From Lacunisphaera limnophila (GTDB lineage: Bacteria; Verrucomicrobiota; Verrucomicrobiia; Opitutales; Opitutaceae): a stretch of 64,000 nucleotides of DNA. The DNA lies in assembly GCF_001746835.1 (NCBI RefSeq), contig NZ_CP016094.1, positions 3,735,501 through 3,799,500 on the forward strand. The letters are read 5' to 3'. Below the pieces are notes generated by a model, which was not told where the DNA came from, searched no databases, and saw nothing but the letters and a program-made list of their open reading frames with translations. Positions 1 through 64,000 of this stretch are shown piece after piece (positions within the stretch are counted from its first letter, which is position 1; each line of letters opens with the position of its first letter). The position numbers and the translations under genes were made by a program.

Positions 1-938
1 GCCGTTAGACCGGCGCTGTGCATCAGTCGACTCTCGCACGGCGGGCGTCCCCATGCTTCCGGAAACACGCGTTTCACCGCCAACCAATAGGTCATGACCG
101 TCAGCCAAATCCGGTCCACATCGGCATCGTTCGACGCGAGATTGCGGAAGACAAAAAGACAGCCGGAGGGCTGCACGAGGCTCTCGCGCAGGGCCTTGAG
201 CAGCGGGCCGTCCGGAATCACACGGTGCTCTTTATCCGCCTCGCTCGTCGAGGCCCGCTTGATCAGACCAAAGAAAGGCGAATCCTTCTCGCTATTGAGG
301 GAATTAAGCAGCGCGGACGGCAGACGACTGGCCGAGGTGTTGCCCGTGATCGGCGCCGATACTTCCGGCAGAAGTTCCGTGACCAATCCACGCGGCAGCG
401 GCCTAGAATTGTTGATGCGAAGGAATTGATCGCGCTGGCGCTCGATATTGTCCGTTATGAAGGCACACACGGGGATTGGTAGTCCGGTTCGCTTGCTCTT
501 AGAAACCGCGAGTGCCCGTTGTTGACCATCCACGATCCAACCCGGCTTCGTTTCTGCTGAATCTCCGGGAACCGGAATGAATAAGTCCCCCGCCTTCGAT
601 AGGCCGTCGGTCACGTTCGGCCCGCGACTGCCTACGAACCTCACCTTCGAACTAAACGCAACAATTACGGCGTGGGGAAACAAGACATCCGGACCATCAA
701 GGTACTCCACGATGTCACGCACGTGGCGCTTTACCTCGGGTCGCTGGTAGCCGATTAGCTTACCCGCCTCGTCACGGGAAATGCGAGACACGTCGGCCAC
801 GGCAAGCAGTTCCTCGCCCGTAAGCGCAAACAGGTAGATATCGGAGTTTTCACTTTGCGCCAATTGCAGCACCCGCCGCTTGAGCGTAGTTTTTGGCTTC
901 GATGGAGATTCCGGTTGCTCTGATTTGTTGCGCGCCAT
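1..938 (-). CDS. dpdB: DpdB, DGQHR/DndB-like protein (partial, 3' end outside window)
   Basis: I translated this frame by hand from the ATG at 938; it stays open to the window edge, giving about 312 residues. It carries the DGQHR signature as GWIVDGQQRAL (near residue 135), followed by the family-typical FLRINNSRPLPRGL, as in DndB/DpdB ParB-like proteins. In Salmonella Montevideo, DpdA and DpdB together insert preQ0 into DNA, DpdB acting as a poorly understood partner. The start lies two bases after the stop of the upstream gene, so it belongs to the dpd operon. The C-terminus and the expected dpdA are beyond the window. Confidence 0.85.
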   Translation of the reverse strand, partial: MARNKSEQPESPSKPKTTLKRRVLQLAQSENSDIYLFALTGEELLAVADVSRISRDEAGKLIGYQRPEVKRHVRDIVEYLDGPDVLFPHAVIVAFSSKVRFVGSRGPNVTDGLSKAGDLFIPVPGDSAETKPGWIVDGQQRALAVSKSKRTGLPIPVCAFITDNIERQRDQFLRINNSRPLPRGLVTELLPEVSAPITGNTSASRLPSALLNSLNSEKDSPFFGLIKRASTSEADKEHRVIPDGPLLKALRESLVQPSGCLFVFRNLASNDADVDRIWLTVMTYWLAVKRVFPEAWGRPPCESRLMHSAGLT

Positions 939-940
939 GG

Positions 941-1900
941 TTAGAGGTTATTTTTGACCGCCGTGTGCAGCTTGCGAAACCGAGTTTGTTCGCACGCAAA
1001 GCCCGCCCTCCGAAACCGCGCGAGCAAAGGCGAGGCCGTGAGGTCGGAGTTCTTTCGGAGTGCGGATTGAATAAAGCGACTCACCTGGTCGTCAGTTTTA
1101 CCCGTCCGCACAGGAAACGGTCTGATGTGCGCGCGCAGAGGCTTAAGGGTTGCGGCTGCCAGCTCGACGTCTGCTGCCCGGCGATGTAGTTTTTTGGCGA
1201 GAAACAGGCCAGCTCGGGCTAATACGGTACCCCGGGTGCCGCCCAATGCCCGATAGAGGTCGCCGGAAACGTCCACGACCCTCGGCATCCGGCGAACAGC
1301 GGCGGAAGTTGGAGTAGCCAGCACAATTGTCCTAGCCAGGCCCTCCTCGTCGCGGAGCAAAGCATCGAGGTCGCCTAAAACAGCCGCCATGTAAGCGGCA
1401 GGCAGCGCTATAATATGAGTCGACTGGCGATACTTCTTTACCGTCGCGTGCAGGGATCGCGGCCCGGTCCACGGACCGGGCCATTGGTTGAGCAGGCTCC
1501 ACCAGTCTCGGTTGCGCTGAACCGCTCCCCGAGGACCGCTGATCGCATTTGCAGCGCCAGGGGCAAAGGTGGCATCGTAGGCCGGCACCAAATTGTCGGG
1601 CGCGAGCAATCCGAGACCGGCGGAAACGATCCGGATTTCCACCCCTCCGCGCCGTAAAGCGGCGTGCTCGGTGCGTAGCTCTTTCCAGATGCCGCCGCCG
1701 TAAAGGTCGATTGCTCTCACCCAGGATTTAGAAGGGGTACCCTCGACCGCTTTCTGCCACCGGCCCATTACCTCCACCAGTGGATCCCCGTTCTTGGGCG
1801 CAGCGGCCGTCCCCAACGCCAAATGGCTGCCAGCAATTCCGCGTTTGGTCAGGGAACAGGAGAGATACACGAAAACTGCTGGTGAATCTTTGGGGGGCAC
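941..1900 (-). CDS. dpdC: DUF6884/YaaA-like protein, probable DpdC
   Basis: The 319-residue product begins at a GTG and has the signatures of the YaaA/DUF6884 fold near its start: VYLSCSLTKRG, then AIDLYGGGIW, then IVSAGLGLL and PAYDATF. It has no queuine-transglycosylase catalytic motifs, so it is not DpdA. DpdC is known to convert the preQ0 base in DNA to the amido form (dADG). The assignment rests on position between dpdD and dpdB and on fold class, not on a residue-level match I can vouch for. A 65 bp gap separates it from dpdD, the longest gap in this part of the operon. Confidence 0.55.
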   Translation of the reverse strand: MPPKDSPAVFVYLSCSLTKRGIAGSHLALGTAAAPKNGDPLVEVMGRWQKAVEGTPSKSWVRAIDLYGGGIWKELRTEHAALRRGGVEIRIVSAGLGLLAPDNLVPAYDATFAPGAANAISGPRGAVQRNRDWWSLLNQWPGPWTGPRSLHATVKKYRQSTHIIALPAAYMAAVLGDLDALLRDEEGLARTIVLATPTSAAVRRMPRVVDVSGDLYRALGGTRGTVLARAGLFLAKKLHRRAADVELAAATLKPLRAHIRPFPVRTGKTDDQVSRFIQSALRKNSDLTASPLLARFRRAGFACEQTRFRKLHTAVKNNL

Positions 1901-1965
1901 ACTGCAATTTCTTAGGCCATACTATTTGATGCAACTGTAATTTAGCCGGCGTTTCCCCTAAAATC

Positions 1966-4224
1966 TCAAGCCGTGCTTTCCAAGGCCTGCAAGAGCGCTG
2001 ACACGATGCTGGAGGCGCCCCGCCCGGAAGGATAGATGAGGTCGGGCTTCGTCTCAGGCCGCCTCAGTTTAATATAATCGGTCGCCGCGTGTTTGGCGCT
2101 CTTTGCGACCACCAGGAAGTAGTCGGCCTCGCGGGCCAACGCCGCGAGACGGGGTCCGCCGACATGTTCGTGGTTAAGGCGCACGTCCACGCCGGGGAAT
2201 TGTTGTTCGATGATCAATTTGGCGCGGGCCGCCGCTGAAACAGTCAAAGTGTAGATCCCGACGATCTTGTCCCGCATGCTCGGCAAGGCGCCGCCGGACA
2301 CTGGGTCTCCCGCCGAGGACGGGGGTGCCGGGAGCGCCGCGAAATCGTCCAAGTGTCCGAGGTCCGCACAAAGCAGGCGGAAGAGTTCGCGCTGGGCCGG
2401 GGAAACGCGCCGGGCGGAAGTAGCGAACGTCCGTTGGACACTGTGGAAAAATGCTTCCCGGGCAGTGGCATCGAGCACAGCCGCACTGGCCAAGGCATCC
2501 AGGTGGTCGAGTGCCCAATCCAATCGGGCCGGTTCCCCGCGCGTATCCCAAATGGTGCGGAGCATCTCGACGGTTTCGGCATAGGTCGCGGCCGTGGGGC
2601 CCGCTTCGAAGATAGCCGCCGTCAGCGCTTGGGTCAGGGCCCAATCGGCACCGCCAAACTGCTTGTCCACCGCGAGCATGAAGAGCACGCATTCCCAGAG
2701 GGGAGCGTGCGTGGGGGTCGGCTCGTCGGCGCGGAGGAAGAACGCAGCGATGCTGGGCAAGGCCAGGCGGACATTCGCGGGACTGGCCGCCGATATGGCC
2801 TGCAAGCGGGACGCCAGGGTGACGATCCGGGCGGGGTCGTCGCGATAATCCTCGAATCGCCAGTCCGCGGCGCCAGTTCGCGCGGTTTCCACCGCCTGGC
2901 TCCATGCCGGATCAGCCTCCAGCTTTTCCAACCACTCTTCCCAGTTGCGGACCAACTGGCCTCCCGTCACGGCCTTGGTCAGGTGCTCGTGCTGCCGGAA
3001 ATATCTCCGCTGGCGCAGAATTCGTTCCTGGTCGGCCGCCGAGAGCGAGTTAAAGACCACGAGGGCGGTCTGCGCGGACTCCGGCGTATCGAGTTCGGAC
3101 GCACAATCAAAGTAGGTTTGCACCACCTCAACCGACGGGGACAGCCGAACGAGATGGAGCCAGGCGGTGTCGTAATCCTCCGCCAACAGAATGCGTTTCG
3201 CATCGGCCAGGGAGGCTTCCCCGGTGGCCGGCACTGCGGTGACCGTGGCCACGATGCGATCGGCAAAGGCTCGTTCCCTGGTTCCCGCCGGCAAGGCGGC
3301 CAGCAACGAGGGCAGTTGCTCGTGACGCGGCGGGATCGCAGCCGCGGCGGCTACCACGAAGGCCAGCACCACGTTGGGCGCTGTCAGGCCGGCCCGAGTG
3401 CGGAAGAGCGGTTCGTGCCGCTTGATGAAATCATTCCGCATGTGGGCGAGCGCCGCGTCCGGTTGGTCGGCGTCAAGGTAGCGGAGAAATTCGGAGCGCC
3501 AGAGCGCCTCGACCAGCCAAGCGGTGATCCGCCGGGGGCGGCGGATCGTAATGAGCAGCGACAACTGCGGATGCAGGGCCAGTTGATCCCAATACCCCAG
3601 CGAACCGAGGCGCTCGATTTCCAGGAAGCGCAGGTTTTCCGCGCTGAGGCGTCCCGATTGGCGAATGGCCTGCAACCATTGCTCGGAACCGGGGGCGTCG
3701 TGGGCGGCCAAGGCACCTGTAAATTCACGAAGCAAGGCGTCGGAGGTTCGAAAGGCACCCGTGCCCAGATCGGGTCGCATCCGCCAGATCTGCCGGAGTC
3801 GATCAAGGGCGGCGCGAACTGCGGTCCTGGAACCCGGCAAGACACTGAACCGAAAGACGAATTCCCCGCCGGCCCACCGGGTGGCCGCTCGCATCAGTCG
3901 GTCGGTGGGGTCGGAAACCGCGCGGTGCCCGGTGAAATCCGTGCCGGCCATGCCGACGAAGGCGTTCATTTCCCGACGCAGTTGCTCCGTTTGGCTCGAA
4001 CTGAAAGCAATCGCGATCCAGCAGGGCTCCCCGATCGAAACCGGGCAGGCGGGCAGCACCAAGGGGTATCGCTTCGGTGGCGGACTGGTCTCCAACCAGT
4101 CCCGGACATCTTGCAGCAGGAGGCTGGTGCCAGTATCGACGTCTGCCCAGGTGATCGCCTGGCCGGCATCATAGAATGCCCGTAAGGCCTGCAGGTCTTC
4201 CTCACTCCATTGGGCCAGGTTCAT
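1966..4224 (-). CDS. dpdD: DpdD, restriction-module protein
   Basis: The 752-residue soluble protein has no motif I can name with confidence; it is rich in helical, Ala/Leu-rich segments through the middle, and its C-terminal 100 residues look like a small alpha/beta domain (VDVRLNHEHVGG, ADYFLVVAKSAKHAA). Length and place in the gene order match DpdD, one of the Dpd proteins needed for the restriction-like phenotype in Salmonella. Its ATG overlaps the dpdJ stop codon (ATGA), so the two are translationally coupled. The identification comes mainly from synteny. Confidence 0.75.
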   Translation of the reverse strand: MNLAQWSEEDLQALRAFYDAGQAITWADVDTGTSLLLQDVRDWLETSPPPKRYPLVLPACPVSIGEPCWIAIAFSSSQTEQLRREMNAFVGMAGTDFTGHRAVSDPTDRLMRAATRWAGGEFVFRFSVLPGSRTAVRAALDRLRQIWRMRPDLGTGAFRTSDALLREFTGALAAHDAPGSEQWLQAIRQSGRLSAENLRFLEIERLGSLGYWDQLALHPQLSLLITIRRPRRITAWLVEALWRSEFLRYLDADQPDAALAHMRNDFIKRHEPLFRTRAGLTAPNVVLAFVVAAAAAIPPRHEQLPSLLAALPAGTRERAFADRIVATVTAVPATGEASLADAKRILLAEDYDTAWLHLVRLSPSVEVVQTYFDCASELDTPESAQTALVVFNSLSAADQERILRQRRYFRQHEHLTKAVTGGQLVRNWEEWLEKLEADPAWSQAVETARTGAADWRFEDYRDDPARIVTLASRLQAISAASPANVRLALPSIAAFFLRADEPTPTHAPLWECVLFMLAVDKQFGGADWALTQALTAAIFEAGPTAATYAETVEMLRTIWDTRGEPARLDWALDHLDALASAAVLDATAREAFFHSVQRTFATSARRVSPAQRELFRLLCADLGHLDDFAALPAPPSSAGDPVSGGALPSMRDKIVGIYTLTVSAAARAKLIIEQQFPGVDVRLNHEHVGGPRLAALAREADYFLVVAKSAKHAATDYIKLRRPETKPDLIYPSGRGASSIVSALLQALESTA

Positions 4225-7200
4225 TTGTAATGACCGTGCATGTTGAGCCGAAACAGGCCGATGCGGGTCGGTTCAGTTTCCAGCTGGACTGTTTCCTCGA
4301 GCACTTCGACGCCACTGCGGGTGAAGTTCATCGAACCATTCAGCGCGAAGGTGGTGGCGATCAGTCCCTTCGTGTGCAGTTCGGCGCGCGAACTATCGAT
4401 CGCGAGGCGGTCGGCGCATCCTTCCAACTCGGCGAGGTTCTGCAGCCGACTGCAGAACCGCTGGTTGTGCTCCACCGGTCGCGTGACGACGAAAATGCGC
4501 AAGGCGGGGTTCTTGAGCAGGGCAAAGACGAGGAGTTCGGCCAGGGAAAGGAAACGCTTGGGCCAGGCCGGCTCCAGCCCGGCGTAGCCACCGGACCGGT
4601 TGTCGAGCAGGGCGAGATCCGAAATCCACGGGGAAACGAGCCAGAGTTCATCGCCCGGCGCGAGTAATTCCACGGCGACCAGGCTCTCCAGCAGATCGCG
4701 AATCTCTTCCCGCTCGCCCCGGGCGGTTTTTACGATCAGCCGGGCGGTCGAGACCGGCAAAGGCTCGTCGTCCGGACTCACCTGCCCTGCCGTCACAAGT
4801 TCGAGCATCACCGCGAGGCCGGTGCCCGTTCGCTCGATTCCGCGCAGGCGCGGATATACCAGCAGCGAACCGATATCGAGAGGGTTGGCCAATAGGCCGA
4901 CGAGCGCCGAGCGCAAAGCCGCGAGGTCGGCCCGGTCGGCAGTCAATGCGATCCGACCATTTTCAATGAGCTGGTTCTCGCAGAGACGGCGCCAATCAGC
5001 GCTGCCGAAATGGACGCGCGGTTCTCGCGCCCCCAATAGGTCAAGCAGCAGCCAGCGCTCCGGGAGGGGCAAAGACGCGTAGGGACTCCATAGGCCCAGA
5101 CCCTGGTTGCGGGCATGCGACCCGCGGGCCCACGCGATGCTGCCGAGGGCGTTGAAACGCCAGATCCGCCGGTCCTGGTCCGGGCCGATCGGCAAGGCCC
5201 CGTTGTTCAGGGCGGTGTCCAATTCCTCCGCGTGGCTCAAAGCATAGACCAACGAGCGCTGGTCGATCTCCAGGCCCAGGCGGGCCTCTTCCCTGCTCCA
5301 TCGGTCGGCCAAGCCGAGTGCCACCTGGTCGGTGAGTTCATTGCTGCCCGGCCTGAGCACGCGGGCGGACAAACCGGCCAACACGCCGTGCGTGGTTCGG
5401 ATACCGCGCTCGTTCAAGAGCGCGCGGAAAGCCTGAAACCGGAGGGTCAGTTCCGCCAAGGTCGGTGCGTCCCGAATAGCGTGCATGGCCTGGGCAAACG
5501 GCGGTTCACTGGCCGCCAGTCGAAGGATGCGCTGCAATTCGGAGTCCGTGATTTCAAAGTCGGATTCACCGAGCGCGGCATGCAGCAGGTCCAGAAACCG
5601 CCGGGGGGATTCAGCGAGCGCAGGGAGCAGTCGCTCGACGACACCCCCGCCGCCCGGGGCATCCTCCGTCACCCAAATCGTGGCGAGGTCCTCGCGGTCG
5701 GTCTCCAAATCGATGAGGAGGTCGCTGGCGTCGACTTCCGGGCAACTCTGCTGCACGGCGTCGCGAAACGCGGCGGCAAACGTGGCCACATACCTTTCCC
5801 GCAACCAAGGATGCCAACTGGGGTCGGGCGCACTCCAGAGCGCCGGCACCAACCGATCGAGGATCGCCAGGATCGCCGCATCCGCGATCATTTGGCGCAA
5901 CTCTTGCAGGCGGGCCTGCTCCACCCGCGCCGTGGGATCATCTTCCTCGGTCGGCAGGGTCTGGAACATCACATCCAAGACCGTGGAGAGATCGAGGTTG
6001 CCGGCGCCGCCGCGAATCGCTGCCCAGGCGGCCGCCAGGTCGCATTGGTCACGAACCGCGATGGCGCTGATGGCCGAAATCGCGATCTCGGCCAGCCAGT
6101 TGCGTTCGAATTGGTTGAGTTGCCCGTCAAAGCGAGGTTCGTTGAGTAACAGCCAGCGGAAACGTGCGACCCGGAGTGCGGGCAGTTTCCCCGGATAACC
6201 ACTATCTCCCTCCAGCTTCCAGTTGGCGGGAATACGGAGCCGGATGCGAATGGCATCCACATCGAAGCAGAATCCCAGGGCCGCCAGTTCGGTCTGGTCG
6301 CCGTTGCGCAGTACGAACCTGCTCGCGAGTTCCGCCGTTACCCCGCCCGCGGCATTGATCGTGGCGTGCGCACCGGTCGCGAAACGCCAAGCCGAAATCG
6401 GCTGATAGTGGCGGTGGGTGAAAAACCGGATTTCGTCGACCACGTCGTCCCAGGGCGAAGGCGCAGGCAGATCCAGGCGCATGCCGACTGCGGCATCGTC
6501 GGGCGGGAAAAAACGGGTGTGCCATTCGAGGAACGCATTGGAGGAGTCCTTGACGCGGTCCCGGGGCGCGTCGGATCGGACGTGGAGCACGAACGGCCGG
6601 AGGATGCGAACCGGGGCGTCCTGGCTGCCGGAATGGACGATCTGCACGCCGAGATCGTCGCGCTCCTGCTGGGCGCAGAAGGAATTCACGTCGATCTCTT
6701 GTGGACCGACGGCGGTGAGATCGACGGGGAGCCAGTGACGCGACATGCCGTGCGTGATCCCGAATCGACGGGAAATGCGGCCCGGCGCGAACTCGCGCAG
6801 CGCGCCGGCGATGGCCATCGGGTGTTCGCGCTCCGGGCGACCGGGACCGGGCGAAGCCATGACGATCACTTCCGGCAGGTTGAGTTCGCTGAACAGCGTG
6901 CCAGGGATGAATTCGGGCAACGGGTGATTGGATCGATAATACTCGGTCCCCTCTTCGGCTCCCCGCTGCCACTGCGTGCGCAAGCGCCGGTGCCAAGTGG
7001 GCAAGACCTCGGTCATCAAAGCCCGCGGGGCCTCCCATAACAGGGCCTGGACCTCGCTGGCATTCTGCAGACCAAGGGCGCGGCGCAGCCAATCCGTCAG
7101 GTGGTCGAGATCATCGCCACCCTGCAGGACCCGCTCGAGGATCGCGGCCGCGGCATTGTGGCGCGCGCGGGCGGATTCGACCCAGGTTCCCGAATGCGAC

Positions 7201-9350
7201 GTGGCCGGGGCACTGGCGTCCCGCCAGACATGGCCGCCTTGTGAACGCAACTGGTGCGACATCCAGTCGAGCACCGTGCAGGCGGCCTGCATCTTGAGCA
7301 CGTGCCGGTTGCCCAGGGGCAAGTCGCCCGGTCGCAATTCGGGGTCGAACAATAGGTCGTAAGCCTGGTAAGCCAGCCGGTCTCGGCCAAAATCGGAAAG
7401 CACGATGGCCGTCCACGGACGCATCTCGCGGGGTCGGCCGGCCCGGCCCTTGCGCTGCAGGAAGGCGGCGGGGTCGCGGGGAGCCTTATGCTGTAGGACG
7501 GCCCCCACCCCGGGATCATTGAAGCCGACCTCGAGTGAGGCGGTCGCGACAATGATTTCCGCGTCACTATCAACTCCTTCGTCCTGCGAACTTACCCGCC
7601 CTAAATGGACATAGCTCTGGGGACGCAAGGCATGGCCAAGGTCTTCCGAGAGCCGCCAGGATTGGCCGAAGGAAAAGCGACGGTCGTCTTCCATCCCGGT
7701 GGTCGCACGGAGGTTAGCGAGCGATCCGCCCGGTTTCGTGGGATCCGGCCGGCCATAGGCATCCTGGCCTTCCGCATCCAGCAGCGTGAAATACATGCGG
7801 TTCTTGACGTCGAGGTCGTCCGTAAAGAGGAAAACCTTGCGGCCAAACGTGCCGGTCGACGGCAGACCGGAATTCAGATCGAGTATGCGGCGCAAGAGCA
7901 TCGCGGTCTGAATCGTCGTGGAAAGCAGGCTGGCGCCCGACACGGGGTCGCCCCGAAGGGCCACCATGTATTCCATGCCTTCCTTGGTCATTTCGGCGGT
8001 TTCCGGCGAAACTTCCTCCACGTTGTCCGCCGACAAACCGGTCAATTGCGCAAAGAAACTCGCCGCCTCCATCAGGGTGGCGGACAACCCGGCGTAATGG
8101 CACTTGGCATGGCTCAGGTAGCGCCAGCGGCGCAACAAATACGCGGCCTGTGCCCCATGGACTCCGCGATAGGTATGGGCCTCGTCTAATAAAACCAGAG
8201 AAGGTTTGCGCCCGATGGGTGTGCCGACGCCGAAGAGATGACAGGAGCGCGCATCGGTGAGTCGCTGGTTCATCATCTCGGTCGTGGTGAACAGCACGTC
8301 GGGAGGCGTGCGGAGCATGCGCGTCCGGGTCAGCATGATCTCGTCCGCCTCGATCGGCACCGCACATGAGTCGCAGACCAGGCGTTCAACGTCGCGGGCC
8401 CGATCCTCGTTCCGCCAGATCATGGCACCGCCGCAATCAGGCTGCGGACACACGAGGAATGGGCAAACCCGACCTTCGGTTCGTTCAGCCCAGAAATTCT
8501 TGTTTTCGGGATCCTCGGTGTCCCGGCCCTTGTTGGGGGTCGGGCCGAAATAGGCGGCTACGCAGATCGGGCGTCGGCCGGCGGCCGTTAATACCGCCTT
8601 CAAACGCTTCGTTTGGCGGAAGACCTCCGTGAACTGGTCCTTGAGCAATTCATTGCGGGGATAAAGAGCAATTGCCCGCACAAAGTTGGCGCTGTCCCGC
8701 TCCACCGACCCGACCAAATGGCCCAAAGCGGGAACATAGAACGCCAGGGTTTTGCCACTGCCGGTGCCCGCACAAATCATCGTGCCGGTGGGCCGGCCCG
8801 TGCCAGCTTCGCCGAGGATGCGAGTGGCGGCCCGGTCCTGGAATCCGGCCAAGGGATTGGGCCGTGGAGTCGAGAGGCCCAGCATGGCGCCTAAAGCCGA
8901 TTGCTGCAGGGGCGACAAACGGATGCCCGCGATCCAACGATTCAGGCAATCGGCGGAAGGAAGATCCCGGCGCGGATATTCGCGGGGGCGAAGGACAAAC
9001 CGGAAGTCGGAAACCAACGTGGGGCTCAAGGCCCAGTCCCCGGCGCGACGCAGGTGGCGGGGGAACATCTGCCGCAGGCGGGCGAGTAGCCGAAGTGACT
9101 CGGCCATCCGGCTCCGATACCGGTAGCTGCCGCCCTCATCCCAGCGGAAGAGCAAACCCCGGCTGACCAGCGCCTCGAGGAAGAGATAGGGATTGCTGAA
9201 TTCGGCGGCTGAGTCGTTGGCCGCGAGGAAGTCCTCCGCGAGTTGGTGCAGTTCCGCCTCGGCCAGGGCGCCATCCACGAGGCCCCAGGACAGCAGTGCC
9301 GCTTCCTGCCGTTCAATTCGTCCGAGAAAGTCGACCAGCAGCGTGCTCAT
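4221..9350 (-). CDS. dpdJ: DpdJ DEAH helicase with a C-terminal phospholipase-D-like (DpdK-type) domain
   Basis: This 1709-residue protein has a superfamily 2 helicase core: Walker A CAGTGSGKT at about residues 193-201, DEAH in LVLLDEAHTYRG, and motif VI QRKGRAGRP. Between them lies a probable zinc-binding insert with cysteines in VCPFLVCPQPDCGG and LVCDSCA. The last 150 residues resemble a phospholipase-D unit, with LWLVSPWISD and then the HxK motif LHTKGLIATTFALNGSMN at about 1658-1675. In the Salmonella cluster the helicase (DpdJ) and the PLD protein (DpdK) are separate genes; here they seem to be one polypeptide. It presumably acts in DNA restriction. The start is one base after the dpdI stop, and the end overlaps dpdD by 4 bp. 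Confidence 0.85.
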   Translation of the reverse strand: MSTLLVDFLGRIERQEAALLSWGLVDGALAEAELHQLAEDFLAANDSAAEFSNPYLFLEALVSRGLLFRWDEGGSYRYRSRMAESLRLLARLRQMFPRHLRRAGDWALSPTLVSDFRFVLRPREYPRRDLPSADCLNRWIAGIRLSPLQQSALGAMLGLSTPRPNPLAGFQDRAATRILGEAGTGRPTGTMICAGTGSGKTLAFYVPALGHLVGSVERDSANFVRAIALYPRNELLKDQFTEVFRQTKRLKAVLTAAGRRPICVAAYFGPTPNKGRDTEDPENKNFWAERTEGRVCPFLVCPQPDCGGAMIWRNEDRARDVERLVCDSCAVPIEADEIMLTRTRMLRTPPDVLFTTTEMMNQRLTDARSCHLFGVGTPIGRKPSLVLLDEAHTYRGVHGAQAAYLLRRWRYLSHAKCHYAGLSATLMEAASFFAQLTGLSADNVEEVSPETAEMTKEGMEYMVALRGDPVSGASLLSTTIQTAMLLRRILDLNSGLPSTGTFGRKVFLFTDDLDVKNRMYFTLLDAEGQDAYGRPDPTKPGGSLANLRATTGMEDDRRFSFGQSWRLSEDLGHALRPQSYVHLGRVSSQDEGVDSDAEIIVATASLEVGFNDPGVGAVLQHKAPRDPAAFLQRKGRAGRPREMRPWTAIVLSDFGRDRLAYQAYDLLFDPELRPGDLPLGNRHVLKMQAACTVLDWMSHQLRSQGGHVWRDASAPATSHSGTWVESARARHNAAAAILERVLQGGDDLDHLTDWLRRALGLQNASEVQALLWEAPRALMTEVLPTWHRRLRTQWQRGAEEGTEYYRSNHPLPEFIPGTLFSELNLPEVIVMASPGPGRPEREHPMAIAGALREFAPGRISRRFGITHGMSRHWLPVDLTAVGPQEIDVNSFCAQQERDDLGVQIVHSGSQDAPVRILRPFVLHVRSDAPRDRVKDSSNAFLEWHTRFFPPDDAAVGMRLDLPAPSPWDDVVDEIRFFTHRHYQPISAWRFATGAHATINAAGGVTAELASRFVLRNGDQTELAALGFCFDVDAIRIRLRIPANWKLEGDSGYPGKLPALRVARFRWLLLNEPRFDGQLNQFERNWLAEIAISAISAIAVRDQCDLAAAWAAIRGGAGNLDLSTVLDVMFQTLPTEEDDPTARVEQARLQELRQMIADAAILAILDRLVPALWSAPDPSWHPWLRERYVATFAAAFRDAVQQSCPEVDASDLLIDLETDREDLATIWVTEDAPGGGGVVERLLPALAESPRRFLDLLHAALGESDFEITDSELQRILRLAASEPPFAQAMHAIRDAPTLAELTLRFQAFRALLNERGIRTTHGVLAGLSARVLRPGSNELTDQVALGLADRWSREEARLGLEIDQRSLVYALSHAEELDTALNNGALPIGPDQDRRIWRFNALGSIAWARGSHARNQGLGLWSPYASLPLPERWLLLDLLGAREPRVHFGSADWRRLCENQLIENGRIALTADRADLAALRSALVGLLANPLDIGSLLVYPRLRGIERTGTGLAVMLELVTAGQVSPDDEPLPVSTARLIVKTARGEREEIRDLLESLVAVELLAPGDELWLVSPWISDLALLDNRSGGYAGLEPAWPKRFLSLAELLVFALLKNPALRIFVVTRPVEHNQRFCSRLQNLAELEGCADRLAIDSSRAELHTKGLIATTFALNGSMNFTRSGVEVLEETVQLETEPTRIGLFRLNMHGHYK

Positions 9351-9351
9351 C

Positions 9352-10089
9352 TTAAACGCGGGGACGGGTGCCCGTGGTGATGCGCAGGTTGCCGGTCAAC
9401 TTCTTGTCCTTCAACCATTCGAGCACCTCGTCGGAGAGTTCGGCCAGGGAGACGCCCGACTGGCTGGCCCGCTTGAGGAATTGCTCGACCGATTTAGGCA
9501 CGTCGCCCAGGTCGAGCTTGGCAATCAAGCTGATAATCCTGGCTTCGGCTTTCTTGATCTTGGCGAAGTCGGCTTCTGAGCGGGGCAATTCCGCCAGGGC
9601 TTGATTGAGTTCCACGGCCACCCGCTCGATTTCCGCGAGCACCTCGGCACAGCTTTCCATCTGCTTGAAAGGCGCGAAGGGCTCGGTCTTTTGGGTGCGC
9701 TCACGAATGTATTGGGCCCAGATCGCCCGGAACTTCGTATCCAGGATGTCGCCCAGTTCACCGGCCTCCTTGTCACAACTGGCCCAGGTGTTCTGGGCCA
9801 TCAACTGGCTGCGACTCTCGCTGAGTCGCTTGCGCAGGATCCCAACCTTCTTGCGTAACCCGGATACCTTGCCGCGCGGGAGAAAGTCCTTGGGCACTAA
9901 TTCATGGTTTTCCAGGAGTTCGCCGGTGTCCAACAGGTCCTTCGTCCGTTCGAAATGCTGCTGCAGGGACGCATGCACCCCTTTGAAATGTTGCAGGAGT
10001 TCCTTATTTTTCTCCGCCGCGCCGATCTGCACGAGTTTAACCTGCAGGTCGGTCGCCTGGGCCAACAGGGTGGGTTTGGCGGTGCTCAT
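9352..10089 (-). CDS. dpdI: DpdI, predicted coiled-coil protein
   Basis: The 245-residue protein is rich in Lys, Glu, Leu and Gln, with long helical stretches (for example SGLRKKVGILRKRLSES) that suggest coiled coil through most of its length. No catalytic motif is visible. Size and position between dpdH and dpdJ fit DpdI, a member of the restriction part of the Dpd system with no assigned biochemical role. Its ATG overlaps the dpdH stop by 4 bp. It may be a structural partner of the neighbouring ATPase; that is inference from operon position. Confidence 0.75.
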   Translation of the reverse strand: MSTAKPTLLAQATDLQVKLVQIGAAEKNKELLQHFKGVHASLQQHFERTKDLLDTGELLENHELVPKDFLPRGKVSGLRKKVGILRKRLSESRSQLMAQNTWASCDKEAGELGDILDTKFRAIWAQYIRERTQKTEPFAPFKQMESCAEVLAEIERVAVELNQALAELPRSEADFAKIKKAEARIISLIAKLDLGDVPKSVEQFLKRASQSGVSLAELSDEVLEWLKDKKLTGNLRITTGTRPRV

Positions 10090-13000
10090 GGGGTCCCCTC
10101 CTCGGCCTTCGCCCAGAGTTCGTCGTAATCCTTGAACAACCCATCGAGTTTCTCGGCGACATCATCGAGGCTCGCTGGAGTATCCTCCAAGCGCCCGTTC
10201 ACCTCGCTCGTTGTATCCTTCAGGAACCGCCGGCAGTCCTCGACCAGGAGGCGCACTTTCTCGATCGTTTTCTCGTCGCTTTGGGCGATCGCCGACAGCA
10301 CAACGCCGAGGCTGGCGTCCGCTTCGGTCGCCTTGGCAGCCTGGAGCAGGTTGTCCTTGATCGGCCCCATCTCGCGCAACCTGACGCGCAAGGACTCATG
10401 GCTGGGCTCCTTCGGCCGGAATACGCCCTCGTCATTGGCGGCCTTGATGATCTCCCGGAGTTGTTCGCCCACTTGCAGGGGTTCGAAATTCTCGCCGAAG
10501 GCACCGATGACCAGTTCGCGCCACTCGAGCAGCCAGCGTTTGCGCTGCTCCGCCAGGGTCTTGATTTTTTTGAGCTCCCGGAGGTGCTCGACGATGGACG
10601 AACTCTGGTCGCGGAATAATTTGAGGTCGGCTTCCTCGCCGAGTTGCCAGTCGGATTTCCGGAGTTGGACGATTGCCTGCGTGAGTCGGACCGCGTTGAC
10701 TGCGTGCGCATCCTGTCCGCCGCCCTGCCGTGCGCCCACCAACTTGAGCAGGAGGGTTTGCATATCCGTACGGGTTTGGTTGGCGACCGACCGCAGGTTG
10801 GTCCAGCCGTCCGGCAGGGTGCTGGGCTGGAAGGCTTCCACCGGGGCAAAAATGGCCGCGAGGTTTTCCGCGTCGGTATTGGCGGAAGCACCGCGCAGGT
10901 TGAGCACCCGCGCGCCGAGCAGCAATGCTTGCGCCAGGGGCACAGCGGCCTCGGGCTTAATTTCGGAACCGTTCCGGCGGTAAAAGGCGGCGGCCTGTGT
11001 TGCTAGGTGTTCGACAAAATTGGCGTAGATGGCCTCGTCCTGCTCGCCGCCGGCATAGCCCCACGACTTCTGGGTGTGATAACGCGCCACGGCGCGCATC
11101 GCGCCGAAAAATTGCAGTGAGCGGTCCCCGTCTTTCAGGTCCGCTTCGGTCGCCGCGACGGCCAGCGCTTCTTCGAGCACGGGATTGGACTGCTGGGCAC
11201 CGGGAAGATAGATCCGCTTGTTCCGAACCGTGACGCGGCGAAGCAACAAGGCCTCCCAATCGAGCCATTCGTGGATCGCGTCATCAAGGAACGAACGCAA
11301 TCGGTTCGCGTCGCCTTGGCCGATCCGACCGGTGGTGCGCCACTCATCCAGCACAGTTCGCCAGGGTCCCTCCGGATCACCCTCCGGTTCCGCGGTGGGG
11401 CGTTGGGTGGGCGGAGTCGGCCCTGAGTCGATCGGCCGTCGTTCCGCTTTGGCGTCCCAGTTAACGGACGGCAACCCGAAGCTCGGGAGAATAAAGGGGG
11501 ACATCGCGGCCGCCTGGCCCACGTTGCGGGGATCCCCGCCCCAGAAATGAGCCACCACCGCGACGCGCCCGGCCGAAGCACCGGCCTTCGCCTTAATGGC
11601 CCTGCCGACATCGACGGCCAGGTGATTCTCGGAAAACTGGTGGAGGCCCGGCGGCGGGAATTCCCCGCGGGCGAAGGACTCGCGGTAAGGAATCAGCGTC
11701 TCCCGGAGCAATTGGTTGATGAGCAGGCGGGGCTCATACTTGAACGTATCGCCCGCGCGCAGGAATTTGCGGGCCAGTTGGTGCACCGCATCCCGGTTGA
11801 ACGGGAACAACAGCCAGTCGCCCCGCGTGGATTTGCCAAAGGCCTCGATGACTTTCCGTTTGTCCTCAGTGAGCATCGCGTTGTGCTCGTCGTAGAAATT
11901 GGGGATCCACTCGGCTTTCCGTTTTTCGTCGGCGCCGGCCGAGGTGTAGGCCTTGCGGAGTTTATCCGCGCCCCAACGGGCGGCGTTGAGATAGCCCCCG
12001 ACGAAATCGGTAAAGCAATTGACCGCTTCGGTTTCGTTCTGGAAGGGTTTGTGTTCGATCTCCCAGGTGGCCTTCGCCCGGGTCATGACACTCTCGGGCA
12101 AACGACCTTCCGTCACGGCCAAGGCGGTGCGCATTGTGCACAACTCCTGCTTACCGTCGTGCTTACCCTCCTTGATCATCGCATCGAGCAAATGCCCTTG
12201 GATGCCGGCCAGGACCGCGAAATCTTCCACCAAGAGGACAAGTTCGCGATCCGCCTTGAAGAGTTTGCGCCGGATTTCCTCGAAGAGTTCCGACAAGGAC
12301 ACGCCCCGGAAATCAACCAATTGGGCCACCGCGCGATCGACGACTTCGTTCAGGAAGCCGACGGCGGCCGCCAGTTGCTTGGGCTGCTTGAGCACGCCCA
12401 GGTAAACGCGGGTCACCTTGGCGGTTTGGGTTTCGAGCAGAACCGGCGCGAGATCCGACTCGAAGAACTGGTTTTGGGGGCCCTGGTCATGGTCCCGACT
12501 GCCGTGCAGGCAGCGGTCGGCGATGCGGGTGAGCACGCCCTTGGTCTTGCCGTCCTGCGCGGCGAAATGCGCCCCCAGTTGCGGGTCCTGCAACAAGGCG
12601 ATCAACCCCTGGTCCGAGCAATGCGCGATCCGCCAATCATCGTCTCGCAGGGGGCGCTTGTCCCGGCGGCGTTGCTCGGCCTCCTGGCCGGCCAGTTTCA
12701 GCGAAACCAGCAAATTTGCCTGGAGGAGCCGGGTCGCTTCCAGCAGCGAAGGCGGGAGTTGCGCTTCCGCGAGTTTGAGGCGTAATGCGCCGTATTCCTT
12801 GTCGGGCAGTTCCTCGAGAATCAGGTCGAGGACCCGGCGCAAGCTGGCGCTCTTGGGGATCCGGACCACATGGCGCGTAGCATGGTCGCTGCGCAGGCGG
12901 AGATTCGCGTGCAGCCACCGGATCAGGTGGGATTTGCCGACGCCCGAGCCGCCGATGACCGGCAGGATCAAGGTCTCGCTCTGGGGATTGGGGGTGAGGA

Positions 13001-13190
13001 ACGCCTTGAGGACGTCGCTTTCGTTGCGCACTTCGCCGGCCGTATTCACGCCATGCAGTTTCCAGAGGATCCGCATGGGCTGATGCACTGCGAGGAAGAC
13101 GGCGTCCTCCGCTACCTCCGCCTCGGTAAAGAGGCAGTCCCGACAGTTTTCCACCGTGGGCCAGAAATCCTTGAGGTCCAATTTAGCCAT
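10086..13190 (-). CDS. dpdH: DpdH, large P-loop ATPase
   Basis: The 1034-residue protein has Walker A GGSGVGKSHLIRW at about residues 80-92 and a Walker B-like ELVLLVEDFAVLAG near 320. The N-terminal 30 residues contain CRDCLFTEAEVAEDAVF, and the ATPase core is followed by a long helical C-terminal half. It matches DpdH in length and in position after dpdG. It is expected to act with the DpdE, DpdF and DpdJ helicases on unmodified foreign DNA, though its own function is not established. It starts two bases after the dpdG stop and overlaps dpdI by 4 bp. Confidence 0.85.
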   Translation of the reverse strand: MAKLDLKDFWPTVENCRDCLFTEAEVAEDAVFLAVHQPMRILWKLHGVNTAGEVRNESDVLKAFLTPNPQSETLILPVIGGSGVGKSHLIRWLHANLRLRSDHATRHVVRIPKSASLRRVLDLILEELPDKEYGALRLKLAEAQLPPSLLEATRLLQANLLVSLKLAGQEAEQRRRDKRPLRDDDWRIAHCSDQGLIALLQDPQLGAHFAAQDGKTKGVLTRIADRCLHGSRDHDQGPQNQFFESDLAPVLLETQTAKVTRVYLGVLKQPKQLAAAVGFLNEVVDRAVAQLVDFRGVSLSELFEEIRRKLFKADRELVLLVEDFAVLAGIQGHLLDAMIKEGKHDGKQELCTMRTALAVTEGRLPESVMTRAKATWEIEHKPFQNETEAVNCFTDFVGGYLNAARWGADKLRKAYTSAGADEKRKAEWIPNFYDEHNAMLTEDKRKVIEAFGKSTRGDWLLFPFNRDAVHQLARKFLRAGDTFKYEPRLLINQLLRETLIPYRESFARGEFPPPGLHQFSENHLAVDVGRAIKAKAGASAGRVAVVAHFWGGDPRNVGQAAAMSPFILPSFGLPSVNWDAKAERRPIDSGPTPPTQRPTAEPEGDPEGPWRTVLDEWRTTGRIGQGDANRLRSFLDDAIHEWLDWEALLLRRVTVRNKRIYLPGAQQSNPVLEEALAVAATEADLKDGDRSLQFFGAMRAVARYHTQKSWGYAGGEQDEAIYANFVEHLATQAAAFYRRNGSEIKPEAAVPLAQALLLGARVLNLRGASANTDAENLAAIFAPVEAFQPSTLPDGWTNLRSVANQTRTDMQTLLLKLVGARQGGGQDAHAVNAVRLTQAIVQLRKSDWQLGEEADLKLFRDQSSSIVEHLRELKKIKTLAEQRKRWLLEWRELVIGAFGENFEPLQVGEQLREIIKAANDEGVFRPKEPSHESLRVRLREMGPIKDNLLQAAKATEADASLGVVLSAIAQSDEKTIEKVRLLVEDCRRFLKDTTSEVNGRLEDTPASLDDVAEKLDGLFKDYDELWAKAEEGTP

Positions 13191-13192
13191 GG

Positions 13193-14137
13193 CTAGGCAT
13201 ACCTCCTATCCTTGGGGTGATAGCTAAAATGGGAGAAGTGCTGCAGCGCTGCCCCATTCCGACCCGTGAGCAATACTCGGGTATCCTCAGGAGCATCGGC
13301 TTTCGGCACGGCCTTCAGCGTGCCTTCCTCGATCAACCGCAAGAGCGCCCGGGTCAGGCTCGTGGACAACTGGTTGTTCGGCGGGGCGACCCAGGCGTCG
13401 GGCCCGGTCTGCTCCCGGAGGCGCGATTCGATTTCCACGCGGTAGGCACCTCCGTCGAGGACCGGGATGGCTTCCGCCAAGGCGGCGACCAGTTCCCGGC
13501 CCGTCAGGGTTGAACCCGACCGGGGGAATACTTCCGGCAAAGATTCCCGGATCGCCACGGTGGGATCCACCACCAGCACCTTGCCGGGATACGAGCCGTT
13601 CCAGGCGAACCCAAACCAGACGGTCCAGGCTTTGAGGGGCGCCCACCGCTCCCTGTTGGTGATAAAGCGAAGGTTTTGCTGGTCATCGCCCAGCAGGTCC
13701 GCCGGCAACTGTTGCATCAGCATTTTTTCCACCTCTTCCCAACCAACAAAGGACATTGAGTAGATATCCTGGGCTAGCAGCCAGCAGACGGCCCGGGTGA
13801 AATCAGCCGCTTTCGCTTTCTCGGTGGCGAAGAGATGCTTGTTGTTCTCCGCCCGAAGCACCAGACGGCGGGTCAAGGTGGCCAACTGCTCGATATTCTT
13901 TTCATCCCGACGGACATCGGGATGGATCGAAATATCCTTGGCGGCGTCCTCTTGGAACAAGCCGAACTCAATCCATGTATTGAGCGTCTGGGTCACCTGC
14001 TTGGGGTCAACGGCGCCGGCGGGCGCACAGAGGCCGAGCACCCTTTCTCGCGCGACGGTTTTCTCGGCCAACAGGAGTTCGTACAGCACGATCAATACGC
14101 TGTGCATCCCATCCGAAGGCCGGTTAAGTAAACTCAT
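13193..14137 (-). CDS. dpdG: DpdG
   Basis: The 314-residue protein begins MSLLNRPSDGMHSVL and shows two winged-helix-like stretches: residues 10-60 (VLIVLYELLLAEKTVARERV) and the C-terminal part (STSLTRALLRLIEEGTLKAV). It may therefore bind DNA or serve as an adaptor. Gene order dpdF-dpdG-dpdH and length agree with DpdG, required for the restriction phenotype in Salmonella. The start overlaps the dpdF stop by 4 bp, which supports this ATG. No enzymatic motif is seen. Confidence 0.8.
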   Translation of the reverse strand: MSLLNRPSDGMHSVLIVLYELLLAEKTVARERVLGLCAPAGAVDPKQVTQTLNTWIEFGLFQEDAAKDISIHPDVRRDEKNIEQLATLTRRLVLRAENNKHLFATEKAKAADFTRAVCWLLAQDIYSMSFVGWEEVEKMLMQQLPADLLGDDQQNLRFITNRERWAPLKAWTVWFGFAWNGSYPGKVLVVDPTVAIRESLPEVFPRSGSTLTGRELVAALAEAIPVLDGGAYRVEIESRLREQTGPDAWVAPPNNQLSTSLTRALLRLIEEGTLKAVPKADAPEDTRVLLTGRNGAALQHFSHFSYHPKDRRYA

Positions 14138-16656
14138 TGCCGCAAAACGTTAAGCAGGGTCTCCAAGCGAATGGCCCCGGGGGTGCCGGCACCTATGTAA
14201 CGGCCCGGATGAAACCGGTCCGCGCAATCTTCCGGTGCAATAATCAGGTGAACCGGGCGACTGAGGGCATAGAGATGCTCCGGGATGGGCGCCGGGGCGT
14301 GCTCCGGCGGCAAAACGGATACCCGTGGCACGGCCAAATACCCTTCAAAAACGGGATCCGGTTCATCAAGGTCGCGCACAATCAGGAAGTTTTCCGGCGT
14401 GGTCTTGGTCATGACATTGAGCGGATTTGGCAATGCGCCCGGCCACATCGTTTCAGTGCGCCACCGGGCCGGCAAGGCAATCTCGCGGATGCCGTTTTTC
14501 GCCAATCGTTTGAGCGATTCCACGAGTCGCGTGAAAAGCTCCCGTTGGGGGGTGTTGGCCGCGTAGGTCACAAACAGATGGTTGGCGGCCCCGGCGGCCA
14601 TCATTTGCTGCAAATTGGCAGAGACTTCGCAGTTCAGCTTCCGGGTTGGGCTCAAGGTAACGTCCTCCGGTCCCTCTCCCACGTGATGGATACCCGCACC
14701 CGGGACCTGGTAGACCTCGCGCAGGATGTCGTCGCGACCCCGGCGTCCGCGCAGCAGGTCTTCCATCCGGGACCAATTCCGGGACGCGCTGCTTCGACTA
14801 TCGCCTCGGTTGGTCTCTACTTGCTGGTCCCAGGCCAGGGCTGTCGTCGGGTTCGATTGCAGGAGGTTCACGGGCACGTAGGCCTCGAGTCTTATCTGCT
14901 CCTCTTGGCGACGCGCCTCGTAGGCCTCGGTTGCCTCGCCGGGCTTTTGGACCGATCCCGGCGGAGACCCGCTTTGGATTTCCAATACGCCCGAGCGCGC
15001 CAGCAAAAGGAGTGTTTTCAGATTCCATTCTCGGTTGCGTTCGCCGTCCCATTTTACCCCGGGGCGCTTGGCGTTGAGGTTAACGTAAGGCCATTGCGGT
15101 GTATCGATCCGCGACGCCCACATGCTCTGCCAGCGTTGGAACCCGATTTCCGCGCCGACGATCTGCGGGGAACTCAGGTTCTTGGCATCAAATACATCCG
15201 CCTCGGTCCAGATCAGCAGCGAAGCACAGGCGTTGCCGTCGCGTCCGCCCCGCCCGACTTCCTGGTAGAATCGATCGACCGTTTCGGGAACGCAGGCGTG
15301 AATGACCGCCCGCACATCCGCCTTATCCATGCCCAGGCCAAACGCTGAGGTGCCGATCATCAGATCGAGTTCATTGGCATTCCAAGCCTGCAAGGTCCGC
15401 GCCCGTTCCAGTGGCCCGCATTCGCCATGCAACATCCCCACCCGTTTCCACGACGCCTGCCGGCACCGCTGGAGCCAGGTTTCCGCTTCCTCCACCCGGG
15501 TCACATAAAGGACCGCCGGACGCGGGGCGTGAAACAAGGCCTCGAGGATGGCCTGGGTGCGCACCACGGCCGAATCGCAGCGCACTTGGCCATAGCGGGG
15601 TTCCTGCCGCAGGTAGACCGCGGACAAGACTTCGAAGTCTTCCGGATCGCCAAAGAATCGCTGGATATCCGCAAAGCTGTCTTCCGTCAAAGTCGCCGTC
15701 ATCAGGAGGGTCCGAAACCGGCGCTCGGGTGGACACACGCGGCGCAGTTTCCGCCAGAGCGCACTCATCGATTGGAACTCGGGGCGGAATGACGTGCCCC
15801 ATTGTCCGATAAGATGCGCTTCATCGACAATGAACGCGCGCAACTGCCCCGAACTCGCCAAACCCTCGAGGGTTTCGGCCAGGCCGGATACAATGCTCTC
15901 CGGGGCGCAGAAAATGACCCGCTGCTGCCCATCCCGCATCCGCTGCCAAATCGTCTTCCGCTCCAACCGACTGAGCCCCGAATGCCAGGCGTCGATCGGG
16001 ATTCCGGCACCCAGTTCGCGGGCCTGCCGGACCTGATCGAAGGCCAGGGCGATGGTCGGCACCACCACGACCGAGGTGCCGCCGGATTCGGCGATACCCA
16101 AGAGCGAGGCGGCCATGCCGACGAGGCTCTTGCCCGCGCCGGTAGGCAGGACGACCAGGCGAATCGCTCCCGGCGGCGACAACATCACGGCCCGGACGGC
16201 TTCCGCCTGGTTCGACGAGAGGTATGCGTTACGACCGAATCGCGTCACCAGGCTGGGATCTGCCGGCACGGTCTGTTTCGTGCGGCGGGGGATTTGCTGT
16301 TCCGCCGCGCTCAATGGGTCGCTGGGCAGCCACTGTGGCTGCCAAGGGGCGGCTTCCAGTTCAAACGTGCCGGAGTCTCCATAGGCCACACAGCCGCATT
16401 TCCGCCACTCGGCCTTGCTCGGCCAGGGAGCAGAGGCTGGCACCGTGAGTTGCGGAATGCCCGCATGATTGGTCGCCTCCCAGCGCAGGACCTGCCGGAT
16501 CAACACCGCCAGGTCGGCCCAACCCAGGTTCGCCGAGGAACCGTTGAGCAACGCCAGGCGCACGCGCTCATAGACAGTATTTTGATACGGCGTGCCGGGC
16601 ATCGTCTCCTTGGGCCATACCTTGAGCCGACGCTTGAGATCCGCGAATTCGCTCAT
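14134..16656 (-). CDS. dpdF: DpdF, RecQ-like DEAH helicase
   Basis: I place the start at the ATG at 16656, which overlaps the dpdE stop (ATGA); the frame is open further upstream but that stretch only mirrors dpdE. The 840-residue product has Walker A VLPTGAGKSLVGMA (about 169-182), Walker B FIVDEAHLIGQWG, motif III LMTATLTE and motif VI EVGRGGRDGNA, in the order and spacing of RecQ helicases. The C-terminal 300 residues are unlike RecQ zinc/HRDC domains and are probably specific to the system. DpdF is one of three helicases in this operon. Confidence 0.88.
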   Translation of the reverse strand: MSEFADLKRRLKVWPKETMPGTPYQNTVYERVRLALLNGSSANLGWADLAVLIRQVLRWEATNHAGIPQLTVPASAPWPSKAEWRKCGCVAYGDSGTFELEAAPWQPQWLPSDPLSAAEQQIPRRTKQTVPADPSLVTRFGRNAYLSSNQAEAVRAVMLSPPGAIRLVVLPTGAGKSLVGMAASLLGIAESGGTSVVVVPTIALAFDQVRQARELGAGIPIDAWHSGLSRLERKTIWQRMRDGQQRVIFCAPESIVSGLAETLEGLASSGQLRAFIVDEAHLIGQWGTSFRPEFQSMSALWRKLRRVCPPERRFRTLLMTATLTEDSFADIQRFFGDPEDFEVLSAVYLRQEPRYGQVRCDSAVVRTQAILEALFHAPRPAVLYVTRVEEAETWLQRCRQASWKRVGMLHGECGPLERARTLQAWNANELDLMIGTSAFGLGMDKADVRAVIHACVPETVDRFYQEVGRGGRDGNACASLLIWTEADVFDAKNLSSPQIVGAEIGFQRWQSMWASRIDTPQWPYVNLNAKRPGVKWDGERNREWNLKTLLLLARSGVLEIQSGSPPGSVQKPGEATEAYEARRQEEQIRLEAYVPVNLLQSNPTTALAWDQQVETNRGDSRSSASRNWSRMEDLLRGRRGRDDILREVYQVPGAGIHHVGEGPEDVTLSPTRKLNCEVSANLQQMMAAGAANHLFVTYAANTPQRELFTRLVESLKRLAKNGIREIALPARWRTETMWPGALPNPLNVMTKTTPENFLIVRDLDEPDPVFEGYLAVPRVSVLPPEHAPAPIPEHLYALSRPVHLIIAPEDCADRFHPGRYIGAGTPGAIRLETLLNVLRQ

Positions 16657-19600
16657 GGTTCGAAAGCGCTGCCGGCTAGAAAAACTGCCCCGGCCGCATC
16701 CAGTCGTAGGCGGGGACGACGGAGTCCCGCGGCGATCTCCGTGACGCGCTTGTTTTCGGTGGCGAGTTCGCGCTGCAACTGGGCCTTTTCCGCGGGGAAC
16801 GTGGCCAGCGCCGCCAACCGACTGGCAATCTGCTCCGTGGCCATGGCCGTCGTTCGCTCGAATTCGGCGTAGGCCGCTTGGGCAAGTTCGTCTAGGTTCC
16901 GGCGACCGCGCAGCGCCTTTTCCGCCGAATCCCGGGCTTCGGCGCAAAGGTCGCTCCAGACGCAGTCACCCAACCGGGCGAGCGCCTTTGGCCATCGGGA
17001 TGGATTGAGATTCTTGTCGGTCCCCCGCACGCATGGCTTGCTCAATTCGGCGATGATTTCCGGGGACGGCTCGGAAAAGTCCTGGCCGATCCAGACAGTC
17101 TCGGAAAAAGGCGGGAGCGCCGCATCGGCCCGCCGACGCAAACTTCTGACGACGACGCCCTGCCGGTCGTCCTGCTCGCTCGCGAGGTCGGCTTCCACCA
17201 CGAAATCAAAACAGAAATACAGCTTAACCTCCGTGGGGGCGAGCGCCGGGCTTTTTCGCCAAAAGGCGAAACAAGTGCCGCGATCGTCACAGCCCAGATA
17301 CCCGTGCAGGCCGTCCACCAAGGGGTGACCGAGGCGGGCCAGTCCCGCGCCGCGATGCAGGGCCGTTTGTCGAACAAAGGCCGCCGGCCGGGTCAATGGC
17401 GGGCTGAAATCGATATGCCGCGCGAGCGGATCGAACGCTCGCCCCATCCACCGCGCGATATCCGCGGCGCTCATCAGGCAGCGATCCCCCTTCGCCGGAT
17501 AGCGAAAATGATAGCGCACGACGGTGTCGTTCCGATCGCGCTCCCCTACCCGTATGAATTGCAGGGCTTCGACCATCCATTCATCAAAGGCGCGGCGGAA
17601 GTCATCGCCCTTCGCATCCACCTGTTCCAACCGGGCCAGCCAGTCCGAACTCAGTTCCGTAGCCGGCAGGTCCAGCGCGTCCAACTCATCCTGGTTTTGA
17701 ATCGCCTTCAACTCCCGGTCGCGGACTCCGCCCGGCGCCTTGAGTTCGTCGGTCCAATGCTGGAGGGTTTCCACCCCTTCCAGGAAGAGCTTGGTCGCCA
17801 CGTTTCGCGTCAGGTCTTCCACCAGATACTGAAGCGAGGCGATTGATTGCCGGAATACATTCCAGCCTTGGTCCAGGCAGGTGACCCAGCCGTCCAAGTA
17901 GGCCGCATCGGCGGTAACCAGCACGAACGATTTAACCGGGTTGCCCACGCCGTAACGGTCCAGCCGCCCCATGCGCTGCTCGACCCGGTTGGGCGCAAAC
18001 GGCAGGTCGAGGTGCAGGATGGCGGAGTTCTTGCCCTGCAGGTTCACGCCTTCCTCGGCCAGGGCATCACACACCAGGATGGCCTCGGGAACCGAATCCC
18101 AGACCTTCCGCCAATCGGACTTCGTCGGATCATGCCTGGCGACCACCCCGGGCATGGCGGCGTGCGCCAATTTGAAGAATTCGTCGCCAAATTCACGGCT
18201 GATCGACATGCAGACCACCCGCAGTTTCTGCGCCCGCATTTGCTGGAGGGCCGTAATCAGTTCCTTCTGGCGGGTTGCCTGTTGATCACGCAAGACCGGC
18301 AGGCGGCCTTCAAACTCCTCGATAATTTCCAGTTCACCGGGAAAATTGGGGGCGGCGCCGAGTTGGCGACTGCGCTCCGCGTCCAGGGGCAACGTGGGGC
18401 GTTTGGCGGCCAAACCCTTCTGGAGGGCGCGGCGGGCAGCAAAGCAGGTGGCGAGGGACTCGATGTCGCTCCACGCGGCCTCGAGGAGAACTTGGTAGAC
18501 TGCCGCAAACACGGCGACCTCGGCAGCGGATTCTCCCGCCATGCCATTGGCAGCTCGCTGCCGCCAAGCTTCGACGAACTTCTCCGCATTCGCGATAACT
18601 CCGCTGTCGCAGGCCAGTCGCACCAGTCCTTGCCTCCCGGGCAACAATCCCTGGAGGCTCTCATTGCGACGATTGCGCAATAAGCGTCGGTGCACGCGAT
18701 ACGTTTCACTCATGTGGGCCCGGATAGCCCGGATCTGCGGTGCCCGGACCTCAAGGGCGCAATCCTGCTCAATACTCGAGCGCAATTCGCCCAGAAGATG
18801 GCTGAGACGAGCGTCGTCCGGAAACATCGCGGAAATCTGCTCGGCCGTTGAGGTCAGGAAGAACGGTTGCTGGTCCTCCGTGAATGCGGCGAAAATATCG
18901 GCCAGTTCCTGCCGCTTGGCGACCCGGCCTTCAAAGGCCGCCCGGTTCTTCAGGTCGTAGACGGCCGGATCGAGCAAATGCAGGAGTGCAAAGAATCCCG
19001 CCTCGTTGCGGCGAATCGGGGTGGCCGAGAGCAGCAGCAGGTTCGGGCAGACCGTCGGCGCCGAGATTTGGCGCACCTTCTCAAAGAGGCCATGTCGTGG
19101 ACTTGACGCCGACTCGGTCCAACCAGTGCCGATCTGGTGGGCCTCGTCGATTATGAGGAAGCTGGGTTGATTGCCCTGCCAGGCGGTAAAGGCCTCAGCG
19201 GATATGATCTCGAGCCGATGGCCGAACTCCGGAGCGAGCAGACACCGAACCCGCATTTCCGACTTCCACTGCTCGATCAGACTCGCGGGAGCGATTATGA
19301 GCACTCGATGATCAGAGGGAAAATCGAGCACGTGTTGGCGCGCGATGATTCCGGCTTCAATCGTTTTCCCCAAGCCGACTTCATCGGCCAATAGATACCG
19401 CTGGACCGGATCGCGGAGCACCCGTCGAACCACTTCGAGTTGGTGAAGCTCCAATTCCACCGGGGCCGAAATCAAAGCATCCATTCCTCCCGTGGCGGCC
19501 CGCTGTTCTACGAAATGGTCGAGCAGTCGATGACGCCTTTCGTGAAAATACGGGGTTTCCGTCACGCGGGCCGCCAGGTGCAGCCAAGGTTCCGGCAGGG

Positions 19601-19937
19601 GCCGGTCCCACCGCACATACACATCGCGCTCTAGCAACCTCGCCTGCTCGCTATTTGGCAACTGCACGAAGATTTCACCGTCGGCCACATGTAACTGGAC
19701 GCGTCCAATCCGCCAGTAACCCGCAGACCGATCATGGTAGTAAACCCTGGTTTGCTCTCCGAGTTGCTTCACCCGGGTTACCTGGGACCAAGGCGCTCGC
19801 ACGGTGGTCCGATCTGCCGCCACCGGGGAATCGAAGTATTCGATGACGACGCTCTCGCGGTTTGAATCGATCAGCTTGCCAATGCCCCACGCGTTATCCT
19901 TGCAGCGAACAAATTTTCCAAGATGTGGGTTAACCAT
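16653..19937 (-). CDS. dpdE: DpdE, SNF2/RapA-like helicase
   Basis: The 1094-residue protein opens with SH3-like beta segments (FVRCKDNAWGIGKLID), as in RapA-type proteins, then has Walker A LLADEVGLGKTIEAGI (about 182-197), Walker B LIIDEAHQIG, LLLSATPIRR, and a C-terminal helicase half with RMGRLDRYGVGNPV. These are SNF2 family motifs. DpdE is known to be needed for Dpd restriction. I chose the ATG at 19937 over a TTG at 19952 because the conserved fold begins there. FolE2 ends 26 bp upstream. Confidence 0.87.
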   Translation of the reverse strand: MVNPHLGKFVRCKDNAWGIGKLIDSNRESVVIEYFDSPVAADRTTVRAPWSQVTRVKQLGEQTRVYYHDRSAGYWRIGRVQLHVADGEIFVQLPNSEQARLLERDVYVRWDRPLPEPWLHLAARVTETPYFHERRHRLLDHFVEQRAATGGMDALISAPVELELHQLEVVRRVLRDPVQRYLLADEVGLGKTIEAGIIARQHVLDFPSDHRVLIIAPASLIEQWKSEMRVRCLLAPEFGHRLEIISAEAFTAWQGNQPSFLIIDEAHQIGTGWTESASSPRHGLFEKVRQISAPTVCPNLLLLSATPIRRNEAGFFALLHLLDPAVYDLKNRAAFEGRVAKRQELADIFAAFTEDQQPFFLTSTAEQISAMFPDDARLSHLLGELRSSIEQDCALEVRAPQIRAIRAHMSETYRVHRRLLRNRRNESLQGLLPGRQGLVRLACDSGVIANAEKFVEAWRQRAANGMAGESAAEVAVFAAVYQVLLEAAWSDIESLATCFAARRALQKGLAAKRPTLPLDAERSRQLGAAPNFPGELEIIEEFEGRLPVLRDQQATRQKELITALQQMRAQKLRVVCMSISREFGDEFFKLAHAAMPGVVARHDPTKSDWRKVWDSVPEAILVCDALAEEGVNLQGKNSAILHLDLPFAPNRVEQRMGRLDRYGVGNPVKSFVLVTADAAYLDGWVTCLDQGWNVFRQSIASLQYLVEDLTRNVATKLFLEGVETLQHWTDELKAPGGVRDRELKAIQNQDELDALDLPATELSSDWLARLEQVDAKGDDFRRAFDEWMVEALQFIRVGERDRNDTVVRYHFRYPAKGDRCLMSAADIARWMGRAFDPLARHIDFSPPLTRPAAFVRQTALHRGAGLARLGHPLVDGLHGYLGCDDRGTCFAFWRKSPALAPTEVKLYFCFDFVVEADLASEQDDRQGVVVRSLRRRADAALPPFSETVWIGQDFSEPSPEIIAELSKPCVRGTDKNLNPSRWPKALARLGDCVWSDLCAEARDSAEKALRGRRNLDELAQAAYAEFERTTAMATEQIASRLAALATFPAEKAQLQRELATENKRVTEIAAGLRRPRLRLDAAGAVFLAGSAFEP

Positions 19938-19963
19938 GGGAAGTCCCGCCAAACGCCGCGACG

Positions 19964-20779
19964 CTACCGCCGGACAGGTGTCTTGCGATCGAAGGTTACC
20001 ACCGCGAAAGCGGAGTGATTGTGTATGCTCTCATGATTGACCGCTCGCACCTCGAACCAGGCGATGCGCTTGTCGGCCTTCAACAAAGCCCCCGCATTAC
20101 GCACCATGTCCTCGACAAACACCGGATTGTCGAAGGCCTGCATCGTCACATGCCGTTCGTCTGAACGCTTGAGCAAGGCGTAGATCGGAGCCGAAGCGGA
20201 TTTTTCCGCCAAGGCGACGAGTTCCTCGATCCAGATGAGTTGCCAGGCTCCTTGCCGGTCGCGCTTCGACCGGACCGTGAAGGTGATCTTCCCGCGTTGG
20301 TTGTGGGCTCCGTAGTCGGAAATCTCCTTCGAGCAAGGACACAGGCTGGTAACCGGGACCTCGACGCGAAGCAGGAAATCGTCCCCATTCCCGTTGGATT
20401 CTGCGATGAAGGCGCAATTGACATCGATGCTGGCGCGGGCGCCAGACACGGGCGCGGTCTTCATGATAAAATAGGGGAATTCCACGACGACGTGGGTCTT
20501 CGCGGCCTCGAGTCGCTCGTGCATGCGCCGGAGCATGGCCGGTATGGTGCGCACAGTGATTTCTCCGTGATGCTCGTTTAGCACCTCGACGAACCGACTC
20601 ATGTGCGTGCCCTTAAAATGGTGGGGCAAATCGACCGATAGGGCGAACGTTCCGACCGTGTGCTGCTCCCGATTATCCCGGTCCAGGACCGTGATCGGAT
20701 ACTTCAAGTCGCTGACTCCGACTTGGTCGATATGGATGCCGCGTTTGTCCCGGGTGCGTTGGACGTCTTTCATAAGCAT
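19964..20779 (-). CDS. folE2: GTP cyclohydrolase IB (FolE2)
   Basis: FolE2 converts GTP to 7,8-dihydroneopterin triphosphate, the first step of folate and of preQ0 synthesis. The 271 residues match the family throughout: VGTFALSVDLPHHFKGTHMS near the start (the conserved HxKGTHMSR region), the metal-ligand motif TSLCPCSKEISDYGAHNQRG near 150, and FVEDMVRNAG near 225. It abuts queE with no gap. With queD, queE and queC it makes the island self-sufficient for preQ0, a common arrangement in dpd clusters. Confidence 0.95.
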   Translation of the reverse strand: MLMKDVQRTRDKRGIHIDQVGVSDLKYPITVLDRDNREQHTVGTFALSVDLPHHFKGTHMSRFVEVLNEHHGEITVRTIPAMLRRMHERLEAAKTHVVVEFPYFIMKTAPVSGARASIDVNCAFIAESNGNGDDFLLRVEVPVTSLCPCSKEISDYGAHNQRGKITFTVRSKRDRQGAWQLIWIEELVALAEKSASAPIYALLKRSDERHVTMQAFDNPVFVEDMVRNAGALLKADKRIAWFEVRAVNHESIHNHSAFAVVTFDRKTPVRR

Positions 20780-21460
20780 TCAGTAGCCTATCTCCAGGTT
20801 GCCGCCCAGAGGAATAATCGGGCGGGCACCTGAATCTAGGCTGTCTACATTGTAGACTCGATGCAACTGATAGCCGGCGCGGAAGGGGTGACCCTGCGTC
20901 TTCACGGTAACCGAAATTGAATTCATCACCGCAGGGTCTTCACGCTTCGACCATTCGGGATGCAACCAGACCACTTGGCCTGCCGTCAGTGGTGAAACCT
21001 GGGCCCGCCATTTCTCCACACTCTCTCCATCTTCGATGATCAGCTTAATCTCATTGGCCCGGCGAAGATTTTCCGGAAGGGGCAACTTCGCCCACTTGGG
21101 GCTTACTGTGATCCAGTCGAAATCGCCCTTGATTGGGAAACTCCCACTGGTCTCCAAATGCGTCGGCAAGTCGCGTCGATGCAGGGCGGCGGTGAGTTCA
21201 GTGAGGTCATGGATAGTCGGCTCGCCACCGGTAATCACCGCGAATTCTGCCCGGTGCGCCACGGCGCGATCTGCCAGTTCGTCAGCAGAAAATCGCTCGA
21301 TCTTTTCCGGGACCCAATCGGGGTGCCAGGTCCCGGCCGAATCACACCACGGGCACTTCACTGGGCAACCGAAGGTACGGATGAAAAACGCCGCTCGACC
21401 CATGTGGCAGCCTTCGCCCTGCCAGGCATAAAACGTTTCGTAGATGGGAAGAGTGCTCAC
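20780..21460 (-). CDS. queE: 7-carboxy-7-deazaguanine synthase (QueE)
   Basis: QueE is a radical-SAM enzyme that rearranges 6-carboxy-tetrahydropterin to 7-carboxy-7-deazaguanine. The 226-residue product has the N-terminal substrate-binding start YETFYAWQGEG, the iron-sulfur cysteine motif GCPVKCPWCDSAGTW (Cys-x3-Cys-x2-Cys), the SAM-binding VITGGEPTIH and a later LHPEWSK segment. It lies directly between the membrane-HAD gene and folE2. Its codon use is less GC-rich than that of the dpd core. Confidence 0.93.
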   Translation of the reverse strand: MSTLPIYETFYAWQGEGCHMGRAAFFIRTFGCPVKCPWCDSAGTWHPDWVPEKIERFSADELADRAVAHRAEFAVITGGEPTIHDLTELTAALHRRDLPTHLETSGSFPIKGDFDWITVSPKWAKLPLPENLRRANEIKLIIEDGESVEKWRAQVSPLTAGQVVWLHPEWSKREDPAVMNSISVTVKTQGHPFRAGYQLHRVYNVDSLDSGARPIIPLGGNLEIGY

Positions 21461-21462
21461 TA

Positions 21463-23001
21463 TCAGTCAGGCATGATGACATCTAGGTGCGCCATAAAAC
21501 CGCTCAGCGATATGAATGTGTAGTCGGGCTTGAAGCTACTGACGTCCTCATTCAATTTTTTGAATCCCGCTGGAATATACACAGTTTTATACCCCATTTT
21601 GTCAGCAGGCATTAGATCCGAAGACAGTTGATCGCCCACAGAGATAAACAGGCAGTTTTGGCGCAATATCGGGTCGACAGATTCACGAATCGAACCAAAC
21701 ACCAACTGCTTGTTTCTTTCAGAATAGACCTCATGAAAGAAGTTAGTCAATTCATGCGCCAGCAGTAGATTATGCACGCGTTGCAGACTACTTTCTGTGA
21801 GCAAAATCAACTTTGCATGCTTTTGGGCGCACTTCTCCAGCAATGCCTTAGCCTGTGGCAAAAGCCTTGGCTTCTCATTCAACCGCCGAAGGTACGTTGC
21901 TACGATCTCTTGTAAGCACGCGCTAACTTCTTCAGACAATTTATCTACTTCTTGCTTCTTCTCCGTCATTAAACCTCGGTACAGGCACTCCGCCAATAAC
22001 CATGGCGGATAGCGATTGCCCGCTGGATTTGATTCGGCGATTTTCTGATCGATTGCCCTGACATAATTAAGGCGTTCTCCGGTCACTTTATGATCCGCCA
22101 ACGCTTCGACACCGGACAACATCTCAAGCTGTGCTTCGCGGTAGATGGAATTGGTATCCCACAGTGTATTGTCGGCATCAAACACGATTACGATAGGATT
22201 GGGTACAGTTTTCACGATGGGTTCGGGCGAGGGGGTTACGATAGGTTCAGACACGGGAGGCGGGAGCACGGGAGGCGGAGTCATTTTTTCGAATCCGAAT
22301 ACCGTGGTCATCACGAGGAAAAGCATAAGGGCGAAGCCAAAATAGTATCCAGCTAGCGTGTGTAACTTCATTTTCCAGACCGTGATTTGCGAGATCAGCT
22401 TAATCTCTCCTAGATGCTGTCGCGCTACGACTTCCCGAAACTGATCGCGCTGATTTTGCATGAATGGGCGCACCCAATTCGCACCCGTTACGCGATCAAT
22501 CTCAGGGGCGAAAACCGTGCTCCTTGGCTTTAGCGATGTAGTATTACCCATGTTGTACTTGGGCAACAGCGTATAGAGAGAGATTAGCCCACCCACGACG
22601 CAGAAGAGATAATACAAGATCAACATTCCTGGGCCATACTTGGAAAACCAACTTCCTCGCGATGCCGACTCAAGGGCGAACGTGGAAAATGCACCCACCA
22701 GCGCACCCATAAACGCCATAGCAGTGAGGCGCCGCGAAGCTTTGTCATCCTCATGTTCGGACAAATGAGATACTGTATCTAGTCCACGAACGATAGTATC
22801 GAAATGTGGCTCGATGAATCCGTCATGGTTATCCAGTTGGTTGTAAAGTTCGTGGATGTAAATTTTTCTTCGGTATTTATCGACGCCACTGAGCAAAACG
22901 AAATGCAGAGTGAAGTACTCACGAAACCTATCAAATGCCCGCTCTGCTAAGCTACTTAGAAAGCGCCAGACTAAATGTCGAATCTGGTTCGAAGTTTGCA
23001 T
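21463..23001 (-). CDS. Membrane-anchored HAD-like phosphohydrolase inside the preQ0 operon
   Basis: The 512-residue product joins two parts. Residues 1-240 hold three predicted membrane helices (about 95-110, 125-146, 216-236) with a soluble helical loop between the second and third, a layout like SLATT/Pycsar-type membrane effectors. A Pro-rich linker (about 241-265) leads to a HAD domain with nucleophile motif FDADNTLWDTN (Asp 275 and 277), motif II LLTESS and metal motif VGDQLSSDL. The gene sits between queD and queE, is markedly AT-richer than its neighbours, and abuts queE. I know of no such protein in the Dpd system. It could be a phosphatase for a pathway intermediate or an added effector. 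I chose the ATG at 23001; a GTG at 23010 is possible. Confidence 0.75.
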   Translation of the reverse strand: MQTSNQIRHLVWRFLSSLAERAFDRFREYFTLHFVLLSGVDKYRRKIYIHELYNQLDNHDGFIEPHFDTIVRGLDTVSHLSEHEDDKASRRLTAMAFMGALVGAFSTFALESASRGSWFSKYGPGMLILYYLFCVVGGLISLYTLLPKYNMGNTTSLKPRSTVFAPEIDRVTGANWVRPFMQNQRDQFREVVARQHLGEIKLISQITVWKMKLHTLAGYYFGFALMLFLVMTTVFGFEKMTPPPVLPPPVSEPIVTPSPEPIVKTVPNPIVIVFDADNTLWDTNSIYREAQLEMLSGVEALADHKVTGERLNYVRAIDQKIAESNPAGNRYPPWLLAECLYRGLMTEKKQEVDKLSEEVSACLQEIVATYLRRLNEKPRLLPQAKALLEKCAQKHAKLILLTESSLQRVHNLLLAHELTNFFHEVYSERNKQLVFGSIRESVDPILRQNCLFISVGDQLSSDLMPADKMGYKTVYIPAGFKKLNEDVSSFKPDYTFISLSGFMAHLDVIMPD

Positions 23002-23009
23002 AACATACA

Positions 23010-23453
23010 CTAGAGATCACCAGTGTATCGTGCAGAATTTTTCGAGTCTTCGACAACCTCGACGGAGACAACATATGCCCGGTCTTGCGTATACTGCCGG
23101 ATTAATTCGTCAAACACCTCAAAGATGTGCTTTGCCATACCCTCGCACGAACAACATTCCACAACATAGATTTTCCAAGCCTTGGCACCCCCTACTGCTA
23201 CTAGCGCTTCCTTTAGCGGATCTTCTCGATTGAACACGCAAGCATGATCAAGTCGGTCATTGATCCAATCTTTGAGAAATTTGAGTTTTCCGAAATCAAC
23301 GACAAACCCGTTCTCATCCAACTGTGTGCAACCGAAAGTCACCCCGATACTCCAATTATGCCCGTGAATAAATGCACAGTGCCCGTCGTGACGATGCTGA
23401 CGGTGCGCCCAAGGAATATCCGTATAGACTTTTTTGCAGGTCGTATTGCTCAT
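23010..23453 (-). CDS. queD: 6-carboxy-5,6,7,8-tetrahydropterin synthase (QueD)
   Basis: QueD converts dihydroneopterin triphosphate to 6-carboxy-tetrahydropterin. In the 147 residues the zinc-binding and catalytic segment reads [19 protein letters not shown]: the HGHN histidines and a cysteine four residues before the first of them match QueD rather than mammalian PTPS. The later Glu segment ([10 protein letters not shown]) replaces the usual PTxENxA with unusual residues, so this is a divergent member. It overlaps queC by 4 bp. No other pterin enzyme family fits as well. Confidence 0.88.
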
Positions 23454-24157
23454 GCCGTGATTCTCCAGTTGTCGCGGACCATCATCGCGACGGTTGGCGC
23501 CTTGGTGTCGTAGGTCGTAGGGTCAGCGAGTCCGGCGAGATGGAATGCTTCGCGACGTTCCACGCAGGTGCCGCATACTCCGCAATGGAACTCGCCACCC
23601 TTGTAGCACGACCACGTGCGTTCGAATGGAACCTTCAGTTCGGCGCCGCGTTTCGCCAGTTCGGCTTTTGTCTGGCCAACAAAGGGACGGATCAATCTTA
23701 CCTCGTTCCAGTCCGCGAGTCGGATCGCTGAATCCATCAGCGAGGCAAACTCCGGGCGGCAGTCAGGGTAAATGGTATGATCGCCGCTATGCGCCCCGAA
23801 TGCCACCGCGTCAAAGCGCATGGAAATGGCCCAACCAGTCGCCACCGCGAGCATGATCATATTGCGGTTCGGAACTACCGTCGCCTTCATGTTATCCTCA
23901 GCGTAGTGTCCTTCTGGAACTGCAATATCGGCCGAGGTAAGGCTGCTGCCCGCCAGGAGGGGGGTGATACTGCGAAGGTCGGCCACGCGGTGCTCGATGC
24001 CCAGTTGCGCCGCGATGCCCTTGGCACAAACGATCTCTTTGGCATGGCGCTGGCCGTAATCGACCGAAAGCACCTTAACGGTGTCGCCTCTGGCGATAAG
24101 GTCGTAGACCAATATGGTGGAGTCCATTCCGCCGGAAAAAATGACGACGGTTTTCAT
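23450..24157 (-). CDS. queC: 7-cyano-7-deazaguanine synthase (QueC)
   Basis: QueC is the ATP-dependent enzyme that turns 7-carboxy-7-deazaguanine into preQ0. The 235-residue protein starts with the PP-loop [16 protein letters not shown] and ends with the complete zinc site [20 protein letters not shown], and it has [12 protein letters not shown] and [17 protein letters not shown] typical of the family. The intact zinc site and the neighbouring folE2, queD and queE argue for a real preQ0 enzyme and against a QueC-like defence paralogue. It overlaps the upstream regulator-like gene and queD by 4 bp each. Confidence 0.95.
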
Positions 24158-24459
24158 GGTAGGTGGAGTTTGAGTTGCCGGCGGCCCCCGAATTCCACTG
24201 GTTCCAACTTTGCTGCGTAAGCGGAAATCGCCTCCAGATCGGTTGCACTGAAAACCACCCGTTTGCGCAGCCGACTGCCGGCAGGAATCAGTTCGCGTTT
24301 ACGCCAGTTCCAGAGTGTTTGCCTGGAAACCCTCAAGACTTTCAGCACGTCGATGACCGAGTAGTAGGTCTCCCCTGCAATCAAGATTCCCTTCGTACGA
24401 CTTGGAAATCTAGTGATGTTAGTGGGCACGTAACGATTTGTCGCGTTACGTAAATACAT
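24154..24459 (-). CDS. Small helix-turn-helix protein heading the dpd operon
   Basis: The 101-residue product has a MerR/excisionase-type helix-turn-helix: [20 protein letters not shown] followed by [13 protein letters not shown] and [19 protein letters not shown], which is the helix-turn-helix-plus-wing pattern. It is the first gene of the operon and its stop overlaps the queC start, so it is a plausible autoregulator or control protein for the whole island. The annotated ATG at 24459 precedes an inverted repeat that occupies codons 3-11, so translation may really begin further in (for example a TTG about 30 codons later). Excisionase is the alternative role, but no integrase is nearby. Confidence 0.7.
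24428..24451. promoter_or_regulatory. Inverted repeat at the 5' end of the dpd operon, candidate operator
   Basis: Two perfect 8-base arms, ACGTAACG and CGTTACGT, are separated by 8 bases. They sit at the very start of the helix-turn-helix gene that leads the operon, where an autoregulator or promoter-occluding factor could bind. Function is inferred from symmetry and position. Confidence 0.45.
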
Positions 24460-24652
24460 GTCAATTCATTCTATTCCCACTCTGAAACAAGACGCAATTA
24501 GGCGCCTGGCGCTGAATTTAACTTCTCCTTGAGCGTCATCCAGCGGAACGGGTCGTGACTTTGAAAATGCCGATCGGCTCAATCCAATGGCGACAAAAGG
24601 GCGCAAGTCTGCTTTTTCACTAGGGTCGTTTTCGTGAATCTCCTCCACCTCA
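24460..24652. other. Intergenic stretch between the dpd operon and the cassette array
   Basis: No convincing gene is seen here. An 83-codon frame on the minus strand crosses it but also runs through the attC-like repeat, has no recognisable features and is probably chance. The promoter of the dpd operon should lie in the part next to 24460; I cannot pick out convincing -35/-10 boxes. Confidence 0.4.
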
Positions 24653-24705
24653 ACCCAATCCGACTTTGAATCAGCCGACAGGTGTCGGCATATACAACGT
24701 TGGGC
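24653..24705 (+). repeat. attC-like site 1 (integron cassette recombination site)
   Basis: The site runs from ACCCAAT (RYYYAAC-like core) to GTTGGGC (GTTRRRY core), and the two cores are complementary. Between them is the hairpin GCCGACA-GG-TGTCGGC. The right end is followed eleven bases later by the ATG of the next small gene, and the spacer GCGAAAGAATC recurs in similar form after site 2. This is the architecture of attC sites. Confidence 0.6.
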
Positions 24706-24715
24706 GAAAGAATCC

Positions 24716-25222
24716 ATGAAGCGTCCTCTTAAAGTCTACCTGAAGCACGGCCGTCTCGCGGACGTATTGGCCCTCATCCAAGTCCTCTCATTCGACAAGA
24801 GCGCACATCGAAGTGAAGCAGGCCTACAAGAAGAACTTCAGGGTGTTCCGGCGTCGGCAACACATTGGCGGGAGATTGCTCGCGAGCATCCCGAGTTTTT
24901 CCGTGTGCGCCAGAAAGGCGATAATGTCGTATCGCTCACTGCGAGGCACGTCCTTCCGAAGGACGCTGAAGATCGTCGTCCACAACTCGATGTCAATTTT
25001 ACCCATCGCCTGATTCAGACGGCGATAGATTTGCACGACCGTGAATTGAAGCGTGCCGAGCGATGGAATTTCTTGTTTCCCGCTGCGATTGCGGCTCTGA
25101 CATCGATCGTAGTGATTTTGCTGAGTTCGTATTTCCAGCAGAAGAAGGAACCCAACAAGGCGCCAGAGCCTACGCCCACGGCCGTCAGGTCTCCTGCTCC
25201 GCAAGAGTCGCGCCAACCGTAG
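24716..25222 (+). CDS. Cassette-type gene, small membrane-anchored protein of unknown function
   Basis: The 168-residue product is unrecognised. It has a helical N-terminal half (LKHGRLADVLALIQVLSF and THWREIAREHPEFFRVR, resembling a small winged-helix unit) and one predicted membrane helix near residues 125-143 (FPAAIAALTSIVVILLSSYF), followed by a short tail. The last 24 codons (tail starting NKAPEPTPTAV) lie inside attC-like site 2, which is typical of cassette ORFs that read into their recombination site. It lies between two attC-like sites and is divergent from the dpd operon. Confidence 0.6.
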   Translation: MKRPLKVYLKHGRLADVLALIQVLSFDKSAHRSEAGLQEELQGVPASATHWREIAREHPEFFRVRQKGDNVVSLTARHVLPKDAEDRRPQLDVNFTHRLIQTAIDLHDRELKRAERWNFLFPAAIAALTSIVVILLSSYFQQKKEPNKAPEPTPTAVRSPAPQESRQP

Positions 25223-25247
25223 TTGTGGCTCATCTGTGACGTCGGCG
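25150..25247 (+). repeat. attC-like site 2
   Basis: The left core ACCCAAC is a perfect RYYYAAC and is followed by AAGGCGCCAGAGCC; the right part GGCTCATCTGTGAC leads into the core GTCGGCG (one mismatch to GTTRRRY). The AGAGCC/GGCTC arms pair. The same CGCCAGAGCC and GGCTCATCTT blocks recur in site 3, so these are copies of one repeat family. Confidence 0.6.
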
Positions 25248-25291
25248 GAAGAATCGTCATGCGTTATCAAAGCCCCCATCGCGGACCCGAT

Positions 25292-25507
25292 ATGCCCGAG
25301 TGGCTCCAGTTTGCGATTTATGCTTACCTCGCTGTCGGACTCCTGATTGCGCTCTATCTTTATTTCACCGAAGAAGGCGGGCAGAAGATGAAGGTTCCGT
25401 TCATTGCCGCGCTGGCCAAGCAGTATGCCACCTTTGCCATGACTCTGCCTATTTGGTGGGCGGTCATGTGGTGGGTCCAGCGCACCCTGACAAAAGACGA
25501 AACGTAG
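25292..25507 (+). CDS. Cassette-type gene, small two-helix membrane protein
   Basis: From the ATG at 25292 the product has 71 residues (82 from the alternative ATG at 25259). Two membrane helices are predicted: LQFAIYAYLAVGLLIALYLYF and FAMTLPIWWAVMWWVQRTL. There is no known domain. It lies between attC-like sites 2 and 3, with its stop 13 bases before site 3, the position expected for a cassette ORF. Confidence 0.6.
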   Translation: MPEWLQFAIYAYLAVGLLIALYLYFTEEGGQKMKVPFIAALAKQYATFAMTLPIWWAVMWWVQRTLTKDET

Positions 25508-25520
25508 CCCGAGGAGTCCG

Positions 25521-25577
25521 ATCTAATCGCCAGAGCCAATGCCGCTAAAGCGGCATGGCTCATCTTGAACGTTGGCA
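25521..25577 (+). repeat. attC-like site 3
   Basis: The left end ATCTAATCGCCAGAGCC resembles that of site 2. The centre is a perfect hairpin, ATGCCGC-TAAA-GCGGCAT, and the right end GGCTCATCTTGAACGTTGGCA resembles the right ends of sites 1 and 2. The right core GTTGGCA departs from GTTRRRY, so it may be worn. Confidence 0.5.
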
Positions 25578-25610
25578 TCATCCGCGCCGCATACCGGTGC
25601 GGCGAACAGG

Positions 25611-25912
25611 ATGCCTAATCGTCGAGACGTGGAAATTGGGTTACTTGAGACAAGTGGATACCTAGTTTATTATGTTTTTGTCTCTCCCCTGGAACCTGCG
25701 GACGGCACCTGCGGGAATATCTCGACGCGATCCATGTCGGTGACGCCGCCCGAATCGCCCGGATATATGGTGACCACGTGTTCATCTTTGGCCGGGATAT
25801 TACTGTCGATTCGGCTGATGAGATGGCGCTGATCACAATCCTCCACGTTCCCAAGGAACTGCGCCCTATGGCTCATCGGGCCCGGGCGAGGTCGCTGCAA
25901 AGCACCACCTGA
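25611..25912 (+). pseudogene. Frameshifted small gene after attC-like site 3
   Basis: The frame starting MPNRRDVEIGLLETSGY reads to about 25700, where it loses sense. A second frame then continues as a well-formed protein, RHLREYLDAIHVGDAARI ... GDHVFIFGRDITVDSADEM ... LITILHVPKELRPMAHR, to a stop at 25910-25912. Joining the two gives a roughly 100-residue protein, so a single indel near 25695-25710 has split it (mutation or sequencing error). The family is unrecognised. It would be the third cassette of the array. Confidence 0.55.
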
Positions 25913-25988
25913 AAGTTACTTAGAAAAAATAGCTGCCTTGCTCAAATGCCATCTCCCGCATAGTCGTATATCAGATTATCCCACTCAC

Positions 25989-26423
25989 ATGCCATCCACC
26001 CCAGCCCCCCTTATCAAGAGCTACAAAGACGTGGCGGAATTTGCCCGTACTGCTGGGCCCTATTGCGGCTACCTTGTCGCCGCCGCTCTCAAAGACCTCC
26101 ACGCAGTTAACGGCGTGTTCACAAAGGATGGTCCGATTTGCTATCGTGAATCTGCCACCTATGCGGCGGCTTGCAGTCGTGAAGACCTTGCGGGACGTTT
26201 TAACGAGGCACGTACCGTAGCGGCATGGCTGCACTACATTGAGAAGTTTACGGGGAACGTGGCAAAGCATGGAAAGCCCGAAAGGGTGCTAGTTGACTGG
26301 GTTTCCTTGGTTTTTAGGTATGACGACGGAAGCAAGGCAGTCTTCGGCTGTGTCAGCGACATTCAGCACGGGCTGCGTGATTCCGCGTCACGCTCAGACT
26401 CGTCACCCGTGTCACCACCGTAG
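25989..26423 (+). CDS. Hypothetical protein
   Basis: The 144-residue soluble product from the ATG at 25989 has the regular composition of a real protein (KSYKDVAEFARTAGPYCGYL, YRESATYAAACSREDLAGRF, VSLVFRYDDGSKAVFGCVSD), but I do not recognise a family. It may be another cassette gene, but no attC-like site follows within the next 180 bp, which holds nothing I can identify. It converges on pnuC. Confidence 0.5.
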   Translation: MPSTPAPLIKSYKDVAEFARTAGPYCGYLVAAALKDLHAVNGVFTKDGPICYRESATYAAACSREDLAGRFNEARTVAAWLHYIEKFTGNVAKHGKPERVLVDWVSLVFRYDDGSKAVFGCVSDIQHGLRDSASRSDSSPVSPP

Positions 26424-26606
26424 CAACACCGGCCCCGCCGCCGCACCGGTCGTTCTCCAAGGGTGCATGGGGACCCGCGTCGGACGAACTATAGCCCGCG
26501 TGACCGTTTGGTTGGACCCCGTGGTTTCGAACCAGAGCCGAGCGTACTAGTCAGCCGCGTCCTAGCTATTCCTGCTCAATCCATGTAACCGCAGATTGTC
26601 CTCGGC

Positions 26607-27224
26607 CTAGCGCCTGCTACTTCTTCCGGCGCTTTTCTTGTGCCAGGAGATGCACCCAAGGATGGCCATAGCCAAGAACAAGGCATATAAGATAAGCGTC
26701 AGGCGTAGATCCTTCACAGCGTATACGTAGAGCGCGATTAAATCGACCGTGATCCAAAGATACCAGTTTTCGCGGAAATGAAACGTGAGGAGCGCCTGAG
26801 CGAACAGGCTTAGCACCAAGATCGCGCTGTCCCACCACGGCATCGAAGAACTCGTCAGGTAAGCGAAGGATGCCCCAGTAAGGCTGTAGGCAATTCCAAT
26901 GCCGGCTAGCAGGAGCAGTCCCTGACGGGGGGTCAGAATGCGGATAGCTGCATCAGCGTCAGGCTCGCGCCTCCAGCGAATCCACCCTTGGACCGACAAT
27001 AGAAAGAAAAGCACCTGCAGCACCATGTCCGGGTACAGCTTAATCGCCCGGAACAGCCAGGCATAGGCAAGCACACTTATGATACCTGTCGGCCAAAGCC
27101 AGACGCGGTTCTTTATCGTCAGGTAGACGCTTGCGAAACCAAATACCGCACCGACAAGTTCACAGGGGGAAACTTGAATCCAGGCGGGAAGAAATTCCCA
27201 CACGATCGGCTCGGTAATACTCAT
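26607..27224 (-). CDS. pnuC: Nicotinamide riboside transporter PnuC
   Basis: PnuC facilitates nicotinamide riboside entry across the inner membrane, trapped by phosphorylation inside. The 205 residues form about seven membrane helices and carry family features: VGAVFGFASVYLTIKNRVW, WPTGIISVLAYAWLF, and the conserved ENWYLWITVDLIALYVY near residue 155. Its start overlaps the receptor gene by 4 bp, so uptake across both membranes and NR phosphorylation (NadR) are encoded together. Confidence 0.93.
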   Translation of the reverse strand: MSITEPIVWEFLPAWIQVSPCELVGAVFGFASVYLTIKNRVWLWPTGIISVLAYAWLFRAIKLYPDMVLQVLFFLLSVQGWIRWRREPDADAAIRILTPRQGLLLLAGIGIAYSLTGASFAYLTSSSMPWWDSAILVLSLFAQALLTFHFRENWYLWITVDLIALYVYAVKDLRLTLILYALFLAMAILGCISWHKKSAGRSSRR

Positions 27225-29428
27225 TTAAAGGTTCGGGTCAGGCACAGGACAATCCGAAGCGGCAGTTCTTCACCTACGATGAGATTGTCCGCATAGGGGT
27301 CCCCATTGTGAACCCAGTTCTTTTGATCCGTAAGATTCATGACGCCCAGCTGCATCGAGAAGTTGGGACGCGAGTAGGTAACCGTCGCGTCGATGCAATA
27401 CTGCGCAGGAATATGCATGGTCCCAGCAAGATTAGCATTTTGTCGGTCCTGCGATCGCACCATGACCTGCGTCTTCCAATTCGTGTTCCAGGCATAACCC
27501 AGGGTGACATTGGCATACAGGCGGGATAACCCCGGGATCCGGTAGTTGCCGGGACCAGCCACGGTTGGGGAGCCGACACCTTCATACTCAAATGGCCAAG
27601 AGTCTCGGTAGTTGCCCTCCATATAGGTAAGATTTGCAGATGCATACCAAGGCTTGGCCGACACAACATACTCTGCCTCCATGCCCCGGACAGCGATGTC
27701 ACTGGGGGTGTTCGTGTAGAAATTGTTTTGCTGGCGATTTTGCCAGAAGCCGACGAGGGAAAGCTGACGATTCTTGACGGAATTGCGCAGGCCCACCTCC
27801 CAAAGATCGCTCTTGCTGTGAAAATTGGCAGATGCGATGCGAAAGTCGTTGTAAGGATCCTGCGTTATCGCTCCCCCGCTTACACTGGCGTTGACCGCGG
27901 ACGTTCGGTTATAGGTCGCATATGCGGTCCAGTATGGCCGCGGGGTCCAGAGGAAGCTTGCATTGTAGCTGGCAGCGCCAAATTGCCCATGCGCACGCAC
28001 GAGACCTGCGAGCGGATCGTGCGCTTCGACTGCATAGTAATCGCCACGGGCGCCATACAGCAACTGGAAGCTCCCCCAGCGACGCTTCTGCTGAGCGAAG
28101 GCGGCGCCATTGCCGAGTGTCGATTCGCTAGTCTCCGGCACGAAATCCGTCGGCCCGAAAAACAAACGCCCGTCCGGCCCAGGTGTACCTAGAACGATGG
28201 CGTCGGGAAATGCTTCGGCGGCATTGTAGTGATGGGTTCCATCGAGGATATCGAAGGCATTGAAGAAAATATTGGAATAGTTGGTGAAGGCGCGGCGCCA
28301 TTCATAGCGTTCCGTGACACCCATCAGCGTGGTTACCCCGTCGCTCTCCTTGCTCCACTCTGTGCGATTTTCTAAAGTCGTTTGCTGTGCGTATTCTGAA
28401 TATTCCCACTGATTGTAGCGCTTGCGATTAACCACCTCAAGGAAAGTGTTGTTTTTCAATTCAGCATCAGCCAGGTGCACAGCAAGAAGGCTCTGGGCGA
28501 AATAGATGTTAGCGTTGCTGAGATCCCCGCGAGACATAATCGTGTTGCTGCGCTCCCAATCCACCAATGGACCTGATGGAACCTCGGTGAAATCGCGGGG
28601 ATCGGTTACTGTGCCACGCAGGTAGCGATGGTTGCTCAGGAGATCCTTCGTGACGCGGTTTACGCCGACAGTTTCCGGTGCCGCTTGCCATTGATGCTGC
28701 AATACAAGGCTCCAGTGGCCGGTCGGAAGCAGTTTCGTGAAGACCGCATAGAGGTCGGTGGAATCGTCCCTGCCTCCATTTCGGTGGTACCAAGTCTCAT
28801 CTTTCTGCGCCTCAAAGGAGACGCGAATTGCTGAAGTCGGAGAGAGCGGCCGGTTTTCATCCCATTGCACGCGTCCCATGGACCAGGAATGAGTGGTTGG
28901 AGACCAGGCACCCAATTCCAGCGAAATTCTTGAGAATTGACCGGAGAACGAGGGCATTTTCGTCAGAAAATTCAAATACCCACCGCTATAGAATCCGGGC
29001 CCCACCACCACCGGGGCCGGCCCACGTACGACGACTAAGTCCTCCATCGCGTTAAAGGATGGCTTAAAGCCGAAAGCATTCGCGGTTCGTCGCTGATCGT
29101 TCGTGAGGATCTCGGTGAGATCGCCACGTATATTGGGGGTCGCTGCGTGGCCAAAACTGGATGGCATTTGCACGTTCGGAGCCAAAGTGAGCAGCCGATC
29201 GAAGGTACGGATACCTCCATCCGCCAACAATTCATTTGGCAGAAAGGTGACCGACCGTGGAGTGTCCAAGAGTCCTAAGCCCGACCCAAACACATGTGAG
29301 TCCGATACCTCTCCGGCGACTGCCCCGAGCGATTGCCCGTAGACATCGTAGCGGGGAAGTTCAATCCGCTCCTGTGCGAAAACGGGAATGAAGGACGCCG
29401 CGATCAGGGCGAATAGGTGGTATTTCAT
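27221..29428 (-). CDS. TonB-dependent outer membrane receptor, probably for nicotinamide riboside or a related NAD precursor
   Basis: From the ATG at 29428 the product has 735 residues: signal peptide (MKYHLFALIAASFIPVFA), a TonB-box-like ELPRYDVYGQ, a plug domain (TPRSVTFLPNELL, NIRGDLTEIL, EDLVVVRGPAPVVVGPG) and a long beta-barrel ending in an aromatic Phe-Lys (CLTRTFK). The substrate is inferred from the operon: it lies between nadR and pnuC, overlapping both. The start is inside the 3' end of nadR (68 bp overlap), consistent with coupling. Confidence 0.85.
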   Translation of the reverse strand: MKYHLFALIAASFIPVFAQERIELPRYDVYGQSLGAVAGEVSDSHVFGSGLGLLDTPRSVTFLPNELLADGGIRTFDRLLTLAPNVQMPSSFGHAATPNIRGDLTEILTNDQRRTANAFGFKPSFNAMEDLVVVRGPAPVVVGPGFYSGGYLNFLTKMPSFSGQFSRISLELGAWSPTTHSWSMGRVQWDENRPLSPTSAIRVSFEAQKDETWYHRNGGRDDSTDLYAVFTKLLPTGHWSLVLQHQWQAAPETVGVNRVTKDLLSNHRYLRGTVTDPRDFTEVPSGPLVDWERSNTIMSRGDLSNANIYFAQSLLAVHLADAELKNNTFLEVVNRKRYNQWEYSEYAQQTTLENRTEWSKESDGVTTLMGVTERYEWRRAFTNYSNIFFNAFDILDGTHHYNAAEAFPDAIVLGTPGPDGRLFFGPTDFVPETSESTLGNGAAFAQQKRRWGSFQLLYGARGDYYAVEAHDPLAGLVRAHGQFGAASYNASFLWTPRPYWTAYATYNRTSAVNASVSGGAITQDPYNDFRIASANFHSKSDLWEVGLRNSVKNRQLSLVGFWQNRQQNNFYTNTPSDIAVRGMEAEYVVSAKPWYASANLTYMEGNYRDSWPFEYEGVGSPTVAGPGNYRIPGLSRLYANVTLGYAWNTNWKTQVMVRSQDRQNANLAGTMHIPAQYCIDATVTYSRPNFSMQLGVMNLTDQKNWVHNGDPYADNLIVGEELPLRIVLCLTRTFK

Positions 29429-30416
29429 GAAAATTGGTACGAATGATCTCCTGCCGGTGCGCCAAATCGCCGGCCAGTGTGATATAGTGAATATCTCGCT
29501 CCTGCAGTGTGCTTCGGTACCACGCTTCCTGCTTTCGCCGAAAGCTCTCATCTTGGCGGGTCCCGTCCTGGACCATCGGAAAGTCTGCGAGGCAAAGAAA
29601 CGTCAGGTCATAGCGACGATGGCTAAGCTCCACTAGCCGCGGATCCGCATGGCCAAACATAGCTTCGCTGTAAAATAGAGTAGTCAAGGGAGAGGTATCG
29701 CAAAAACGCCAAGGATGGGGCGCTTGTTCCTCGTCGGCGACCTGCTTCGTGGCGATCGCCAGCATATCCGCTAAGTCGAGCGTGCCTCTCTTTTGTTCCC
29801 AGAGTGCGCGCCCATATTCCGGGATCGCCACGCCGCCCAGCTCCCGCGCCGCCCATTCCGATAGGATAGTCTTGCCGGTGGATTCTGCTCCCAGGAACAC
29901 CACCCTGCGCTCCGTCGTCACTGCCACGAATGGATGCAGCAACTCGGGTGACCAGCGGCTTCTTAATTGCCGGCCCGAGACCGGCATCCGATCCCTTGGC
30001 AAGTTAACGAGACGATGGAAAACCGTTTCCTCCTGCCGGAGCATCCTGTTGAGCGTTGAGACAAGGGGCTCACCGTACAGCTCGCTTGTATGCACCGAAT
30101 GCAGCGGCAGCCTGATTAGTCGATCCCAGAGACGAGCAACGAACTGCTGGTGCACGTCGTCCGCGGCGTTGTTCAGTGGCAGTTCGAGTTCGGGGCAAAG
30201 TTTCAGTAGATTCTGCGGAGTGAAGATAATAGTCTTCGCCGTTGGATATAGACTGCGCAGCCAATGCTCGCGCAGCGCAGGGTGAAATTCTGGAAATTCC
30301 GGCTGTGACCAACTCCAGATATGAAGTTCTTCTGTCTCAGCGAGCGCCGTCTCGATCAGCAGTTGATGACCCTTGTGCAGGGGACAGAATTTGCCGATGA
30401 CGAGACCGCGTTTCAT
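29361..30416 (-). CDS. nadR: NadR-like NMN adenylyltransferase / ribosylnicotinamide kinase
   Basis: The 351-residue protein has an N-terminal nucleotidyltransferase (KFCPLHKGHQLLIETAL, the GxFxPxHxGH motif, residues 8-24) and a C-terminal kinase with Walker A FLGAESTGKTILSEWAA near residue 175 and DTSPLTTLFYSEAMFG later. It lacks the N-terminal DNA-binding domain of enterobacterial NadR. It should phosphorylate nicotinamide riboside and adenylylate the product to NAD. It is the first gene of the nadR-receptor-pnuC operon, downstream of nrtR. Confidence 0.9.
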   Translation of the reverse strand: MKRGLVIGKFCPLHKGHQLLIETALAETEELHIWSWSQPEFPEFHPALREHWLRSLYPTAKTIIFTPQNLLKLCPELELPLNNAADDVHQQFVARLWDRLIRLPLHSVHTSELYGEPLVSTLNRMLRQEETVFHRLVNLPRDRMPVSGRQLRSRWSPELLHPFVAVTTERRVVFLGAESTGKTILSEWAARELGGVAIPEYGRALWEQKRGTLDLADMLAIATKQVADEEQAPHPWRFCDTSPLTTLFYSEAMFGHADPRLVELSHRRYDLTFLCLADFPMVQDGTRQDESFRRKQEAWYRSTLQERDIHYITLAGDLAHRQEIIRTNFHEIPPIRPDRGVLHSRFRTGAD

Positions 30417-30502
30417 TGGGGGACGAGCTGCCTTAGCTGATTCGTGGGATGGCGGATAAGCGAATGCCAGTAGTGTTGAGGACGAGTGCGGGTGGAAGAA
30501 AG

Positions 30503-31192
30503 CTAGAGCTCGAAATTGAAACCGCGTTTTCTGAGCTGCTCGTAACGCTGGTGATTGAAGCGATAGTATTGGGCGGCCCGGTGGGCTACATCTTGCTGAT
30601 ACTCGTCAAGCGCTTCGAGGAGTTCCATGCCGAGGATCTTTTTGCGGAAATTCCGTTTATCCAGGTCTTGCTCTAGCACGGTTTCGTAGAGTCGCTGCAA
30701 TTCGCCCAAAGTGAATTTCTCTGGCAGCAACTCGAAGCCGATCGGCTCATACCGCACCTTCGCTTTGAGGCGCTTGAGCCCGATTTCCACAATCCGTTCG
30801 TGGTCAAACGCAAGTTCCGGCAACTCGGCAACGGGAAACCATGCAACCTCCGCAGCATCAGAATCAGCCCGCACACTGTGCTCGGCAAGTTTGACCAAAG
30901 CATAGTATGCAACGCTTATAACCCGTTCGCGCGGATCGCGTTTCGGATCCCCGAACGTGTAGAGCTGTTCGAGATAAAGTTCTCCAATGCCGGTCTCTTC
31001 CCGCAACTCGCGTCGCGCCGCCTCTTCGAGGCCCTCGTGGAGCGCCACGAATCCTCCCGGCAGGGCCCACGCCCCTTTGCAGGGCTCACTTTTTCTGCGA
31101 ACGAGCAAAAGCTTCAGGTCCGCCTCATCAAATCCGAACACGACGCCGTCGACCGTAACCGCGGGATGGGGGTGTTTATAGGTGAAGCTCAT
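30503..31192 (-). CDS. nrtR: NrtR-type Nudix transcriptional regulator of NAD metabolism
   Basis: The 229-residue protein has an N-terminal Nudix domain ([18 protein letters not shown], then [18 protein letters not shown] with REETGIG) and a C-terminal winged-helix domain ([31 protein letters not shown]), the NrtR layout. NrtR proteins repress NAD biosynthesis or salvage genes and respond to ADP-ribose. I chose the ATG at 31192, where the domain begins and behind which two matching palindromes lie. It is the first gene of the NAD-salvage block. Confidence 0.88.
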
Positions 31193-31212
31193 GGCGGTAA
31201 ACACGCACGATA

Positions 31213-31227
31213 GTGTTATGAGGACAC
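31213..31227. promoter_or_regulatory. Candidate NrtR operator 1
   Basis: GTGT-N7-ACAC palindrome, preceded by TA, 20 bp before the nrtR start. NrtR sites are known to be palindromes with a GT-N7-AC core, and this matches. A second copy with the same spacing lies 32 bp further upstream. Confidence 0.6.
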
Positions 31228-31244
31228 CAAGCGTCAAGCTGATA

Positions 31245-31259
31245 GTGTTCGTAGCACAC
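31245..31259. promoter_or_regulatory. Candidate NrtR operator 2
   Basis: GTGT-N7-ACAC with the same TAGTGTT left half as operator 1, offset by 32 bp (about three helical turns), upstream of nrtR. The pair suggests cooperative autoregulation. Confidence 0.6.
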
Positions 31260-31298
31260 GAAGCGCCCGCCTATCCAAATCTGCTGCCCATGGGATAA

Positions 31299-31505
31299 CT
31301 AACCGTACGCCAAATCGCTTCTATCAACGCTCAGTCGCCGCGGTGCAGAGAGGACCCTCCTGATACGATACTCGAGGCATTCCATCAAGTAGTGAGCTAT
31401 AACCCCGTTCTGACAGAATCCGAACAGGCTGCACTCGAAGGTGAGATGGGGGCGATCAAGGTCCCCGACTTAGCCAATCGGCTGCAATCAAAGCGCTTAG
31501 CGTAA
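31299..31505 (+). pseudogene. Possible gene remnant without a start codon
   Basis: A frame bounded by stops reads like protein over its last two thirds (DTILEAFHQVVSYNPVLTE, then EQAALEGEMGAIKVPDLANR, LQSKRLA), but it has no ATG and only an internal GTG. It may be the tail of a decayed gene at the junction between the NAD-salvage block and the next region. The rest of 31260-31531 shows nothing else. Confidence 0.3.
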
Positions 31506-31531
31506 AAGAGCGTGGATGAATTTTTGACTGC

Positions 31532-32773
31532 CTATCCTCCTGCCTTCCCAGTGCTTGAGGCAAAGCCGAGCGGTTTCCACTCCGTAATGAAGTGCTTCGA
31601 CACTACTTCGACGGCGGTAGCGAAAACGTCTGCCAGTTCCTTCTTATCTTTCGCGGCAATGGTCATGGCGGTGCGATGGATCTCCCGGATGTGCGCACCG
31701 GTGAGACCACGGTCATAGCAAAGCTTGTGGAGACGATGATCGATCGTCTTGGCGCCAAACCAACGGTCAACCATCACAGAGATTTCAGGGTTCGTCGGTT
31801 TATTGAATTCGTACTTTCGGTTAAACCGAACCGGGCGGTTTTTAATAGCAGCATCTAACAACTCCAAGTGATTGGTCGTGGCGATTACAACAATCGGATC
31901 TTCGCGCTCCGTGATCCCGTTCATAAATTGAAGAAAATCGGCAAAGTAGGATGGACGTCCATTAATGCGATCCTCCCCAAATGCGTCGATGTCCTCCAAA
32001 CCGATAATTGCAGGGGCCAAATACATTCGGATAACCCTGTCGACCTCATCAAAAGGAACGCAGCCGACGAGGTAGGCTGCGGAATAGCCCGCCGCTATAG
32101 CCTCATTAGCGGCCGCCGCGCAGACAAGGGATTTCCCGGTCCCAGGATCGCCATGACAGATGATCCCATTGTTTTGGCCTAGCTGGAGCTGAAGAACCGT
32201 ATTTTCCCAGAGTTCGTCACGGCGTGTGGTATTGGTCACGAAGTCCTTGAAAGTAGATTTAGGACGGGCGCAGATATTAATATCCAAAGAATTACCACGC
32301 ATGAGTATCTGGACTAGCTTACCACGGAGCGGATTGTTGTGGCGCAAGGCTTTGGTCAGAAGCTCGACAAGATCAGAGATGTCGTGGTTGCCACTCGAAA
32401 CAGTGATGGAAGTTGATCCCATACCATCAAGTACCTCGAATCGAATGATCCGATCATCGATGATCGCGACCACTACCCCCGTCTTGATGATTGGAGTCTT
32501 GATGCCGTGCTCATATTCGTAGTCGCTTCTCTCCTTAATTTGCAATTCGTCCCAATCAGCCGCTTTAGCCTGAAGGATTTTTTCGAACAGATATGAGGCC
32601 ATTCGCAGCTCATAATCACTGCGAAATGACCATGTGTGAGACTTGATCTGCTTCGGGGCTGCCTTAACCGCGGGCAAACCATGGGTTAGTAGGAAGCACA
32701 CATCCTCACGAAGCTGCTTAATTTCCGGCGTACCATAGGTGGTATTGAGTCTTTCTAGTTCGATTTCACTCAT
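31532..32773 (-). CDS. AAA ATPase 1 of the CAATTGT-box region
   Basis: From the ATG at 32773 the product has 413 residues. The N-terminal 190 are an unassigned alpha/beta domain; the C-terminal part is a classical AAA module with Walker A CHGDPGTGKS (about 207-216), Walker B IIGLEDIDAFGED, sensor 1 IVVIATTNHLELLD and a lid with TGAHIREIHRTAM. The partner or substrate is unknown. A palindromic box is centred 21.5 bp before the start and is shared with the divergent small gene. A second AAA protein of similar build lies at 39261-40523. Confidence 0.8.
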   Translation of the reverse strand: MSEIELERLNTTYGTPEIKQLREDVCFLLTHGLPAVKAAPKQIKSHTWSFRSDYELRMASYLFEKILQAKAADWDELQIKERSDYEYEHGIKTPIIKTGVVVAIIDDRIIRFEVLDGMGSTSITVSSGNHDISDLVELLTKALRHNNPLRGKLVQILMRGNSLDINICARPKSTFKDFVTNTTRRDELWENTVLQLQLGQNNGIICHGDPGTGKSLVCAAAANEAIAAGYSAAYLVGCVPFDEVDRVIRMYLAPAIIGLEDIDAFGEDRINGRPSYFADFLQFMNGITEREDPIVVIATTNHLELLDAAIKNRPVRFNRKYEFNKPTNPEISVMVDRWFGAKTIDHRLHKLCYDRGLTGAHIREIHRTAMTIAAKDKKELADVFATAVEVVSKHFITEWKPLGFASSTGKAGG

Positions 32774-32789
32774 GATACCCCAAGTTGAG

Positions 32790-32798
32790 AACAATTGT
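32790..32798. promoter_or_regulatory. CAATTGT box A (divergent)
   Basis: AACAATTGT in the 40 bp between the divergent starts at 32773 and 32814. The symmetric core is ACAATTGT, centred 21.5 and 19.5 bp from the two start codons. Confidence 0.65.
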
Positions 32799-32813
32799 CT
32801 GACGCAGTTAGAC

Positions 32814-33050
32814 ATGAGCAAAAACGCCAAGAATAAAGCCGAGCAGGAAACGAAAACCGATTGTGAAGCTCACCTTCAGGAAGCAAATCGGTGTATTCGT
32901 AAGGCGATCACCGATATTTCCAGCGTGGTCATCAGTGAATGCGACGGCGTACAAAACCTAACGCCCTCTCGTATTACTGATCTCAGGGCCGTGATGAATA
33001 CGTTGGTTGATATCCGCGACAAGCACTTTACCGACTGGCACAAACGCTAA
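32814..33050 (+). CDS. Small hypothetical protein
   Basis: From the ATG at 32814 the product is 78 residues, highly charged and mostly helical (KAEQETKTDCEAHLQEANRC, RITDLRAVMNTLVDIRDKHF). No family is recognised. It starts 15 bp after box A and is divergent from AAA ATPase 1; there is no Shine-Dalgarno sequence between the box and the ATG. Confidence 0.6.
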   Translation: MSKNAKNKAEQETKTDCEAHLQEANRCIRKAITDISSVVISECDGVQNLTPSRITDLRAVMNTLVDIRDKHFTDWHKR

Positions 33051-33088
33051 GCCTCGTGTCCGTCCGCTAAAACAGCGAAGGCTCCAGC

Positions 33089-34141
33089 CTACTGGTATAA
33101 ACTAGGTTTATCCTCGCCGAGCAGGTCCTTCATTTCGAGGTAACCCCGTCTGATCTGCCTTTCCTTGGCGCCCTGTTGGTAAAGTCGAATCAGACTCATG
33201 TTTCCCATGAGCTCTACCTCATTGCCATGGGTCAACAGCGCTCTCAGCACGGGAGCATCGAGCTTCATGTAGCCCTTACGAGAGGTTATGGTCGCCCGGT
33301 AACAGCCAGGTAACCACTCGCAGTAGCCCCTACTCTGATCGCATTTGTCAGCATACTTTGCCGTCTCCAGCGCTACGATGGCATCGTCATCCTTTGGAAA
33401 CACCGAAATCCTCCACTTCATAACTTGGTTAACAGCAGGCAATCGAATCGCCATCTTCTTGAACACAGCTTTAACGTCGTTGTCCCATTGTAGCAACCAA
33501 TACCGGGGTATCCTCAAGTAGCCATTCTTTGTGATTTTCCTCCGGTAAGTTCCCGATAGAAACGGTTCCTTAGGAGTGACTCTTCCTTCATGTAAACTAC
33601 GGATCATTGCGTCCCTGATGCGCGTATTGCTAGGGACTAATTCCTCGGATAATGGGAATAGGATCCGATTCGGCCAACTAAGCTCAACTTCTTCCCTAGC
33701 ACCGCGGATCTCGTCCCTGACGATCATCCACAGTCTGCCGAGGTGATTTTGACCCATACCATCGGGTCCATTTCCCCAAAAGGCATCGTGTTTGGACTCT
33801 TCGATCAAAACTGCATCTCCAGAGGCCAAAAGTAATTCAGCCACTTGAGCGTGTTGCCTAGCTTTCGCTCGAAGCGCCAGATGCATAACCGTAATTTTGA
33901 TACTCTCCCAGTCGGATCGATACTTATCAGGATGTTGGCGGCCAAGCTTTGCCGCATCCCAAGCAGTAGGCGCCTTCTTGATTAGGTCCTGGTAGAACAG
34001 TTGGCTAAACTTCTGGGCCTGGTAGTAGTGTTCAACACTTGTCCAAAGCACCTCGTCTATTGATACAGCAGTAGGTGCAAAATTGGGTAGCAGCCGATAC
34101 GGGCCACGCAGCTTGGAAAAAAGTATGCGGCTAGGCTCCAT
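33089..34141 (-). CDS. NADAR-family (YbiA/DUF1768) protein with an extra C-terminal domain
   Basis: Residues 1-150 are a NADAR domain: FSKLRGPYRLLPNFAPT, SVEHYYQAQKF (Glu 37), FWGNGPDGMGQNHLGRLWM and IVRDEIRG. NADAR enzymes remove ADP-ribose from guanine in DNA or act on ADP-ribosylated small molecules. Residues 150-350 are an addition. Two stretches there, KITKNGYLRIPRYWLLQW and ITSRKGYMKLDAPVLRALL, look like paired MraZ/AbrB-type beta-barrel repeats, which would give DNA binding; that is inference. The start lies 13 bp after the sigma-factor stop, so the two are co-transcribed from box B. Confidence 0.82.
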   Translation of the reverse strand: MEPSRILFSKLRGPYRLLPNFAPTAVSIDEVLWTSVEHYYQAQKFSQLFYQDLIKKAPTAWDAAKLGRQHPDKYRSDWESIKITVMHLALRAKARQHAQVAELLLASGDAVLIEESKHDAFWGNGPDGMGQNHLGRLWMIVRDEIRGAREEVELSWPNRILFPLSEELVPSNTRIRDAMIRSLHEGRVTPKEPFLSGTYRRKITKNGYLRIPRYWLLQWDNDVKAVFKKMAIRLPAVNQVMKWRISVFPKDDDAIVALETAKYADKCDQSRGYCEWLPGCYRATITSRKGYMKLDAPVLRALLTHGNEVELMGNMSLIRLYQQGAKERQIRRGYLEMKDLLGEDKPSLYQ

Positions 34142-34154
34142 GATGGCTGCAGCA

Positions 34155-34733
34155 CTACTTCGAGGTTTTAGGAAGACGCATGAAATCGGCGTAGATGTCC
34201 AGATGGGCGGCACTCAAGAACGCCTCTACCTTCGATTCAGTCAGGCCAAACGCAGAAGCAATTTTATCAATTTTAAGACCCTGCTCGTGGAGCATCTGCA
34301 TCATTTTCCTAGTGTTTTCTGGCATCCGGGGCAAATGATCGGCCAACAACTTGGGCCAATCATTGGATTCCAGCATTCGTTTTAGCTCTGCGTCTGCGTC
34401 GAAGGATTCACCTGGGGCAAACCAACCCGTTGGAAGCTTTTCATTTTCAGCTTCAAGACCGTTTCCCTTTCCCTTCTTTGGGCGTGCTGTTTGCTGACTA
34501 GCATGCCGGCGCACCTCATCGAAAATCGCACCCCGAATGCGAGTCTGGGCATAGGTCTTGAAAGCACTGTCCTCTAGTGCGCCTCGCTTGCGTACACAGG
34601 CTATTAAGGCACATACAGAATGATCGAACAACTCCTGCCGCTTAATATCCGGAGGCAGTTTGGGAATTACCTGATCGAGAATCTCGTTAATGAGATACAC
34701 GTGGCTCTGTATGATTGTTTGGTCATCGATCAT
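34155..34733 (-). CDS. FliA/WhiG-like sigma-70 family factor
   Basis: The 192-residue protein has region 2 of the FliA class, YLINEILDQVIPKLPPDI followed by TRIRGAIFDEVRRHAS, and a C-terminal region-4 helix-turn-helix (MPENTRKMMQMLHEQGLKID, IASAFGLTESKVEAFL). No flagellar or sporulation genes are nearby, so it is an orphan factor that could direct transcription of this gene set. The palindrome of box B lies 60 bp before its start. The downstream NADAR gene forms an operon with it. Confidence 0.8.
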   Translation of the reverse strand: MIDDQTIIQSHVYLINEILDQVIPKLPPDIKRQELFDHSVCALIACVRKRGALEDSAFKTYAQTRIRGAIFDEVRRHASQQTARPKKGKGNGLEAENEKLPTGWFAPGESFDADAELKRMLESNDWPKLLADHLPRMPENTRKMMQMLHEQGLKIDKIASAFGLTESKVEAFLSAAHLDIYADFMRLPKTSK

Positions 34734-34793
34734 AGCCTTACTGCTTTGAGCCTCTTGCTGGTTTCGAATTCAGACAGTATAGGGATTAGACGT

Positions 34794-34805
34794 AAACAAT
34801 TGTTT
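34794..34805. promoter_or_regulatory. CAATTGT box B (divergent)
   Basis: Perfect 12-base palindrome AAACAATTGTTT between the sigma-factor start (34733) and the phosphoribosyltransferase-like start (34883). It is further from the starts (66.5 and 83.5 bp from the centre) than the other boxes. Confidence 0.7.
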
Positions 34806-34882
34806 AGGATTTAGGCATCGGGGAAGCGGAACTGCCTCTTTCACAAAATCACCCACCCAAGCGGCTTTCACACACCACGACC

Positions 34883-35758
34883 ATGGATCTTTGGGTAAGA
34901 CATCGACAGGCTGTAAACCTAAACCTCGCTTGGGACCAACGCGTAAACGTCTCCAGTGAAACCGAATGGAGAGCTACTGTGACGCATCCGGATATCATTT
35001 CATCGATACTGTGGCCCAGCCCTCCCCTATTCCCTATCCAATACCGCCACGCAGGCCGGAGACATCCCCATGAGATCGATTATGTGAACGATCCGGTGCG
35101 CAACCAAGAGTTTCGTAATGCCTGTCAGCGCCTTGCCGTCTCAATCGATCAGGAGCTTGGTGGAATGCGTTGCCTGGTGTACGCGCCCTTGCGAGGGGCA
35201 CTACCTATCTGGCGGGTCGTCTCACAGTTTCTTAAGCATGCCAAGTGTGACGTCTACTATCCCGTAACCTCGAGCTTCATATCCTATCCGATCAGCTTCG
35301 AGGTACAGGGAACCAAAAAGCGTCCCATTTCAGGCCGTTACGCAAACGTTCTAGAGCTACAGAGGCTCAAACCATTTCTCGGCGGCTATGATGCAATGCT
35401 CTATATCGACGAGATTGTTTCTGGAAGTATGATGCAAGGACACATCAAGGAGATGCTCCTGCTCGAGATAAACCGCCTAGTTCCTATAGTTGCTGCCGGC
35501 ATCGCAGACCGGAACGGTCGTAAATCCATTGATCGACGTTCCCAGATCACTGCCAAAGTTACTGACGGGCTTCTGAGAGCATTCTTTTGGGAGGGTTGCC
35601 CGAGCCTGATAACCGAGGATCAGAAGTATCTGCTTGGTATTCATTATGCCGACTACACCACAGGACCGAATATCGTACCGTTTCTTAACGAGAAACTAGG
35701 CCCGTATCCGGAAAGAGAAGCTTTCGAGAAAGAGGTATTCATTCAGCCAGCCCCATGA
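34883..35758 (+). CDS. Phosphoribosyltransferase-like protein
   Basis: The 291-residue product has the two main type I PRTase marks: a pyrophosphate-loop-like APLRGALPIWRVV (about 101-113) and a PRPP-loop-like AMLYIDEIVSGSMMQGH (about 171-187), where Asp-Glu and Gly-Ser take the usual places. The base specificity cannot be read. Among ADP-ribose enzymes it could recycle nicotinamide or another base with PRPP, but this is inference. Its 3' end overlaps the convergent ADP-ribosylglycohydrolase gene by 16 bp. Confidence 0.65.
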   Translation: MDLWVRHRQAVNLNLAWDQRVNVSSETEWRATVTHPDIISSILWPSPPLFPIQYRHAGRRHPHEIDYVNDPVRNQEFRNACQRLAVSIDQELGGMRCLVYAPLRGALPIWRVVSQFLKHAKCDVYYPVTSSFISYPISFEVQGTKKRPISGRYANVLELQRLKPFLGGYDAMLYIDEIVSGSMMQGHIKEMLLLEINRLVPIVAAGIADRNGRKSIDRRSQITAKVTDGLLRAFFWEGCPSLITEDQKYLLGIHYADYTTGPNIVPFLNEKLGPYPEREAFEKEVFIQPAP

Positions 35759-36726
35759 GCTAACTTCGATGCAGCATCCGCTGCGATGCGATCGGCTAAA
35801 CGATAAACTAATTCTCTACGGGCAATCGCACTCTTCCATACTGGAGGTATGGCCGACTCGCCATAGTATGCCCCGGCAAGCTGACCGTAAACAGCAGCAA
35901 CAGTGTCTGTATCTTCTCCAAAACGGATTGCTGCGATACAGCCGCTTTGGAAATCATTTGTGTGAACAAATGCCCATAGGGCTGCTTTGAGTGTATCCAC
36001 ACAATATCCAGTCCCACGGATTTTGCCTTCAGATAGGCCGAGCACCTCTCCTGATGCCAACTCTCGAATCCTCGGCTCCAGTAAGTACTCCCGCCATAGG
36101 CCTGGCGTAGGCTCGAAAATAGCGGTGCCGACAAGTTGTTCCTTTGTATACCCATGCAGAGCACCCCAGATCAATGCGCCTAGATAGGCGCAAGCGCTTA
36201 CGGCTTCCGGTGCACCATGAGTAGTTTTTGACGACTCCGCGGAATACATAATTGCCTGCTTCAAATCATGCGCGAAGTAAGCTGGCACGGGCGCCAAACG
36301 CATTATCGATCCATTCCCAGCCTTATTGGAATCCAAGGAACCGCAGTACGGTTCCCTACAGTCGCCTTCCACGAATAGCAGTATTGCCTCTCGTGTCGCG
36401 ATGCCCACGTCAAATACGCGCTTCCCACTTCCAGAGGCGCGGCAGCTGTTGTGACCAAACTTTAGCCAGCGCGCATATCGCTTCATCTGATCCAGGGGAT
36501 TGAAGCCTCCTGATAAAATCAGGCTTTCGGCGAGGCACAGGGCTAATGAAGTATCGTCTGTCCATTGACCCGGTTCCAGCGCAAATGGACCTCCCCCCAT
36601 CATAACTAGATCGTCAGGCACTTCTGGTCGTGAAGTAAACTCGAAGGTTGAACCCAAAGCATCCCCTACCGCGAGTCCGACGAGGGACCCACGTGCTCTA
36701 TCGAGGAACTCTTCGGCCATGCTCAT
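35743..36726 (-). CDS. ADP-ribosylglycohydrolase family protein 1
   Basis: The 327-residue protein has the DraG/ARH fold marks: LVGLAVGDALGSTFEF at the start, the metal motif WTDDTSLALCLAESL (about 55-69), NKAGNGSIMRLAPV, SSKTTHGAPEAV and the second metal motif FGEDTDTVAAVYGQLAGA (Glu in place of the usual Gly). Such enzymes hydrolyse ADP-ribose from proteins, nucleic acids or small molecules. No CAATTGT box lies before it, unlike most neighbours. A start at the second Met (36720) is equally possible. Confidence 0.92.
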   Translation of the reverse strand: MSMAEEFLDRARGSLVGLAVGDALGSTFEFTSRPEVPDDLVMMGGGPFALEPGQWTDDTSLALCLAESLILSGGFNPLDQMKRYARWLKFGHNSCRASGSGKRVFDVGIATREAILLFVEGDCREPYCGSLDSNKAGNGSIMRLAPVPAYFAHDLKQAIMYSAESSKTTHGAPEAVSACAYLGALIWGALHGYTKEQLVGTAIFEPTPGLWREYLLEPRIRELASGEVLGLSEGKIRGTGYCVDTLKAALWAFVHTNDFQSGCIAAIRFGEDTDTVAAVYGQLAGAYYGESAIPPVWKSAIARRELVYRLADRIAADAASKLAHGAG

Positions 36727-36831
36727 TTCATAAATACTTTAGGCTCTGCGCCTGATGGTCTGCATCACATATAGAAAGGATAGTCTTTCAATAGGACGCG
36801 GCCGATGACTAAGCCACACTCGGGACCTTCG

Positions 36832-37329
36832 TTAGTGACCCTTGGGTATTCTTGCGAAGCGTTCGTTGGCGGTTGTTGTAGCCAAGGCAACCGTTGCGGC
36901 GCTCATACTGCCTTCGATTTCTGAAATAAACGGGTTGGAGCCTGTATCCCCCAAAGAGCTGGCCACTTTGAGCCACACAAGAGCTTCAAAAGGGTCTCTC
37001 GTCTGAACATAAATGCCGGAGTATATCTTAATGAGCTCGGTTACCGCCGATCCATCTCCCCCCTCGGCTTGTGCAGCGAGCCCTGTAGCAGCCGTCCGTA
37101 TCCAAGCGACGCCCTCTGCCTCTCTATCTGAGGTTTTAGGTGATCGAAGGAGTATGTCGCCTATAGCTAATTGGGCACGAACATGGCCTTGTTCGGCCGC
37201 TTTGCGTAGCCAGCCCAACGCAGTATCGAAATTCTGGGCGACACCATGACCGGAAAGATATGAAGCCCCGAGCCTAAATTGAGCATTAGCATCACCCTGC
37301 TCAGCTTCCTTTATCCAAATTGTGATCAT
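36832..37329 (-). CDS. Sel1-repeat protein
   Basis: From the ATG at 37329 the product has 165 residues with Sel1-like repeats: AEQGDANAQFRLGASYLSG, then AAEQGHVRAQLAIGDILL, and a more degenerate third unit. Sel1 repeats form helical scaffolds for protein contacts. No signal peptide is present. Box C is centred 39.5 bp upstream. Confidence 0.8.
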   Translation of the reverse strand: MITIWIKEAEQGDANAQFRLGASYLSGHGVAQNFDTALGWLRKAAEQGHVRAQLAIGDILLRSPKTSDREAEGVAWIRTAATGLAAQAEGGDGSAVTELIKIYSGIYVQTRDPFEALVWLKVASSLGDTGSNPFISEIEGSMSAATVALATTTANERFARIPKGH

Positions 37330-37364
37330 GTACTTTGGTAATGTTGTTGGGATTATTGCCCAAG

Positions 37365-37373
37365 ACAATTGTT
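37365..37373. promoter_or_regulatory. CAATTGT box C
   Basis: ACAATTGTT upstream of the Sel1-repeat gene (minus strand), centred 39.5 bp from its ATG, a longer spacing than at boxes A, E, F and G. Confidence 0.5.
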
Positions 37374-37551
37374 CAATCATGTGATCGGCGGAACACCAAT
37401 TGTAGCCCCGTCGTCTACCATCCTCTCTGCGTATTTTTTGAAGAACCGTCAGTTGCTGGTCGACTAGAGATCTGGAGGATTTCCTACCTAAGGGCTTTGG
37501 TTCGGAAGCTATACCGGAAGGCTCACGTATGTTCGTGTCGCCTTCTGCCTC

Positions 37552-38223
37552 CTAATCGGTCTCGAAAGTAAACAACCAGGTGCCAGTAGCCACAACCTTA
37601 TCCTCCCGATTCGATTCGAAAAAGGGGAGCCTCGCACCGTTTCCCCAATAGAGTCCTCTGGTATCGGTCGATAGCACCGTATGTTCAACTGCTTTAAGTC
37701 GGCCCAGTTGAAGCCCACTCCTTACTGCGATTTCCGTGGCCCTTGCCCTACTCTCTTTCAACGCCTGCTCGTATGCACTCATGATAGCAGTTGCACTGTC
37801 GCGCAACCCATAGACGACCGTTTCCTGATAAGGAGTAGGAACGACAGCACCACCACTTTGGAAAAGAATCCCCAACAGTCGCTTCACATGACTGAGATCG
37901 CCAGTGCAGTAGAGCACCATACTTCTCGTAAGAGCATAGTCCTGCTCACAGCCAATCCGCACCGAGTACCGATCAGCTACTTCGATCTCCTCTTTCACCA
38001 GTTGCGTAGCGCAGGTTGCGAGCACTGCCTTTAGCTGTGACTCCATTTCCTTGATTCTGCTGTCCAGGATCGCGCTCGCCTCGGATATGCTCCGGTTCTT
38101 TTCTTGGAGCATAAAATAGATCAATGCCGTATCGGCATTTGTGGTAACGTAGCCGGTACTGGAAACCTTGATTTCCGCTAGTGCTGTTGAAATGCAAAGA
38201 ATCAAAGGAAGGATAAATTTCAT
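37552..38223 (-). CDS. SIMPL (DUF541) domain protein, exported
   Basis: The 223-residue product has a signal peptide (MKFILPLILCISTALA) followed directly by the SIMPL pattern IKVSSTGYVTTNADTALIYF, a middle with RLLGILFQSGG, and a C-terminal ALKESRARATEIAVRSGL as in DUF541 proteins. These periplasmic or membrane-linked proteins have no settled biochemical role and often appear in stress responses. It is divergent from the DUF1810 gene and shares box D. Confidence 0.85.
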   Translation of the reverse strand: MKFILPLILCISTALAEIKVSSTGYVTTNADTALIYFMLQEKNRSISEASAILDSRIKEMESQLKAVLATCATQLVKEEIEVADRYSVRIGCEQDYALTRSMVLYCTGDLSHVKRLLGILFQSGGAVVPTPYQETVVYGLRDSATAIMSAYEQALKESRARATEIAVRSGLQLGRLKAVEHTVLSTDTRGLYWGNGARLPFFESNREDKVVATGTWLFTFETD

Positions 38224-38245
38224 GATGGTATGCATGTCTAACCCC

Positions 38246-38255
38246 AAACAATTGT
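38246..38255. promoter_or_regulatory. CAATTGT box D (divergent)
   Basis: AAACAATTGT between the SIMPL gene (start 38223) and the DUF1810 gene (start 38265). The right edge is only 9 bp from the plus-strand ATG, leaving no room for a normal ribosome binding site. Confidence 0.65.
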
Positions 38256-38264
38256 CCGCGCTTC

Positions 38265-38720
38265 ATGTATATTAACCCAGAAGAAGACCCCTTTGACCTA
38301 ACACGTTTCTTGCTGGCTCAAGCGGACACCTATGCACAGGTCCTCGCGGAGCTTAAGGCAGGGCGAAAACGTACGCACTGGATCTGGTATATCTTTCCTC
38401 AGTATGCGGGCCTGGGATCGAGCGAGAATTCCGTTCTCTATGCCATCAAGTCATTGGAAGAGGCCCGAGCATACCTCCTTCACCCCGTCTTGGGACATCG
38501 CTTGAATATATGCTCAACCGCTCTGCTCCAGCACAGCGGCTTGTCTGCCAAGGATATCATGGGGAGCCCAGACGATCAAAAGCTCCAATCCTGCATGACT
38601 CTATATTCGAGAACGGAAGGAACCAACGGGATCTTCAATCAGGTGTTGGCGAAATACTACGCCGGCAGGCCCGACACCAAGACCCTGACATTATTGGGAC
38701 TACCTGACTCAGATGCCTGA
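38265..38720 (+). CDS. DUF1810 family protein
   Basis: The 151-residue protein matches DUF1810: DLTRFLLAQADTYAQVLAEL, the hallmark GRKRTHWIWYIFPQYAGLG, AIKSLEEARAYLLHPVLGHR and SPDDQKLQSCMTLYSR. The biochemical function is not established; its neighbours here link it to ADP-ribose metabolism, as an inference. The ATG follows box D at 9 bp. The 200 bp after it hold no recognisable gene. Confidence 0.88.
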   Translation: MYINPEEDPFDLTRFLLAQADTYAQVLAELKAGRKRTHWIWYIFPQYAGLGSSENSVLYAIKSLEEARAYLLHPVLGHRLNICSTALLQHSGLSAKDIMGSPDDQKLQSCMTLYSRTEGTNGIFNQVLAKYYAGRPDTKTLTLLGLPDSDA

Positions 38721-38921
38721 CTGAGGGCCTGAAAATAAAGCGAGACCACTTGCTAGATGCCTTTTACCGCGAGCAACGGCAAGAGTACTTTAAAATCTGT
38801 TTCGCCGAACACTACTCGGTACCATCGTGAGAGAGAGCCATCCTAGATTATGGTAATTTCTCAAACTCCAACGAGGAAACAGAGAAGGTTAGCCTGTTAA
38901 GATTCTAATCCCCTGAAACCG

Positions 38922-39167
38922 CTAGTCGCCGAAAGTCCACTTACTGCAATTGAAATAATGGCCTTCAGGCTCGTGGCCACATTCGTTGCATGAGAACAGG
39001 GACCTCACAGCAAAACGATGGTGACTTTCCCGTGCCCTCGGCCTGATAGAATTTGAGAATGCGTTGTTCGCTCCACCTCTGGTCTCATCCCACTTGCAAT
39101 AGGTCATCCAGCAACGATTGTGAGGCGGTGGGGTTACACTGCCGCAGTTGGGGCACATCATTTTCAT
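38922..39167 (-). CDS. Small zinc-ribbon protein
   Basis: The 81-residue product has two cysteine pairs that would bind zinc, MMCPNCGSVTPPPHNRC near the start and FSCNECGHEP near residue 58, with Trp-rich surroundings (CWMTYCKWDE). No family is recognised and there is no box before it. It lies between DUF1810 and AAA ATPase 2 and may be real on the evidence of the paired CxxC motifs. Confidence 0.5.
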   Translation of the reverse strand: MKMMCPNCGSVTPPPHNRCWMTYCKWDETRGGANNAFSNSIRPRARESHHRFAVRSLFSCNECGHEPEGHYFNCSKWTFGD

Positions 39168-39260
39168 ATTATACCTTGGATCTGACTAGCCGCTGAAGGA
39201 TCGGATTATTTGCCTCTTGAAGCTTATGCAGCAACAGCGGAGTTAAATTTGAAAGGGATG

Positions 39261-40523
39261 CTAAGCCCTATTCTGAAAGCCAATCGCCCTTCGCGAGGTA
39301 CGGACATTTCCAGCAGCAGGCGCGTTATAGATCTCCGCAAGGGTATAAGCCCGCTTCTCAGGCAGTACTTTGCGAAGTGAAGCCGCAAGCAGCGCCGATC
39401 GATCTGGATCAAGCCTCGTAAACTCCCACTGCCCACGGAGACGACCAGGCCGTAGGAGTGCCGGATCGATCCTATCCAAGTCTGTATTGAGCGTTATGAT
39501 GATCTTGGGGGTCAAGTAGTCGGCGAGGAAGCCACTAACCAGATTCAGCAGATTCGAAACCTGGCAATAGTTGTCAGCCGCCCTCGGCAAGACAAGAGCT
39601 TCGCCATCCTCGATGACCAGGACCAGAATTTTGCCAGAATGCATCCGGCCAGCATTGCGCTGAAACTCGATCAAGTGGTGCGCCGTCACATGGGTGAATT
39701 GGTCTGGAGGAACAACGTAGAATACATGCGTCCGATGCAGCTCTACCATCCAATGCCTGATCAGGGACGTTTTACCCCCTCCTGGTTCACCCCTCAAGAC
39801 TAGCACCCCACTCAAGCTCTCTTGCTTCAGAAATTGCATACCTTCGCGATGGAATGATGCCATAAATTCTGCCCCATAATGTAGAGCGAGTTTCCGTGAT
39901 GTCATTCTGGCCTTGAGAGTAACCTCCACCTGCTCCTCGGCGACCCCATGCGGACCACCAATCGCAATTAAAGAGAATCGCGGCTTTACCGGTGCCGTCT
40001 TCTTCCAAAAGCGCCTCAACTTCCGCCGCCAGATCTTCGATTGCTCAATAGACTTGGTGTAAAATCGGAGCCATTTGTCGCCCACCCACAATATGGATGA
40101 CTCATCCAGCCTTAGAATTAGTGATTCGATCGACTCCCCCTTGGCATAGTTACACTCAGCCGTGACGGATCGGATGATCTGAGAGCCAAACTCTTTGACC
40201 AGAGCTTTGTGTCGGATTTCTGCGTTTACCAGATGCATGTGGTAATTCTTTCCATTAAGAAAGTTCCGCACTGGCATTTCGAAAAAGCCTATGTTTGTCG
40301 GAGCGATGGCATTGGTGGTGGCCAGGCTAAAATCATCTCGCTGGCCGAGTGCGTAACTCGATTCCGGCTGGTCTTCATAGCTCTCGTATTCCGAATCCTG
40401 CCGCATCTGATCAGGCGGATCATCACGGTGCTCTATCTTCGGTATCCCATTCTCGCGCAGAACACCGATTCGGTCAGTATTGGGCGTGCGGTTGGGCAGA
40501 TCTTTATCGGTGTCGTAGCTCAT
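39261..40523 (-). CDS. AAA ATPase 2 of the CAATTGT-box region
   Basis: From the ATG at 40523 the product has 420 residues. The first 235 are charged with no known domain; the AAA module follows with Walker A LRGEPGGGKTSLIRHW (about 243-258), Walker B VLVIEDGEAL, sensor 1 IIITLNTDLDRIDPAL and the arginine-rich RPGRLRGQWEF. The overall size and layout parallel AAA ATPase 1, with a divergent N-terminal part. Box E is centred 24.5 bp before the start and is shared with the membrane-protein gene. Confidence 0.8.
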   Translation of the reverse strand: MSYDTDKDLPNRTPNTDRIGVLRENGIPKIEHRDDPPDQMRQDSEYESYEDQPESSYALGQRDDFSLATTNAIAPTNIGFFEMPVRNFLNGKNYHMHLVNAEIRHKALVKEFGSQIIRSVTAECNYAKGESIESLILRLDESSILWVGDKWLRFYTKSIEQSKIWRRKLRRFWKKTAPVKPRFSLIAIGGPHGVAEEQVEVTLKARMTSRKLALHYGAEFMASFHREGMQFLKQESLSGVLVLRGEPGGGKTSLIRHWMVELHRTHVFYVVPPDQFTHVTAHHLIEFQRNAGRMHSGKILVLVIEDGEALVLPRAADNYCQVSNLLNLVSGFLADYLTPKIIITLNTDLDRIDPALLRPGRLRGQWEFTRLDPDRSALLAASLRKVLPEKRAYTLAEIYNAPAAGNVRTSRRAIGFQNRA

Positions 40524-40541
40524 GTGTGTAAAGACAGCCTC

Positions 40542-40552
40542 AAACAATTGTT
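40542..40552. promoter_or_regulatory. CAATTGT box E (divergent)
   Basis: AAACAATTGTT in the 44 bp between the divergent starts at 40523 and 40568. The core centre is 24.5 and 20.5 bp from them. Confidence 0.7.
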
Positions 40553-40567
40553 CCGGCATTCGTAACG

Positions 40568-41095
40568 ATGAACTTAATTGCCTTCTTCTTCCGCCGCTTA
40601 TGGTCCAGCGGTATCCTTGATCTTGTCGTTCCGGTTGTGGTGGGGTTTATTTTCGGCGCCGCCTCGATGTACCCTGTGTGGCAGCGAGCAGAGCTCTTGC
40701 GTGTGGCCGCCCAGCCAAAGCCTTACGAAATGCCCTTAAGTGCTGCAGTGCGCACTTGGTGGCTACACGTTTCGGACTCCAAGCCACCCGGGGCGATAGA
40801 ATCCGTATTCGTCTTTGCCAGAGGAGTAGATGTTATGCGGAGTCCAGCTCCTGATTCTGAGGCATTCACCATGCACGTCATCGACGAAGTATTAATCCGT
40901 TCTGGTACTGCCGATTCTCGCGAAGAACCCCAATCGGTCACCATTAAATGCCATGAACTAAAGGATACGTCCAAGGTGAAACTATTCCGCTTTCGTCGTA
41001 TCGAAAAAGGGGTTGCCAGTTTCTCCGAGCTGGCTGCCGACGGTAGCGAGTCACAGCCGATAACTCTGTCCGATGCCTCTATGGCTTTTGACTAA
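40568..41095 (+). CDS. Hypothetical single-pass membrane protein
   Basis: The 175-residue protein has a hydrophobic N-terminal helix (GILDLVVPVVVGFIFGAASM, about 15-34) and a soluble beta-rich domain after it (VRTWWLHVSDSKPPG, FTMHVIDEVLIRSGTADSRE). It is unrecognised. It starts 15 bp after box E and leads the short operon with the next gene and the ADP-ribosylglycohydrolase 2 gene. Confidence 0.65.
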   Translation: MNLIAFFFRRLWSSGILDLVVPVVVGFIFGAASMYPVWQRAELLRVAAQPKPYEMPLSAAVRTWWLHVSDSKPPGAIESVFVFARGVDVMRSPAPDSEAFTMHVIDEVLIRSGTADSREEPQSVTIKCHELKDTSKVKLFRFRRIEKGVASFSELAADGSESQPITLSDASMAFD

Positions 41096-41142
41096 ACTTA
41101 CCTAAGCTGCAGCGCGTTTCATTTCTAAGTTTCCTGAACACA

Positions 41143-41625
41143 ATGACTCTTGAACAGGCCCAGTCTATTATTGAGGCAGTCGAAGCTCGGCTCCATTCGG
41201 GCTCATTTGTTGTCGCCCACGTTTTCGAACGAGATGACCGCAGCATCCATGTGGCCCTGACTTTGAGGCTGAAAGAGAAATGCGAGCGCATCAGGGTATG
41301 GAAGTCTCGTGCCTTCCTTCAAGCGTTCAAGAATGCAGCCCATGGCTTCGATCCTATTCAAAGCCGGCGGCGATCGGGCAAAGACGGTATCTTTCTGCTG
41401 GACCGCGACTATCGCCCAAAGAATGAGATGATGCGGAAGATGTTCACGGCCTTTCTTGATCGCGAAGGCTCTGGTGCAGATGAAATCGCAAAGCATCTTG
41501 GCGTACCCCTGCAGACATTAAAGCCTGTCCGCCTTGTTGCGCATCATGGAAGGCTTCTGGGTGTTTTGAGTCATCAACCCGATGCTGATTGGCTCGTGCT
41601 CGTCGACTGGGACGACACAGAGTGA
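41143..41625 (+). CDS. Hypothetical protein
   Basis: The 160-residue soluble protein has no signal peptide. It shows an N-terminal helix and beta hairpin (SIIEAVEARLHSGSFVVAHV) and a C-terminal helix-turn-helix-like segment (GADEIAKHLGVPLQTLKPVR) followed by a basic and a beta-rich end. The family is unknown. It lies 33 bp before the ADP-ribosylglycohydrolase 2 gene and 47 bp after the membrane protein gene, so it is probably co-transcribed from box E. Confidence 0.6.
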   Translation: MTLEQAQSIIEAVEARLHSGSFVVAHVFERDDRSIHVALTLRLKEKCERIRVWKSRAFLQAFKNAAHGFDPIQSRRRSGKDGIFLLDRDYRPKNEMMRKMFTAFLDREGSGADEIAKHLGVPLQTLKPVRLVAHHGRLLGVLSHQPDADWLVLVDWDDTE

Positions 41626-41658
41626 TGCAGTAGACATAAATCATCGACTACCCTACCC

Positions 41659-42765
41659 ATGCTCTTCCAATTGGCCATAGGCGACGCATACGGCGCCGGG
41701 TTTGAATACGCATCGAAGGACTTTGTTGCCCAGCACAATAATCTTGAGAGGTACATTTCACATCCCAAGCACCGCCAGCTACCTGGCACCTACACCGACG
41801 ATACTCAGATGGCGCTAGCCATAGCTGAGCTACTGATCGAGAAAAGCCCTTGGACCAAGGAAGTGATCGCCCAAAAGTTTGTCGACGTCTTCAAGCGGGA
41901 TCCTCGCAAGGGCTATTCCCAGCGTTTCTACTGGTTCCTTCGGGAGGTAAAAGATGGCTCTGAGTTCCTCGCTCGCATCGACCCGCGCAGCACAAAATCA
42001 GGTGCAGCCATGCGGGCACCACCGCTGGGCTTGCTCAAAAGCGAAGCAGAGGTTCTTGCAAAGGCCGAGTTCCAGGCCCGGTTGACGCATGACACCCCGG
42101 AAGGCGTTGCCTCAGCCCAAGCCGCGGCTCTGACGGCACACTACTTCGCATATGGCCTGGGACCTGCGGAAAAGCTCGGTCGCTACCTGAGCAATCAGGT
42201 ACCCTATCGCTATGCTTGGCATAAGCCTTGGCGAGGCAAGGTCGGGCCGAGCGGACTTGAGGCTGTTCATGCTGCCGTTTACGTCCTCTCTCGCGAGTCT
42301 ACCCTGGCAGGAGTCTTACGCGAGACAGTGAACCTAACTGGCGATGTGGATACGGTGGCGTCTATCGCCCTAGCAGCTGCGTCTACAACCCGTGATTTCC
42401 TAAGGGACATCCCTGAGGCGCTAGCTACTGCTCTGGAGCACTCTACCTTTGGCGCGAACCACCTCCAGAAGGTAGATCGGGCCCTCTCTCAACTGCTTCC
42501 GCTTAGGGCGCAGTCCTCAGGAGAGATTACACGTCCATTTTATCGTGAGGTGATTGCCGACAAACTGCGGGTAGTTGAGAACATTGAACACGGGCAGAGG
42601 ATCATTTCCGAATGCCCCTTTTGTGACGCTGAGGACTTTAGTATCGGAGCGGGCTTCTACAAATGCTTCTCCTGTGGAAAAGTCGGTAATGCTATCACGT
42701 TTCTGGTCGAGGTGATGAAAATGCCCCAAGACCAGGCGATGGATTTCTATAAGAAATACATGTAA
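41659..42765 (+). CDS. ADP-ribosylglycohydrolase 2 fused to a DnaG-type zinc ribbon
   Basis: The 368-residue protein has an ARH domain: LAIGDAYGAGFEYASKD, metal motif YTDDTQMALAIAELL (about 45-59), LTHDTPEGVASAQAAAL and TGDVDTVASIALAAAS. The last 60 residues form a second domain: CPFCDAEDFSIGAGFYKCFS with CGKVGNAITFLVEVM, the CxxC-x13-CxxC layout of the CHC2 zinc-binding domain of DnaG primases. The fusion suggests action on nucleic acid, such as ADP-ribosylated DNA or RNA. It is the third gene of the box E operon. Confidence 0.85.
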   Translation: MLFQLAIGDAYGAGFEYASKDFVAQHNNLERYISHPKHRQLPGTYTDDTQMALAIAELLIEKSPWTKEVIAQKFVDVFKRDPRKGYSQRFYWFLREVKDGSEFLARIDPRSTKSGAAMRAPPLGLLKSEAEVLAKAEFQARLTHDTPEGVASAQAAALTAHYFAYGLGPAEKLGRYLSNQVPYRYAWHKPWRGKVGPSGLEAVHAAVYVLSRESTLAGVLRETVNLTGDVDTVASIALAAASTTRDFLRDIPEALATALEHSTFGANHLQKVDRALSQLLPLRAQSSGEITRPFYREVIADKLRVVENIEHGQRIISECPFCDAEDFSIGAGFYKCFSCGKVGNAITFLVEVMKMPQDQAMDFYKKYM

Positions 42766-42848
42766 TGCAGAGCAGTTCGTTACGTACCCTTCCAGATGAA
42801 ATCAGTCGAAGCAGAGATTCCGACTTACCCCTAAGAGCCTAAGATAGT

Positions 42849-43019
42849 ATGCCGAGCTATCGCATATATTGCTTTGTTGGGCCTGTTCATATCAAGGCGC
42901 AGCTAACTGCTTCCGTTCGACGTTGGCGCATAACCGCACCAACCGATATTGATGCTATACCCCTTCCCCGAGACAAACGGGCGGGGCAACTGACTGCTAC
43001 GTACATCATTGACTGTTAG
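42849..43019 (+). CDS. Short ORF, possible small protein
   Basis: A 56-residue frame (MPSYRIYCFVGPVHIKAQL ... TATYIIDC) fills the gap between ADP-ribosylglycohydrolase 2 and the next zinc-ribbon gene, ending 12 bp before it. Its composition is protein-like with alternating beta strands. No family is recognised. It would be translationally linked to the gene that follows. Confidence 0.4.
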   Translation: MPSYRIYCFVGPVHIKAQLTASVRRWRITAPTDIDAIPLPRDKRAGQLTATYIIDC

Positions 43020-43031
43020 CAAAATCTATAT

Positions 43032-43364
43032 GTGGCGGACCTGCGATCTGAACACTATTGCTGTGCCAACGGTGAAGAGGTCATAGCGGCAGGTGAAATA
43101 TCTTTTGAGAAACGGAAAGGTGCTTGGTCTGTGTGCGAAATCAACAATCGGTCGACCGGATTCTGCCCCGAACCTGATTCATGGGCTGCGGCGAATGAGG
43201 CACTTAGCGCCATCGGCATCCCCTACCCTGACGGATTCACCGAGGCCTATATGTTCAGACGTTGCCCCAAATGTTCGGCCATCAACCTAGTCAAAGAGTC
43301 GTGGTTTGTTTGTGCTTGTGGCGCGGACCTACCCTCTACTTGGAATCTCGCACCCGAGATTTAG
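43032..43364 (+). CDS. Conserved-looking zinc-ribbon protein
   Basis: From a GTG at 43032 the product has 110 residues. It starts with a beta-rich domain (HYCCANGEEVIAAGEISF, STGFCPEPDSWAAANEAL) and ends in a zinc ribbon (RRCPKCSAINLVKESWFVCA, then CGADLPSTWN). The central phrase and the ribbon look like a family I have seen in actinobacterial and other genomes, but no function is known to me. It follows the short ORF in probable operon. Confidence 0.65.
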   Translation: MADLRSEHYCCANGEEVIAAGEISFEKRKGAWSVCEINNRSTGFCPEPDSWAAANEALSAIGIPYPDGFTEAYMFRRCPKCSAINLVKESWFVCACGADLPSTWNLAPEI

Positions 43365-43380
43365 CTTCTGCGTGGAGCGG

Positions 43381-43394
43381 CAAACAATTGTTTG
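43381..43394. promoter_or_regulatory. CAATTGT box F
   Basis: The longest copy, a perfect 14-base palindrome CAAACAATTGTTTG. It ends 12 bp before the ATG at 43407 and begins 16 bp after the stop of the upstream gene. Confidence 0.75.
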
Positions 43395-43406
43395 CTGCTT
43401 TGTGGT

Positions 43407-44018
43407 ATGAACGAAGGCAAGCCTGTTAGCCGCAAGGCTCGCAACGAAGTGGAGCAGTTCCTCGGACTTGCTGGTTCCCAGCTTTTCTTTGCTGAAGCCG
43501 CCCTATTTGACCTGCAAGTAAGCGCGCAATCCATCCGTGAGCATACCCACGCGGAACGCATGCGCCGCAAGAAAACTATCTATTTGCTCTCCGAACTTAG
43601 AGAGGCTGCGTTCTTCGCGTGGGATCTCAATGCTGAGATCTACAAAAAGTCTTTTGAATCCAAGGAAGAGGTTCTGGCCGACATGTGCGCAAGACTGGGC
43701 TGGAATTATACAGGGCCCAGCGGATCATCCAACTCGGACCAAGATCTGGAAACCGGCGATGGTGTAGATGCGGGTGAGGTCACCATTCCACGCAGAGAAT
43801 CAATTCCCATGGCAAACGGCCCGCTGATGTCTCTGCACGAGCCTTCGGCTGGTGAAAAGCTGATTATGAAGGCCCGATACCATCTCGACCTGGCCTTGAA
43901 GGATATGCAGACGGCGCTGGATCTGGATTGTGGCGTCATGCATATCACGAACCAGGATCGAACTGAGATTGCAGCCATCATGCGACAGGTTGCAGAGACC
44001 CTACAAGCACTCAGCTGA
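43407..44018 (+). CDS. Hypothetical helical protein
   Basis: From the ATG at 43407 the product has 203 residues, mainly helical (NEVEQFLGLAGSQLFFAEAA, RKKTIYLLSELREAAFFAWD, KARYHLDLALKDMQTALDL), with an acidic linker in the middle. No motif is recognised. It is preceded by box F at 12 bp, without a Shine-Dalgarno sequence, and followed 56 bp later by a membrane-protein gene. Confidence 0.65.
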   Translation: MNEGKPVSRKARNEVEQFLGLAGSQLFFAEAALFDLQVSAQSIREHTHAERMRRKKTIYLLSELREAAFFAWDLNAEIYKKSFESKEEVLADMCARLGWNYTGPSGSSNSDQDLETGDGVDAGEVTIPRRESIPMANGPLMSLHEPSAGEKLIMKARYHLDLALKDMQTALDLDCGVMHITNQDRTEIAAIMRQVAETLQALS

Positions 44019-44074
44019 ATCAAATCTTGCTCGCCATTCTGACACGCACTGACAACCCTATCCCACAGTTACTC

Positions 44075-45238
44075 ATGGATGCTCAATTCGCCCTCTTTGA
44101 GAATGACCGGTTGAGACGGGTGATGACTCGATTTGGACTCGCGAGCGATGGTCACGTCAGACTGTGGCGATGTGCGCTGGTGTTGCCGATTGTCTTGTGG
44201 GCTCCACTGGTCTTGCTGTCTGCGGTGCAGGGCCTGTGGTGGACACAGGACCTCAAGCAGTCGTTTCTCGCCGACTTCTCGGTTCATATGCAGATGCTGG
44301 TAGCGATACCCTTCTTCCTTTTCGCCGAGGAGTTCGTGGAGCAGCGAATTGGCGAGGCCTGGCTGCAATTGCGTGACGGTGGACTGGTCAGCCCGGAATC
44401 CAGGCAGGTGTTGCTCGATGCCGCTGCCAAAGCGATGCGGGTCCGGGACTCAATCTGGCTGGACATGCTGGCCTACGCTTTAGGTCTTGCTGGAGCCTGG
44501 ATCTGGCTATGGCAGATGAAATCCGACGGAGTATCCACGTGGCATTCGGTAGTTGATGGCCCATCCGAGGGATTGAGCTTGGCAGGCTGGTGGTTGGGTC
44601 TGGTTAGCGTGCCCATCCTCAACTACTGGTATGGGAGATGGCTCGGGAAGTGGGCCATATGGAGCTATCTGCTGTGGAGCGCATCTCATACAAATCTGCG
44701 CCTTTCCGCAGCCCATCCCGACCTCTCTGGCGGGCTGAGTTTTCTAAATCGGACCCAAGGCAGTTTTGGCATGATTGTCTTCGGAATTGGCATGGTTGTC
44801 GCTACGACAGTGGGATACCTGGTCGGCGTAGCCGGGTTGGCCGCACATAGCTTTGCGGTCTGGTTCTCCATCACGGGATTCCTTACGCTGGGTCCAACCG
44901 CGTTTCTGCTTCCCCTCTTTTTCTTCTCCCGGCAGTTGGTCGAAGCAAAGACCCGCGGGTTTGTTGAATACGGAGCACTCGGCCTGGAATACACTGAGGC
45001 GTTTCGCAGCAAATGGATTACCGGCCGTGAAAAGCCAAACCCTCTTGAAGCCAGTGCCGATATCGCCGGCTTATGCGATCTAGGGCAGCATTACGAGAAC
45101 GTGCGCAACATGCGTGTCGTGCCCTTTGACTTCAACACGGCTCTCCAACTCTTTGGAGCGGCGCTTGGCCCCTTGCTTCCTGTTCTACTTAGAATCTTCG
45201 AGCTTCCTGAACCGATTAAGAAGCTGTTTGGGATCTAG
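44075..45238 (+). CDS. Polytopic membrane protein of unknown function
   Basis: From the ATG at 44075 the product has 387 residues with about six membrane helices (for example LWRCALVLPIVLWAPLVLL, MQMLVAIPFFLFAEEFVE, FGMIVFGIGMVVATTVGYLV, LGPTAFLLPLFFFSRQLVEA) and a C-terminal cytoplasmic tail. No transporter motif is seen. It may be co-transcribed with the gene before it. An upstream in-frame start at 44027 is less likely. Confidence 0.75.
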   Translation: MDAQFALFENDRLRRVMTRFGLASDGHVRLWRCALVLPIVLWAPLVLLSAVQGLWWTQDLKQSFLADFSVHMQMLVAIPFFLFAEEFVEQRIGEAWLQLRDGGLVSPESRQVLLDAAAKAMRVRDSIWLDMLAYALGLAGAWIWLWQMKSDGVSTWHSVVDGPSEGLSLAGWWLGLVSVPILNYWYGRWLGKWAIWSYLLWSASHTNLRLSAAHPDLSGGLSFLNRTQGSFGMIVFGIGMVVATTVGYLVGVAGLAAHSFAVWFSITGFLTLGPTAFLLPLFFFSRQLVEAKTRGFVEYGALGLEYTEAFRSKWITGREKPNPLEASADIAGLCDLGQHYENVRNMRVVPFDFNTALQLFGAALGPLLPVLLRIFELPEPIKKLFGI

Positions 45239-45346
45239 ACCTACATACGCTTCAGGACAAAACTGCATTCGATTCCACTAAGGCTACACAATAATTCCCG
45301 CCGTGCTTAGACCTGCCCCGTCAAACCCACATACACACATTCACCA

Positions 45347-45613
45347 ATGAGTTCAGAGAACCTTGGCCCGGGATCAACAACTTGCACTATTCATGGAGTA
45401 GACCTACCCGCGGTTACACCCGGAGTCTCAACTCACTACAAATGGACATGTGACATCTGCGGCAAAACGCTAAAGTATAGCGGATGCTGGCACTGCGGAG
45501 GAATGTCCTCCCGGCCTTGTAGTAGGTGTGGCGCTGACTGCTGCTCTGATTGTGCAGATAATGCATCTATGGGGCCTGGCATTTCGACCCGTATTTGCAG
45601 GCGTTGCGCTTAG
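45347..45613 (+). CDS. Small cysteine-rich zinc-finger protein
   Basis: The 88-residue protein contains a row of CxxC pairs (WTCDICGKTLK, SGCWHCGGMSSRPCSRCGA, DCCSDCADN, STRICRRCA), consistent with a RING/FYVE-like double zinc finger. No domain beyond this is identifiable. The 240 bp that follow, up to the next small gene, contain only box G and no convincing coding sequence. Confidence 0.65.
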   Translation: MSSENLGPGSTTCTIHGVDLPAVTPGVSTHYKWTCDICGKTLKYSGCWHCGGMSSRPCSRCGADCCSDCADNASMGPGISTRICRRCA

Positions 45614-45828
45614 AACCGACAGGAATTGGTTGTATTGCGCAATAGATTTACCGCCATTCAGCTTTGCGAAGCCCCTGCCCGACGTTTTCAGCCCGCACTG
45701 CATCAGCAGCGGCATCTTTCAGCGCAGGAAATGCGACTTCGGCGGAATGGAACCGACACCGCTCCACCGTCTGAAGCAAGTGGAACACGAGATCAATGAG
45801 CTAAGAAAGTTCGCCTGCCAGCGACGAT

Positions 45829-45841
45829 AAACAATTGTTTG
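45829..45841. promoter_or_regulatory. CAATTGT box G
   Basis: AAACAATTGTTTG, a perfect 12-base palindrome plus one base, 12 bp before the ATG at 45854. It is the last copy in the window, at the edge of the phosphonate region. Confidence 0.7.
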
Positions 45842-45853
45842 CAACCTCGTGAA

Positions 45854-45994
45854 ATGAGCGACGACAGGCCGATTAAGAGGCACATCAGTGATTGGCAACG
45901 TTGCGAATTTCTAGTCGCGATGCGTCTGATTGAAGCACCAGATGCTCCCTCGCTTACTTCTAATCTTGCTCGCGAACCCGCCTCCCGACTATAA
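45854..45994 (+). CDS. Short ORF behind box G, perhaps truncated
   Basis: A 46-residue frame (MSDDRPIKRHISDWQRCEFL, VAMRLIEAPDAPS) begins at the same spacing from box G as the 203-residue protein does from box F. Its first 30 residues show weak resemblance to the start of that protein (basic patch, then F-L-x-A and a leucine helix), so it may be the stump of a paralogue cut by an indel. It is too short to be sure. Confidence 0.4.
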   Translation: MSDDRPIKRHISDWQRCEFLVAMRLIEAPDAPSLTSNLAREPASRL

Positions 45995-46010
45995 TCTTGT
46001 CGATAATTAC

Positions 46011-46301
46011 ATGAGCAGCATTATTGTTATTCTTGAGCAGGTAAGTGCTACTGCAGTCATCGTAAAGTGCGCCAGATGTTCTGGGTATGGCACCCTTGGG
46101 AAAAGCTACAATGACCCAGAATGTCCGACCTGCACTGGCAAAGGCAAAGTATTGATAGAAGTCGATCGGTTGCCCTTGGTATCATGTGCACGATGCCAAG
46201 GTCATGGAACACTTGGAACAAGTTTTAATGACCCAGTCTGTCCATCTTGTCGGGGTGCTGGATGCCAACCGATCGCCGGCAGGTGGGAATTGGTTAAGTA
46301 A
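46011..46301 (+). CDS. DnaJ-type zinc-finger protein
   Basis: From the ATG at 46011 the product has 96 residues with two copies of the unit CARCSGYGTLGKSYNDPECP / CTGKGK and CARCQGHGTLGTSFNDPVCP / CRGAG, that is CxxCxGxG pairs as in the DnaJ cysteine-rich domain. There is no J domain. It could bind zinc and act as a small chaperone-like or redox protein. No box precedes it directly. Confidence 0.7.
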   Translation: MSSIIVILEQVSATAVIVKCARCSGYGTLGKSYNDPECPTCTGKGKVLIEVDRLPLVSCARCQGHGTLGTSFNDPVCPSCRGAGCQPIAGRWELVK

Positions 46302-46325
46302 GATGGAGACAAGCCTCGACTGCCA

Positions 46326-47390
46326 GTGACACCCAGGCCTCTACTCACGCTTACCCCTTCTGCGACTGATCCCAAATGGGATTCCGTATCACCGGAGTTA
46401 GTTTTCGACACCGCACCCCTGAGCGACATTCTTTTTCGTGTCGCGCAACAGGCTCAGCAGCCGGTGCTAGTCTGCGATGAGCACGTCGCATCCCAAGTTA
46501 AAACACAACGGACGACTATTTACCGTGTCCAAGACAATCGACTAAGCGCCGCCGACGCATTACTTGAGCGCGTGCAGGCGAAGCACGATCTCGTGATTGG
46601 TTGCGGTGGATGCACGGCGCTTGATGTTGCAAGGTACGTAGGCTGGCGCATGCCACTGATTCTGGTCCCGACAATAATCTCAACTAAATGCATCTCGGTT
46701 CACCGGGCGATCCTTCAGAAGGAGGACGGAACTGAGCTCCGTTTATTGCGTCAGCAGCCAATACAGACGATCGTGCCGACAAGAGAGATAGCAAACATGC
46801 CACAGGAATTGAATCGCTATTGGAGCATTTCGGGCGTGGGAGATACGCTGGCGGAAATTAGTGCGGCTCTTGATGAGGCGGAATGCGAGCTTCCACGCCC
46901 TAATTTCGAAGCGCTTTTGCGTCGTGTGCCGGTTGCTAGCGAAGCGCTAGATTGGGCCCTCGCCGGCAGAATCGAATATTGCGAAGAAGCCGTCGTTAGA
47001 AAATTCGCGGAGCTGTCGCACCACGCTTCATTGGAGATTCTCGCGAACCCACAGCATCGCTACTACCGCGGCAGCGAGCACTATTTCTATTATGCACTCC
47101 GTAGGTTGCCTGGATTCAGGTGGATGCCGGCGCATGGGTGGCTAGTGCTGCTGGGCTCATTGCTCAACGCTGCCGTCTACCGGGATTCGACTGGAGATGC
47201 CACACCTTGGGAAACGTTACGCAGGGCCTGTTGCAGCCTCGGAGTGCCGGTTAGCCTGACAGAATGGTCCCAAATACGTGTGACAAGCGGAGACATTCTT
47301 ATCGCGTTGAACGCAGTAGACGAACCCCGATCCCTCTTTTCACGCCGCCGTCCCTTCACCGCCGAGTGGTTGCATCGCACTTTGGCCTGA
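46326..47390 (+). CDS. Glycerol-1-phosphate dehydrogenase-like (DHQ synthase/Fe-ADH superfamily) enzyme
   Basis: The 354-residue protein, from a GTG, has the NAD-binding VIGCGGCTALDVARYVGWRM and LILVPTIISTKCIS of this superfamily. Putative metal ligands are retained: SGVGDTLAEISAALD (Asp), GSEHYFYYALRRLPG (His) and PAHGWLVLLGS (His). It resembles EgsA/AraM-type glycerol-1-phosphate dehydrogenases most. In a phosphonate locus an alternative role is reducing phosphonoacetaldehyde, though the usual enzyme for that is a different iron ADH. It forms an operon with the CinA-like and Nudix genes. Confidence 0.7.
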   Translation: MTPRPLLTLTPSATDPKWDSVSPELVFDTAPLSDILFRVAQQAQQPVLVCDEHVASQVKTQRTTIYRVQDNRLSAADALLERVQAKHDLVIGCGGCTALDVARYVGWRMPLILVPTIISTKCISVHRAILQKEDGTELRLLRQQPIQTIVPTREIANMPQELNRYWSISGVGDTLAEISAALDEAECELPRPNFEALLRRVPVASEALDWALAGRIEYCEEAVVRKFAELSHHASLEILANPQHRYYRGSEHYFYYALRRLPGFRWMPAHGWLVLLGSLLNAAVYRDSTGDATPWETLRRACCSLGVPVSLTEWSQIRVTSGDILIALNAVDEPRSLFSRRRPFTAEWLHRTLA

Positions 47391-47395
47391 TTTTC

Positions 47396-48550
47396 ATGAA
47401 GGCTAATCGAGAAATTGGGTTGGTAGTGGTTGGTTCCGAGATTCTTGACGGACATATCCATGAGCTGAACGGCGCATATCTTGGACGTATTTGCCAGAAC
47501 CTGGGGTTCCGACTGTCCCGAGTCGTAATTGTGGGCGATAATGAAGTTACTATTGCCCGTGAAGTACGGCGGCTGGCCGCGGAATTGCGGATCATAGTGA
47601 TATGTGGTGGCACCGGACACACGGCAGATGACGTAACGCATCGGGCACTTGCCCATATGACACACTGTCCGTTGGTCAGCACGCGCCGCACTGAGAAACT
47701 GGCACGCGATAACTACATGCGGCTCGGGCGAACTCACGCCTATGTGACCGAAGCAGCCGTTATTCCGAAGGGCGCCACACCGTTTGGAAATTCAGTTGGT
47801 ACATCCCTTATCTATAAACTGCGCTGGCGGGCCACATCACTGCTGGTTTTACCCGGCGTGCCTGTCGAGTTTCGTGTGGCGATACAGGAGCACCTAAAGG
47901 AGCTGATCTCAGTTCAGGAGACTGGGATGTTCCGATCAGTCGTGATTCGGACGCGATTTGTGTCGGAGGAGCTTATATGGAACACGCTGGTACCCGAGCT
48001 TTGGCCCGCGCTGTCCGACTACGGACAAGTGAGTTCGCTGCCAGATATAGCGGCTGTCGATATCCGCATTCGTCTCGCCGTGACATCCCTCCAAAGCTAC
48101 CGTGAAGTACGACGCAATATCTTGGCTCGGGTGCGGGCAACCAAGTTGTGGCCCCATGTCTGGGCAACAACCGATGAAACCCTCGAATCGATCCTATGCC
48201 GCCTTCTCGCTGCGCAGAAAAAGTCAGTTTATTTGAGATGGGATGCCCATCTGGCTACATCTTTAGGCTCATTGCTCGGTTCCTGCTCACGAAATCATGA
48301 GAGATTGACCGCTCGACTAGAAGGATCATCCACCTCTGTTGATAAACTTCCCAAGTCTGGACTTCGTATATCGATTAAGATGACATCTCCTGACAGTCGA
48401 CCACGGATTCAGGCCCAGATGCGCGACCGTGCAGGCCGGCTATTACGCCAGGCCAACAGTCCAATATTTCGTCGCCGCGACATGCGTCGTGCCAACAAGC
48501 TCGCCCTATTTTGCCTTTTCGATCTGTTAACCTCATCCCCTAAACCATGA
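47396..48550 (+). CDS. CinA-like protein (MoCF/competence-damage domain)
   Basis: From the ATG at 47396 the product has 384 residues. The first 170 are a MoCF-type domain: VVGSEILDGHIHELNGAYLG, VIVGDNEVTIAREVRRLAAE, ICGGTGHTADDVTHRAL and LLVLPGVPVEF, the CinA pattern. CinA proteins of this type hydrolyse ADP-ribose or related pyrophosphates; the C-terminal half here is not the standard deamidase domain. Its stop overlaps the Nudix start by 4 bp. Both neighbours being nucleotide-pyrophosphate enzymes supports a nucleotide-processing role. Confidence 0.75.
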   Translation: MKANREIGLVVVGSEILDGHIHELNGAYLGRICQNLGFRLSRVVIVGDNEVTIAREVRRLAAELRIIVICGGTGHTADDVTHRALAHMTHCPLVSTRRTEKLARDNYMRLGRTHAYVTEAAVIPKGATPFGNSVGTSLIYKLRWRATSLLVLPGVPVEFRVAIQEHLKELISVQETGMFRSVVIRTRFVSEELIWNTLVPELWPALSDYGQVSSLPDIAAVDIRIRLAVTSLQSYREVRRNILARVRATKLWPHVWATTDETLESILCRLLAAQKKSVYLRWDAHLATSLGSLLGSCSRNHERLTARLEGSSTSVDKLPKSGLRISIKMTSPDSRPRIQAQMRDRAGRLLRQANSPIFRRRDMRRANKLALFCLFDLLTSSPKP

Positions 48551-49071
48551 AAACGCGAAAAGACTTTTGCAGCTTCTGCGGCGGCCGTGTGGCGGAGACG
48601 TATATCGAAAAAGAACATCAAATTCGTCGCCTTTGCCTTCAATGCGAAAAAATAAATCGTGACAACCCAGTGCTGGTTGCTGGTGTAATTGTAATTCGTG
48701 ATGGTAAGATACTACTCGCACGTCGCGCAGAAGAGCCGGCATGCGGCAAGTGGAATTATCCGAAAGGTCATGTCGAACTCGGAGAGACTGTCGAGAGAGC
48801 TGCGGTGCGCGAGGTGACCGAGGAAATCGGTGTTTCCCCCGAACTATTCGGCTTACTGGGAGTATTCTCTTATCCCGCGTCTCCCGTGATCAACATAGCA
48901 TACGCTGGCACTGTGAGGTCCGAATTGACCCGGGATGCTGCGGAGGTCAGTGAACTCGCCTGGTTTTCTAAGGCGGATATACCATGGGATTCGCTCGCGT
49001 TTGAAGACGACGTCGAAGCATTGAAACAAATATGCGCGCGCCCCGATTTTGGACTGACTGTGACCGCCTGA
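48547..49071 (+). CDS. Nudix hydrolase with N-terminal zinc ribbon
   Basis: The 174-residue protein begins with a zinc ribbon (FCSFCGGRVAETYIEK, RRLCLQCEKINRDNP) and continues with a Nudix domain whose box is perfect: GHVELGETVERAAVREV with TEEIGV. Family members hydrolyse nucleoside diphosphates linked to other groups, such as ADP-ribose, NADH or nucleotide sugars; the substrate cannot be read here. It is translationally coupled to the CinA-like gene. Confidence 0.9.
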   Translation: MKTRKDFCSFCGGRVAETYIEKEHQIRRLCLQCEKINRDNPVLVAGVIVIRDGKILLARRAEEPACGKWNYPKGHVELGETVERAAVREVTEEIGVSPELFGLLGVFSYPASPVINIAYAGTVRSELTRDAAEVSELAWFSKADIPWDSLAFEDDVEALKQICARPDFGLTVTA

Positions 49072-49102
49072 CGCTATGCTCCAATGTTAAGCAGATTCGA
49101 GG

Positions 49103-49999
49103 GTGAAACATGCATTTTTAATTCTAGCCCACCGAGAGCCACTGCTACTGCGACGGTTGATCATCCGTTTGCAGTCATCTGAAACCACATTCCTTGTCCA
49201 TGTCGATCGGCTGGTCTCATTCGAACCCTTCAGACAGGCTTGTGCCGACCTTCGTAACGTTCACTTCATCCGCCGTTATGAGTCAAGGTGGGGCTCATTA
49301 GGCCTTGTAGACGCAACCGTAGAAGGGTTACGGGTGGCGGAAGAAATTGGCGGCATACGAAGAATTACTCTGCTCAGCGGCCAACACTATCCAACACTTT
49401 CCGGACAGGCGCTCTCAGATTTCTTCGCCCGATCACCGCTCAATTTCATGCGTCATTTTCGGTGCGATGGAACGATGCCATCTGTCGTTTGGCAGCGGAA
49501 GATACAAAGCGAACGTCTTGATCGCTACACCTTCCGCATTGGATCCTACTCTTTTTCGCATCCGTCCGGCCGTCATGGTCTCGGGCTGCGGATGCGTGAG
49601 GCTATGCTGAAACCGTTTTGGCCATGTCCTCGGACACACCCATCATACGCGCTTCCGTATGCCGGGAGCCAATGGTGGAGCCTCACCTGGATCGCTGCCG
49701 CAAAGATTCTTGGCTTCATTCGTGAACACCCTGATTTTCGAGACTTTCATCGTTGGACACACATTCCTGATGAGCTCTTCTTCCACACAGCTCTACTTAA
49801 TGCAATCGACCCCGTACCTGTCTTTAACGACCACTTGTTGTTCTCACGCTGGAGACATGACGACAGTGCCCATCCTGACGTTCTCTCTTTGGCTGATCTC
49901 GATGCAGTGCTTACAAGCGGGAAACCATTCATACGAAAAGTCAGCTTAGGTGAAAGTGCTGATCTGCTGAATGCTCTGGACGCCGGTGGTGTTAGTTAG
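49103..49999 (+). CDS. Core-2/I-branching type glycosyltransferase (GT14-like)
   Basis: The 298-residue product, from a GTG with a GAGG-type ribosome site before it, matches bacterial beta-1,6-N-acetylglucosaminyltransferase-like proteins: FLILAHREPLLLRRLIIRLQ, FLVHVDRLVSFEPF, ESRWGSLGLVDATVEGLR, RITLLSGQHYPTLSG and GSQWWSLTW. Such enzymes add sugars to surface glycans. It converges on the GT29-like gene of the phosphonate operon. Confidence 0.85.
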   Translation: MKHAFLILAHREPLLLRRLIIRLQSSETTFLVHVDRLVSFEPFRQACADLRNVHFIRRYESRWGSLGLVDATVEGLRVAEEIGGIRRITLLSGQHYPTLSGQALSDFFARSPLNFMRHFRCDGTMPSVVWQRKIQSERLDRYTFRIGSYSFSHPSGRHGLGLRMREAMLKPFWPCPRTHPSYALPYAGSQWWSLTWIAAAKILGFIREHPDFRDFHRWTHIPDELFFHTALLNAIDPVPVFNDHLLFSRWRHDDSAHPDVLSLADLDAVLTSGKPFIRKVSLGESADLLNALDAGGVS

Positions 50000-50001
50000 T
50001 C

Positions 50002-50535
50002 CTACAATAGAGTGAAGTGATGCGATCCGCGCACGAATTTCTCCTCAGAATTCATTTCACAATGGATGTCGCGGGTATGACGGTGAGATGGCTTCATATA
50101 GTGCCCGCTACGAAGGAAATCAAAGCCCACTACCGTCGCGGCGACTCGCTCCTGATGAAATAGGGCAAGAAGAGCTGTACCAGTGGTTGGGCGGGCAATG
50201 CCCAATAATTGATGCACGTCAGACACGGCATAAACCGCGCCAGGAAAACATGCATCGCCTGATTCCGATGCGTCGCACCGGAACGGACTGTAAGTTGTCA
50301 AACCGGCACGAGGCTGCAAATACCCATCTAGATTTGCGTAACTCGCCCAAGCTGTGGTCTTGCGGCCCACCTCTTTTTCGAAACCAGTGATCGCATAATT
50401 GTTGAATCGCACGACGATGTCGAAGCTATCGATATGTTCGCCCCAGTTACGGTGAAACACCGCGTTACCGACAACACATATTGAGCGTCCACGACAAGAG
50501 CGAATCCATGCTTCGGTTGAAACGGGCAATGACAT
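50002..50535 (-). CDS. Sialyltransferase-like glycosyltransferase (GT29-like)
   Basis: The 177-residue protein resembles the L-motif part of GT29 enzymes: SICVVGNAVFHRNWGEHID and FDIVVRFNNYAITGFEKEVG, with TTWASYANLD and VVGFDFLRSGHYMKPSHR later. It is shorter than a complete eukaryotic GT29 enzyme, as bacterial members usually are. It is the last gene of the phosphonate operon, 7 bp after the decarboxylase, and could place a phosphonate-bearing or acidic sugar; that is inference. Confidence 0.7.
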   Translation of the reverse strand: MSLPVSTEAWIRSCRGRSICVVGNAVFHRNWGEHIDSFDIVVRFNNYAITGFEKEVGRKTTAWASYANLDGYLQPRAGLTTYSPFRCDASESGDACFPGAVYAVSDVHQLLGIARPTTGTALLALFHQERVAATVVGFDFLRSGHYMKPSHRHTRDIHCEMNSEEKFVRGSHHFTLL

Positions 50536-50542
50536 GCCTGAA

Positions 50543-51700
50543 TTACACAGCTTGCAGCCAACACTGCAGGCGAGTGAATACTTGCTCAGGCGTCGTTTTC
50601 GGGCGCGGTAACTTGGTTGGCGAACCCGGTCGGATACGAAAATGAAGCAACGTTGGACCTTCGTTTCTAGGTGTCTTCAAATCCACTATAAATTGAGCCA
50701 GATCATCAGTTGCATTAACTCGGCGGTAGCCGCATGCTTGAGCGACAGCCGCAAATGAAACGCCGGAACTTACAGTTGATTGCCCCCCAGTGGACTCGTG
50801 TACTTCGTTATCTATGACGACATGGAGAAAATCGGGCGGAGCATAGGCGCCCAGCGTAGCAAGATTGCCCATTCGCATCAGCGCAGCTCCATCGCCATCG
50901 ATGACCGTGACGTGGTGTTTGCGATGGTGGAGAGCCAACCCCAGCCCGAATGCGCTGGCGGAGCCCATCGAACCTACTAGATACAAATTCCAAGGGTCAT
51001 CACCTAGGGCGTAAAGCTCACGGCCGGTATATCCTGTGGTGGCGATAAGAACTTCATCATCGTGACGCGCTTCCCGAATGGCCATCAACGCCTGAGTTCG
51101 CGTCGCTCGCAGATGCCGAGGTCGGGTGAATAATTCACGGAAGAAATGGTCAGTTGTCGTTGGAACTGTAGAAGACATATGCCGTTCTGACGGGTACGGC
51201 TCAATCCCATCGCTGCTAAGGACCAACGCATAAGGTCGCCGCGTCGTCATCATCGAGGCAATCGCCCGATCAAGTACCGCGTCGAGAGCCGCAGGGTCCC
51301 GCGGTAAGCGGCTCCAGGGGATTTCTAGTAGATCAAGGAGCTTATTTGTTATCCGGCCCATCTGCTCGTGCTGCGGTTCATCAGGCTGGGCGCCAGGTTC
51401 GCCGCGGTGCGTTATGACGAGTAGTATCGGCACCCGAAAAGGGTAGCATAGCGAAGTCAGTGCGTTGACCGCATTGCCCAAGCCAGAATTCTGGAACATG
51501 GCCATAGCCGGCGCCCCACCTAAGACTGCCCCGGCAGCCATAGCAACGGCATCACCTTCGTTGACGGCATCGCGAAACTGAAATCGTTTATCTTCAAGTG
51601 AAGCATCAATTAATGGTTTCAGATAGGAACAAGGAACGCCCGTAACCAGTCGTACTCCTCGTACAAAACAACCATCGAGAAAAACACGCGCTGAAACCAT
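50543..51700 (-). CDS. ppd: Phosphonopyruvate decarboxylase
   Basis: This TPP enzyme makes phosphonoacetaldehyde from phosphonopyruvate and pulls the unfavourable mutase reaction forward. The 385 residues show VTGVPCSYLKPLIDASLED, NEGDAVAMAAGAVLGG (substrate/TPP glutamate region), FQNSGLGNAVNALTSL and the TPP-binding GDGAALMRMGNLATLG with IDNEVHESTGGQSTVS. It lies 2 bp downstream of the mutase gene. Confidence 0.95.
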   Translation of the reverse strand: MVSARVFLDGCFVRGVRLVTGVPCSYLKPLIDASLEDKRFQFRDAVNEGDAVAMAAGAVLGGAPAMAMFQNSGLGNAVNALTSLCYPFRVPILLVITHRGEPGAQPDEPQHEQMGRITNKLLDLLEIPWSRLPRDPAALDAVLDRAIASMMTTRRPYALVLSSDGIEPYPSERHMSSTVPTTTDHFFRELFTRPRHLRATRTQALMAIREARHDDEVLIATTGYTGRELYALGDDPWNLYLVGSMGSASAFGLGLALHHRKHHVTVIDGDGAALMRMGNLATLGAYAPPDFLHVVIDNEVHESTGGQSTVSSGVSFAAVAQACGYRRVNATDDLAQFIVDLKTPRNEGPTLLHFRIRPGSPTKLPRPKTTPEQVFTRLQCWLQAV

Positions 51701-51702
51701 GG

Positions 51703-53322
51703 TTAAGATTGGTGGGTGGCTTTAAGGCCGACCGCAGAGTCGGCTGTAGTCCAATCAGAAGAAACGAGAATTACCTTGATCCGCTCACCGCTATTTTGAA
51801 GCGCGAGTAGCGCATCGAGCAATGAGTGTGGCCTTTCTGTTGTCTTTATATTTAAACGGCCGACTAGATTTCTCAAGGTCTCGGCACCCCGAGCCGAACA
51901 CTTGAGCAGTCCGAGCCATTCGGCATCAAACCGCGAAAAGGCATCTGAGAAAGCCGCCGATCTAAGAACCACATCGGCGTCGATGAATACGTGGGGGGCG
52001 GGATTTGCGAGCTTCAGCAGGCAGCGCGGCCGTCCGGCATGACGCCGTATTGAGCGGTCCGCCGCGATCACGAAATCAGCCGGATCTTCGAGCATCTGTT
52101 GAAGAATGTAGCGTCGGCATAGCACATCGGCCAAGGCGATAACACAGGTTCCTTGCAGAAGGTCCGCCGCTTGTTTAAGCGCACCAACATCGCCGCTTGT
52201 ATTCCAAACCCGTTGCCCGACGATTCGAACAGCAGCGCGGGAAATCGCTTCGACGCGAGATCCCGCAACTATGGTGATATCTCGCACATTCAGTGTGGAA
52301 AGGGTATTACACATTCTCTCGACGATCGAGATTCCATCTACGCAGACCATTGCCTGCGATAACTTCTGCGAGGGCAAATGCCGGATAGACTTATCTCTCG
52401 TTCCAACTAACAAAATTGCTTTTCGCTGGGCCGCGCCATCACCGAAGCGTCCTTCCGCCACGCGCAACTCCTCATCGCCTTGGAGACGAAAAACCTCATT
52501 TAGTGACGCGATCTTTGGCTCAATTCGCGAAACACTGCGCTCTCGGACAATGCGAACCGCCGTCGACTGCATTGCAGCTATGCTCGAGCGCAGGAGGTGA
52601 TTTGCCCAAATGAGAGCTGCGACGCGACGTCGCGCGAAATGCTGGGTGGGTGTGGTGTGATACTTAGTGGGAATCAGGATAATGGGGTGCCGGTTTTCCC
52701 ACCGGTCGAGAAAAGCAAATATTTCATCAGGGGACGCATGTGCGCTATGCACGATTATGGCGTCCGCGCCAGCTTGCCGATAGGCCTCGGCGCGGCGAAT
52801 TGCCTCCGCCAAGCCACAGCCTGCAATCAGTGCCTCCGTGCGCGCAATGAGCACAAAGCTCTCATCGTACTGCGCATCCTTACCTGCCTTAATCTTGCCG
52901 CAAAAGTCGTCGACCGGAGCCAACAACTGGGAGGGGCCACGTTGAAAACTGTTAGCTTTGGGGAAGATCTTATCTTCGAGGCACACCCCTGCGATGCCGC
53001 GCTGTTCGAGCTTTCGGACCAAGCGACGGAAATTATTAAAATTTCCAAAGCCCGTGTCGCCGTCGAAGAGGATGGGAACTTGGGTCGCATCCGCCATAAA
53101 CTCGGCGACTTCGACAACCTGAGTCCAGCTCGCTTCATTATTATCGCGCACACCAAGTGAGGCGGAAATCGCCAGTCCACTGGCCCAAATCGCCGGGAAG
53201 CCAGCCTCTTCCGCAATTCGTGCGGACAGGCCATTGTGTGCTTCCATGATGAAATCGAGCCGAGTAGTGGTAAGCAACGCTCGCAGCATCTGGGCCTTAG
53301 TTGGCGGGCTGTCAGTTTTCAT
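51703..53322 (-). CDS. pepM: Phosphoenolpyruvate phosphomutase fused to a nucleotidyltransferase-like domain
   Basis: The first 290 of 539 residues are PEP mutase: FIMEAHNGLSARIAEEAGF, LFDGDTGFGNFNNFRRLV and the diagnostic EDKIFPKANSFQ, with IARTEALIAGCG. The remainder resembles a MobA/IspD-type nucleotidyltransferase (QAMVCVDGISIVERMCNTLS, NVRDITIVAGSRVEAI), but its glycine-rich nucleotide loop is replaced by VGTRDKSIRHLPSQK, so its activity is doubtful. In intact fusions this domain activates the phosphonate with CTP. The ATG at 53322 overlaps the transaminase gene by 11 bp. Confidence 0.92.
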   Translation of the reverse strand: MKTDSPPTKAQMLRALLTTTRLDFIMEAHNGLSARIAEEAGFPAIWASGLAISASLGVRDNNEASWTQVVEVAEFMADATQVPILFDGDTGFGNFNNFRRLVRKLEQRGIAGVCLEDKIFPKANSFQRGPSQLLAPVDDFCGKIKAGKDAQYDESFVLIARTEALIAGCGLAEAIRRAEAYRQAGADAIIVHSAHASPDEIFAFLDRWENRHPIILIPTKYHTTPTQHFARRRVAALIWANHLLRSSIAAMQSTAVRIVRERSVSRIEPKIASLNEVFRLQGDEELRVAEGRFGDGAAQRKAILLVGTRDKSIRHLPSQKLSQAMVCVDGISIVERMCNTLSTLNVRDITIVAGSRVEAISRAAVRIVGQRVWNTSGDVGALKQAADLLQGTCVIALADVLCRRYILQQMLEDPADFVIAADRSIRRHAGRPRCLLKLANPAPHVFIDADVVLRSAAFSDAFSRFDAEWLGLLKCSARGAETLRNLVGRLNIKTTERPHSLLDALLALQNSGERIKVILVSSDWTTADSAVGLKATHQS

Positions 53323-54403
53323 GCAGATACTCCCGGACAGCGGCAATGAAGCCACGCATGTCATGAGGTGTTAGAGCACCAATGTTTGCGACTCGGAATG
53401 ATTTTTCATGGCGCAACTTGCCGGGGTAGAGAGTGATATCCCGCGCATACAGGTAATCGTGCAATTGCTCAAAAGAAAAGCCGGGCGCATCATGGCTGTG
53501 GAACGCCGTGAGTAATTGAGAATGAAGCGCTTTGGGAAGAACGGTCCTAAACCCGAGCTGTTCCATTCCGTCGAGCATCACTGAATAGCATGCACGATAG
53601 CGGGCTGCGCGGGCTGCAACGGTTTCGGTTAGCGTCTCTTGCAGTGCGCACGCCATCGCGTATAAGACCTGAACAGGCGGAGTAAAAGGAAACTGCCCAT
53701 TGATCAGACTGGCTTCATGGCGAGCGAGATTCAAAGTGTATGTTCTACCTATTGCGGAACTTCTTTCGATTAATTCCTGCGGGCCTAGGACAAAGCTCAC
53801 GCCGGGCATACCCTGCAGGCACTTGTTTGCGCTGCTTATGATGAAATCAACCGCATCTTCCCGTAATGAAATTGGAAGGCCAGCAAATGACGACATTGCG
53901 TCGACGATCGAGACGACACCGCAGGATCGGCAGATCCGACCGTATTCTGCCAAAGGAGTAAGCATGCCAGTCGTAGTTTCATGATGCACCCAGAAGGCAT
54001 GAGTGAATCGACCTGCAGTGATGCGTGCTGCAAATTCTACGGGGGATGGGCATACCGTCCAAGGTAAGGACCACACATCAACTGGAATTTGCAGCGTAGT
54101 TGCGATCTCCGCAGCACGCTCACCATAAGCGCCGTTTTCAATAATAAGGACGCGTCCATCTCGTGGCACCAGAGATCCTAGTGCGGCCTCAACCGCCGCA
54201 GTACCCGGACCGGCGATAAGTACCGCGCAGTGAGTTTCGGGATCGGCCCCGGACACGGTCAATAGGTCACGACGGATTTGGTATACCACTGAACCGAACT
54301 CTCTTTCACGTGGGCAGATGTCGGGAACGACCAAGGCCCGCTTGACGATGTTGGTGGTCGTTCCAGGGCCGGGATTGAGAAGGATTTTGCGGCGCGGATT
54401 CAA
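53312..54403 (-). CDS. phnW: 2-aminoethylphosphonate:pyruvate transaminase
   Basis: The PLP enzyme interconverts phosphonoacetaldehyde and 2-aminoethylphosphonate; in this locus it should run towards AEP. The 363 residues include ILLNPGPGTTTNIVKRALV at the start, IAGPGTAAVEAALGSLVP, VSIVDAMSSFAGLPI and the PLP lysine in SSANKCLQGMPGVSFVLGP. It lies between the HAD phosphatase and the mutase fusion. Confidence 0.93.
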   Translation of the reverse strand: MNPRRKILLNPGPGTTTNIVKRALVVPDICPREREFGSVVYQIRRDLLTVSGADPETHCAVLIAGPGTAAVEAALGSLVPRDGRVLIIENGAYGERAAEIATTLQIPVDVWSLPWTVCPSPVEFAARITAGRFTHAFWVHHETTTGMLTPLAEYGRICRSCGVVSIVDAMSSFAGLPISLREDAVDFIISSANKCLQGMPGVSFVLGPQELIERSSAIGRTYTLNLARHEASLINGQFPFTPPVQVLYAMACALQETLTETVAARAARYRACYSVMLDGMEQLGFRTVLPKALHSQLLTAFHSHDAPGFSFEQLHDYLYARDITLYPGKLRHEKSFRVANIGALTPHDMRGFIAAVREYLHEN

Positions 54404-54414
54404 ATTCGATTGTC

Positions 54415-55173
54415 TTACAGTCTTAAGTGCCGCGGGCCAGGGGTGAAGAGAAAGTCTCGGAGTTCGGCTAAGGAGTTGATAACTGTGAGCGCGCCGGAAA
54501 AATCATGCCGTAGAGTCAACTTATTCGGCATGGCGATACAGGCGATATTTGCTGCTAGTGCGGCGGCTAGGCCGCGTTGAGAATCCTCAATAGCAAGGCA
54601 GCTTGGCAAAAATGCTCCCATATCGCCCGCAGCCCGCAGGTAGATGTCCGGAGATGGCTTACAGCGTTTGACCTCTGACCCGGTCACAATGTAGTCGAAT
54701 AGTTCCAAGAAACCTGTCGCGCCATGTAAAAGTGTTAGAGCCTGTCGCGAATTGCTGGTCACGAGCCCAATTCGATAGCAACGACGGAGCTCGGCAAGCA
54801 ACTGGTGTGCGTTGTCATTGATGATTATAGCCTCTAGGCGGTTGTAATACAGCTCCCTCCGCACTGCGAGGAAAGCGTCCAAGTATTGTTCTTTTAGCCC
54901 CAATGCCTGAGCGACCAAAGTAGAGGACATGCCATTTTGCAGGTAGAGTTCGGACCAGATATCGCAGCCTAGCTCGATTCCGTGTCGGCCCAATGCTTCT
55001 CTGGTCGCGTCAAAATAGGCCCATTCTGTATCGACCAGTGTCCCATCGTGATCAAAGAGCAAGGTATCAATCTGCCAAGGGACCCCACTTACACCAATCA
55101 CTCGCGCCGTCTTTTGAGAATATTCGCGATTTGCCACTATGGCGGTGTTCTCCCTAAAGCTGTTGGCAGTCAT
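54415..55173 (-). CDS. HAD-superfamily phosphatase (beta-phosphoglucomutase-like)
   Basis: The 252-residue protein has HAD motifs LLFDHDGTLVDTEWAYFDA, LVTSNSRQAL, CKPSPDIYLRAAGD and AIEDSQRGLAAALAANI, and a helical cap domain between the first two. It is not phosphonoacetaldehyde hydrolase, whose first motif differs. Being first in the phosphonate operon, it may remove a phosphate from an intermediate or a nucleotide-activated phosphonate. The 97 bp before it contain the likely operon promoter. Confidence 0.85.
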   Translation of the reverse strand: MTANSFRENTAIVANREYSQKTARVIGVSGVPWQIDTLLFDHDGTLVDTEWAYFDATREALGRHGIELGCDIWSELYLQNGMSSTLVAQALGLKEQYLDAFLAVRRELYYNRLEAIIINDNAHQLLAELRRCYRIGLVTSNSRQALTLLHGATGFLELFDYIVTGSEVKRCKPSPDIYLRAAGDMGAFLPSCLAIEDSQRGLAAALAANIACIAMPNKLTLRHDFSGALTVINSLAELRDFLFTPGPRHLRL

Positions 55174-55270
55174 GCAGCGGTACTAGTTTGCAATCAGATC
55201 TGTTCAGAGCAAGCGCAGTAAATGGCTCTTCTGTTTGCGCGCGCATTCTGCGAATATGGGGAGCAATTAT

Positions 55271-56698
55271 TCACTTAGCATATGTCGATCGGCTTTTCGT
55301 ACGGAAAACCGCCTTTCCCTCAGGGAAGTCTTTGTGCACGACACTAACGTATTCAGCAAGATCATGATCTAGTAGCTTGTGCTCGGCATCCAGCGTTTCC
55401 CAGGTGTCTGAAGGGATTGCGAGGGAGGATGAAACTGTCCTTGGGTCCGATGGGAGGCGAAGTGGTCGTGCCAGATCCTGCCGTTGCGGTGTTGAGACTT
55501 CAGATAGAGTCGACGCGTGAGGGTGAGCGAGGCCAAATGGCCATAAGAACAGGCCGCAGAGTGCCATGAACCCAACAATGGGCACCAACGCAGTATAACG
55601 GGATGCCATCCCGACTACGACATTGGCGCTGTTTAGGACCGCTGGTTCAAGGTAATGGGTTTCTGTCTCATTCTCCTCGAAGTAGGCATACGGGATTGAA
55701 CCGACGCCGTCACGGTGAGGACTGGCCGAAGCCCAGCCTTCCCCCCAGGAGTTCTGAAAAAGAAAATGCCCGCCACCCGGGGCTTCGTGGTCGTCCCTAT
55801 ACCCGACGAGCAATATCGCGTGCCACCCCAGAAGGGTGTCATCTTCGCCTAGTCTCAGAGAAACGGTTCCGGTCCGGAATGCAGCATCCCAGGAGGCATA
55901 GACAGGCACTGCGGCCAAAACAGGCCTTCCCTGCCCTGCGGTGCCATATGCGAGCGCCGTCTTGATTCCGTGAATTGTGTCGATCGGACCGGACCTAGCG
56001 GCCGATATTCCGAAGCCGGAGGCTTCCTCATCTGCCGCCTCGTCCGGGAGACCGAGACCATCCAGTGACCGCATCTCCGCATCGGCTCCTGGCCAAGTCG
56101 CCAATTTGCACGCTCCGAACTGGCTCAAAGCTTCAATACCGGCCTCCAAGGTGGTGCCGTCCTCGTGAGGATGACCATCGAGTGCCTTGCTGTGGAGGTA
56201 AACATAACTTCCGGATAGGACATCGCCCGTGTGCATTTCCACGGCCGCAGTGGCCGCGTGTCCTACACAGGCTGGATTCACCCCTTGGTCGTGGATGTAT
56301 GGAATTGAGGCCGTCATATCGACCTCGGCGGGAAGCCCTCCGTGTTGCTCGAGCTGCAAGCCTAGGAGCTGTGAGATGGCATTTGGGCGCAGTGCCACCT
56401 GGTCAGGGTTCTTTCTTGGCCGACGCACCGCCCCGAAACTGCGAGAATGTGCCTTGATCTGTCGGGTAAGCTCTACCGGCTCGACGTGGATACGGCGCAC
56501 AGAGCTGTCACCCCAGACAGACGTTAGCTTTGCATCCGTTGAAGTATATTGGGCCACAAGCTCCGGTTGGCTGTGCAGCAGGCAGGCGAGCTGGTCAGCC
56601 TCGCGTATACCCCGGAGTGCCAAGCGCTCTCGCTCGGCCTTTCTGAGGCCTTTCAGACCGCGTAGGAACTTGGGCGAGATGGCGCGCTTAGGCTTCAT
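55271..56698 (-). CDS. Papain-like (C1 family) cysteine peptidase with a membrane anchor
   Basis: From the ATG at 56698 the product has 475 residues. The N-terminal part is basic with a helix-hairpin-like stretch (FLRGLKGLRKAERERLALRG). The peptidase core has the active-site Cys in QGVNPACVGHAATAA, the His in LLGWHAILLVGYRDD and the Asn in FQNSWGEGWAS. A membrane helix follows (YTALVPIVGFMALCGLFLW), then a Pro/Ser-rich tail. It is the last gene of the nine-gene envelope operon and overlaps the gene before it by 11 bp. It may process or release another operon product. Confidence 0.85.
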   Translation of the reverse strand: MKPKRAISPKFLRGLKGLRKAERERLALRGIREADQLACLLHSQPELVAQYTSTDAKLTSVWGDSSVRRIHVEPVELTRQIKAHSRSFGAVRRPRKNPDQVALRPNAISQLLGLQLEQHGGLPAEVDMTASIPYIHDQGVNPACVGHAATAAVEMHTGDVLSGSYVYLHSKALDGHPHEDGTTLEAGIEALSQFGACKLATWPGADAEMRSLDGLGLPDEAADEEASGFGISAARSGPIDTIHGIKTALAYGTAGQGRPVLAAVPVYASWDAAFRTGTVSLRLGEDDTLLGWHAILLVGYRDDHEAPGGGHFLFQNSWGEGWASASPHRDGVGSIPYAYFEENETETHYLEPAVLNSANVVVGMASRYTALVPIVGFMALCGLFLWPFGLAHPHASTLSEVSTPQRQDLARPLRLPSDPRTVSSSLAIPSDTWETLDAEHKLLDHDLAEYVSVVHKDFPEGKAVFRTKSRSTYAK

Positions 56699-56957
56699 GG
56701 GTTTTGCCTGGATGCCGGAGTCCGAATCGGCCGACCTTGGCCTGATCTCCTGAATTCGGGACAATCAAGTCCACGCGAGCATGCAAGGCCACCATCTCAT
56801 CAGGAGGGAGATCCAGTAGTGTCGCTACGGCTCCCCGGCTCTCCGGGCTACCGTGGAGAAGGTCTGACAGAGACTCCACCGACACTATCCCACGGGAGTG
56901 CAGCCGCTGGATCGTTTCCAGCGACAGTGGGAGTAAATTAAGAGCGGTGACTTTCAT
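56688..56957 (-). CDS. Small hypothetical protein with a helix-hairpin-like core
   Basis: The 89-residue protein (NLLPLSLETIQRLHSRGIVS, VESLSDLLHGSPESRG, AVATLLDLPPDEMVALHARV) looks like a helix-hairpin-helix or SAM-like bundle similar to the N-terminal segment of the peptidase that follows. Both ends overlap neighbours (4 bp with the gene before, 11 bp with the peptidase), so it is coupled within the operon. Confidence 0.65.
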   Translation of the reverse strand: MKVTALNLLPLSLETIQRLHSRGIVSVESLSDLLHGSPESRGAVATLLDLPPDEMVALHARVDLIVPNSGDQAKVGRFGLRHPGKTHEA

Positions 56958-57595
56958 ACGCCCACCATAATGGTTCGTGCTGGACGACTGCCTACAGCGG
57001 GCATCCTGAGCGTCACCTCGTTTCGCCCGCGGGGTTCGACAACGATAACAAGAGCCTGATCGCGCAACTCAGGCCGGACTTCCTCAACCCAGGCACGGAG
57101 CCGGGTAATCACGTTCAAATGCATCCTCAGTACGGCATCGGTACCGGTCATTTTGATAGCGAGCGTGGCGGAGTATTGCGACAGGAGTTCATCGCCCTCC
57201 TCCCCCGCTGGCACCTTGCGATCACCAAGGTGGTAGCCAAGGCTGGGTGACTGCCAGATGAAGGCAGGCGCCAGATCTTCAGGTCGGCCTCGCCAGCGGA
57301 AACTAAGAGGCGGGAAGGCAAACTTTTGTGCAGCCTGCTTGTCATGTTCATCGATCTCTGTGTGCGCCGAAACGGTCTCTATCTCCTCGAATGAGGCCGG
57401 TAGGGACTTGTTTTCCGGGGTCGGGACGGAGGGCTGGGTTTGCGACGTCTCGTTGGCCGCGGCAGGAGCCGCAGGCGCCGGTTTGGCGGGCGGCGGCATG
57501 CCGGCTGGCATGATGAGGGGGGACAGCACAAGGCAAAGAGCGACTCCGAAAAGGCTCCCCATGCACAGCCCTAGAATGCGGGGCCAGTTAGGCAT
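56954..57595 (-). CDS. Single-pass envelope protein with a proline-rich linker
   Basis: From the ATG at 57595 the product has 213 residues: an N-terminal membrane helix (ILGLCMGSLFGVALCLVLSP), a Pro/Ala-rich linker (about 35-70) and a soluble domain (SATLAIKMTGTDAVLRMHLN, DQALVIVVEPRGRNEVTLRM). The layout resembles TonB- or MotB-like proteins spanning the periplasm, but no peptidoglycan-binding motif is seen. It overlaps the preceding gene by 8 bp. Confidence 0.65.
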   Translation of the reverse strand: MPNWPRILGLCMGSLFGVALCLVLSPLIMPAGMPPPAKPAPAAPAAANETSQTQPSVPTPENKSLPASFEEIETVSAHTEIDEHDKQAAQKFAFPPLSFRWRGRPEDLAPAFIWQSPSLGYHLGDRKVPAGEEGDELLSQYSATLAIKMTGTDAVLRMHLNVITRLRAWVEEVRPELRDQALVIVVEPRGRNEVTLRMPAVGSRPARTIMVGV

Positions 57596-58139
57596 GGGTC
57601 TGGGCGGGTTGAGTGTGTTCAAACCAAACAAAACGGGCCACCATGAGAACGGCGTTAAGGACCCAGAGCCCAAACTTGAAATAAAGGCTACCGATCAGGG
57701 CACGTGCATCCTGGCCCTGCTCCCCTGATACGGTCAGGACGCCGTAAAGCGAAATGGCCATAGTGAAGAGCCCCAGCAAAAGTGAAGCCGCCTTAAAAAG
57801 GCTCAGGGTGCCGGCGGGAGAGACACCGGCGGCGACTTGCCTGCGAAACGCCATCTCGTAGGACACAAACAGTCCTGCCGCTAGGAGAACGAAGGGCAGG
57901 TTGTGGGTCAGGTTGAACCCAGCAAACTGACCAAGATCGTGCAATACCGGCAGGAAGGCTCCGATAAGGCCTTCCAAGGCCGGGGCCGGCGCCCACTCCA
58001 AAAGGTAAGCAAGCCACCATAGGAGTGCGAACAGGAGAACCGCGAGAAGGCCTTGGAGGGCCGACTTGAGGAACGCGCCCAGGGATGAGGCAAGGATGCG
58101 AACGTTCAGGGCTGAGGAGGGAAACAATGCAGGTTTCAT
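57588..58139 (-). CDS. Polytopic inner membrane protein
   Basis: The 183-residue protein has four or five membrane helices (ALQGLLAVLLFALLWWLAYL, LPFVLLAAGLFVSYEMAF, AASLLLGLFTMAISLYGVLT, YFKFGLWVLNAVLMVARFVW). It has no signature of a known transporter. Next to a single-pass protein with an intramembrane Asp, it could play the MotA/ExbB role in an energy-coupled complex, but sequence evidence for that is lacking. Confidence 0.7.
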   Translation of the reverse strand: MKPALFPSSALNVRILASSLGAFLKSALQGLLAVLLFALLWWLAYLLEWAPAPALEGLIGAFLPVLHDLGQFAGFNLTHNLPFVLLAAGLFVSYEMAFRRQVAAGVSPAGTLSLFKAASLLLGLFTMAISLYGVLTVSGEQGQDARALIGSLYFKFGLWVLNAVLMVARFVWFEHTQPAQTHA

Positions 58140-58151
58140 TTGAATGCGGTT

Positions 58152-58535
58152 CTATTGTTTGTGGCTGATGACCTTGACAGATGACGCCTGCTGTAAGGTC
58201 TGAAAGATGTCGTAAGGGACCTCTACGATCAGCGACCCATCAGCAGAAGGACTGGCCGCTGCGCTCAGGTTGCCCTTCAGGATGTGGGTGACGGGACGAG
58301 CCTCGGGGCCATCTGATTTGGTGGGTTTGCCGTCAGGCTGCTCGGCCCCGGACTTGATAGTGACGGAGTTCTGACCCTCACTGGCACGCGAAGGCTGCGT
58401 GGTCGTCAGCGAGGCCAGGCAAAGCCACAGCGCCAGCATGAGAAAGATTCCGTCGGCGATGCCGATGTAAACAGCACCGTCGTCGTGGGCAGCACTGCTT
58501 ACTCGACGCATAACCGGCGGGTTGGACGTTTGCAT
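58152..58535 (-). CDS. Single-pass membrane protein with intramembrane Asp, MotB/ExbD-like layout
   Basis: The 127-residue protein has a cytoplasmic start, one membrane helix (VYIGIADGIFLMLALWLCLA, about 22-41) that contains Asp 28, a charged linker, and a small C-terminal domain (GSLIVEVPYDIFQTLQQASS). ExbD and MotB have an essential Asp at a comparable position, and the neighbouring gene encodes a polytopic partner. This similarity is topological only. It lies 12 bp before the polytopic gene. Confidence 0.6.
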   Translation of the reverse strand: MQTSNPPVMRRVSSAAHDDGAVYIGIADGIFLMLALWLCLASLTTTQPSRASEGQNSVTIKSGAEQPDGKPTKSDGPEARPVTHILKGNLSAAASPSADGSLIVEVPYDIFQTLQQASSVKVISHKQ

Positions 58536-58553
58536 GACGCAGTGGCTTGCTGG

Positions 58554-58922
58554 TTACTGATTCTGGAGCTTGAGCCGGTAGATCCGGTCATAGCCCAGAG
58601 TGAGCGCCTCAAAGCGGGCGATCAGCAACGCCGGACCGAGGTTGCGTTCGTCGGTCGTGCGCAGGGGTGCCCGCTCCAAGCGCACACCGCTGCGGTTGGC
58701 GATGCCGACCATGAGCTGGTAGGCTTCGACCGAATCGCGCGAGAGCTTGCCGGTTTCAAGGTACTCCGCGATGAGTCGCCCCGACAGGGTCTTGTACTGC
58801 TGCTGCACGTCAGGGGCGTTTACAGGGGATTCGCCAAGGCGAAGTGCGTAGGACTGGGTCTCGGCACCGTAGGAGAGGGCAAAGGTGCCCCCGAGGATAA
58901 GCATGAGGATGAAGTTTTTCAT
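58554..58922 (-). CDS. Small exported protein
   Basis: The 122-residue product begins with a signal peptide (MKNFILMLILGGTFALSYG) and continues as a soluble helical domain (QQYKTLSGRLIAEYLETGKL, EAYQLMVGIANRSGVRLERA). No family is recognised. It lies between the coiled-coil exported protein and the single-pass membrane protein of the same operon. Confidence 0.65.
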   Translation of the reverse strand: MKNFILMLILGGTFALSYGAETQSYALRLGESPVNAPDVQQQYKTLSGRLIAEYLETGKLSRDSVEAYQLMVGIANRSGVRLERAPLRTTDERNLGPALLIARFEALTLGYDRIYRLKLQNQ

Positions 58923-58953
58923 GATGGATGTGGTTCGGATTTCAGAATGGGAT

Positions 58954-59754
58954 CTACTTGAAGAACTTGTTGATTTCCATGGCCTTGATCACGTCCGAGC
59001 CGTTCTGCGCAGACATGATCTGCGGATTGCCGCCGTTGCCAGCGCGGATAGTGATAGTTCTTTTCATGTTATTCCAGGCGATGGCGTTGATTGCGTAAAT
59101 GCCGGCCTGATACTCGAGCTGGTTGGCCTCACGAAGCCGGCTGATCACAAGTTCGCGGACATTGGCCGAGGTAAAGCCGGACTGCTGCAAGACGTGCCGA
59201 AACTCGGGAAACGAATTACTCAGGCTGTCGACCTCCTTGCGCAGATCATCGTTCAGTTCGCGTTTTTCCTGCTCGAGGGCGCGCATGTCCGCGCTGATCA
59301 AGCTGGCCGCTTCACCGGAGAGGTTTGCAGACTCACCGTTCGACGGCATCGTATTGCGGCTCGCGCGGCGGACGGTCGCCTTGATCAGGTTGACTGCGTC
59401 CTCGGCCGCCTCTCTCGCTTCGGCCAGCTTTGAGTCACGCAAGGTCTCCAGCGTCTTGGGCACACCGGCCTCCATGCCGGCCCACCAGGCTTCTGAGGCT
59501 TTTTCGAGGTCCTTTGCCTTGAGGCTCTCAACGAGAACGCCGGAGATTTGGCGCGCTTGCTGGATGGTGCCGTCTGCACTCTCCGCCTGGTTCTGGAGAA
59601 GGCGTTTGGCGGCACGCTCCTGCACATGGGTGATGACCTTTTGCGCCTCCTCGGTAAGGATCAAAGTGCCCTCGCTCTGGGCGAGGGACTTGCCGGCGAC
59701 GATCATAGCAAGGAGCGCCGCCAACAGGATACGATGGATGATAAGGGTTTTCAT
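58954..59754 (-). CDS. Exported coiled-coil protein
   Basis: The 266-residue product has a signal peptide (RILLAALLAMIVAGKSLA) and a mostly helical mature part, with a likely coiled coil (ISADMRALEQEKRELNDDLR) and repeated Ala/Glu-rich segments. The C-terminal part is different (NNMKRTITIRAGNGGNPQIM). No known domain is visible. It could form a periplasmic rod or filament subunit; this is only a topological impression. Confidence 0.65.
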   Translation of the reverse strand: MKTLIIHRILLAALLAMIVAGKSLAQSEGTLILTEEAQKVITHVQERAAKRLLQNQAESADGTIQQARQISGVLVESLKAKDLEKASEAWWAGMEAGVPKTLETLRDSKLAEAREAAEDAVNLIKATVRRASRNTMPSNGESANLSGEAASLISADMRALEQEKRELNDDLRKEVDSLSNSFPEFRHVLQQSGFTSANVRELVISRLREANQLEYQAGIYAINAIAWNNMKRTITIRAGNGGNPQIMSAQNGSDVIKAMEINKFFK

Positions 59755-59781
59755 GTATGGTAAGGAGTTTGTGGTTTCAGA

Positions 59782-60366
59782 TTAGAGTTCCGTTCTCAGG
59801 AGGTTCTGGATTTCCGGATGTGCGATGTTGACGAGTTCATCCGGGAGGTCGCGGCCCAGGCGACGGAGCGCCACCAGGTAGGTTTCGACCTCGCCGCCAA
59901 GCGGCGTTTTGCGAATTCCGCGGTAACCCGCTTCCCAGTGCTGGGTCGCGGTACCGAGTGTTTCGGTATCATTGGCCAGCAGCGCGTGTTGCAGGGCCAT
60001 GGTCGCGAGGCGGACCTGCTCCTCCGGAGTTGAGAACTCGTTGTCTTGCAAGGTAGAGTTGAGCAAGCGGCCAGAACGCAGGTAGGATGCCGAGTCAGTC
60101 TTGCGGGCCGCCCAGACCCGATTCGCCTCATCAACGACGGCCTGATTCTTCACGTTGATCGGGCTGCGGTCGTCGAGAGGGTCCTTGGCGATGCCGTTGA
60201 ACTGGATCTTGGCCGGCGGCGGCACCTCAACCACGGCGACGGGGGCCGGACTAGATGCGCATCCGGACAGGAGAGCGGAAATGGCTACAACGATGACCCC
60301 AAGGTGTGTCCGACTGAATCCGGACGCGCCAGAGCGCGAATACGATGCAATAGTGGTAGTGTTCAT
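59782..60366 (-). CDS. Predicted lipoprotein
   Basis: The 194-residue protein has a signal sequence ending in the lipobox VVAISALLSGCASSPAP, so the mature protein should be lipid-anchored. The helical domain (NQAVVDEANRVWAARKTDSA, VRLATMALQHALLANDTETL, AYLVALRRLGRDLPDELV-like) may be TPR-like. It lies 27 bp upstream of the coiled-coil protein gene. Confidence 0.7.
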   Translation of the reverse strand: MNTTTIASYSRSGASGFSRTHLGVIVVAISALLSGCASSPAPVAVVEVPPPAKIQFNGIAKDPLDDRSPINVKNQAVVDEANRVWAARKTDSASYLRSGRLLNSTLQDNEFSTPEEQVRLATMALQHALLANDTETLGTATQHWEAGYRGIRKTPLGGEVETYLVALRRLGRDLPDELVNIAHPEIQNLLRTEL

Positions 60367-60379
60367 AGATCGGGTGATG

Positions 60380-60760
60380 TTAGCGGTTAGAGTTTGAGGT
60401 TTCGGCCGCCAGCAGGCGGGAAAGATTGGGCATACTGGGAATGGCGATGGGCTCGCCGGTCGCCGTCATATTTCGTGCGACGGGGACTTCACCCTGCAAG
60501 AGGCGCTGCAGGTGCGTTACAGGCTTACCCGACTTAGGCTGTGTACCTTCCGGGCGTGCCGAAACAGACTTGTCAGGGATTACGGCGCTGATGCGTTCAG
60601 CGGCAGTCTTCACCTGGGCTTTGGCTGCTTCGACCGCTTGCGCGGCCTGCTCGGTAACTGGTGTCGAAGCTGCTTTGGATTGTGCTTTCTTGTGCTTGAT
60701 TAAAAGGCCGACGGCAAAAAGGCCTACAATCACGATTAAAAAGGTCACTATGGTCTTCAT
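60380..60760 (-). CDS. Single-pass protein heading the envelope operon
   Basis: From the ATG at 60760 the product has 126 residues: one N-terminal membrane helix (MKTIVTFLIVIVGLFAVGLL), an Ala/Lys-rich helical segment (QAAQAVEAAKAQVKTAAERI) and a short Pro-containing tail. No family is recognised. It is the first gene of the nine-gene operon; a GGAGGA-like sequence does not occur directly before the ATG. Confidence 0.6.
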   Translation of the reverse strand: MKTIVTFLIVIVGLFAVGLLIKHKKAQSKAASTPVTEQAAQAVEAAKAQVKTAAERISAVIPDKSVSARPEGTQPKSGKPVTHLQRLLQGEVPVARNMTATGEPIAIPSMPNLSRLLAAETSNSNR

Positions 60761-61133
60761 ATTTGGAGGATGAGTGTTTTGGAGTGTTACTTGGAGCTGT
60801 GCTTGTAGGCTTGAAACAATTGATCGAAGGGGCCCATCACGGTCACTTGAGCCCAAGCGGTTTCGTGCTAAGTGAGATCGATGAACGGCATAGAAGGAAC
60901 CGGAGCAGTGCTCTCATAGGGGTGACAAAAGAAGAGTCATACCACCCCGGGCTCTCTATCTAGAGGCATGCACACTTACGCGCTCCGCGCTAAGCCATCC
61001 AAAAGCAAAGATGTACACTTCTGGTTCATCGTTTGCCTAATGCCCCGACCCAATTGTCTGCCGAACTATTCAGCAGTCACTCGATAGTGCAGCTATAGCC
61101 CGAAGGGATCCCTTACCGGCACGCAGGATAAGA
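60761..61133. other. Intergenic region upstream of the envelope operon
   Basis: About 370 bp without a credible gene between the operon start and the SDR stop. It should contain the operon promoter. Two near-matches to the CAATTGT palindrome occur (AAACAATTGA at 60814 and CCAATTGT at 61050), but both break the symmetry of ACAATTGT. Confidence 0.4.
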
Positions 61134-61898
61134 CTACTTTCCTCCACTCACATCTAGGCATGCACCTGTAACGTATGATGACTCAGGCGAAAGCAGCCAC
61201 AAGACAGCTTGAGCGACCTCTTCAGGACTCCCGCCGCGCCCCATGGGTATTGTAGTCTCTAGTCGAGATATCCTGTTAGGCTCGCCGCCTAAAGAGTGGA
61301 TCGGCGTATGGATATGACCAGGGCGCACGGTGTTCACACGGATACCTTCCGATGCCACTTCTCGAGAAAGACCGCGGGTCAAAACATCTAACGCTCCCTT
61401 TGACGCAGCGTAGTCTACATATTCGTTAGGTGCGCCGGAAGCTACCGCTCCCGATGAGACATTTACTATGGCCCCTCCCCTGCCGCCAAGCTTGGTGGAC
61501 ATACGACAGACTGCTTCCTTGCTGCAGTAAAAGGCGCCAAAAGTATTTATTGCGAATATACGCTGTAAACGGGCGGGTTCTAAGGAATCCACTCTGCATT
61601 GGCGCTCTAATGTGCCCGCATTGTTAACCAAAGCGCTCACCCTTCCCAGCTTCCTATCAACTGTCTTAAACATTCGGACCACGTCCGCCATTACAGATAT
61701 ATCAGCCCTGACAGCGATAGCCACAGCTCCAGTTTTCGCTAAGCGCTTAACCAGCGCTACGGCCGCTTTTTGATTCCGATGGTAATGGACGCAAATCTTA
61801 TAGCCGCGCATCGCTGCCATGGTTGCTATTGCTGAACCAATCCCCCCACTTCCTCCTGTAACGATCAATACGGGATGAACGGTTTGTGCGACTTTCAT
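61134..61898 (-). CDS. Short-chain dehydrogenase/reductase
   Basis: The 254-residue protein is a classical SDR: VTGGSGGIGSAIATMAAMRG (cofactor loop), LVNNAGTLERQ, INTFGAFYCSKEA, a Ser in IVNVSSGAVASG and YVDYAASKGALDVLTRGL (catalytic Tyr-x3-Lys), with VRPGHIHTPI after it. The substrate cannot be read. It overlaps the preceding gene by 4 bp, so the pair is coupled. Confidence 0.92.
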   Translation of the reverse strand: MKVAQTVHPVLIVTGGSGGIGSAIATMAAMRGYKICVHYHRNQKAAVALVKRLAKTGAVAIAVRADISVMADVVRMFKTVDRKLGRVSALVNNAGTLERQCRVDSLEPARLQRIFAINTFGAFYCSKEAVCRMSTKLGGRGGAIVNVSSGAVASGAPNEYVDYAASKGALDVLTRGLSREVASEGIRVNTVRPGHIHTPIHSLGGEPNRISRLETTIPMGRGGSPEEVAQAVLWLLSPESSYVTGACLDVSGGK

Positions 61899-62635
61899 AC
61901 ATCGCTATGACCGGGCCTGATTTCAGGTACAATGTCGAATGCGCCGATGAAGCGTTCCAGATCGAGTTCGACGCCACGATCAACCAGGGCGGCATGCAAC
62001 GCACGGGCCTTCCATTCTGCTATTTTGGGCTTTCCGCGTTTGTATGAAAACCCTGACGGAAAGAAAACATCTTCAAAGCATGTATCCTTTGCCTCCAGCT
62101 TTTGCCCGATATCAGCCAATGCCTCCTGCAGAGCTTCAATATCTGGCTCGTGTGCCATTTGACTCCCGAGGTACTTGGCAAGCGCGCCAGCGATTTCCAA
62201 ATCGTCTAATTGTACACGAACATGGTCTTCCGCGGTATATGTGGCAGGAATTACATCAAGGAGCGTTCGGTCGCTCTCGTTGATGGCAACATCCAGCGAA
62301 ACCTCATGAGGCCTCGCTTTTGTAGCCTTAGGTTTCCGCTCAATGGGCAGTTGGCTCGCGATAATATCGCGGAAATACGGAATGCTTTCAGCAACAATGA
62401 AATCTTCTGCTTCATCACAGTCACGCTCGTCGAGCTCCTGACTTCGCTTCTTAAATATCTCACTGATGGCCATTCTAACGCTCTTAGCTCGCGATGCTTC
62501 AGTTTCCATCAAGCGTTGAAATATCTCGGTCACAATAGCACGGGCATCGCCCACGCCTTGGCAGCGTACGGTTTTAATCACTATCCGTTGAGCGATCTGC
62601 GCGGATCTGAAGACGCGGAGCTCTAGAGGTTCCAT
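61895..62635 (-). CDS. Hypothetical protein with a sigma-factor-like linker
   Basis: The 246-residue soluble protein is rich in charged helices. One stretch, EVSLDVAINESDRTLLDVIP followed by YTAEDHVRVQLDDLEIAGAL, resembles the region 3-4 linker of sigma-70 factors, but no region 2 or region 4 helix-turn-helix is convincing. It may be a regulator related to sigma factors or something unrelated. It is coupled to the SDR gene. Confidence 0.5.
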   Translation of the reverse strand: MEPLELRVFRSAQIAQRIVIKTVRCQGVGDARAIVTEIFQRLMETEASRAKSVRMAISEIFKKRSQELDERDCDEAEDFIVAESIPYFRDIIASQLPIERKPKATKARPHEVSLDVAINESDRTLLDVIPATYTAEDHVRVQLDDLEIAGALAKYLGSQMAHEPDIEALQEALADIGQKLEAKDTCFEDVFFPSGFSYKRGKPKIAEWKARALHAALVDRGVELDLERFIGAFDIVPEIRPGHSDV

Positions 62636-62663
62636 GGTAGTTTTAGCCTTAAATTTGGTTAAC

Positions 62664-64000
62664 TTATGTCGACAGTAGCCCCTTGTTCTTCTCGGAGAAG
62701 CGAACCCTGACTGGGCTTAGCTTCCCGGCAGCTGACTCATAAAGCTCACTGAGCTCCCGCCAGCCGTCCATACGGGGCAACACATGTTGGCGCAGCTGGG
62801 AGCGGAGAGAAGCAACGCATTCGTTTCCGTCAGGGATCTGCTTAAGCAGCAGATGCGCTTCGTTGATATTGTGGATCGCTAGCTTTACATTTGATCCCCA
62901 ACGACGAAGTGCTGTGACTAGACTCTTTTTAGCATCATCATCTACATTCTCCGATTGCATCAAGGAATCGACGTTTTCAGCCAGAATTTCCAGCAACTCT
63001 AAATGGTCTTGGTCGTTTTTCCACGCATCCCAAACTGCTCGCAAGTCTTGCCCAGGATTCTGCCTGTACCTGTCGGCAACGACCATGGCTTCAATGTATG
63101 GACAGGACACTACAGTCATCGGGTCAACTTGAAGCGCCCAATAAATTGTGGGTTTAGACTTTCTTACTATGCGAATCCTAGCCTCCGGATTCCAATCCTT
63201 TCGCTCGATTGAAAAAACACCTGGCTGTCTTAATGCAGCTGGTAGCGCGGTGCTATTCTCCTTCTTTAATTCCCCCCACAGTTTGGTGGAGAGATTTGAG
63301 TTCAAGGAATTGAATAATGACCATTCACTAGGTGTTCGTTCCAACACCTCCAATCCGAGTGCCTTCAAGTCAGTGATGGTTTTGTGAGGATTGCTGAGCT
63401 GGGTGCTCGAGCTGATATTCGCTTCAAGCAGGTAGAAGTCGGCGAACGAAAGCCCAGACAGTGCCTTACCCTTCACTACCCCCAGGCGCTTGCTGCATGT
63501 GGCGAGGCTGCCCCGTTGACCATACCTCAGGAAAGCTCTCAACACAGTGGCTGATTCTCCACATTTGGAACTAACAGCAGGAATTTGAATTAATCGGGTA
63601 TCAAAATGCGCCTTCCACATTTCAAGGACGCGATGAGGGTTTACGAGCGCGTGATTGGCAAACCGCAGGTACGGCCAGGCGATATCCGCTAGCCGAAATC
63701 CATCAATCTCCTCGTTCTCGCATGCACCAAGAAAGTCACTAAGAATAAGGTTTTCGTCCGATTTGCGCCGTGCATGAGCTCTAGTTGATGCGATCAAGGC
63801 TTCACCCATCAATTTTGGGCCTGCCTTCTTTAATATCGATCCCGCAATCGAATCATACGCGCTGAATAGCGTGCTCACGACTTCGAGCGAAGCCTCGTGA
63901 TTAAATCCAAAGATCAACTCATCGATATTTTCTTCGCCCTGCTTTTTCCACAACCGCACATTACTATATACCAAGTCCTGACGTGTATTTGAATAAAACA
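62664..64000 (-). CDS. Hypothetical protein, probably starting upstream of the window
   Basis: A TTG at 63974 gives 436 residues, but the frame stays open to the window edge with protein-like residues before it (FYSNTRQDL), so the true start is likely outside. The visible part is mostly helical with no recognised motif (ADIAWPYLRFANHALVNPHR, SLVTALRRWGSNVKLAIHN). It lies 28 bp upstream of the preceding gene and probably shares its operon. Confidence 0.55.
   Translation of the reverse strand, partial: FYSNTRQDLVYSNVRLWKKQGEENIDELIFGFNHEASLEVVSTLFSAYDSIAGSILKKAGPKLMGEALIASTRAHARRKSDENLILSDFLGACENEEIDGFRLADIAWPYLRFANHALVNPHRVLEMWKAHFDTRLIQIPAVSSKCGESATVLRAFLRYGQRGSLATCSKRLGVVKGKALSGLSFADFYLLEANISSSTQLSNPHKTITDLKALGLEVLERTPSEWSLFNSLNSNLSTKLWGELKKENSTALPAALRQPGVFSIERKDWNPEARIRIVRKSKPTIYWALQVDPMTVVSCPYIEAMVVADRYRQNPGQDLRAVWDAWKNDQDHLELLEILAENVDSLMQSENVDDDAKKSLVTALRRWGSNVKLAIHNINEAHLLLKQIPDGNECVASLRSQLRQHVLPRMDGWRELSELYESAAGKLSPVRVRFSEKNKGLLST

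Follow-up and report, generated by a model that had tools for sequence, protein, structure and literature searches.

The closest described counterparts of the sites considered here are the stoperators of cluster A mycobacteriophages, which are asymmetric, occur at numerous positions across the phage genome and terminate elongation (PMC6550527, PMC9283540). The palindrome that we describe on a genomic island of Lacunisphaera limnophila is similar in that what would be one repressor site is repeated across one element, but the island sites are symmetric and lie at gene starts only. A symmetric element that serves divergent genes is also found in the pseudo-symmetric bidirectional promoters of E. 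coli (PMC12825309); these consist of ordinary promoter elements, whereas the island sites share an invariant palindromic core and remain symmetric where transcription leaves in one direction. As for the genes, studied members of the NADAR family reverse guanine ADP-ribosylation, and DarT-NADAR pairs act as toxin-antitoxin systems (PMC11125620, PMC11543638). Here too a NADAR family member is present, but no DarT-like toxin was recognised in the module, and the NADAR domain is joined to a putative DNA-binding part, in a gene downstream of a sigma factor gene. NrtR, finally, is a local, ADP-ribose-responsive Nudix-winged-helix regulator of NAD genes (PMC6800001); an NrtR gene on the island adjoins the module, and its upstream region carries a putative tandem site, GTGT-N7-ACAC, and no copy of ACAATTGT, the core of our palindrome.

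The seven intergenic copies of ACAATTGT that a sequence-only reading of this DNA had reported are all present, with the cores listed in Table 1. Its further claim, that the core occurs nowhere else in the window (the whole stretch of DNA analysed, 64,000 nucleotides), has to be amended by an eighth copy at 1323, within a coding region, which looks like a chance occurrence. Eight copies compare with 0.59 expected, a number reached in none of 100 shuffles. The whole genome (4,199,284 bases, ~4.2 Mb) holds 12 copies, of which 11 lie between 3,730,472 and 3,805,374 (within 75 kb); the core is not equally frequent elsewhere, as the sole copy off the island is the twelfth, at 3,418,138, itself in a coding region. 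The probability of at least 7 of the 12 copies landing in 13 kb is about 2e-15. All seven cluster copies, spread over 32.79-45.84 kb, are intergenic, where intergenic DNA makes up 13.7% of the stretch (P about 9e-7), and the commonest palindromic 8-mer of these 13 kb after ACAATTGT occurs just twice. Genome-wide, 10 of 10 non-coding copies fall within one ~86-kb low-GC island. Allowing up to two mismatches, the 12-mer AAACAATTGTTT returns the same seven sites plus one weak site at 60814 in the window, and 27 sites in the genome, the best four of which are all in the cluster; single half-sites show no genome-wide enrichment. The palindrome set is real and strongly non-random.

The putative operator spans about 24 bp around the invariant 8-bp core, with a half-site near TTGTYYGSGGCT: the 14 half-sites of the seven operators read TTGT(T/C)(T/C) and then show a weaker preference for G-C-G-G-C-T up to position 12; the core C and G are the same in all 14. 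A scoring matrix built from the seven cluster sites alone was scanned over 135 kb around the island, with five simulated islands as the null (maximum 14.3). Three further non-coding copies, on the island but outside the window, score 24.9, 22.0 and 16.1, all above that maximum; the coding copy at 1323 scores 11.9, and the flanks of both coding copies do not match the matrix. A further site with one mismatch, at 3,800,168, reaches 19.0 but falls within an ORF. With three more intergenic island copies matching this extended operator, the regulon probably reaches beyond the cluster.

Table 1. Candidate operators and genes of the module (positions are those of the window)
Feature	Coordinates	Strand	Core	Context or remark	Matrix score
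Operator 1	32783..32806		32791-32798	divergent, AAA1 (-) / p78 (+)	22.0
Operator 2	34788..34811		34796-34803	between sigma-NADAR (-) and PRTase-like (+)	27.5
Operator 3	37357..37380		37365-37372	in front of Sel1 and then ADP-ribosylglycohydrolase (-); one direction	20.1
Operator 4	38240..38263		38248-38255	between SIMPL (-) and DUF1810 (+)	26.7
Operator 5	40536..40559		40544-40551	AAA2 (-) / 175-aa membrane-like protein (+)	25.3
Operator 6	43376..43399		43384-43391	best-matching site, almost perfect palindrome over 24 bp; one direction	30.6
Operator 7	45823..45846		45831-45838	upstream of short ORF at 45854, one direction	21.7
AAA1, AAA ATPase	31532..32773	-		distantly like IetA ATPase domain	
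p78, 78-aa protein	32814..33050	+		no family	
NADAR (residues 15-146) + C-terminal tandem MraZ-like repeat (about 190-335)	33089..34141	-		candidate regulator	
FliA/WhiG-like sigma factor, 192 aa	34155..34733	-		region 3 apparently missing	
Phosphoribosyltransferase (PRTase)-like protein	34883..35758	+		weak	
ADP-ribosylglycohydrolase	35743..36726	-		1.2e-75	
Sel1-repeat protein	36832..37329	-			
SIMPL-domain protein	37552..38235	-			
DUF1810 protein	38265..38720	+			
Small zinc-ribbon-like protein	38922..39167	-		weak; probably operon with AAA2	
AAA2, AAA ATPase	39261..40523	-		distantly related to jumbo-phage ATPases	
175-aa protein, membrane-like by sequence	40568..41095	+		first gene of operon	
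160-aa protein	41143..41625	+		no family	
ADP-ribosylglycohydrolase fused to DnaG-type CHC2 zinc ribbon	41659..42765	+			
203-aa protein	43407..44018	+		no family; first gene behind operator 6	
403-aa protein, membrane-like by sequence	44027..45238	+		no family	
46-aa ORF behind operator 7	45854..45994	+		similar in leader and N-terminus to the 43407 gene	

The arrangement relative to gene starts is as regular as had been proposed: four sites lie between divergent genes, the seven sites together face eleven starts, and five start codons stand 19.5-21.5 bp from a palindrome centre (19.5 bp for the starts at 32814, 43407 and 45854, 20.5 bp for 40568 and 21.5 bp for 32773). The distance is 24.5 bp for 40523, 13.5 bp for 38265 and 16.5 or 28.5 bp for the SIMPL gene, which has two possible starts; it is longer for 37329 (39.5 bp), the sigma factor gene (66.5 bp) and 34883 (83.5 bp). 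Three divergent ATG-to-ATG gaps measure 40 bp (operator 1), 44 bp (operator 5) and about 41 bp, and the palindrome is central or nearly so in each; as gaps of 40-44 bp lack room for two ordinary promoters, the palindrome must overlap the core promoter on both sides. All module units that start at divergent or isolated promoters carry a site, the ORFs at 43032 and 45347 being possible exceptions, and genes deeper in apparent operons have none. The sites are absent from gene 3' ends and convergent junctions, and mark gene starts only, in both orientations.

That the palindrome is an operator, whichever island protein binds it, seems to us likely; that it is the operator of one island regulon, with a binder both island-encoded and two-fold symmetric, is the explanation we prefer and regard as probable. 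A two-fold symmetric island regulator would bind the 24-bp operator through its invariant core, within or beside the core promoter of nearly every unit of the 15-kb ADP-ribose-related module; its binding, most simply repression, would switch the whole module together, and the three more distant copies would bring other island genes into the regulon. The proposal that one operator ties the cluster into a regulon emerges with strong support from count, placement, spacing and island restriction. The sites, their clustering, consensus, island restriction and placement at gene starts are observed; protein binding itself, repression and, below, the identity of the binder are inferred. The two ADP-ribosylglycohydrolases, the NADAR protein and the weak PRTase-like protein point to the handling of ADP-ribose adducts or NAD-derived molecules, and the gene content suggests a defence or repair role for the module on the island. 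Under a shared operator, unrelated-looking island genes (NADAR, ADP-ribosylglycohydrolases, DUF1810, SIMPL, Sel1, AAA ATPases, sigma) would become one testable unit, situated close to a likely 7-deazapurine DNA-modification system.

The main rival, also raised by the sequence-only reading, takes the palindrome as a symmetric -10 element read both ways by polymerase with the module's truncated FliA-like sigma factor, transcription starting roughly 10 nt before the ATG. The sigma gene does lie in the module behind one site, AACAAT fits four of six -10 positions on both strands (A-11 and T-7 included), starts at a fixed 19.5-21.5 bp would suit a fixed transcription start, sigma-70-like promoters are no commoner than in shuffles, and pseudo-symmetric bidirectional promoters are known from E. 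coli (PMC12825309). However, the core C and G are invariant in all half-sites, unlike a sigma-70 -10; -10/-35 hexamers at the usual spacing were not found at the sites, nor was a shared -35; and the sigma gene has its own site 66 bp away from the ATG, whereas a separate TATACT hexamer lies nearer, beginning 18 bp from the centre of operator 2 on the sigma side. The symmetry, moreover, persists at sites with a gene on one side only and is most complete at operator 6. This suits a dimer better than a directional promoter element and leaves the symmetric promoter unlikely. The sigma factor itself scores 71.7 bits against TIGR02479 (FliA/WhiG), below the cut-off of 189.6, and matches regions 2 and 4 only; its 192 aa compare with about 270 aa in chromosomal FliA-like proteins.

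To return to the island-encoded operator binder, two module proteins could bind DNA, this sigma factor and the NADAR protein, and both are encoded behind operator 2. Our preferred candidate, put forward tentatively, is the NADAR-MraZ-like protein (33089-34141), which from its position would be autoregulated, and whose NADAR domain would make the regulator sensitive to ADP-ribosylated guanine or to related molecules derived from NAD. A more ambitious version, which we consider doubtful, would have the NADAR domain fused to an MraZ-type part serve as an ADP-ribosylation-sensing master switch, binding a new 24-bp palindrome and controlling the entire module along with its own sigma factor. Binding by the NADAR-MraZ-like protein would mean a direct link from nucleic-acid ADP-ribosylation to transcription control, and the palindrome could then be used to look for the signal by which the module is switched on.

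The NADAR assignment (PF08719) passes at 96.9 bits against a cut-off of 35.1. The C-terminal part, which had earlier been named as a possible binder, has gained support from its resemblance to the DNA-binding regulator MraZ, evidence that is weak but independent. It contains an internal repeat reached in none of 1000 shuffles, resolved as two tandem hairpin repeats at MraZ spacing with weak scores, and can be matched to the N-terminal hairpin of MraZ (P=0.0005, 0 of 60 shuffles). In a search of 388 phylum genomes, the top hit from outside the protein's own genome is an MraZ with both repeats aligned (E=0.005), and that MraZ is genuine, being identified by the MraZ model and followed downstream by an rsmH-like ORF. 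M. genitalium MraZ is among the top structural matches of the C-terminal model (mean pLDDT 47; all Foldseek E-values > 0.04), the model of the full-length protein being uninformative (pLDDT 35). E-values close to that of MraZ were also obtained for two unrelated stretches; a spurious antisense ORF scored almost as well, so the likeness is supporting rather than conclusive. MraZ, a SpoVT/AbrB-like division-cluster regulator, binds direct TGGG-type repeats, unlike the present palindrome. Although its tandem hairpin repeat can be aligned with the NADAR C-terminus, the latter differs in being fused to NADAR, in its presumed DNA site, and in having lost the KGR motif, which reads KNGY/RKGY; a Pfam search of the C-terminal part found no family, MraZ (PF02381) included, above threshold.

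A regulator from outside the module, whether of the island or the host (the HTH_17 protein at 24154, for instance, or a chromosomal factor), appears quite unlikely as the binder. HTH proteins do occur on the island, where the HTH_17 protein and an Xre-type antitoxin are further DNA-binding candidates, and three of the ten non-coding sites lie 23-38 kb away from the module; yet a host factor would be expected to have sites elsewhere, and none of the ten non-coding copies is off the island. The adjoining NrtR was rejected as binder, its own putative tandem motif being different.

An attC-like origin, in which the palindrome would mark recombination sites or cassette junctions from a stepwise assembly of the island, is very improbable. 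The module does look like a collection of unrelated genes, and AAC-AATT-GTT resembles the R''-L'' box found in class 1 attC sites. Sites at gene starts in both orientations, and none at 3' ends or convergent junctions, nevertheless do not fit such a site; a stable or long RNA hairpin was found at operator 6 only, and no integron integrase was recognised on reading the module ORFs. Chance in AT-richer intergenic DNA, or functionless spread of one promoter by duplication, has a negligible claim: sites 6 and 7 are 74% identical across 47 nt, first codons included, but the flanks of the other sites are unrelated, and for the set as a whole both are refuted by the count, the genome-wide mismatch search and the placement, which, like the extended consensus, go far beyond shuffles.

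Neither congeners, nor the sampled genomes of the order, class and phylum, nor plasmid or phage records yielded an orthologous cluster, and across the family other genomes hold 0-2 copies of AAACAATTGTTT, in unrelated places and little different from a reversed control. An AAA1 search of 236 class genomes, followed by a profile scan across the collection of species genomes, found no homologous cluster around the best homologues; two distant AAA1 homologues are without the cluster and without a repeated motif nearby. Searches with NADAR in 177 genomes of the order, with AAA2 in 21 genomes of the genus, and with the sigma factor, the NADAR C-terminus and the PRTase in 388 phylum genomes likewise returned no cluster. 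Plasmids, phages and viral contigs, searched with different combinations of AAA1, AAA2, sigma, PRTase and the C-terminus, yielded no relative of the module, the matches being FliA-type sigma factors and weak AAA matches on plasmids, and distant huge-phage ATPases without a shared palindrome. A literature search for AAACAATTGTTT gave unrelated papers only.

As for the island itself, GC drops from around 65% to 50-58% across most of 3,719,000-3,806,000, with a higher-GC interval inside at 3,737,000-3,754,000. A tRNA-Glu gene abuts one end, and at the other lies an ORF read as a tyrosine-recombinase-like protein; as this reading is without Pfam support and a search for a second copy of the tRNA end found none, the exact borders are putative. 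Also on the island are DndB-like and TGT-like genes beside ORFs that read like queuosine-pathway genes, together likely a Dpd-type 7-deazapurine DNA-modification system.

Three palindrome copies resembling the module operator, the ~24-bp palindrome with an invariant 8-bp core, lie elsewhere in the low-GC island. An AAA_25 ATPase gene is preceded, at a distance of ~76 bp, by the perfect 26-bp palindrome AAAACCTGAACAATTGTTCAGGTTTT, which agrees with the operator matrix built from the seven module copies, although it could alternatively be a terminator, as could one of the two further copies, a perfect 22-bp palindrome. Near this pair are short ORFs, among them one for a 32-aa Cys/Gly-rich peptide. 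A further operator-like sequence, AGACCCAGACAATTGACTGATGCT, carries a single mismatch and scores above the null from simulated islands, yet lies within an ORF.

Within the module, the 47-nt leader-plus-start regions at operators 6 and 7 share 74% identity, which suggests that the operator and first codons were duplicated locally. Among 388 genomes of the phylum, no close relatives of the C-terminal part of the NADAR protein were found, its best match being a MraZ. Half of the second AAA ATPase, AAA2, aligns at 38% identity with a protein from an uncultured phage of 735 kb; Pseudomonas jumbo phages also give matches.

The NrtR gene heads a run of NadR-like, TonB-receptor-like and PnuC-like ORFs; the tandem GTGT-N7-ACAC repeats upstream of it, spaced 32 bp, probably serve NrtR itself as operators. 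A Dpd-type 7-deazapurine DNA-modification system seems to be encoded by the DndB-like, TGT-like and queuosine-pathway-like genes, and other ORFs read like phosphonate biosynthesis (putative PEP mutase, phosphonopyruvate decarboxylase and transaminase).

Features in the window and on two pieces reaching outside it (L013, L014; own numbering)
Feature	Position	Genome
Dpd-like genes	L013 12869-15253; window about 1-24157	
NrtR gene	window 30503-31237	
GTGT-N7-ACAC repeats	window 31213-31227; 31245-31259	
NADAR fused to tandem MraZ-like C-terminal part	window 33089-34141	
AAA2	window 39261-40523	
ADP-ribosylglycohydrolase fused to DnaG-type CHC2 zinc ribbon	window 41659-42765	
Leader-plus-start regions	window 43382-43428; 45829-45875	
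Phosphonate-like ORFs	window 50543-54403	
26-bp palindrome	L013 10473	3730472
Operator-like sequence in ORF	L014 669	3800168
Further palindrome copy	L014 5241	3804740
Further palindrome copy	L014 5868	
Cys/Gly-rich peptide	~L014 6135

Follow-up and report, generated by a model that had tools for sequence, protein, structure and literature searches.

Closest described systems

Papain-like (C1) peptidases of bacteria have been studied mostly as secreted enzymes or effectors. Xylellain (3ois) is the closest solved structure to the catalytic domain of g9, a peptidase encoded in a 64,000-nucleotide stretch of Lacunisphaera limnophila DNA (the window). The C1 domain of g9 has 25% identity with xylellain (TM-score 0.74 by query, Foldseek E 7e-16), the comparison of sequence profiles, which also ranked xylellain first, gave an E-value of 2e-17, and the catalytic residues are identical. 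What sets g9 apart from xylellain and the short bacterial C1A enzymes is a helical segment before the C1 domain, a membrane helix near the C-terminus and its place in a nine-gene envelope operon.

In peptidase-containing ABC transporters (PCATs; PMC6959990) a C39 domain removes the leader of the cargo, and g9 resembles them in being a cysteine peptidase on what is probably the cytosolic side of a membrane assembly. It differs from them in that Pfam classifies it as C1 rather than C39, and that the nine genes include no ABC ATPase. The likeness to the ExbD/TolR/MotB and ExbB/TolQ/MotA pairs lies in g5, which is close to ExbD in size, spans the membrane once, has an acidic residue within its helix and is encoded beside the polytopic g6. 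Neither g5 nor g6, however, matches the profiles of these families.

Organization of the operon

Nine ORFs on the minus strand of the window, read from 60760 to 55271, form a single operon-like run:

60380..60760, minus strand: g1, single-pass membrane protein, 126 aa, N-terminal helix at residues 3-21 (hydropathy, codon usage)
59782..60366, minus strand: g2, lipoprotein, 194 aa, lipobox LLSGC (homologue L019:5313-6161)
58954..59754, minus strand: g3, exported protein, seemingly mostly helical, 266 aa (positional counterpart L019:6210-6992, 260 aa)
58554..58922, minus strand: g4, small exported protein, 122 aa (positional counterpart L019:7030-7404, 124 aa)
58152..58535, minus strand: g5, single-pass membrane protein with Asp 28 inside the helix, 127 aa (positional counterpart L019:7401-7787, 128 aa)
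57588..58139, minus strand: g6, polytopic membrane protein, 183 aa (by position the N-terminal part of L019:7784-8911)
56954..57595, minus strand: g7, single-pass protein with a large C-terminal domain, 213 aa from ATG 57595 (by position the C-terminal part of L019:7784-8911)
56688..56957, minus strand: g8, small soluble protein, 89 aa (codon usage; segment shared with g9)
55271..56698, minus strand: g9, membrane-anchored C1A papain-like peptidase, 475 aa from ATG 56698 (PF00112, 3ois, L019:9237-10739)

The ORF list had placed the starts of g7 and g9 at TTG codons (57673 and 56764, respectively). The alternative in-frame ATG codons at 57595, which overlaps the preceding stop by 8 bp, and at 56698 (11 bp overlap) are the likelier starts and were preferred. 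The peptidase ORF of L019, the second copy described below, overlaps the preceding ORF to a similar extent (8 bp). With the corrected starts the intergenic spacing, in the order of transcription, is 13, 27, 31, 18, 12, -8, -4 and -11 bp. Codon log-likelihood, calculated with 14 other genes of the window as reference, was highest in the annotated frame among the six frames for 9/9 ORFs. ORFs, spacing and codon usage agree with the first-pass annotation, which had described nine genes on one strand with overlaps or gaps of at most 31 bp.

Hydropathy predicted g1, g5 and g7 to be single-pass proteins. With the strict threshold g6 showed two hydrophobic segments, with the loose one it showed five, and the export signal of g4 was seen at the looser threshold only. 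Hydropathy and the lipobox support the anatomy proposed earlier: single-pass and polytopic membrane proteins, a lipoprotein, exported proteins, a small protein and a peptidase.

A family could be assigned to g9 alone. NCBIfam contained nothing near its cut-offs for any of the nine proteins, none of the nine (0/9) matched a PADLOC-DB model, and searches of Pfam, NCBIfam, PADLOC and PHROGs revealed no ATPase, transporter or toxin family at a credible score. The earlier view was upheld that these envelope genes form an unrecognised set and include a membrane-anchored C1 peptidase; g9 is the only member with a family, and its catalytic residues are intact. An Rz/Rz1 spanin pair was rejected for g1 and g2. 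Their PHROG matches were weak (best E 0.007 for g1; best E 0.002 for g2, over residues 20-52 in the lipoprotein signal region) and fell on membrane or lipoprotein signal regions, and no other lysis-gene match was obtained among the ten proteins searched against PHROGs.

The g9 peptidase

Pfam identified g9 as Peptidase_C1 (PF00112) with 20.7 bits, exactly at the cut-off of 20.7, and a PHROG peptidase family matched it at 2e-5. The 251-aa C1 domain was aligned with 17 further C1 proteins, the L019 peptidase among them, which were picked from a longer list of matches. Q26, C32, H181 and N204 were invariant in 18/18 sequences; as judged from this alignment, the active site is intact, with the oxyanion Gln and the catalytic Cys, His and Asn in this order. 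The model of the C1 domain built from the 18 sequences had a mean pLDDT of 85.8, whereas the full-length model, for which two sequences were available, was unusable (mean pLDDT 35.9).

The g9 protein has no signal peptide; an N-terminal helical segment is followed by the C1 domain and by one membrane helix (residues 392-410, numbered from the TTG start). The L019 peptidase likewise has a helical segment preceding the C1 domain, and a C-terminal helix with no hydrophobic segment at the N-terminus. In the samples drawn from the phylum, the order and the family, all other relatives of g9 align with it just in or around the C1 domain. The enzyme family is known, its layout in g9 is new. Because g9 lacks a signal peptide and its single membrane helix lies near the C-terminus, the catalytic domain should be cytosolic and anchored to the membrane, with the final ~85 residues in the periplasm, a topology drawn from simple hydropathy and the absent signal peptide.

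A protease positioned in this way beside a polytopic protein could belong to an export system, whose channel would be formed by the membrane proteins, and in which g9 would trim the leader of the cargo at the cytosolic face in the manner of PCATs; the lipoprotein and the periplasmic proteins could make the outer part. The nine genes, however, encode neither an ATPase nor a member of a pmf-motor family, and they include no obvious cargo gene and no known channel family. We consider export unlikely.

Residues 17-39 of g8 resemble a stretch in the first part of g9 (QRLHSRGIVSVESLSDLLHGSPE / ERLALRGIREADQLACLLHSQPE; score 51, z 6.4, 0/500 shuffles). The equivalent comparison in L019 gave z 3.2 (5/500 shuffles), but there different residues were aligned. 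Going by these sequences, the common segment may be a docking element. A likeness between g3 and the C-terminus of g9 (2/500 shuffles, one of 15 comparisons in the window) did not recur in L019 (301/500) and was discarded.

A second copy in another Opitutales family

The first-pass annotation had looked to co-occurrence of the genes, and a neighbourhood search found the set, collinear, in one other genome, the MAG Opitutales bacterium Super_Day6_Bin.11 (G139), on contig JAFIGH010000177.1 (loci L019/L089). This MAG belongs to a different Opitutales family from the window genome (G000). The genes of L019 encode, in order, a lipoprotein of 282 aa (194 aa in the window), an exported protein of 260 aa (266), a small membrane or exported protein of 124 aa (122), a single-pass protein of 128 aa (127), a 375-aa protein in which a polytopic part is joined to a helix-plus-domain part (183+213), a small soluble protein of 104 aa (89) and the peptidase of 500 aa (475). 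The counterparts of g6 and g7 thus form one gene (L019:7784-8911), which argues that the g6 and g7 products touch. No clear counterpart of g1 was found in L019.

Pairwise similarities were assessed by comparing the scores with those of locally shuffled sequences. The peptidases (g9 and L019:9237-10739) are clear homologues (z 29). For g2 and L019:5313-6161 the value was z 6.4 (0/200 shuffles), and with the signal peptide removed z 6.2 (1/500). For g3 and L019:6210-6992, z fell from 3.1 with the signal peptide to 0.3 without it (176/500 shuffles). Sequence similarity of g4, g5, g6, g7 and g8 to their L019 counterparts was below significance; g5 and L019:7401-7787 have GAVYxG next to the helix in common, but 47/200 shuffles scored as high. 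Collinearity rests on the two homologous ends and on the genes between them, which match in order, size and topology. A MAFFT alignment of the L019 fusion protein with g6 and g7 was left out, g7 being misplaced in it.

Comparison of g5 and g6 with pmf-driven motors

The first-pass annotation had noted that the g5 protein has, like MotB/ExbD, an Asp in its membrane helix and is encoded beside a polytopic protein, and had raised the possibility of an energy-coupled envelope machine or, alternatively, of an export system with a maturation protease. In such a MotAB/ExbBD-like motor, driven by the pmf, g5 would be the acidic stator-like subunit and g6 its polytopic neighbor. Asp 28 of g5 does lie inside the predicted helix (residues 22-40). 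When the two g5 sequences are aligned without gaps after GAVYxG, Asp 28 stands opposite Glu 21 of the L019 counterpart (n=2, in an alignment that is not significant), but Glu 21 precedes the predicted helix of that protein (27-45).

The profiles of the families did not match. In the Pfam search g5 had no PF02472 match at E 1, and in hhalign the g5 pair compared with six ExbD proteins of the same genome reached a probability of 2.75%, through 30 other columns that exclude the acidic residue. For g6 there was no PF01618 match, and hhalign against eight ExbB/MotA proteins of the same genome gave 0.09%. Positive controls drawn from the same genome gave 99.68% (ExbD-ExbD) and 99.52% (ExbB-ExbB). 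The g5 and g6 profiles consist of two sequences each and are poor, and the alignments compared keep the two ORFs for L103 and L107, whose N-termini are long and improbable. The genome as a whole has 6 ExbD and 8 MotA/ExbB matches, none of them at the operon. The profile searches give no support to an assignment of g5 to ExbD/TolR or of g6 to ExbB/MotA. Nothing in the sequences speaks for kinship of the two proteins to ExbD and ExbB, although a distant relationship could escape such poor profiles. Of the earlier claim about g5, the place of the Asp within the predicted helix stands; energy coupling is not supported, and we regard a pmf-driven motor as very improbable.

A proposed membrane complex around a probably cytosolic protease

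We tentatively favor a reading in which the nine gene products form one envelope complex that controls a papain-like protease anchored to the membrane in the cytosol. The fusion of g6 and g7 in L019, the gene overlaps and the collinear second copy speak for a single complex. The lack of an ATPase and of a recognised pmf motor, and the presence of a competent protease that should face the cytosol, favor regulated proteolysis controlled from the envelope.

Gene order, the catalytic residues, the C1 fold and the collinear second copy come from the analysis itself; that the products assemble, how they are placed in the envelope, which way a signal runs and that a substrate is cleaved are inferred, as follows. 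The lipoprotein g2 would be accompanied by g3 and g4 in the periplasm, and g1, g5, g6 and g7 would reside in the inner membrane, with the C-terminal domain of g7 outside. In the cytosol, g8 and the N-terminus of g9 could be brought together by the small helical segment that they have in common. A change outside would be sensed and relayed through the complex, upon which the protease would meet its substrate. The more specific version of this scheme, a trans-envelope signalling protease of a kind not described before, in which a complex reaching from the lipoprotein to the cytosol activates a C1 enzyme attached to the cytosolic side of the inner membrane, is doubtful. If true, regulated proteolysis in bacteria would here depend on a C1 enzyme, where serine, metallo- or intramembrane proteases are usual. 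An anchored C1 peptidase facing the cytosol amid unclassifiable envelope proteins would mean an uncharted coupling between envelope and proteolysis.

Distribution

The operon is real, rare and largely unclassified. Full-length matches to g9 were found in 2/387 genomes of the phylum sample (G000 and G139), in 2/372 genomes of the order, in 1/252 genomes of the family (G000 itself) and in 1/223 relatives of G139 (G139 itself). The g7 profile matched 2/384 genomes of the class (G000, G139); three further genomes with weak matches (E 0.0018 to 0.007) were taken as chance. The phylum, order, family, class and G139-relative samples overlap, and these five samples of 223 to 387 genomes yielded no third copy of the operon. 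Conservation is thin, since just two copies are known. This rarity narrows the breadth of the finding, yet almost all parts of the operon fall outside current family libraries.

Two short patterns run over the genome_contigs collection, a search that divergent copies could escape, returned the L019 contig alone. No g7 relative was found among 189 relatives, the one match, in a Pro/Ala-rich stretch (L003), being due to chance. Searches for relatives of g6 in viral contigs, and of g6 and g7 in plasmids, gave none. Scans of viral sequences with g9, the g9 profile and the lipoprotein profile yielded nothing collinear; one locus, L090, was read at the level of its C1-domain match, as were the plasmid and phage searches with g9, which gave C1-domain matches only. 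Of the C1 relatives inspected, many stand alone or carry a hydrophobic segment at the N-terminus; the g1-g9 set accompanies none of them. None of the other C1 loci inspected matched the four two-sequence operon profiles used, which small divergent genes could escape and which include none for g8. Searches of open-licence PMC papers brought up no such operon.

Genomic surroundings

Upstream, g1 is separated by 373 bp from an SDR gene. On the downstream side of g9 a gene cluster begins after 97 bp on the same strand, with genes for a HAD hydrolase, a class V aminotransferase, a PEP mutase-NTP transferase fusion, a TPP enzyme and a GT29-like protein. PEP mutase-NTP transferase fusions take part in the phosphonyl tailoring of cell surfaces (PMC6697681), and the proximity of this cluster would suit a complex that processes or attaches polymers decorated with 2-aminoethylphosphonate. 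However, the genome of the second operon (G139) gave no PEP mutase match, in a search run with no positive control, which leaves the functional tie between operon and phosphonate genes unsupported. The upstream part of L089 that was read contains no phosphonate genes, and its downstream side ends after ~340 bp at the contig end. A role in a phosphonate pathway at the surface is improbable.

From about 20 kb to past the end of the window the G+C content is 0.49-0.60, compared with 0.59-0.65 before and 0.62-0.68 after this region. Its right edge is close to a tRNA-Glu gene (L088:12590-12664); a search for a repeat of the end of this gene, as an attachment site would leave, gave nothing. Such a location and the patchy distribution, in two Opitutales families, would fit a module for phage defence or cell suicide, in which the envelope part would detect infection and free the cytosolic protease. 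Against this, PADLOC is blank for all nine genes, ten neighbors that were checked gave two weak hits and eight none, and nine genes are a large number for such a system; we judge defence to be rather unlikely. One neighbor of the operon in L089, a gene for a large TPR protein whose N-terminus is P-loop-like, would also be in keeping with defence.

Genes surrounding the operon in L. limnophila

The neighbour of the envelope operon is a set of genes whose products comprise a fusion of PEP mutase and NTP-transferase domains, a TPP enzyme, a class V aminotransferase, a HAD hydrolase and a GT29 (sialyltransferase-family) protein.

50002-55173, minus strand: gene cluster for a phosphonate pathway

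Speculatively, a CMP-activated phosphonate might serve as transfer substrate for the GT29-like partner in this cluster.

The low G+C content of a longer region and the position of its right end, near a tRNA-Glu gene, suggest an integrated island. An end repeat of tRNA-Glu was sought for this region and was not found. Coordinates prefixed L088 refer to the locus that runs past the right edge of the window.

from about 20000 to L088:12664 (about 70663 on the scale of the window): region of low G+C
21463-23010: 515-aa protein
L088:4665-8103 (window 62664 onward): two large, mutually overlapping ORFs, 579 and 577 aa

The 515-aa protein matched the PADLOC model PycTM weakly (E 3.5e-4), and lies among what we take, from sequence, to be queuosine/7-deazaguanine genes. 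The 579-aa and 577-aa ORFs had no match in Pfam or PADLOC.

Neighbours of related genes in other genomes

Upstream of the second operon copy, in the Opitutales MAG locus L089 (JAFIGH010000177.1), is a TPR protein carrying a P-loop-like motif, GDPGMGLS, close to its N-terminus.

L089:1840-5637, minus strand: TPR protein, 1265 aa

C1 peptidases were also found at other loci.

L077:8355-15710: C1 peptidase carrying a pair of C-terminal helices, with a caspase-domain protein nearby
L115:9674-10717 and L116:9347-10297: free-standing C1 peptidases of the xylellain type, from two further genomes within the family

The caspase-domain protein of L077 bears BspA-type leucine-rich repeats; C-terminal helix pairs similar to that of the L077 peptidase also occur in the L072 and L081 peptidases. 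Pvc16_N-domain proteins of contractile-injection-type clusters are encoded a few genes away from the L115 and L116 peptidases.
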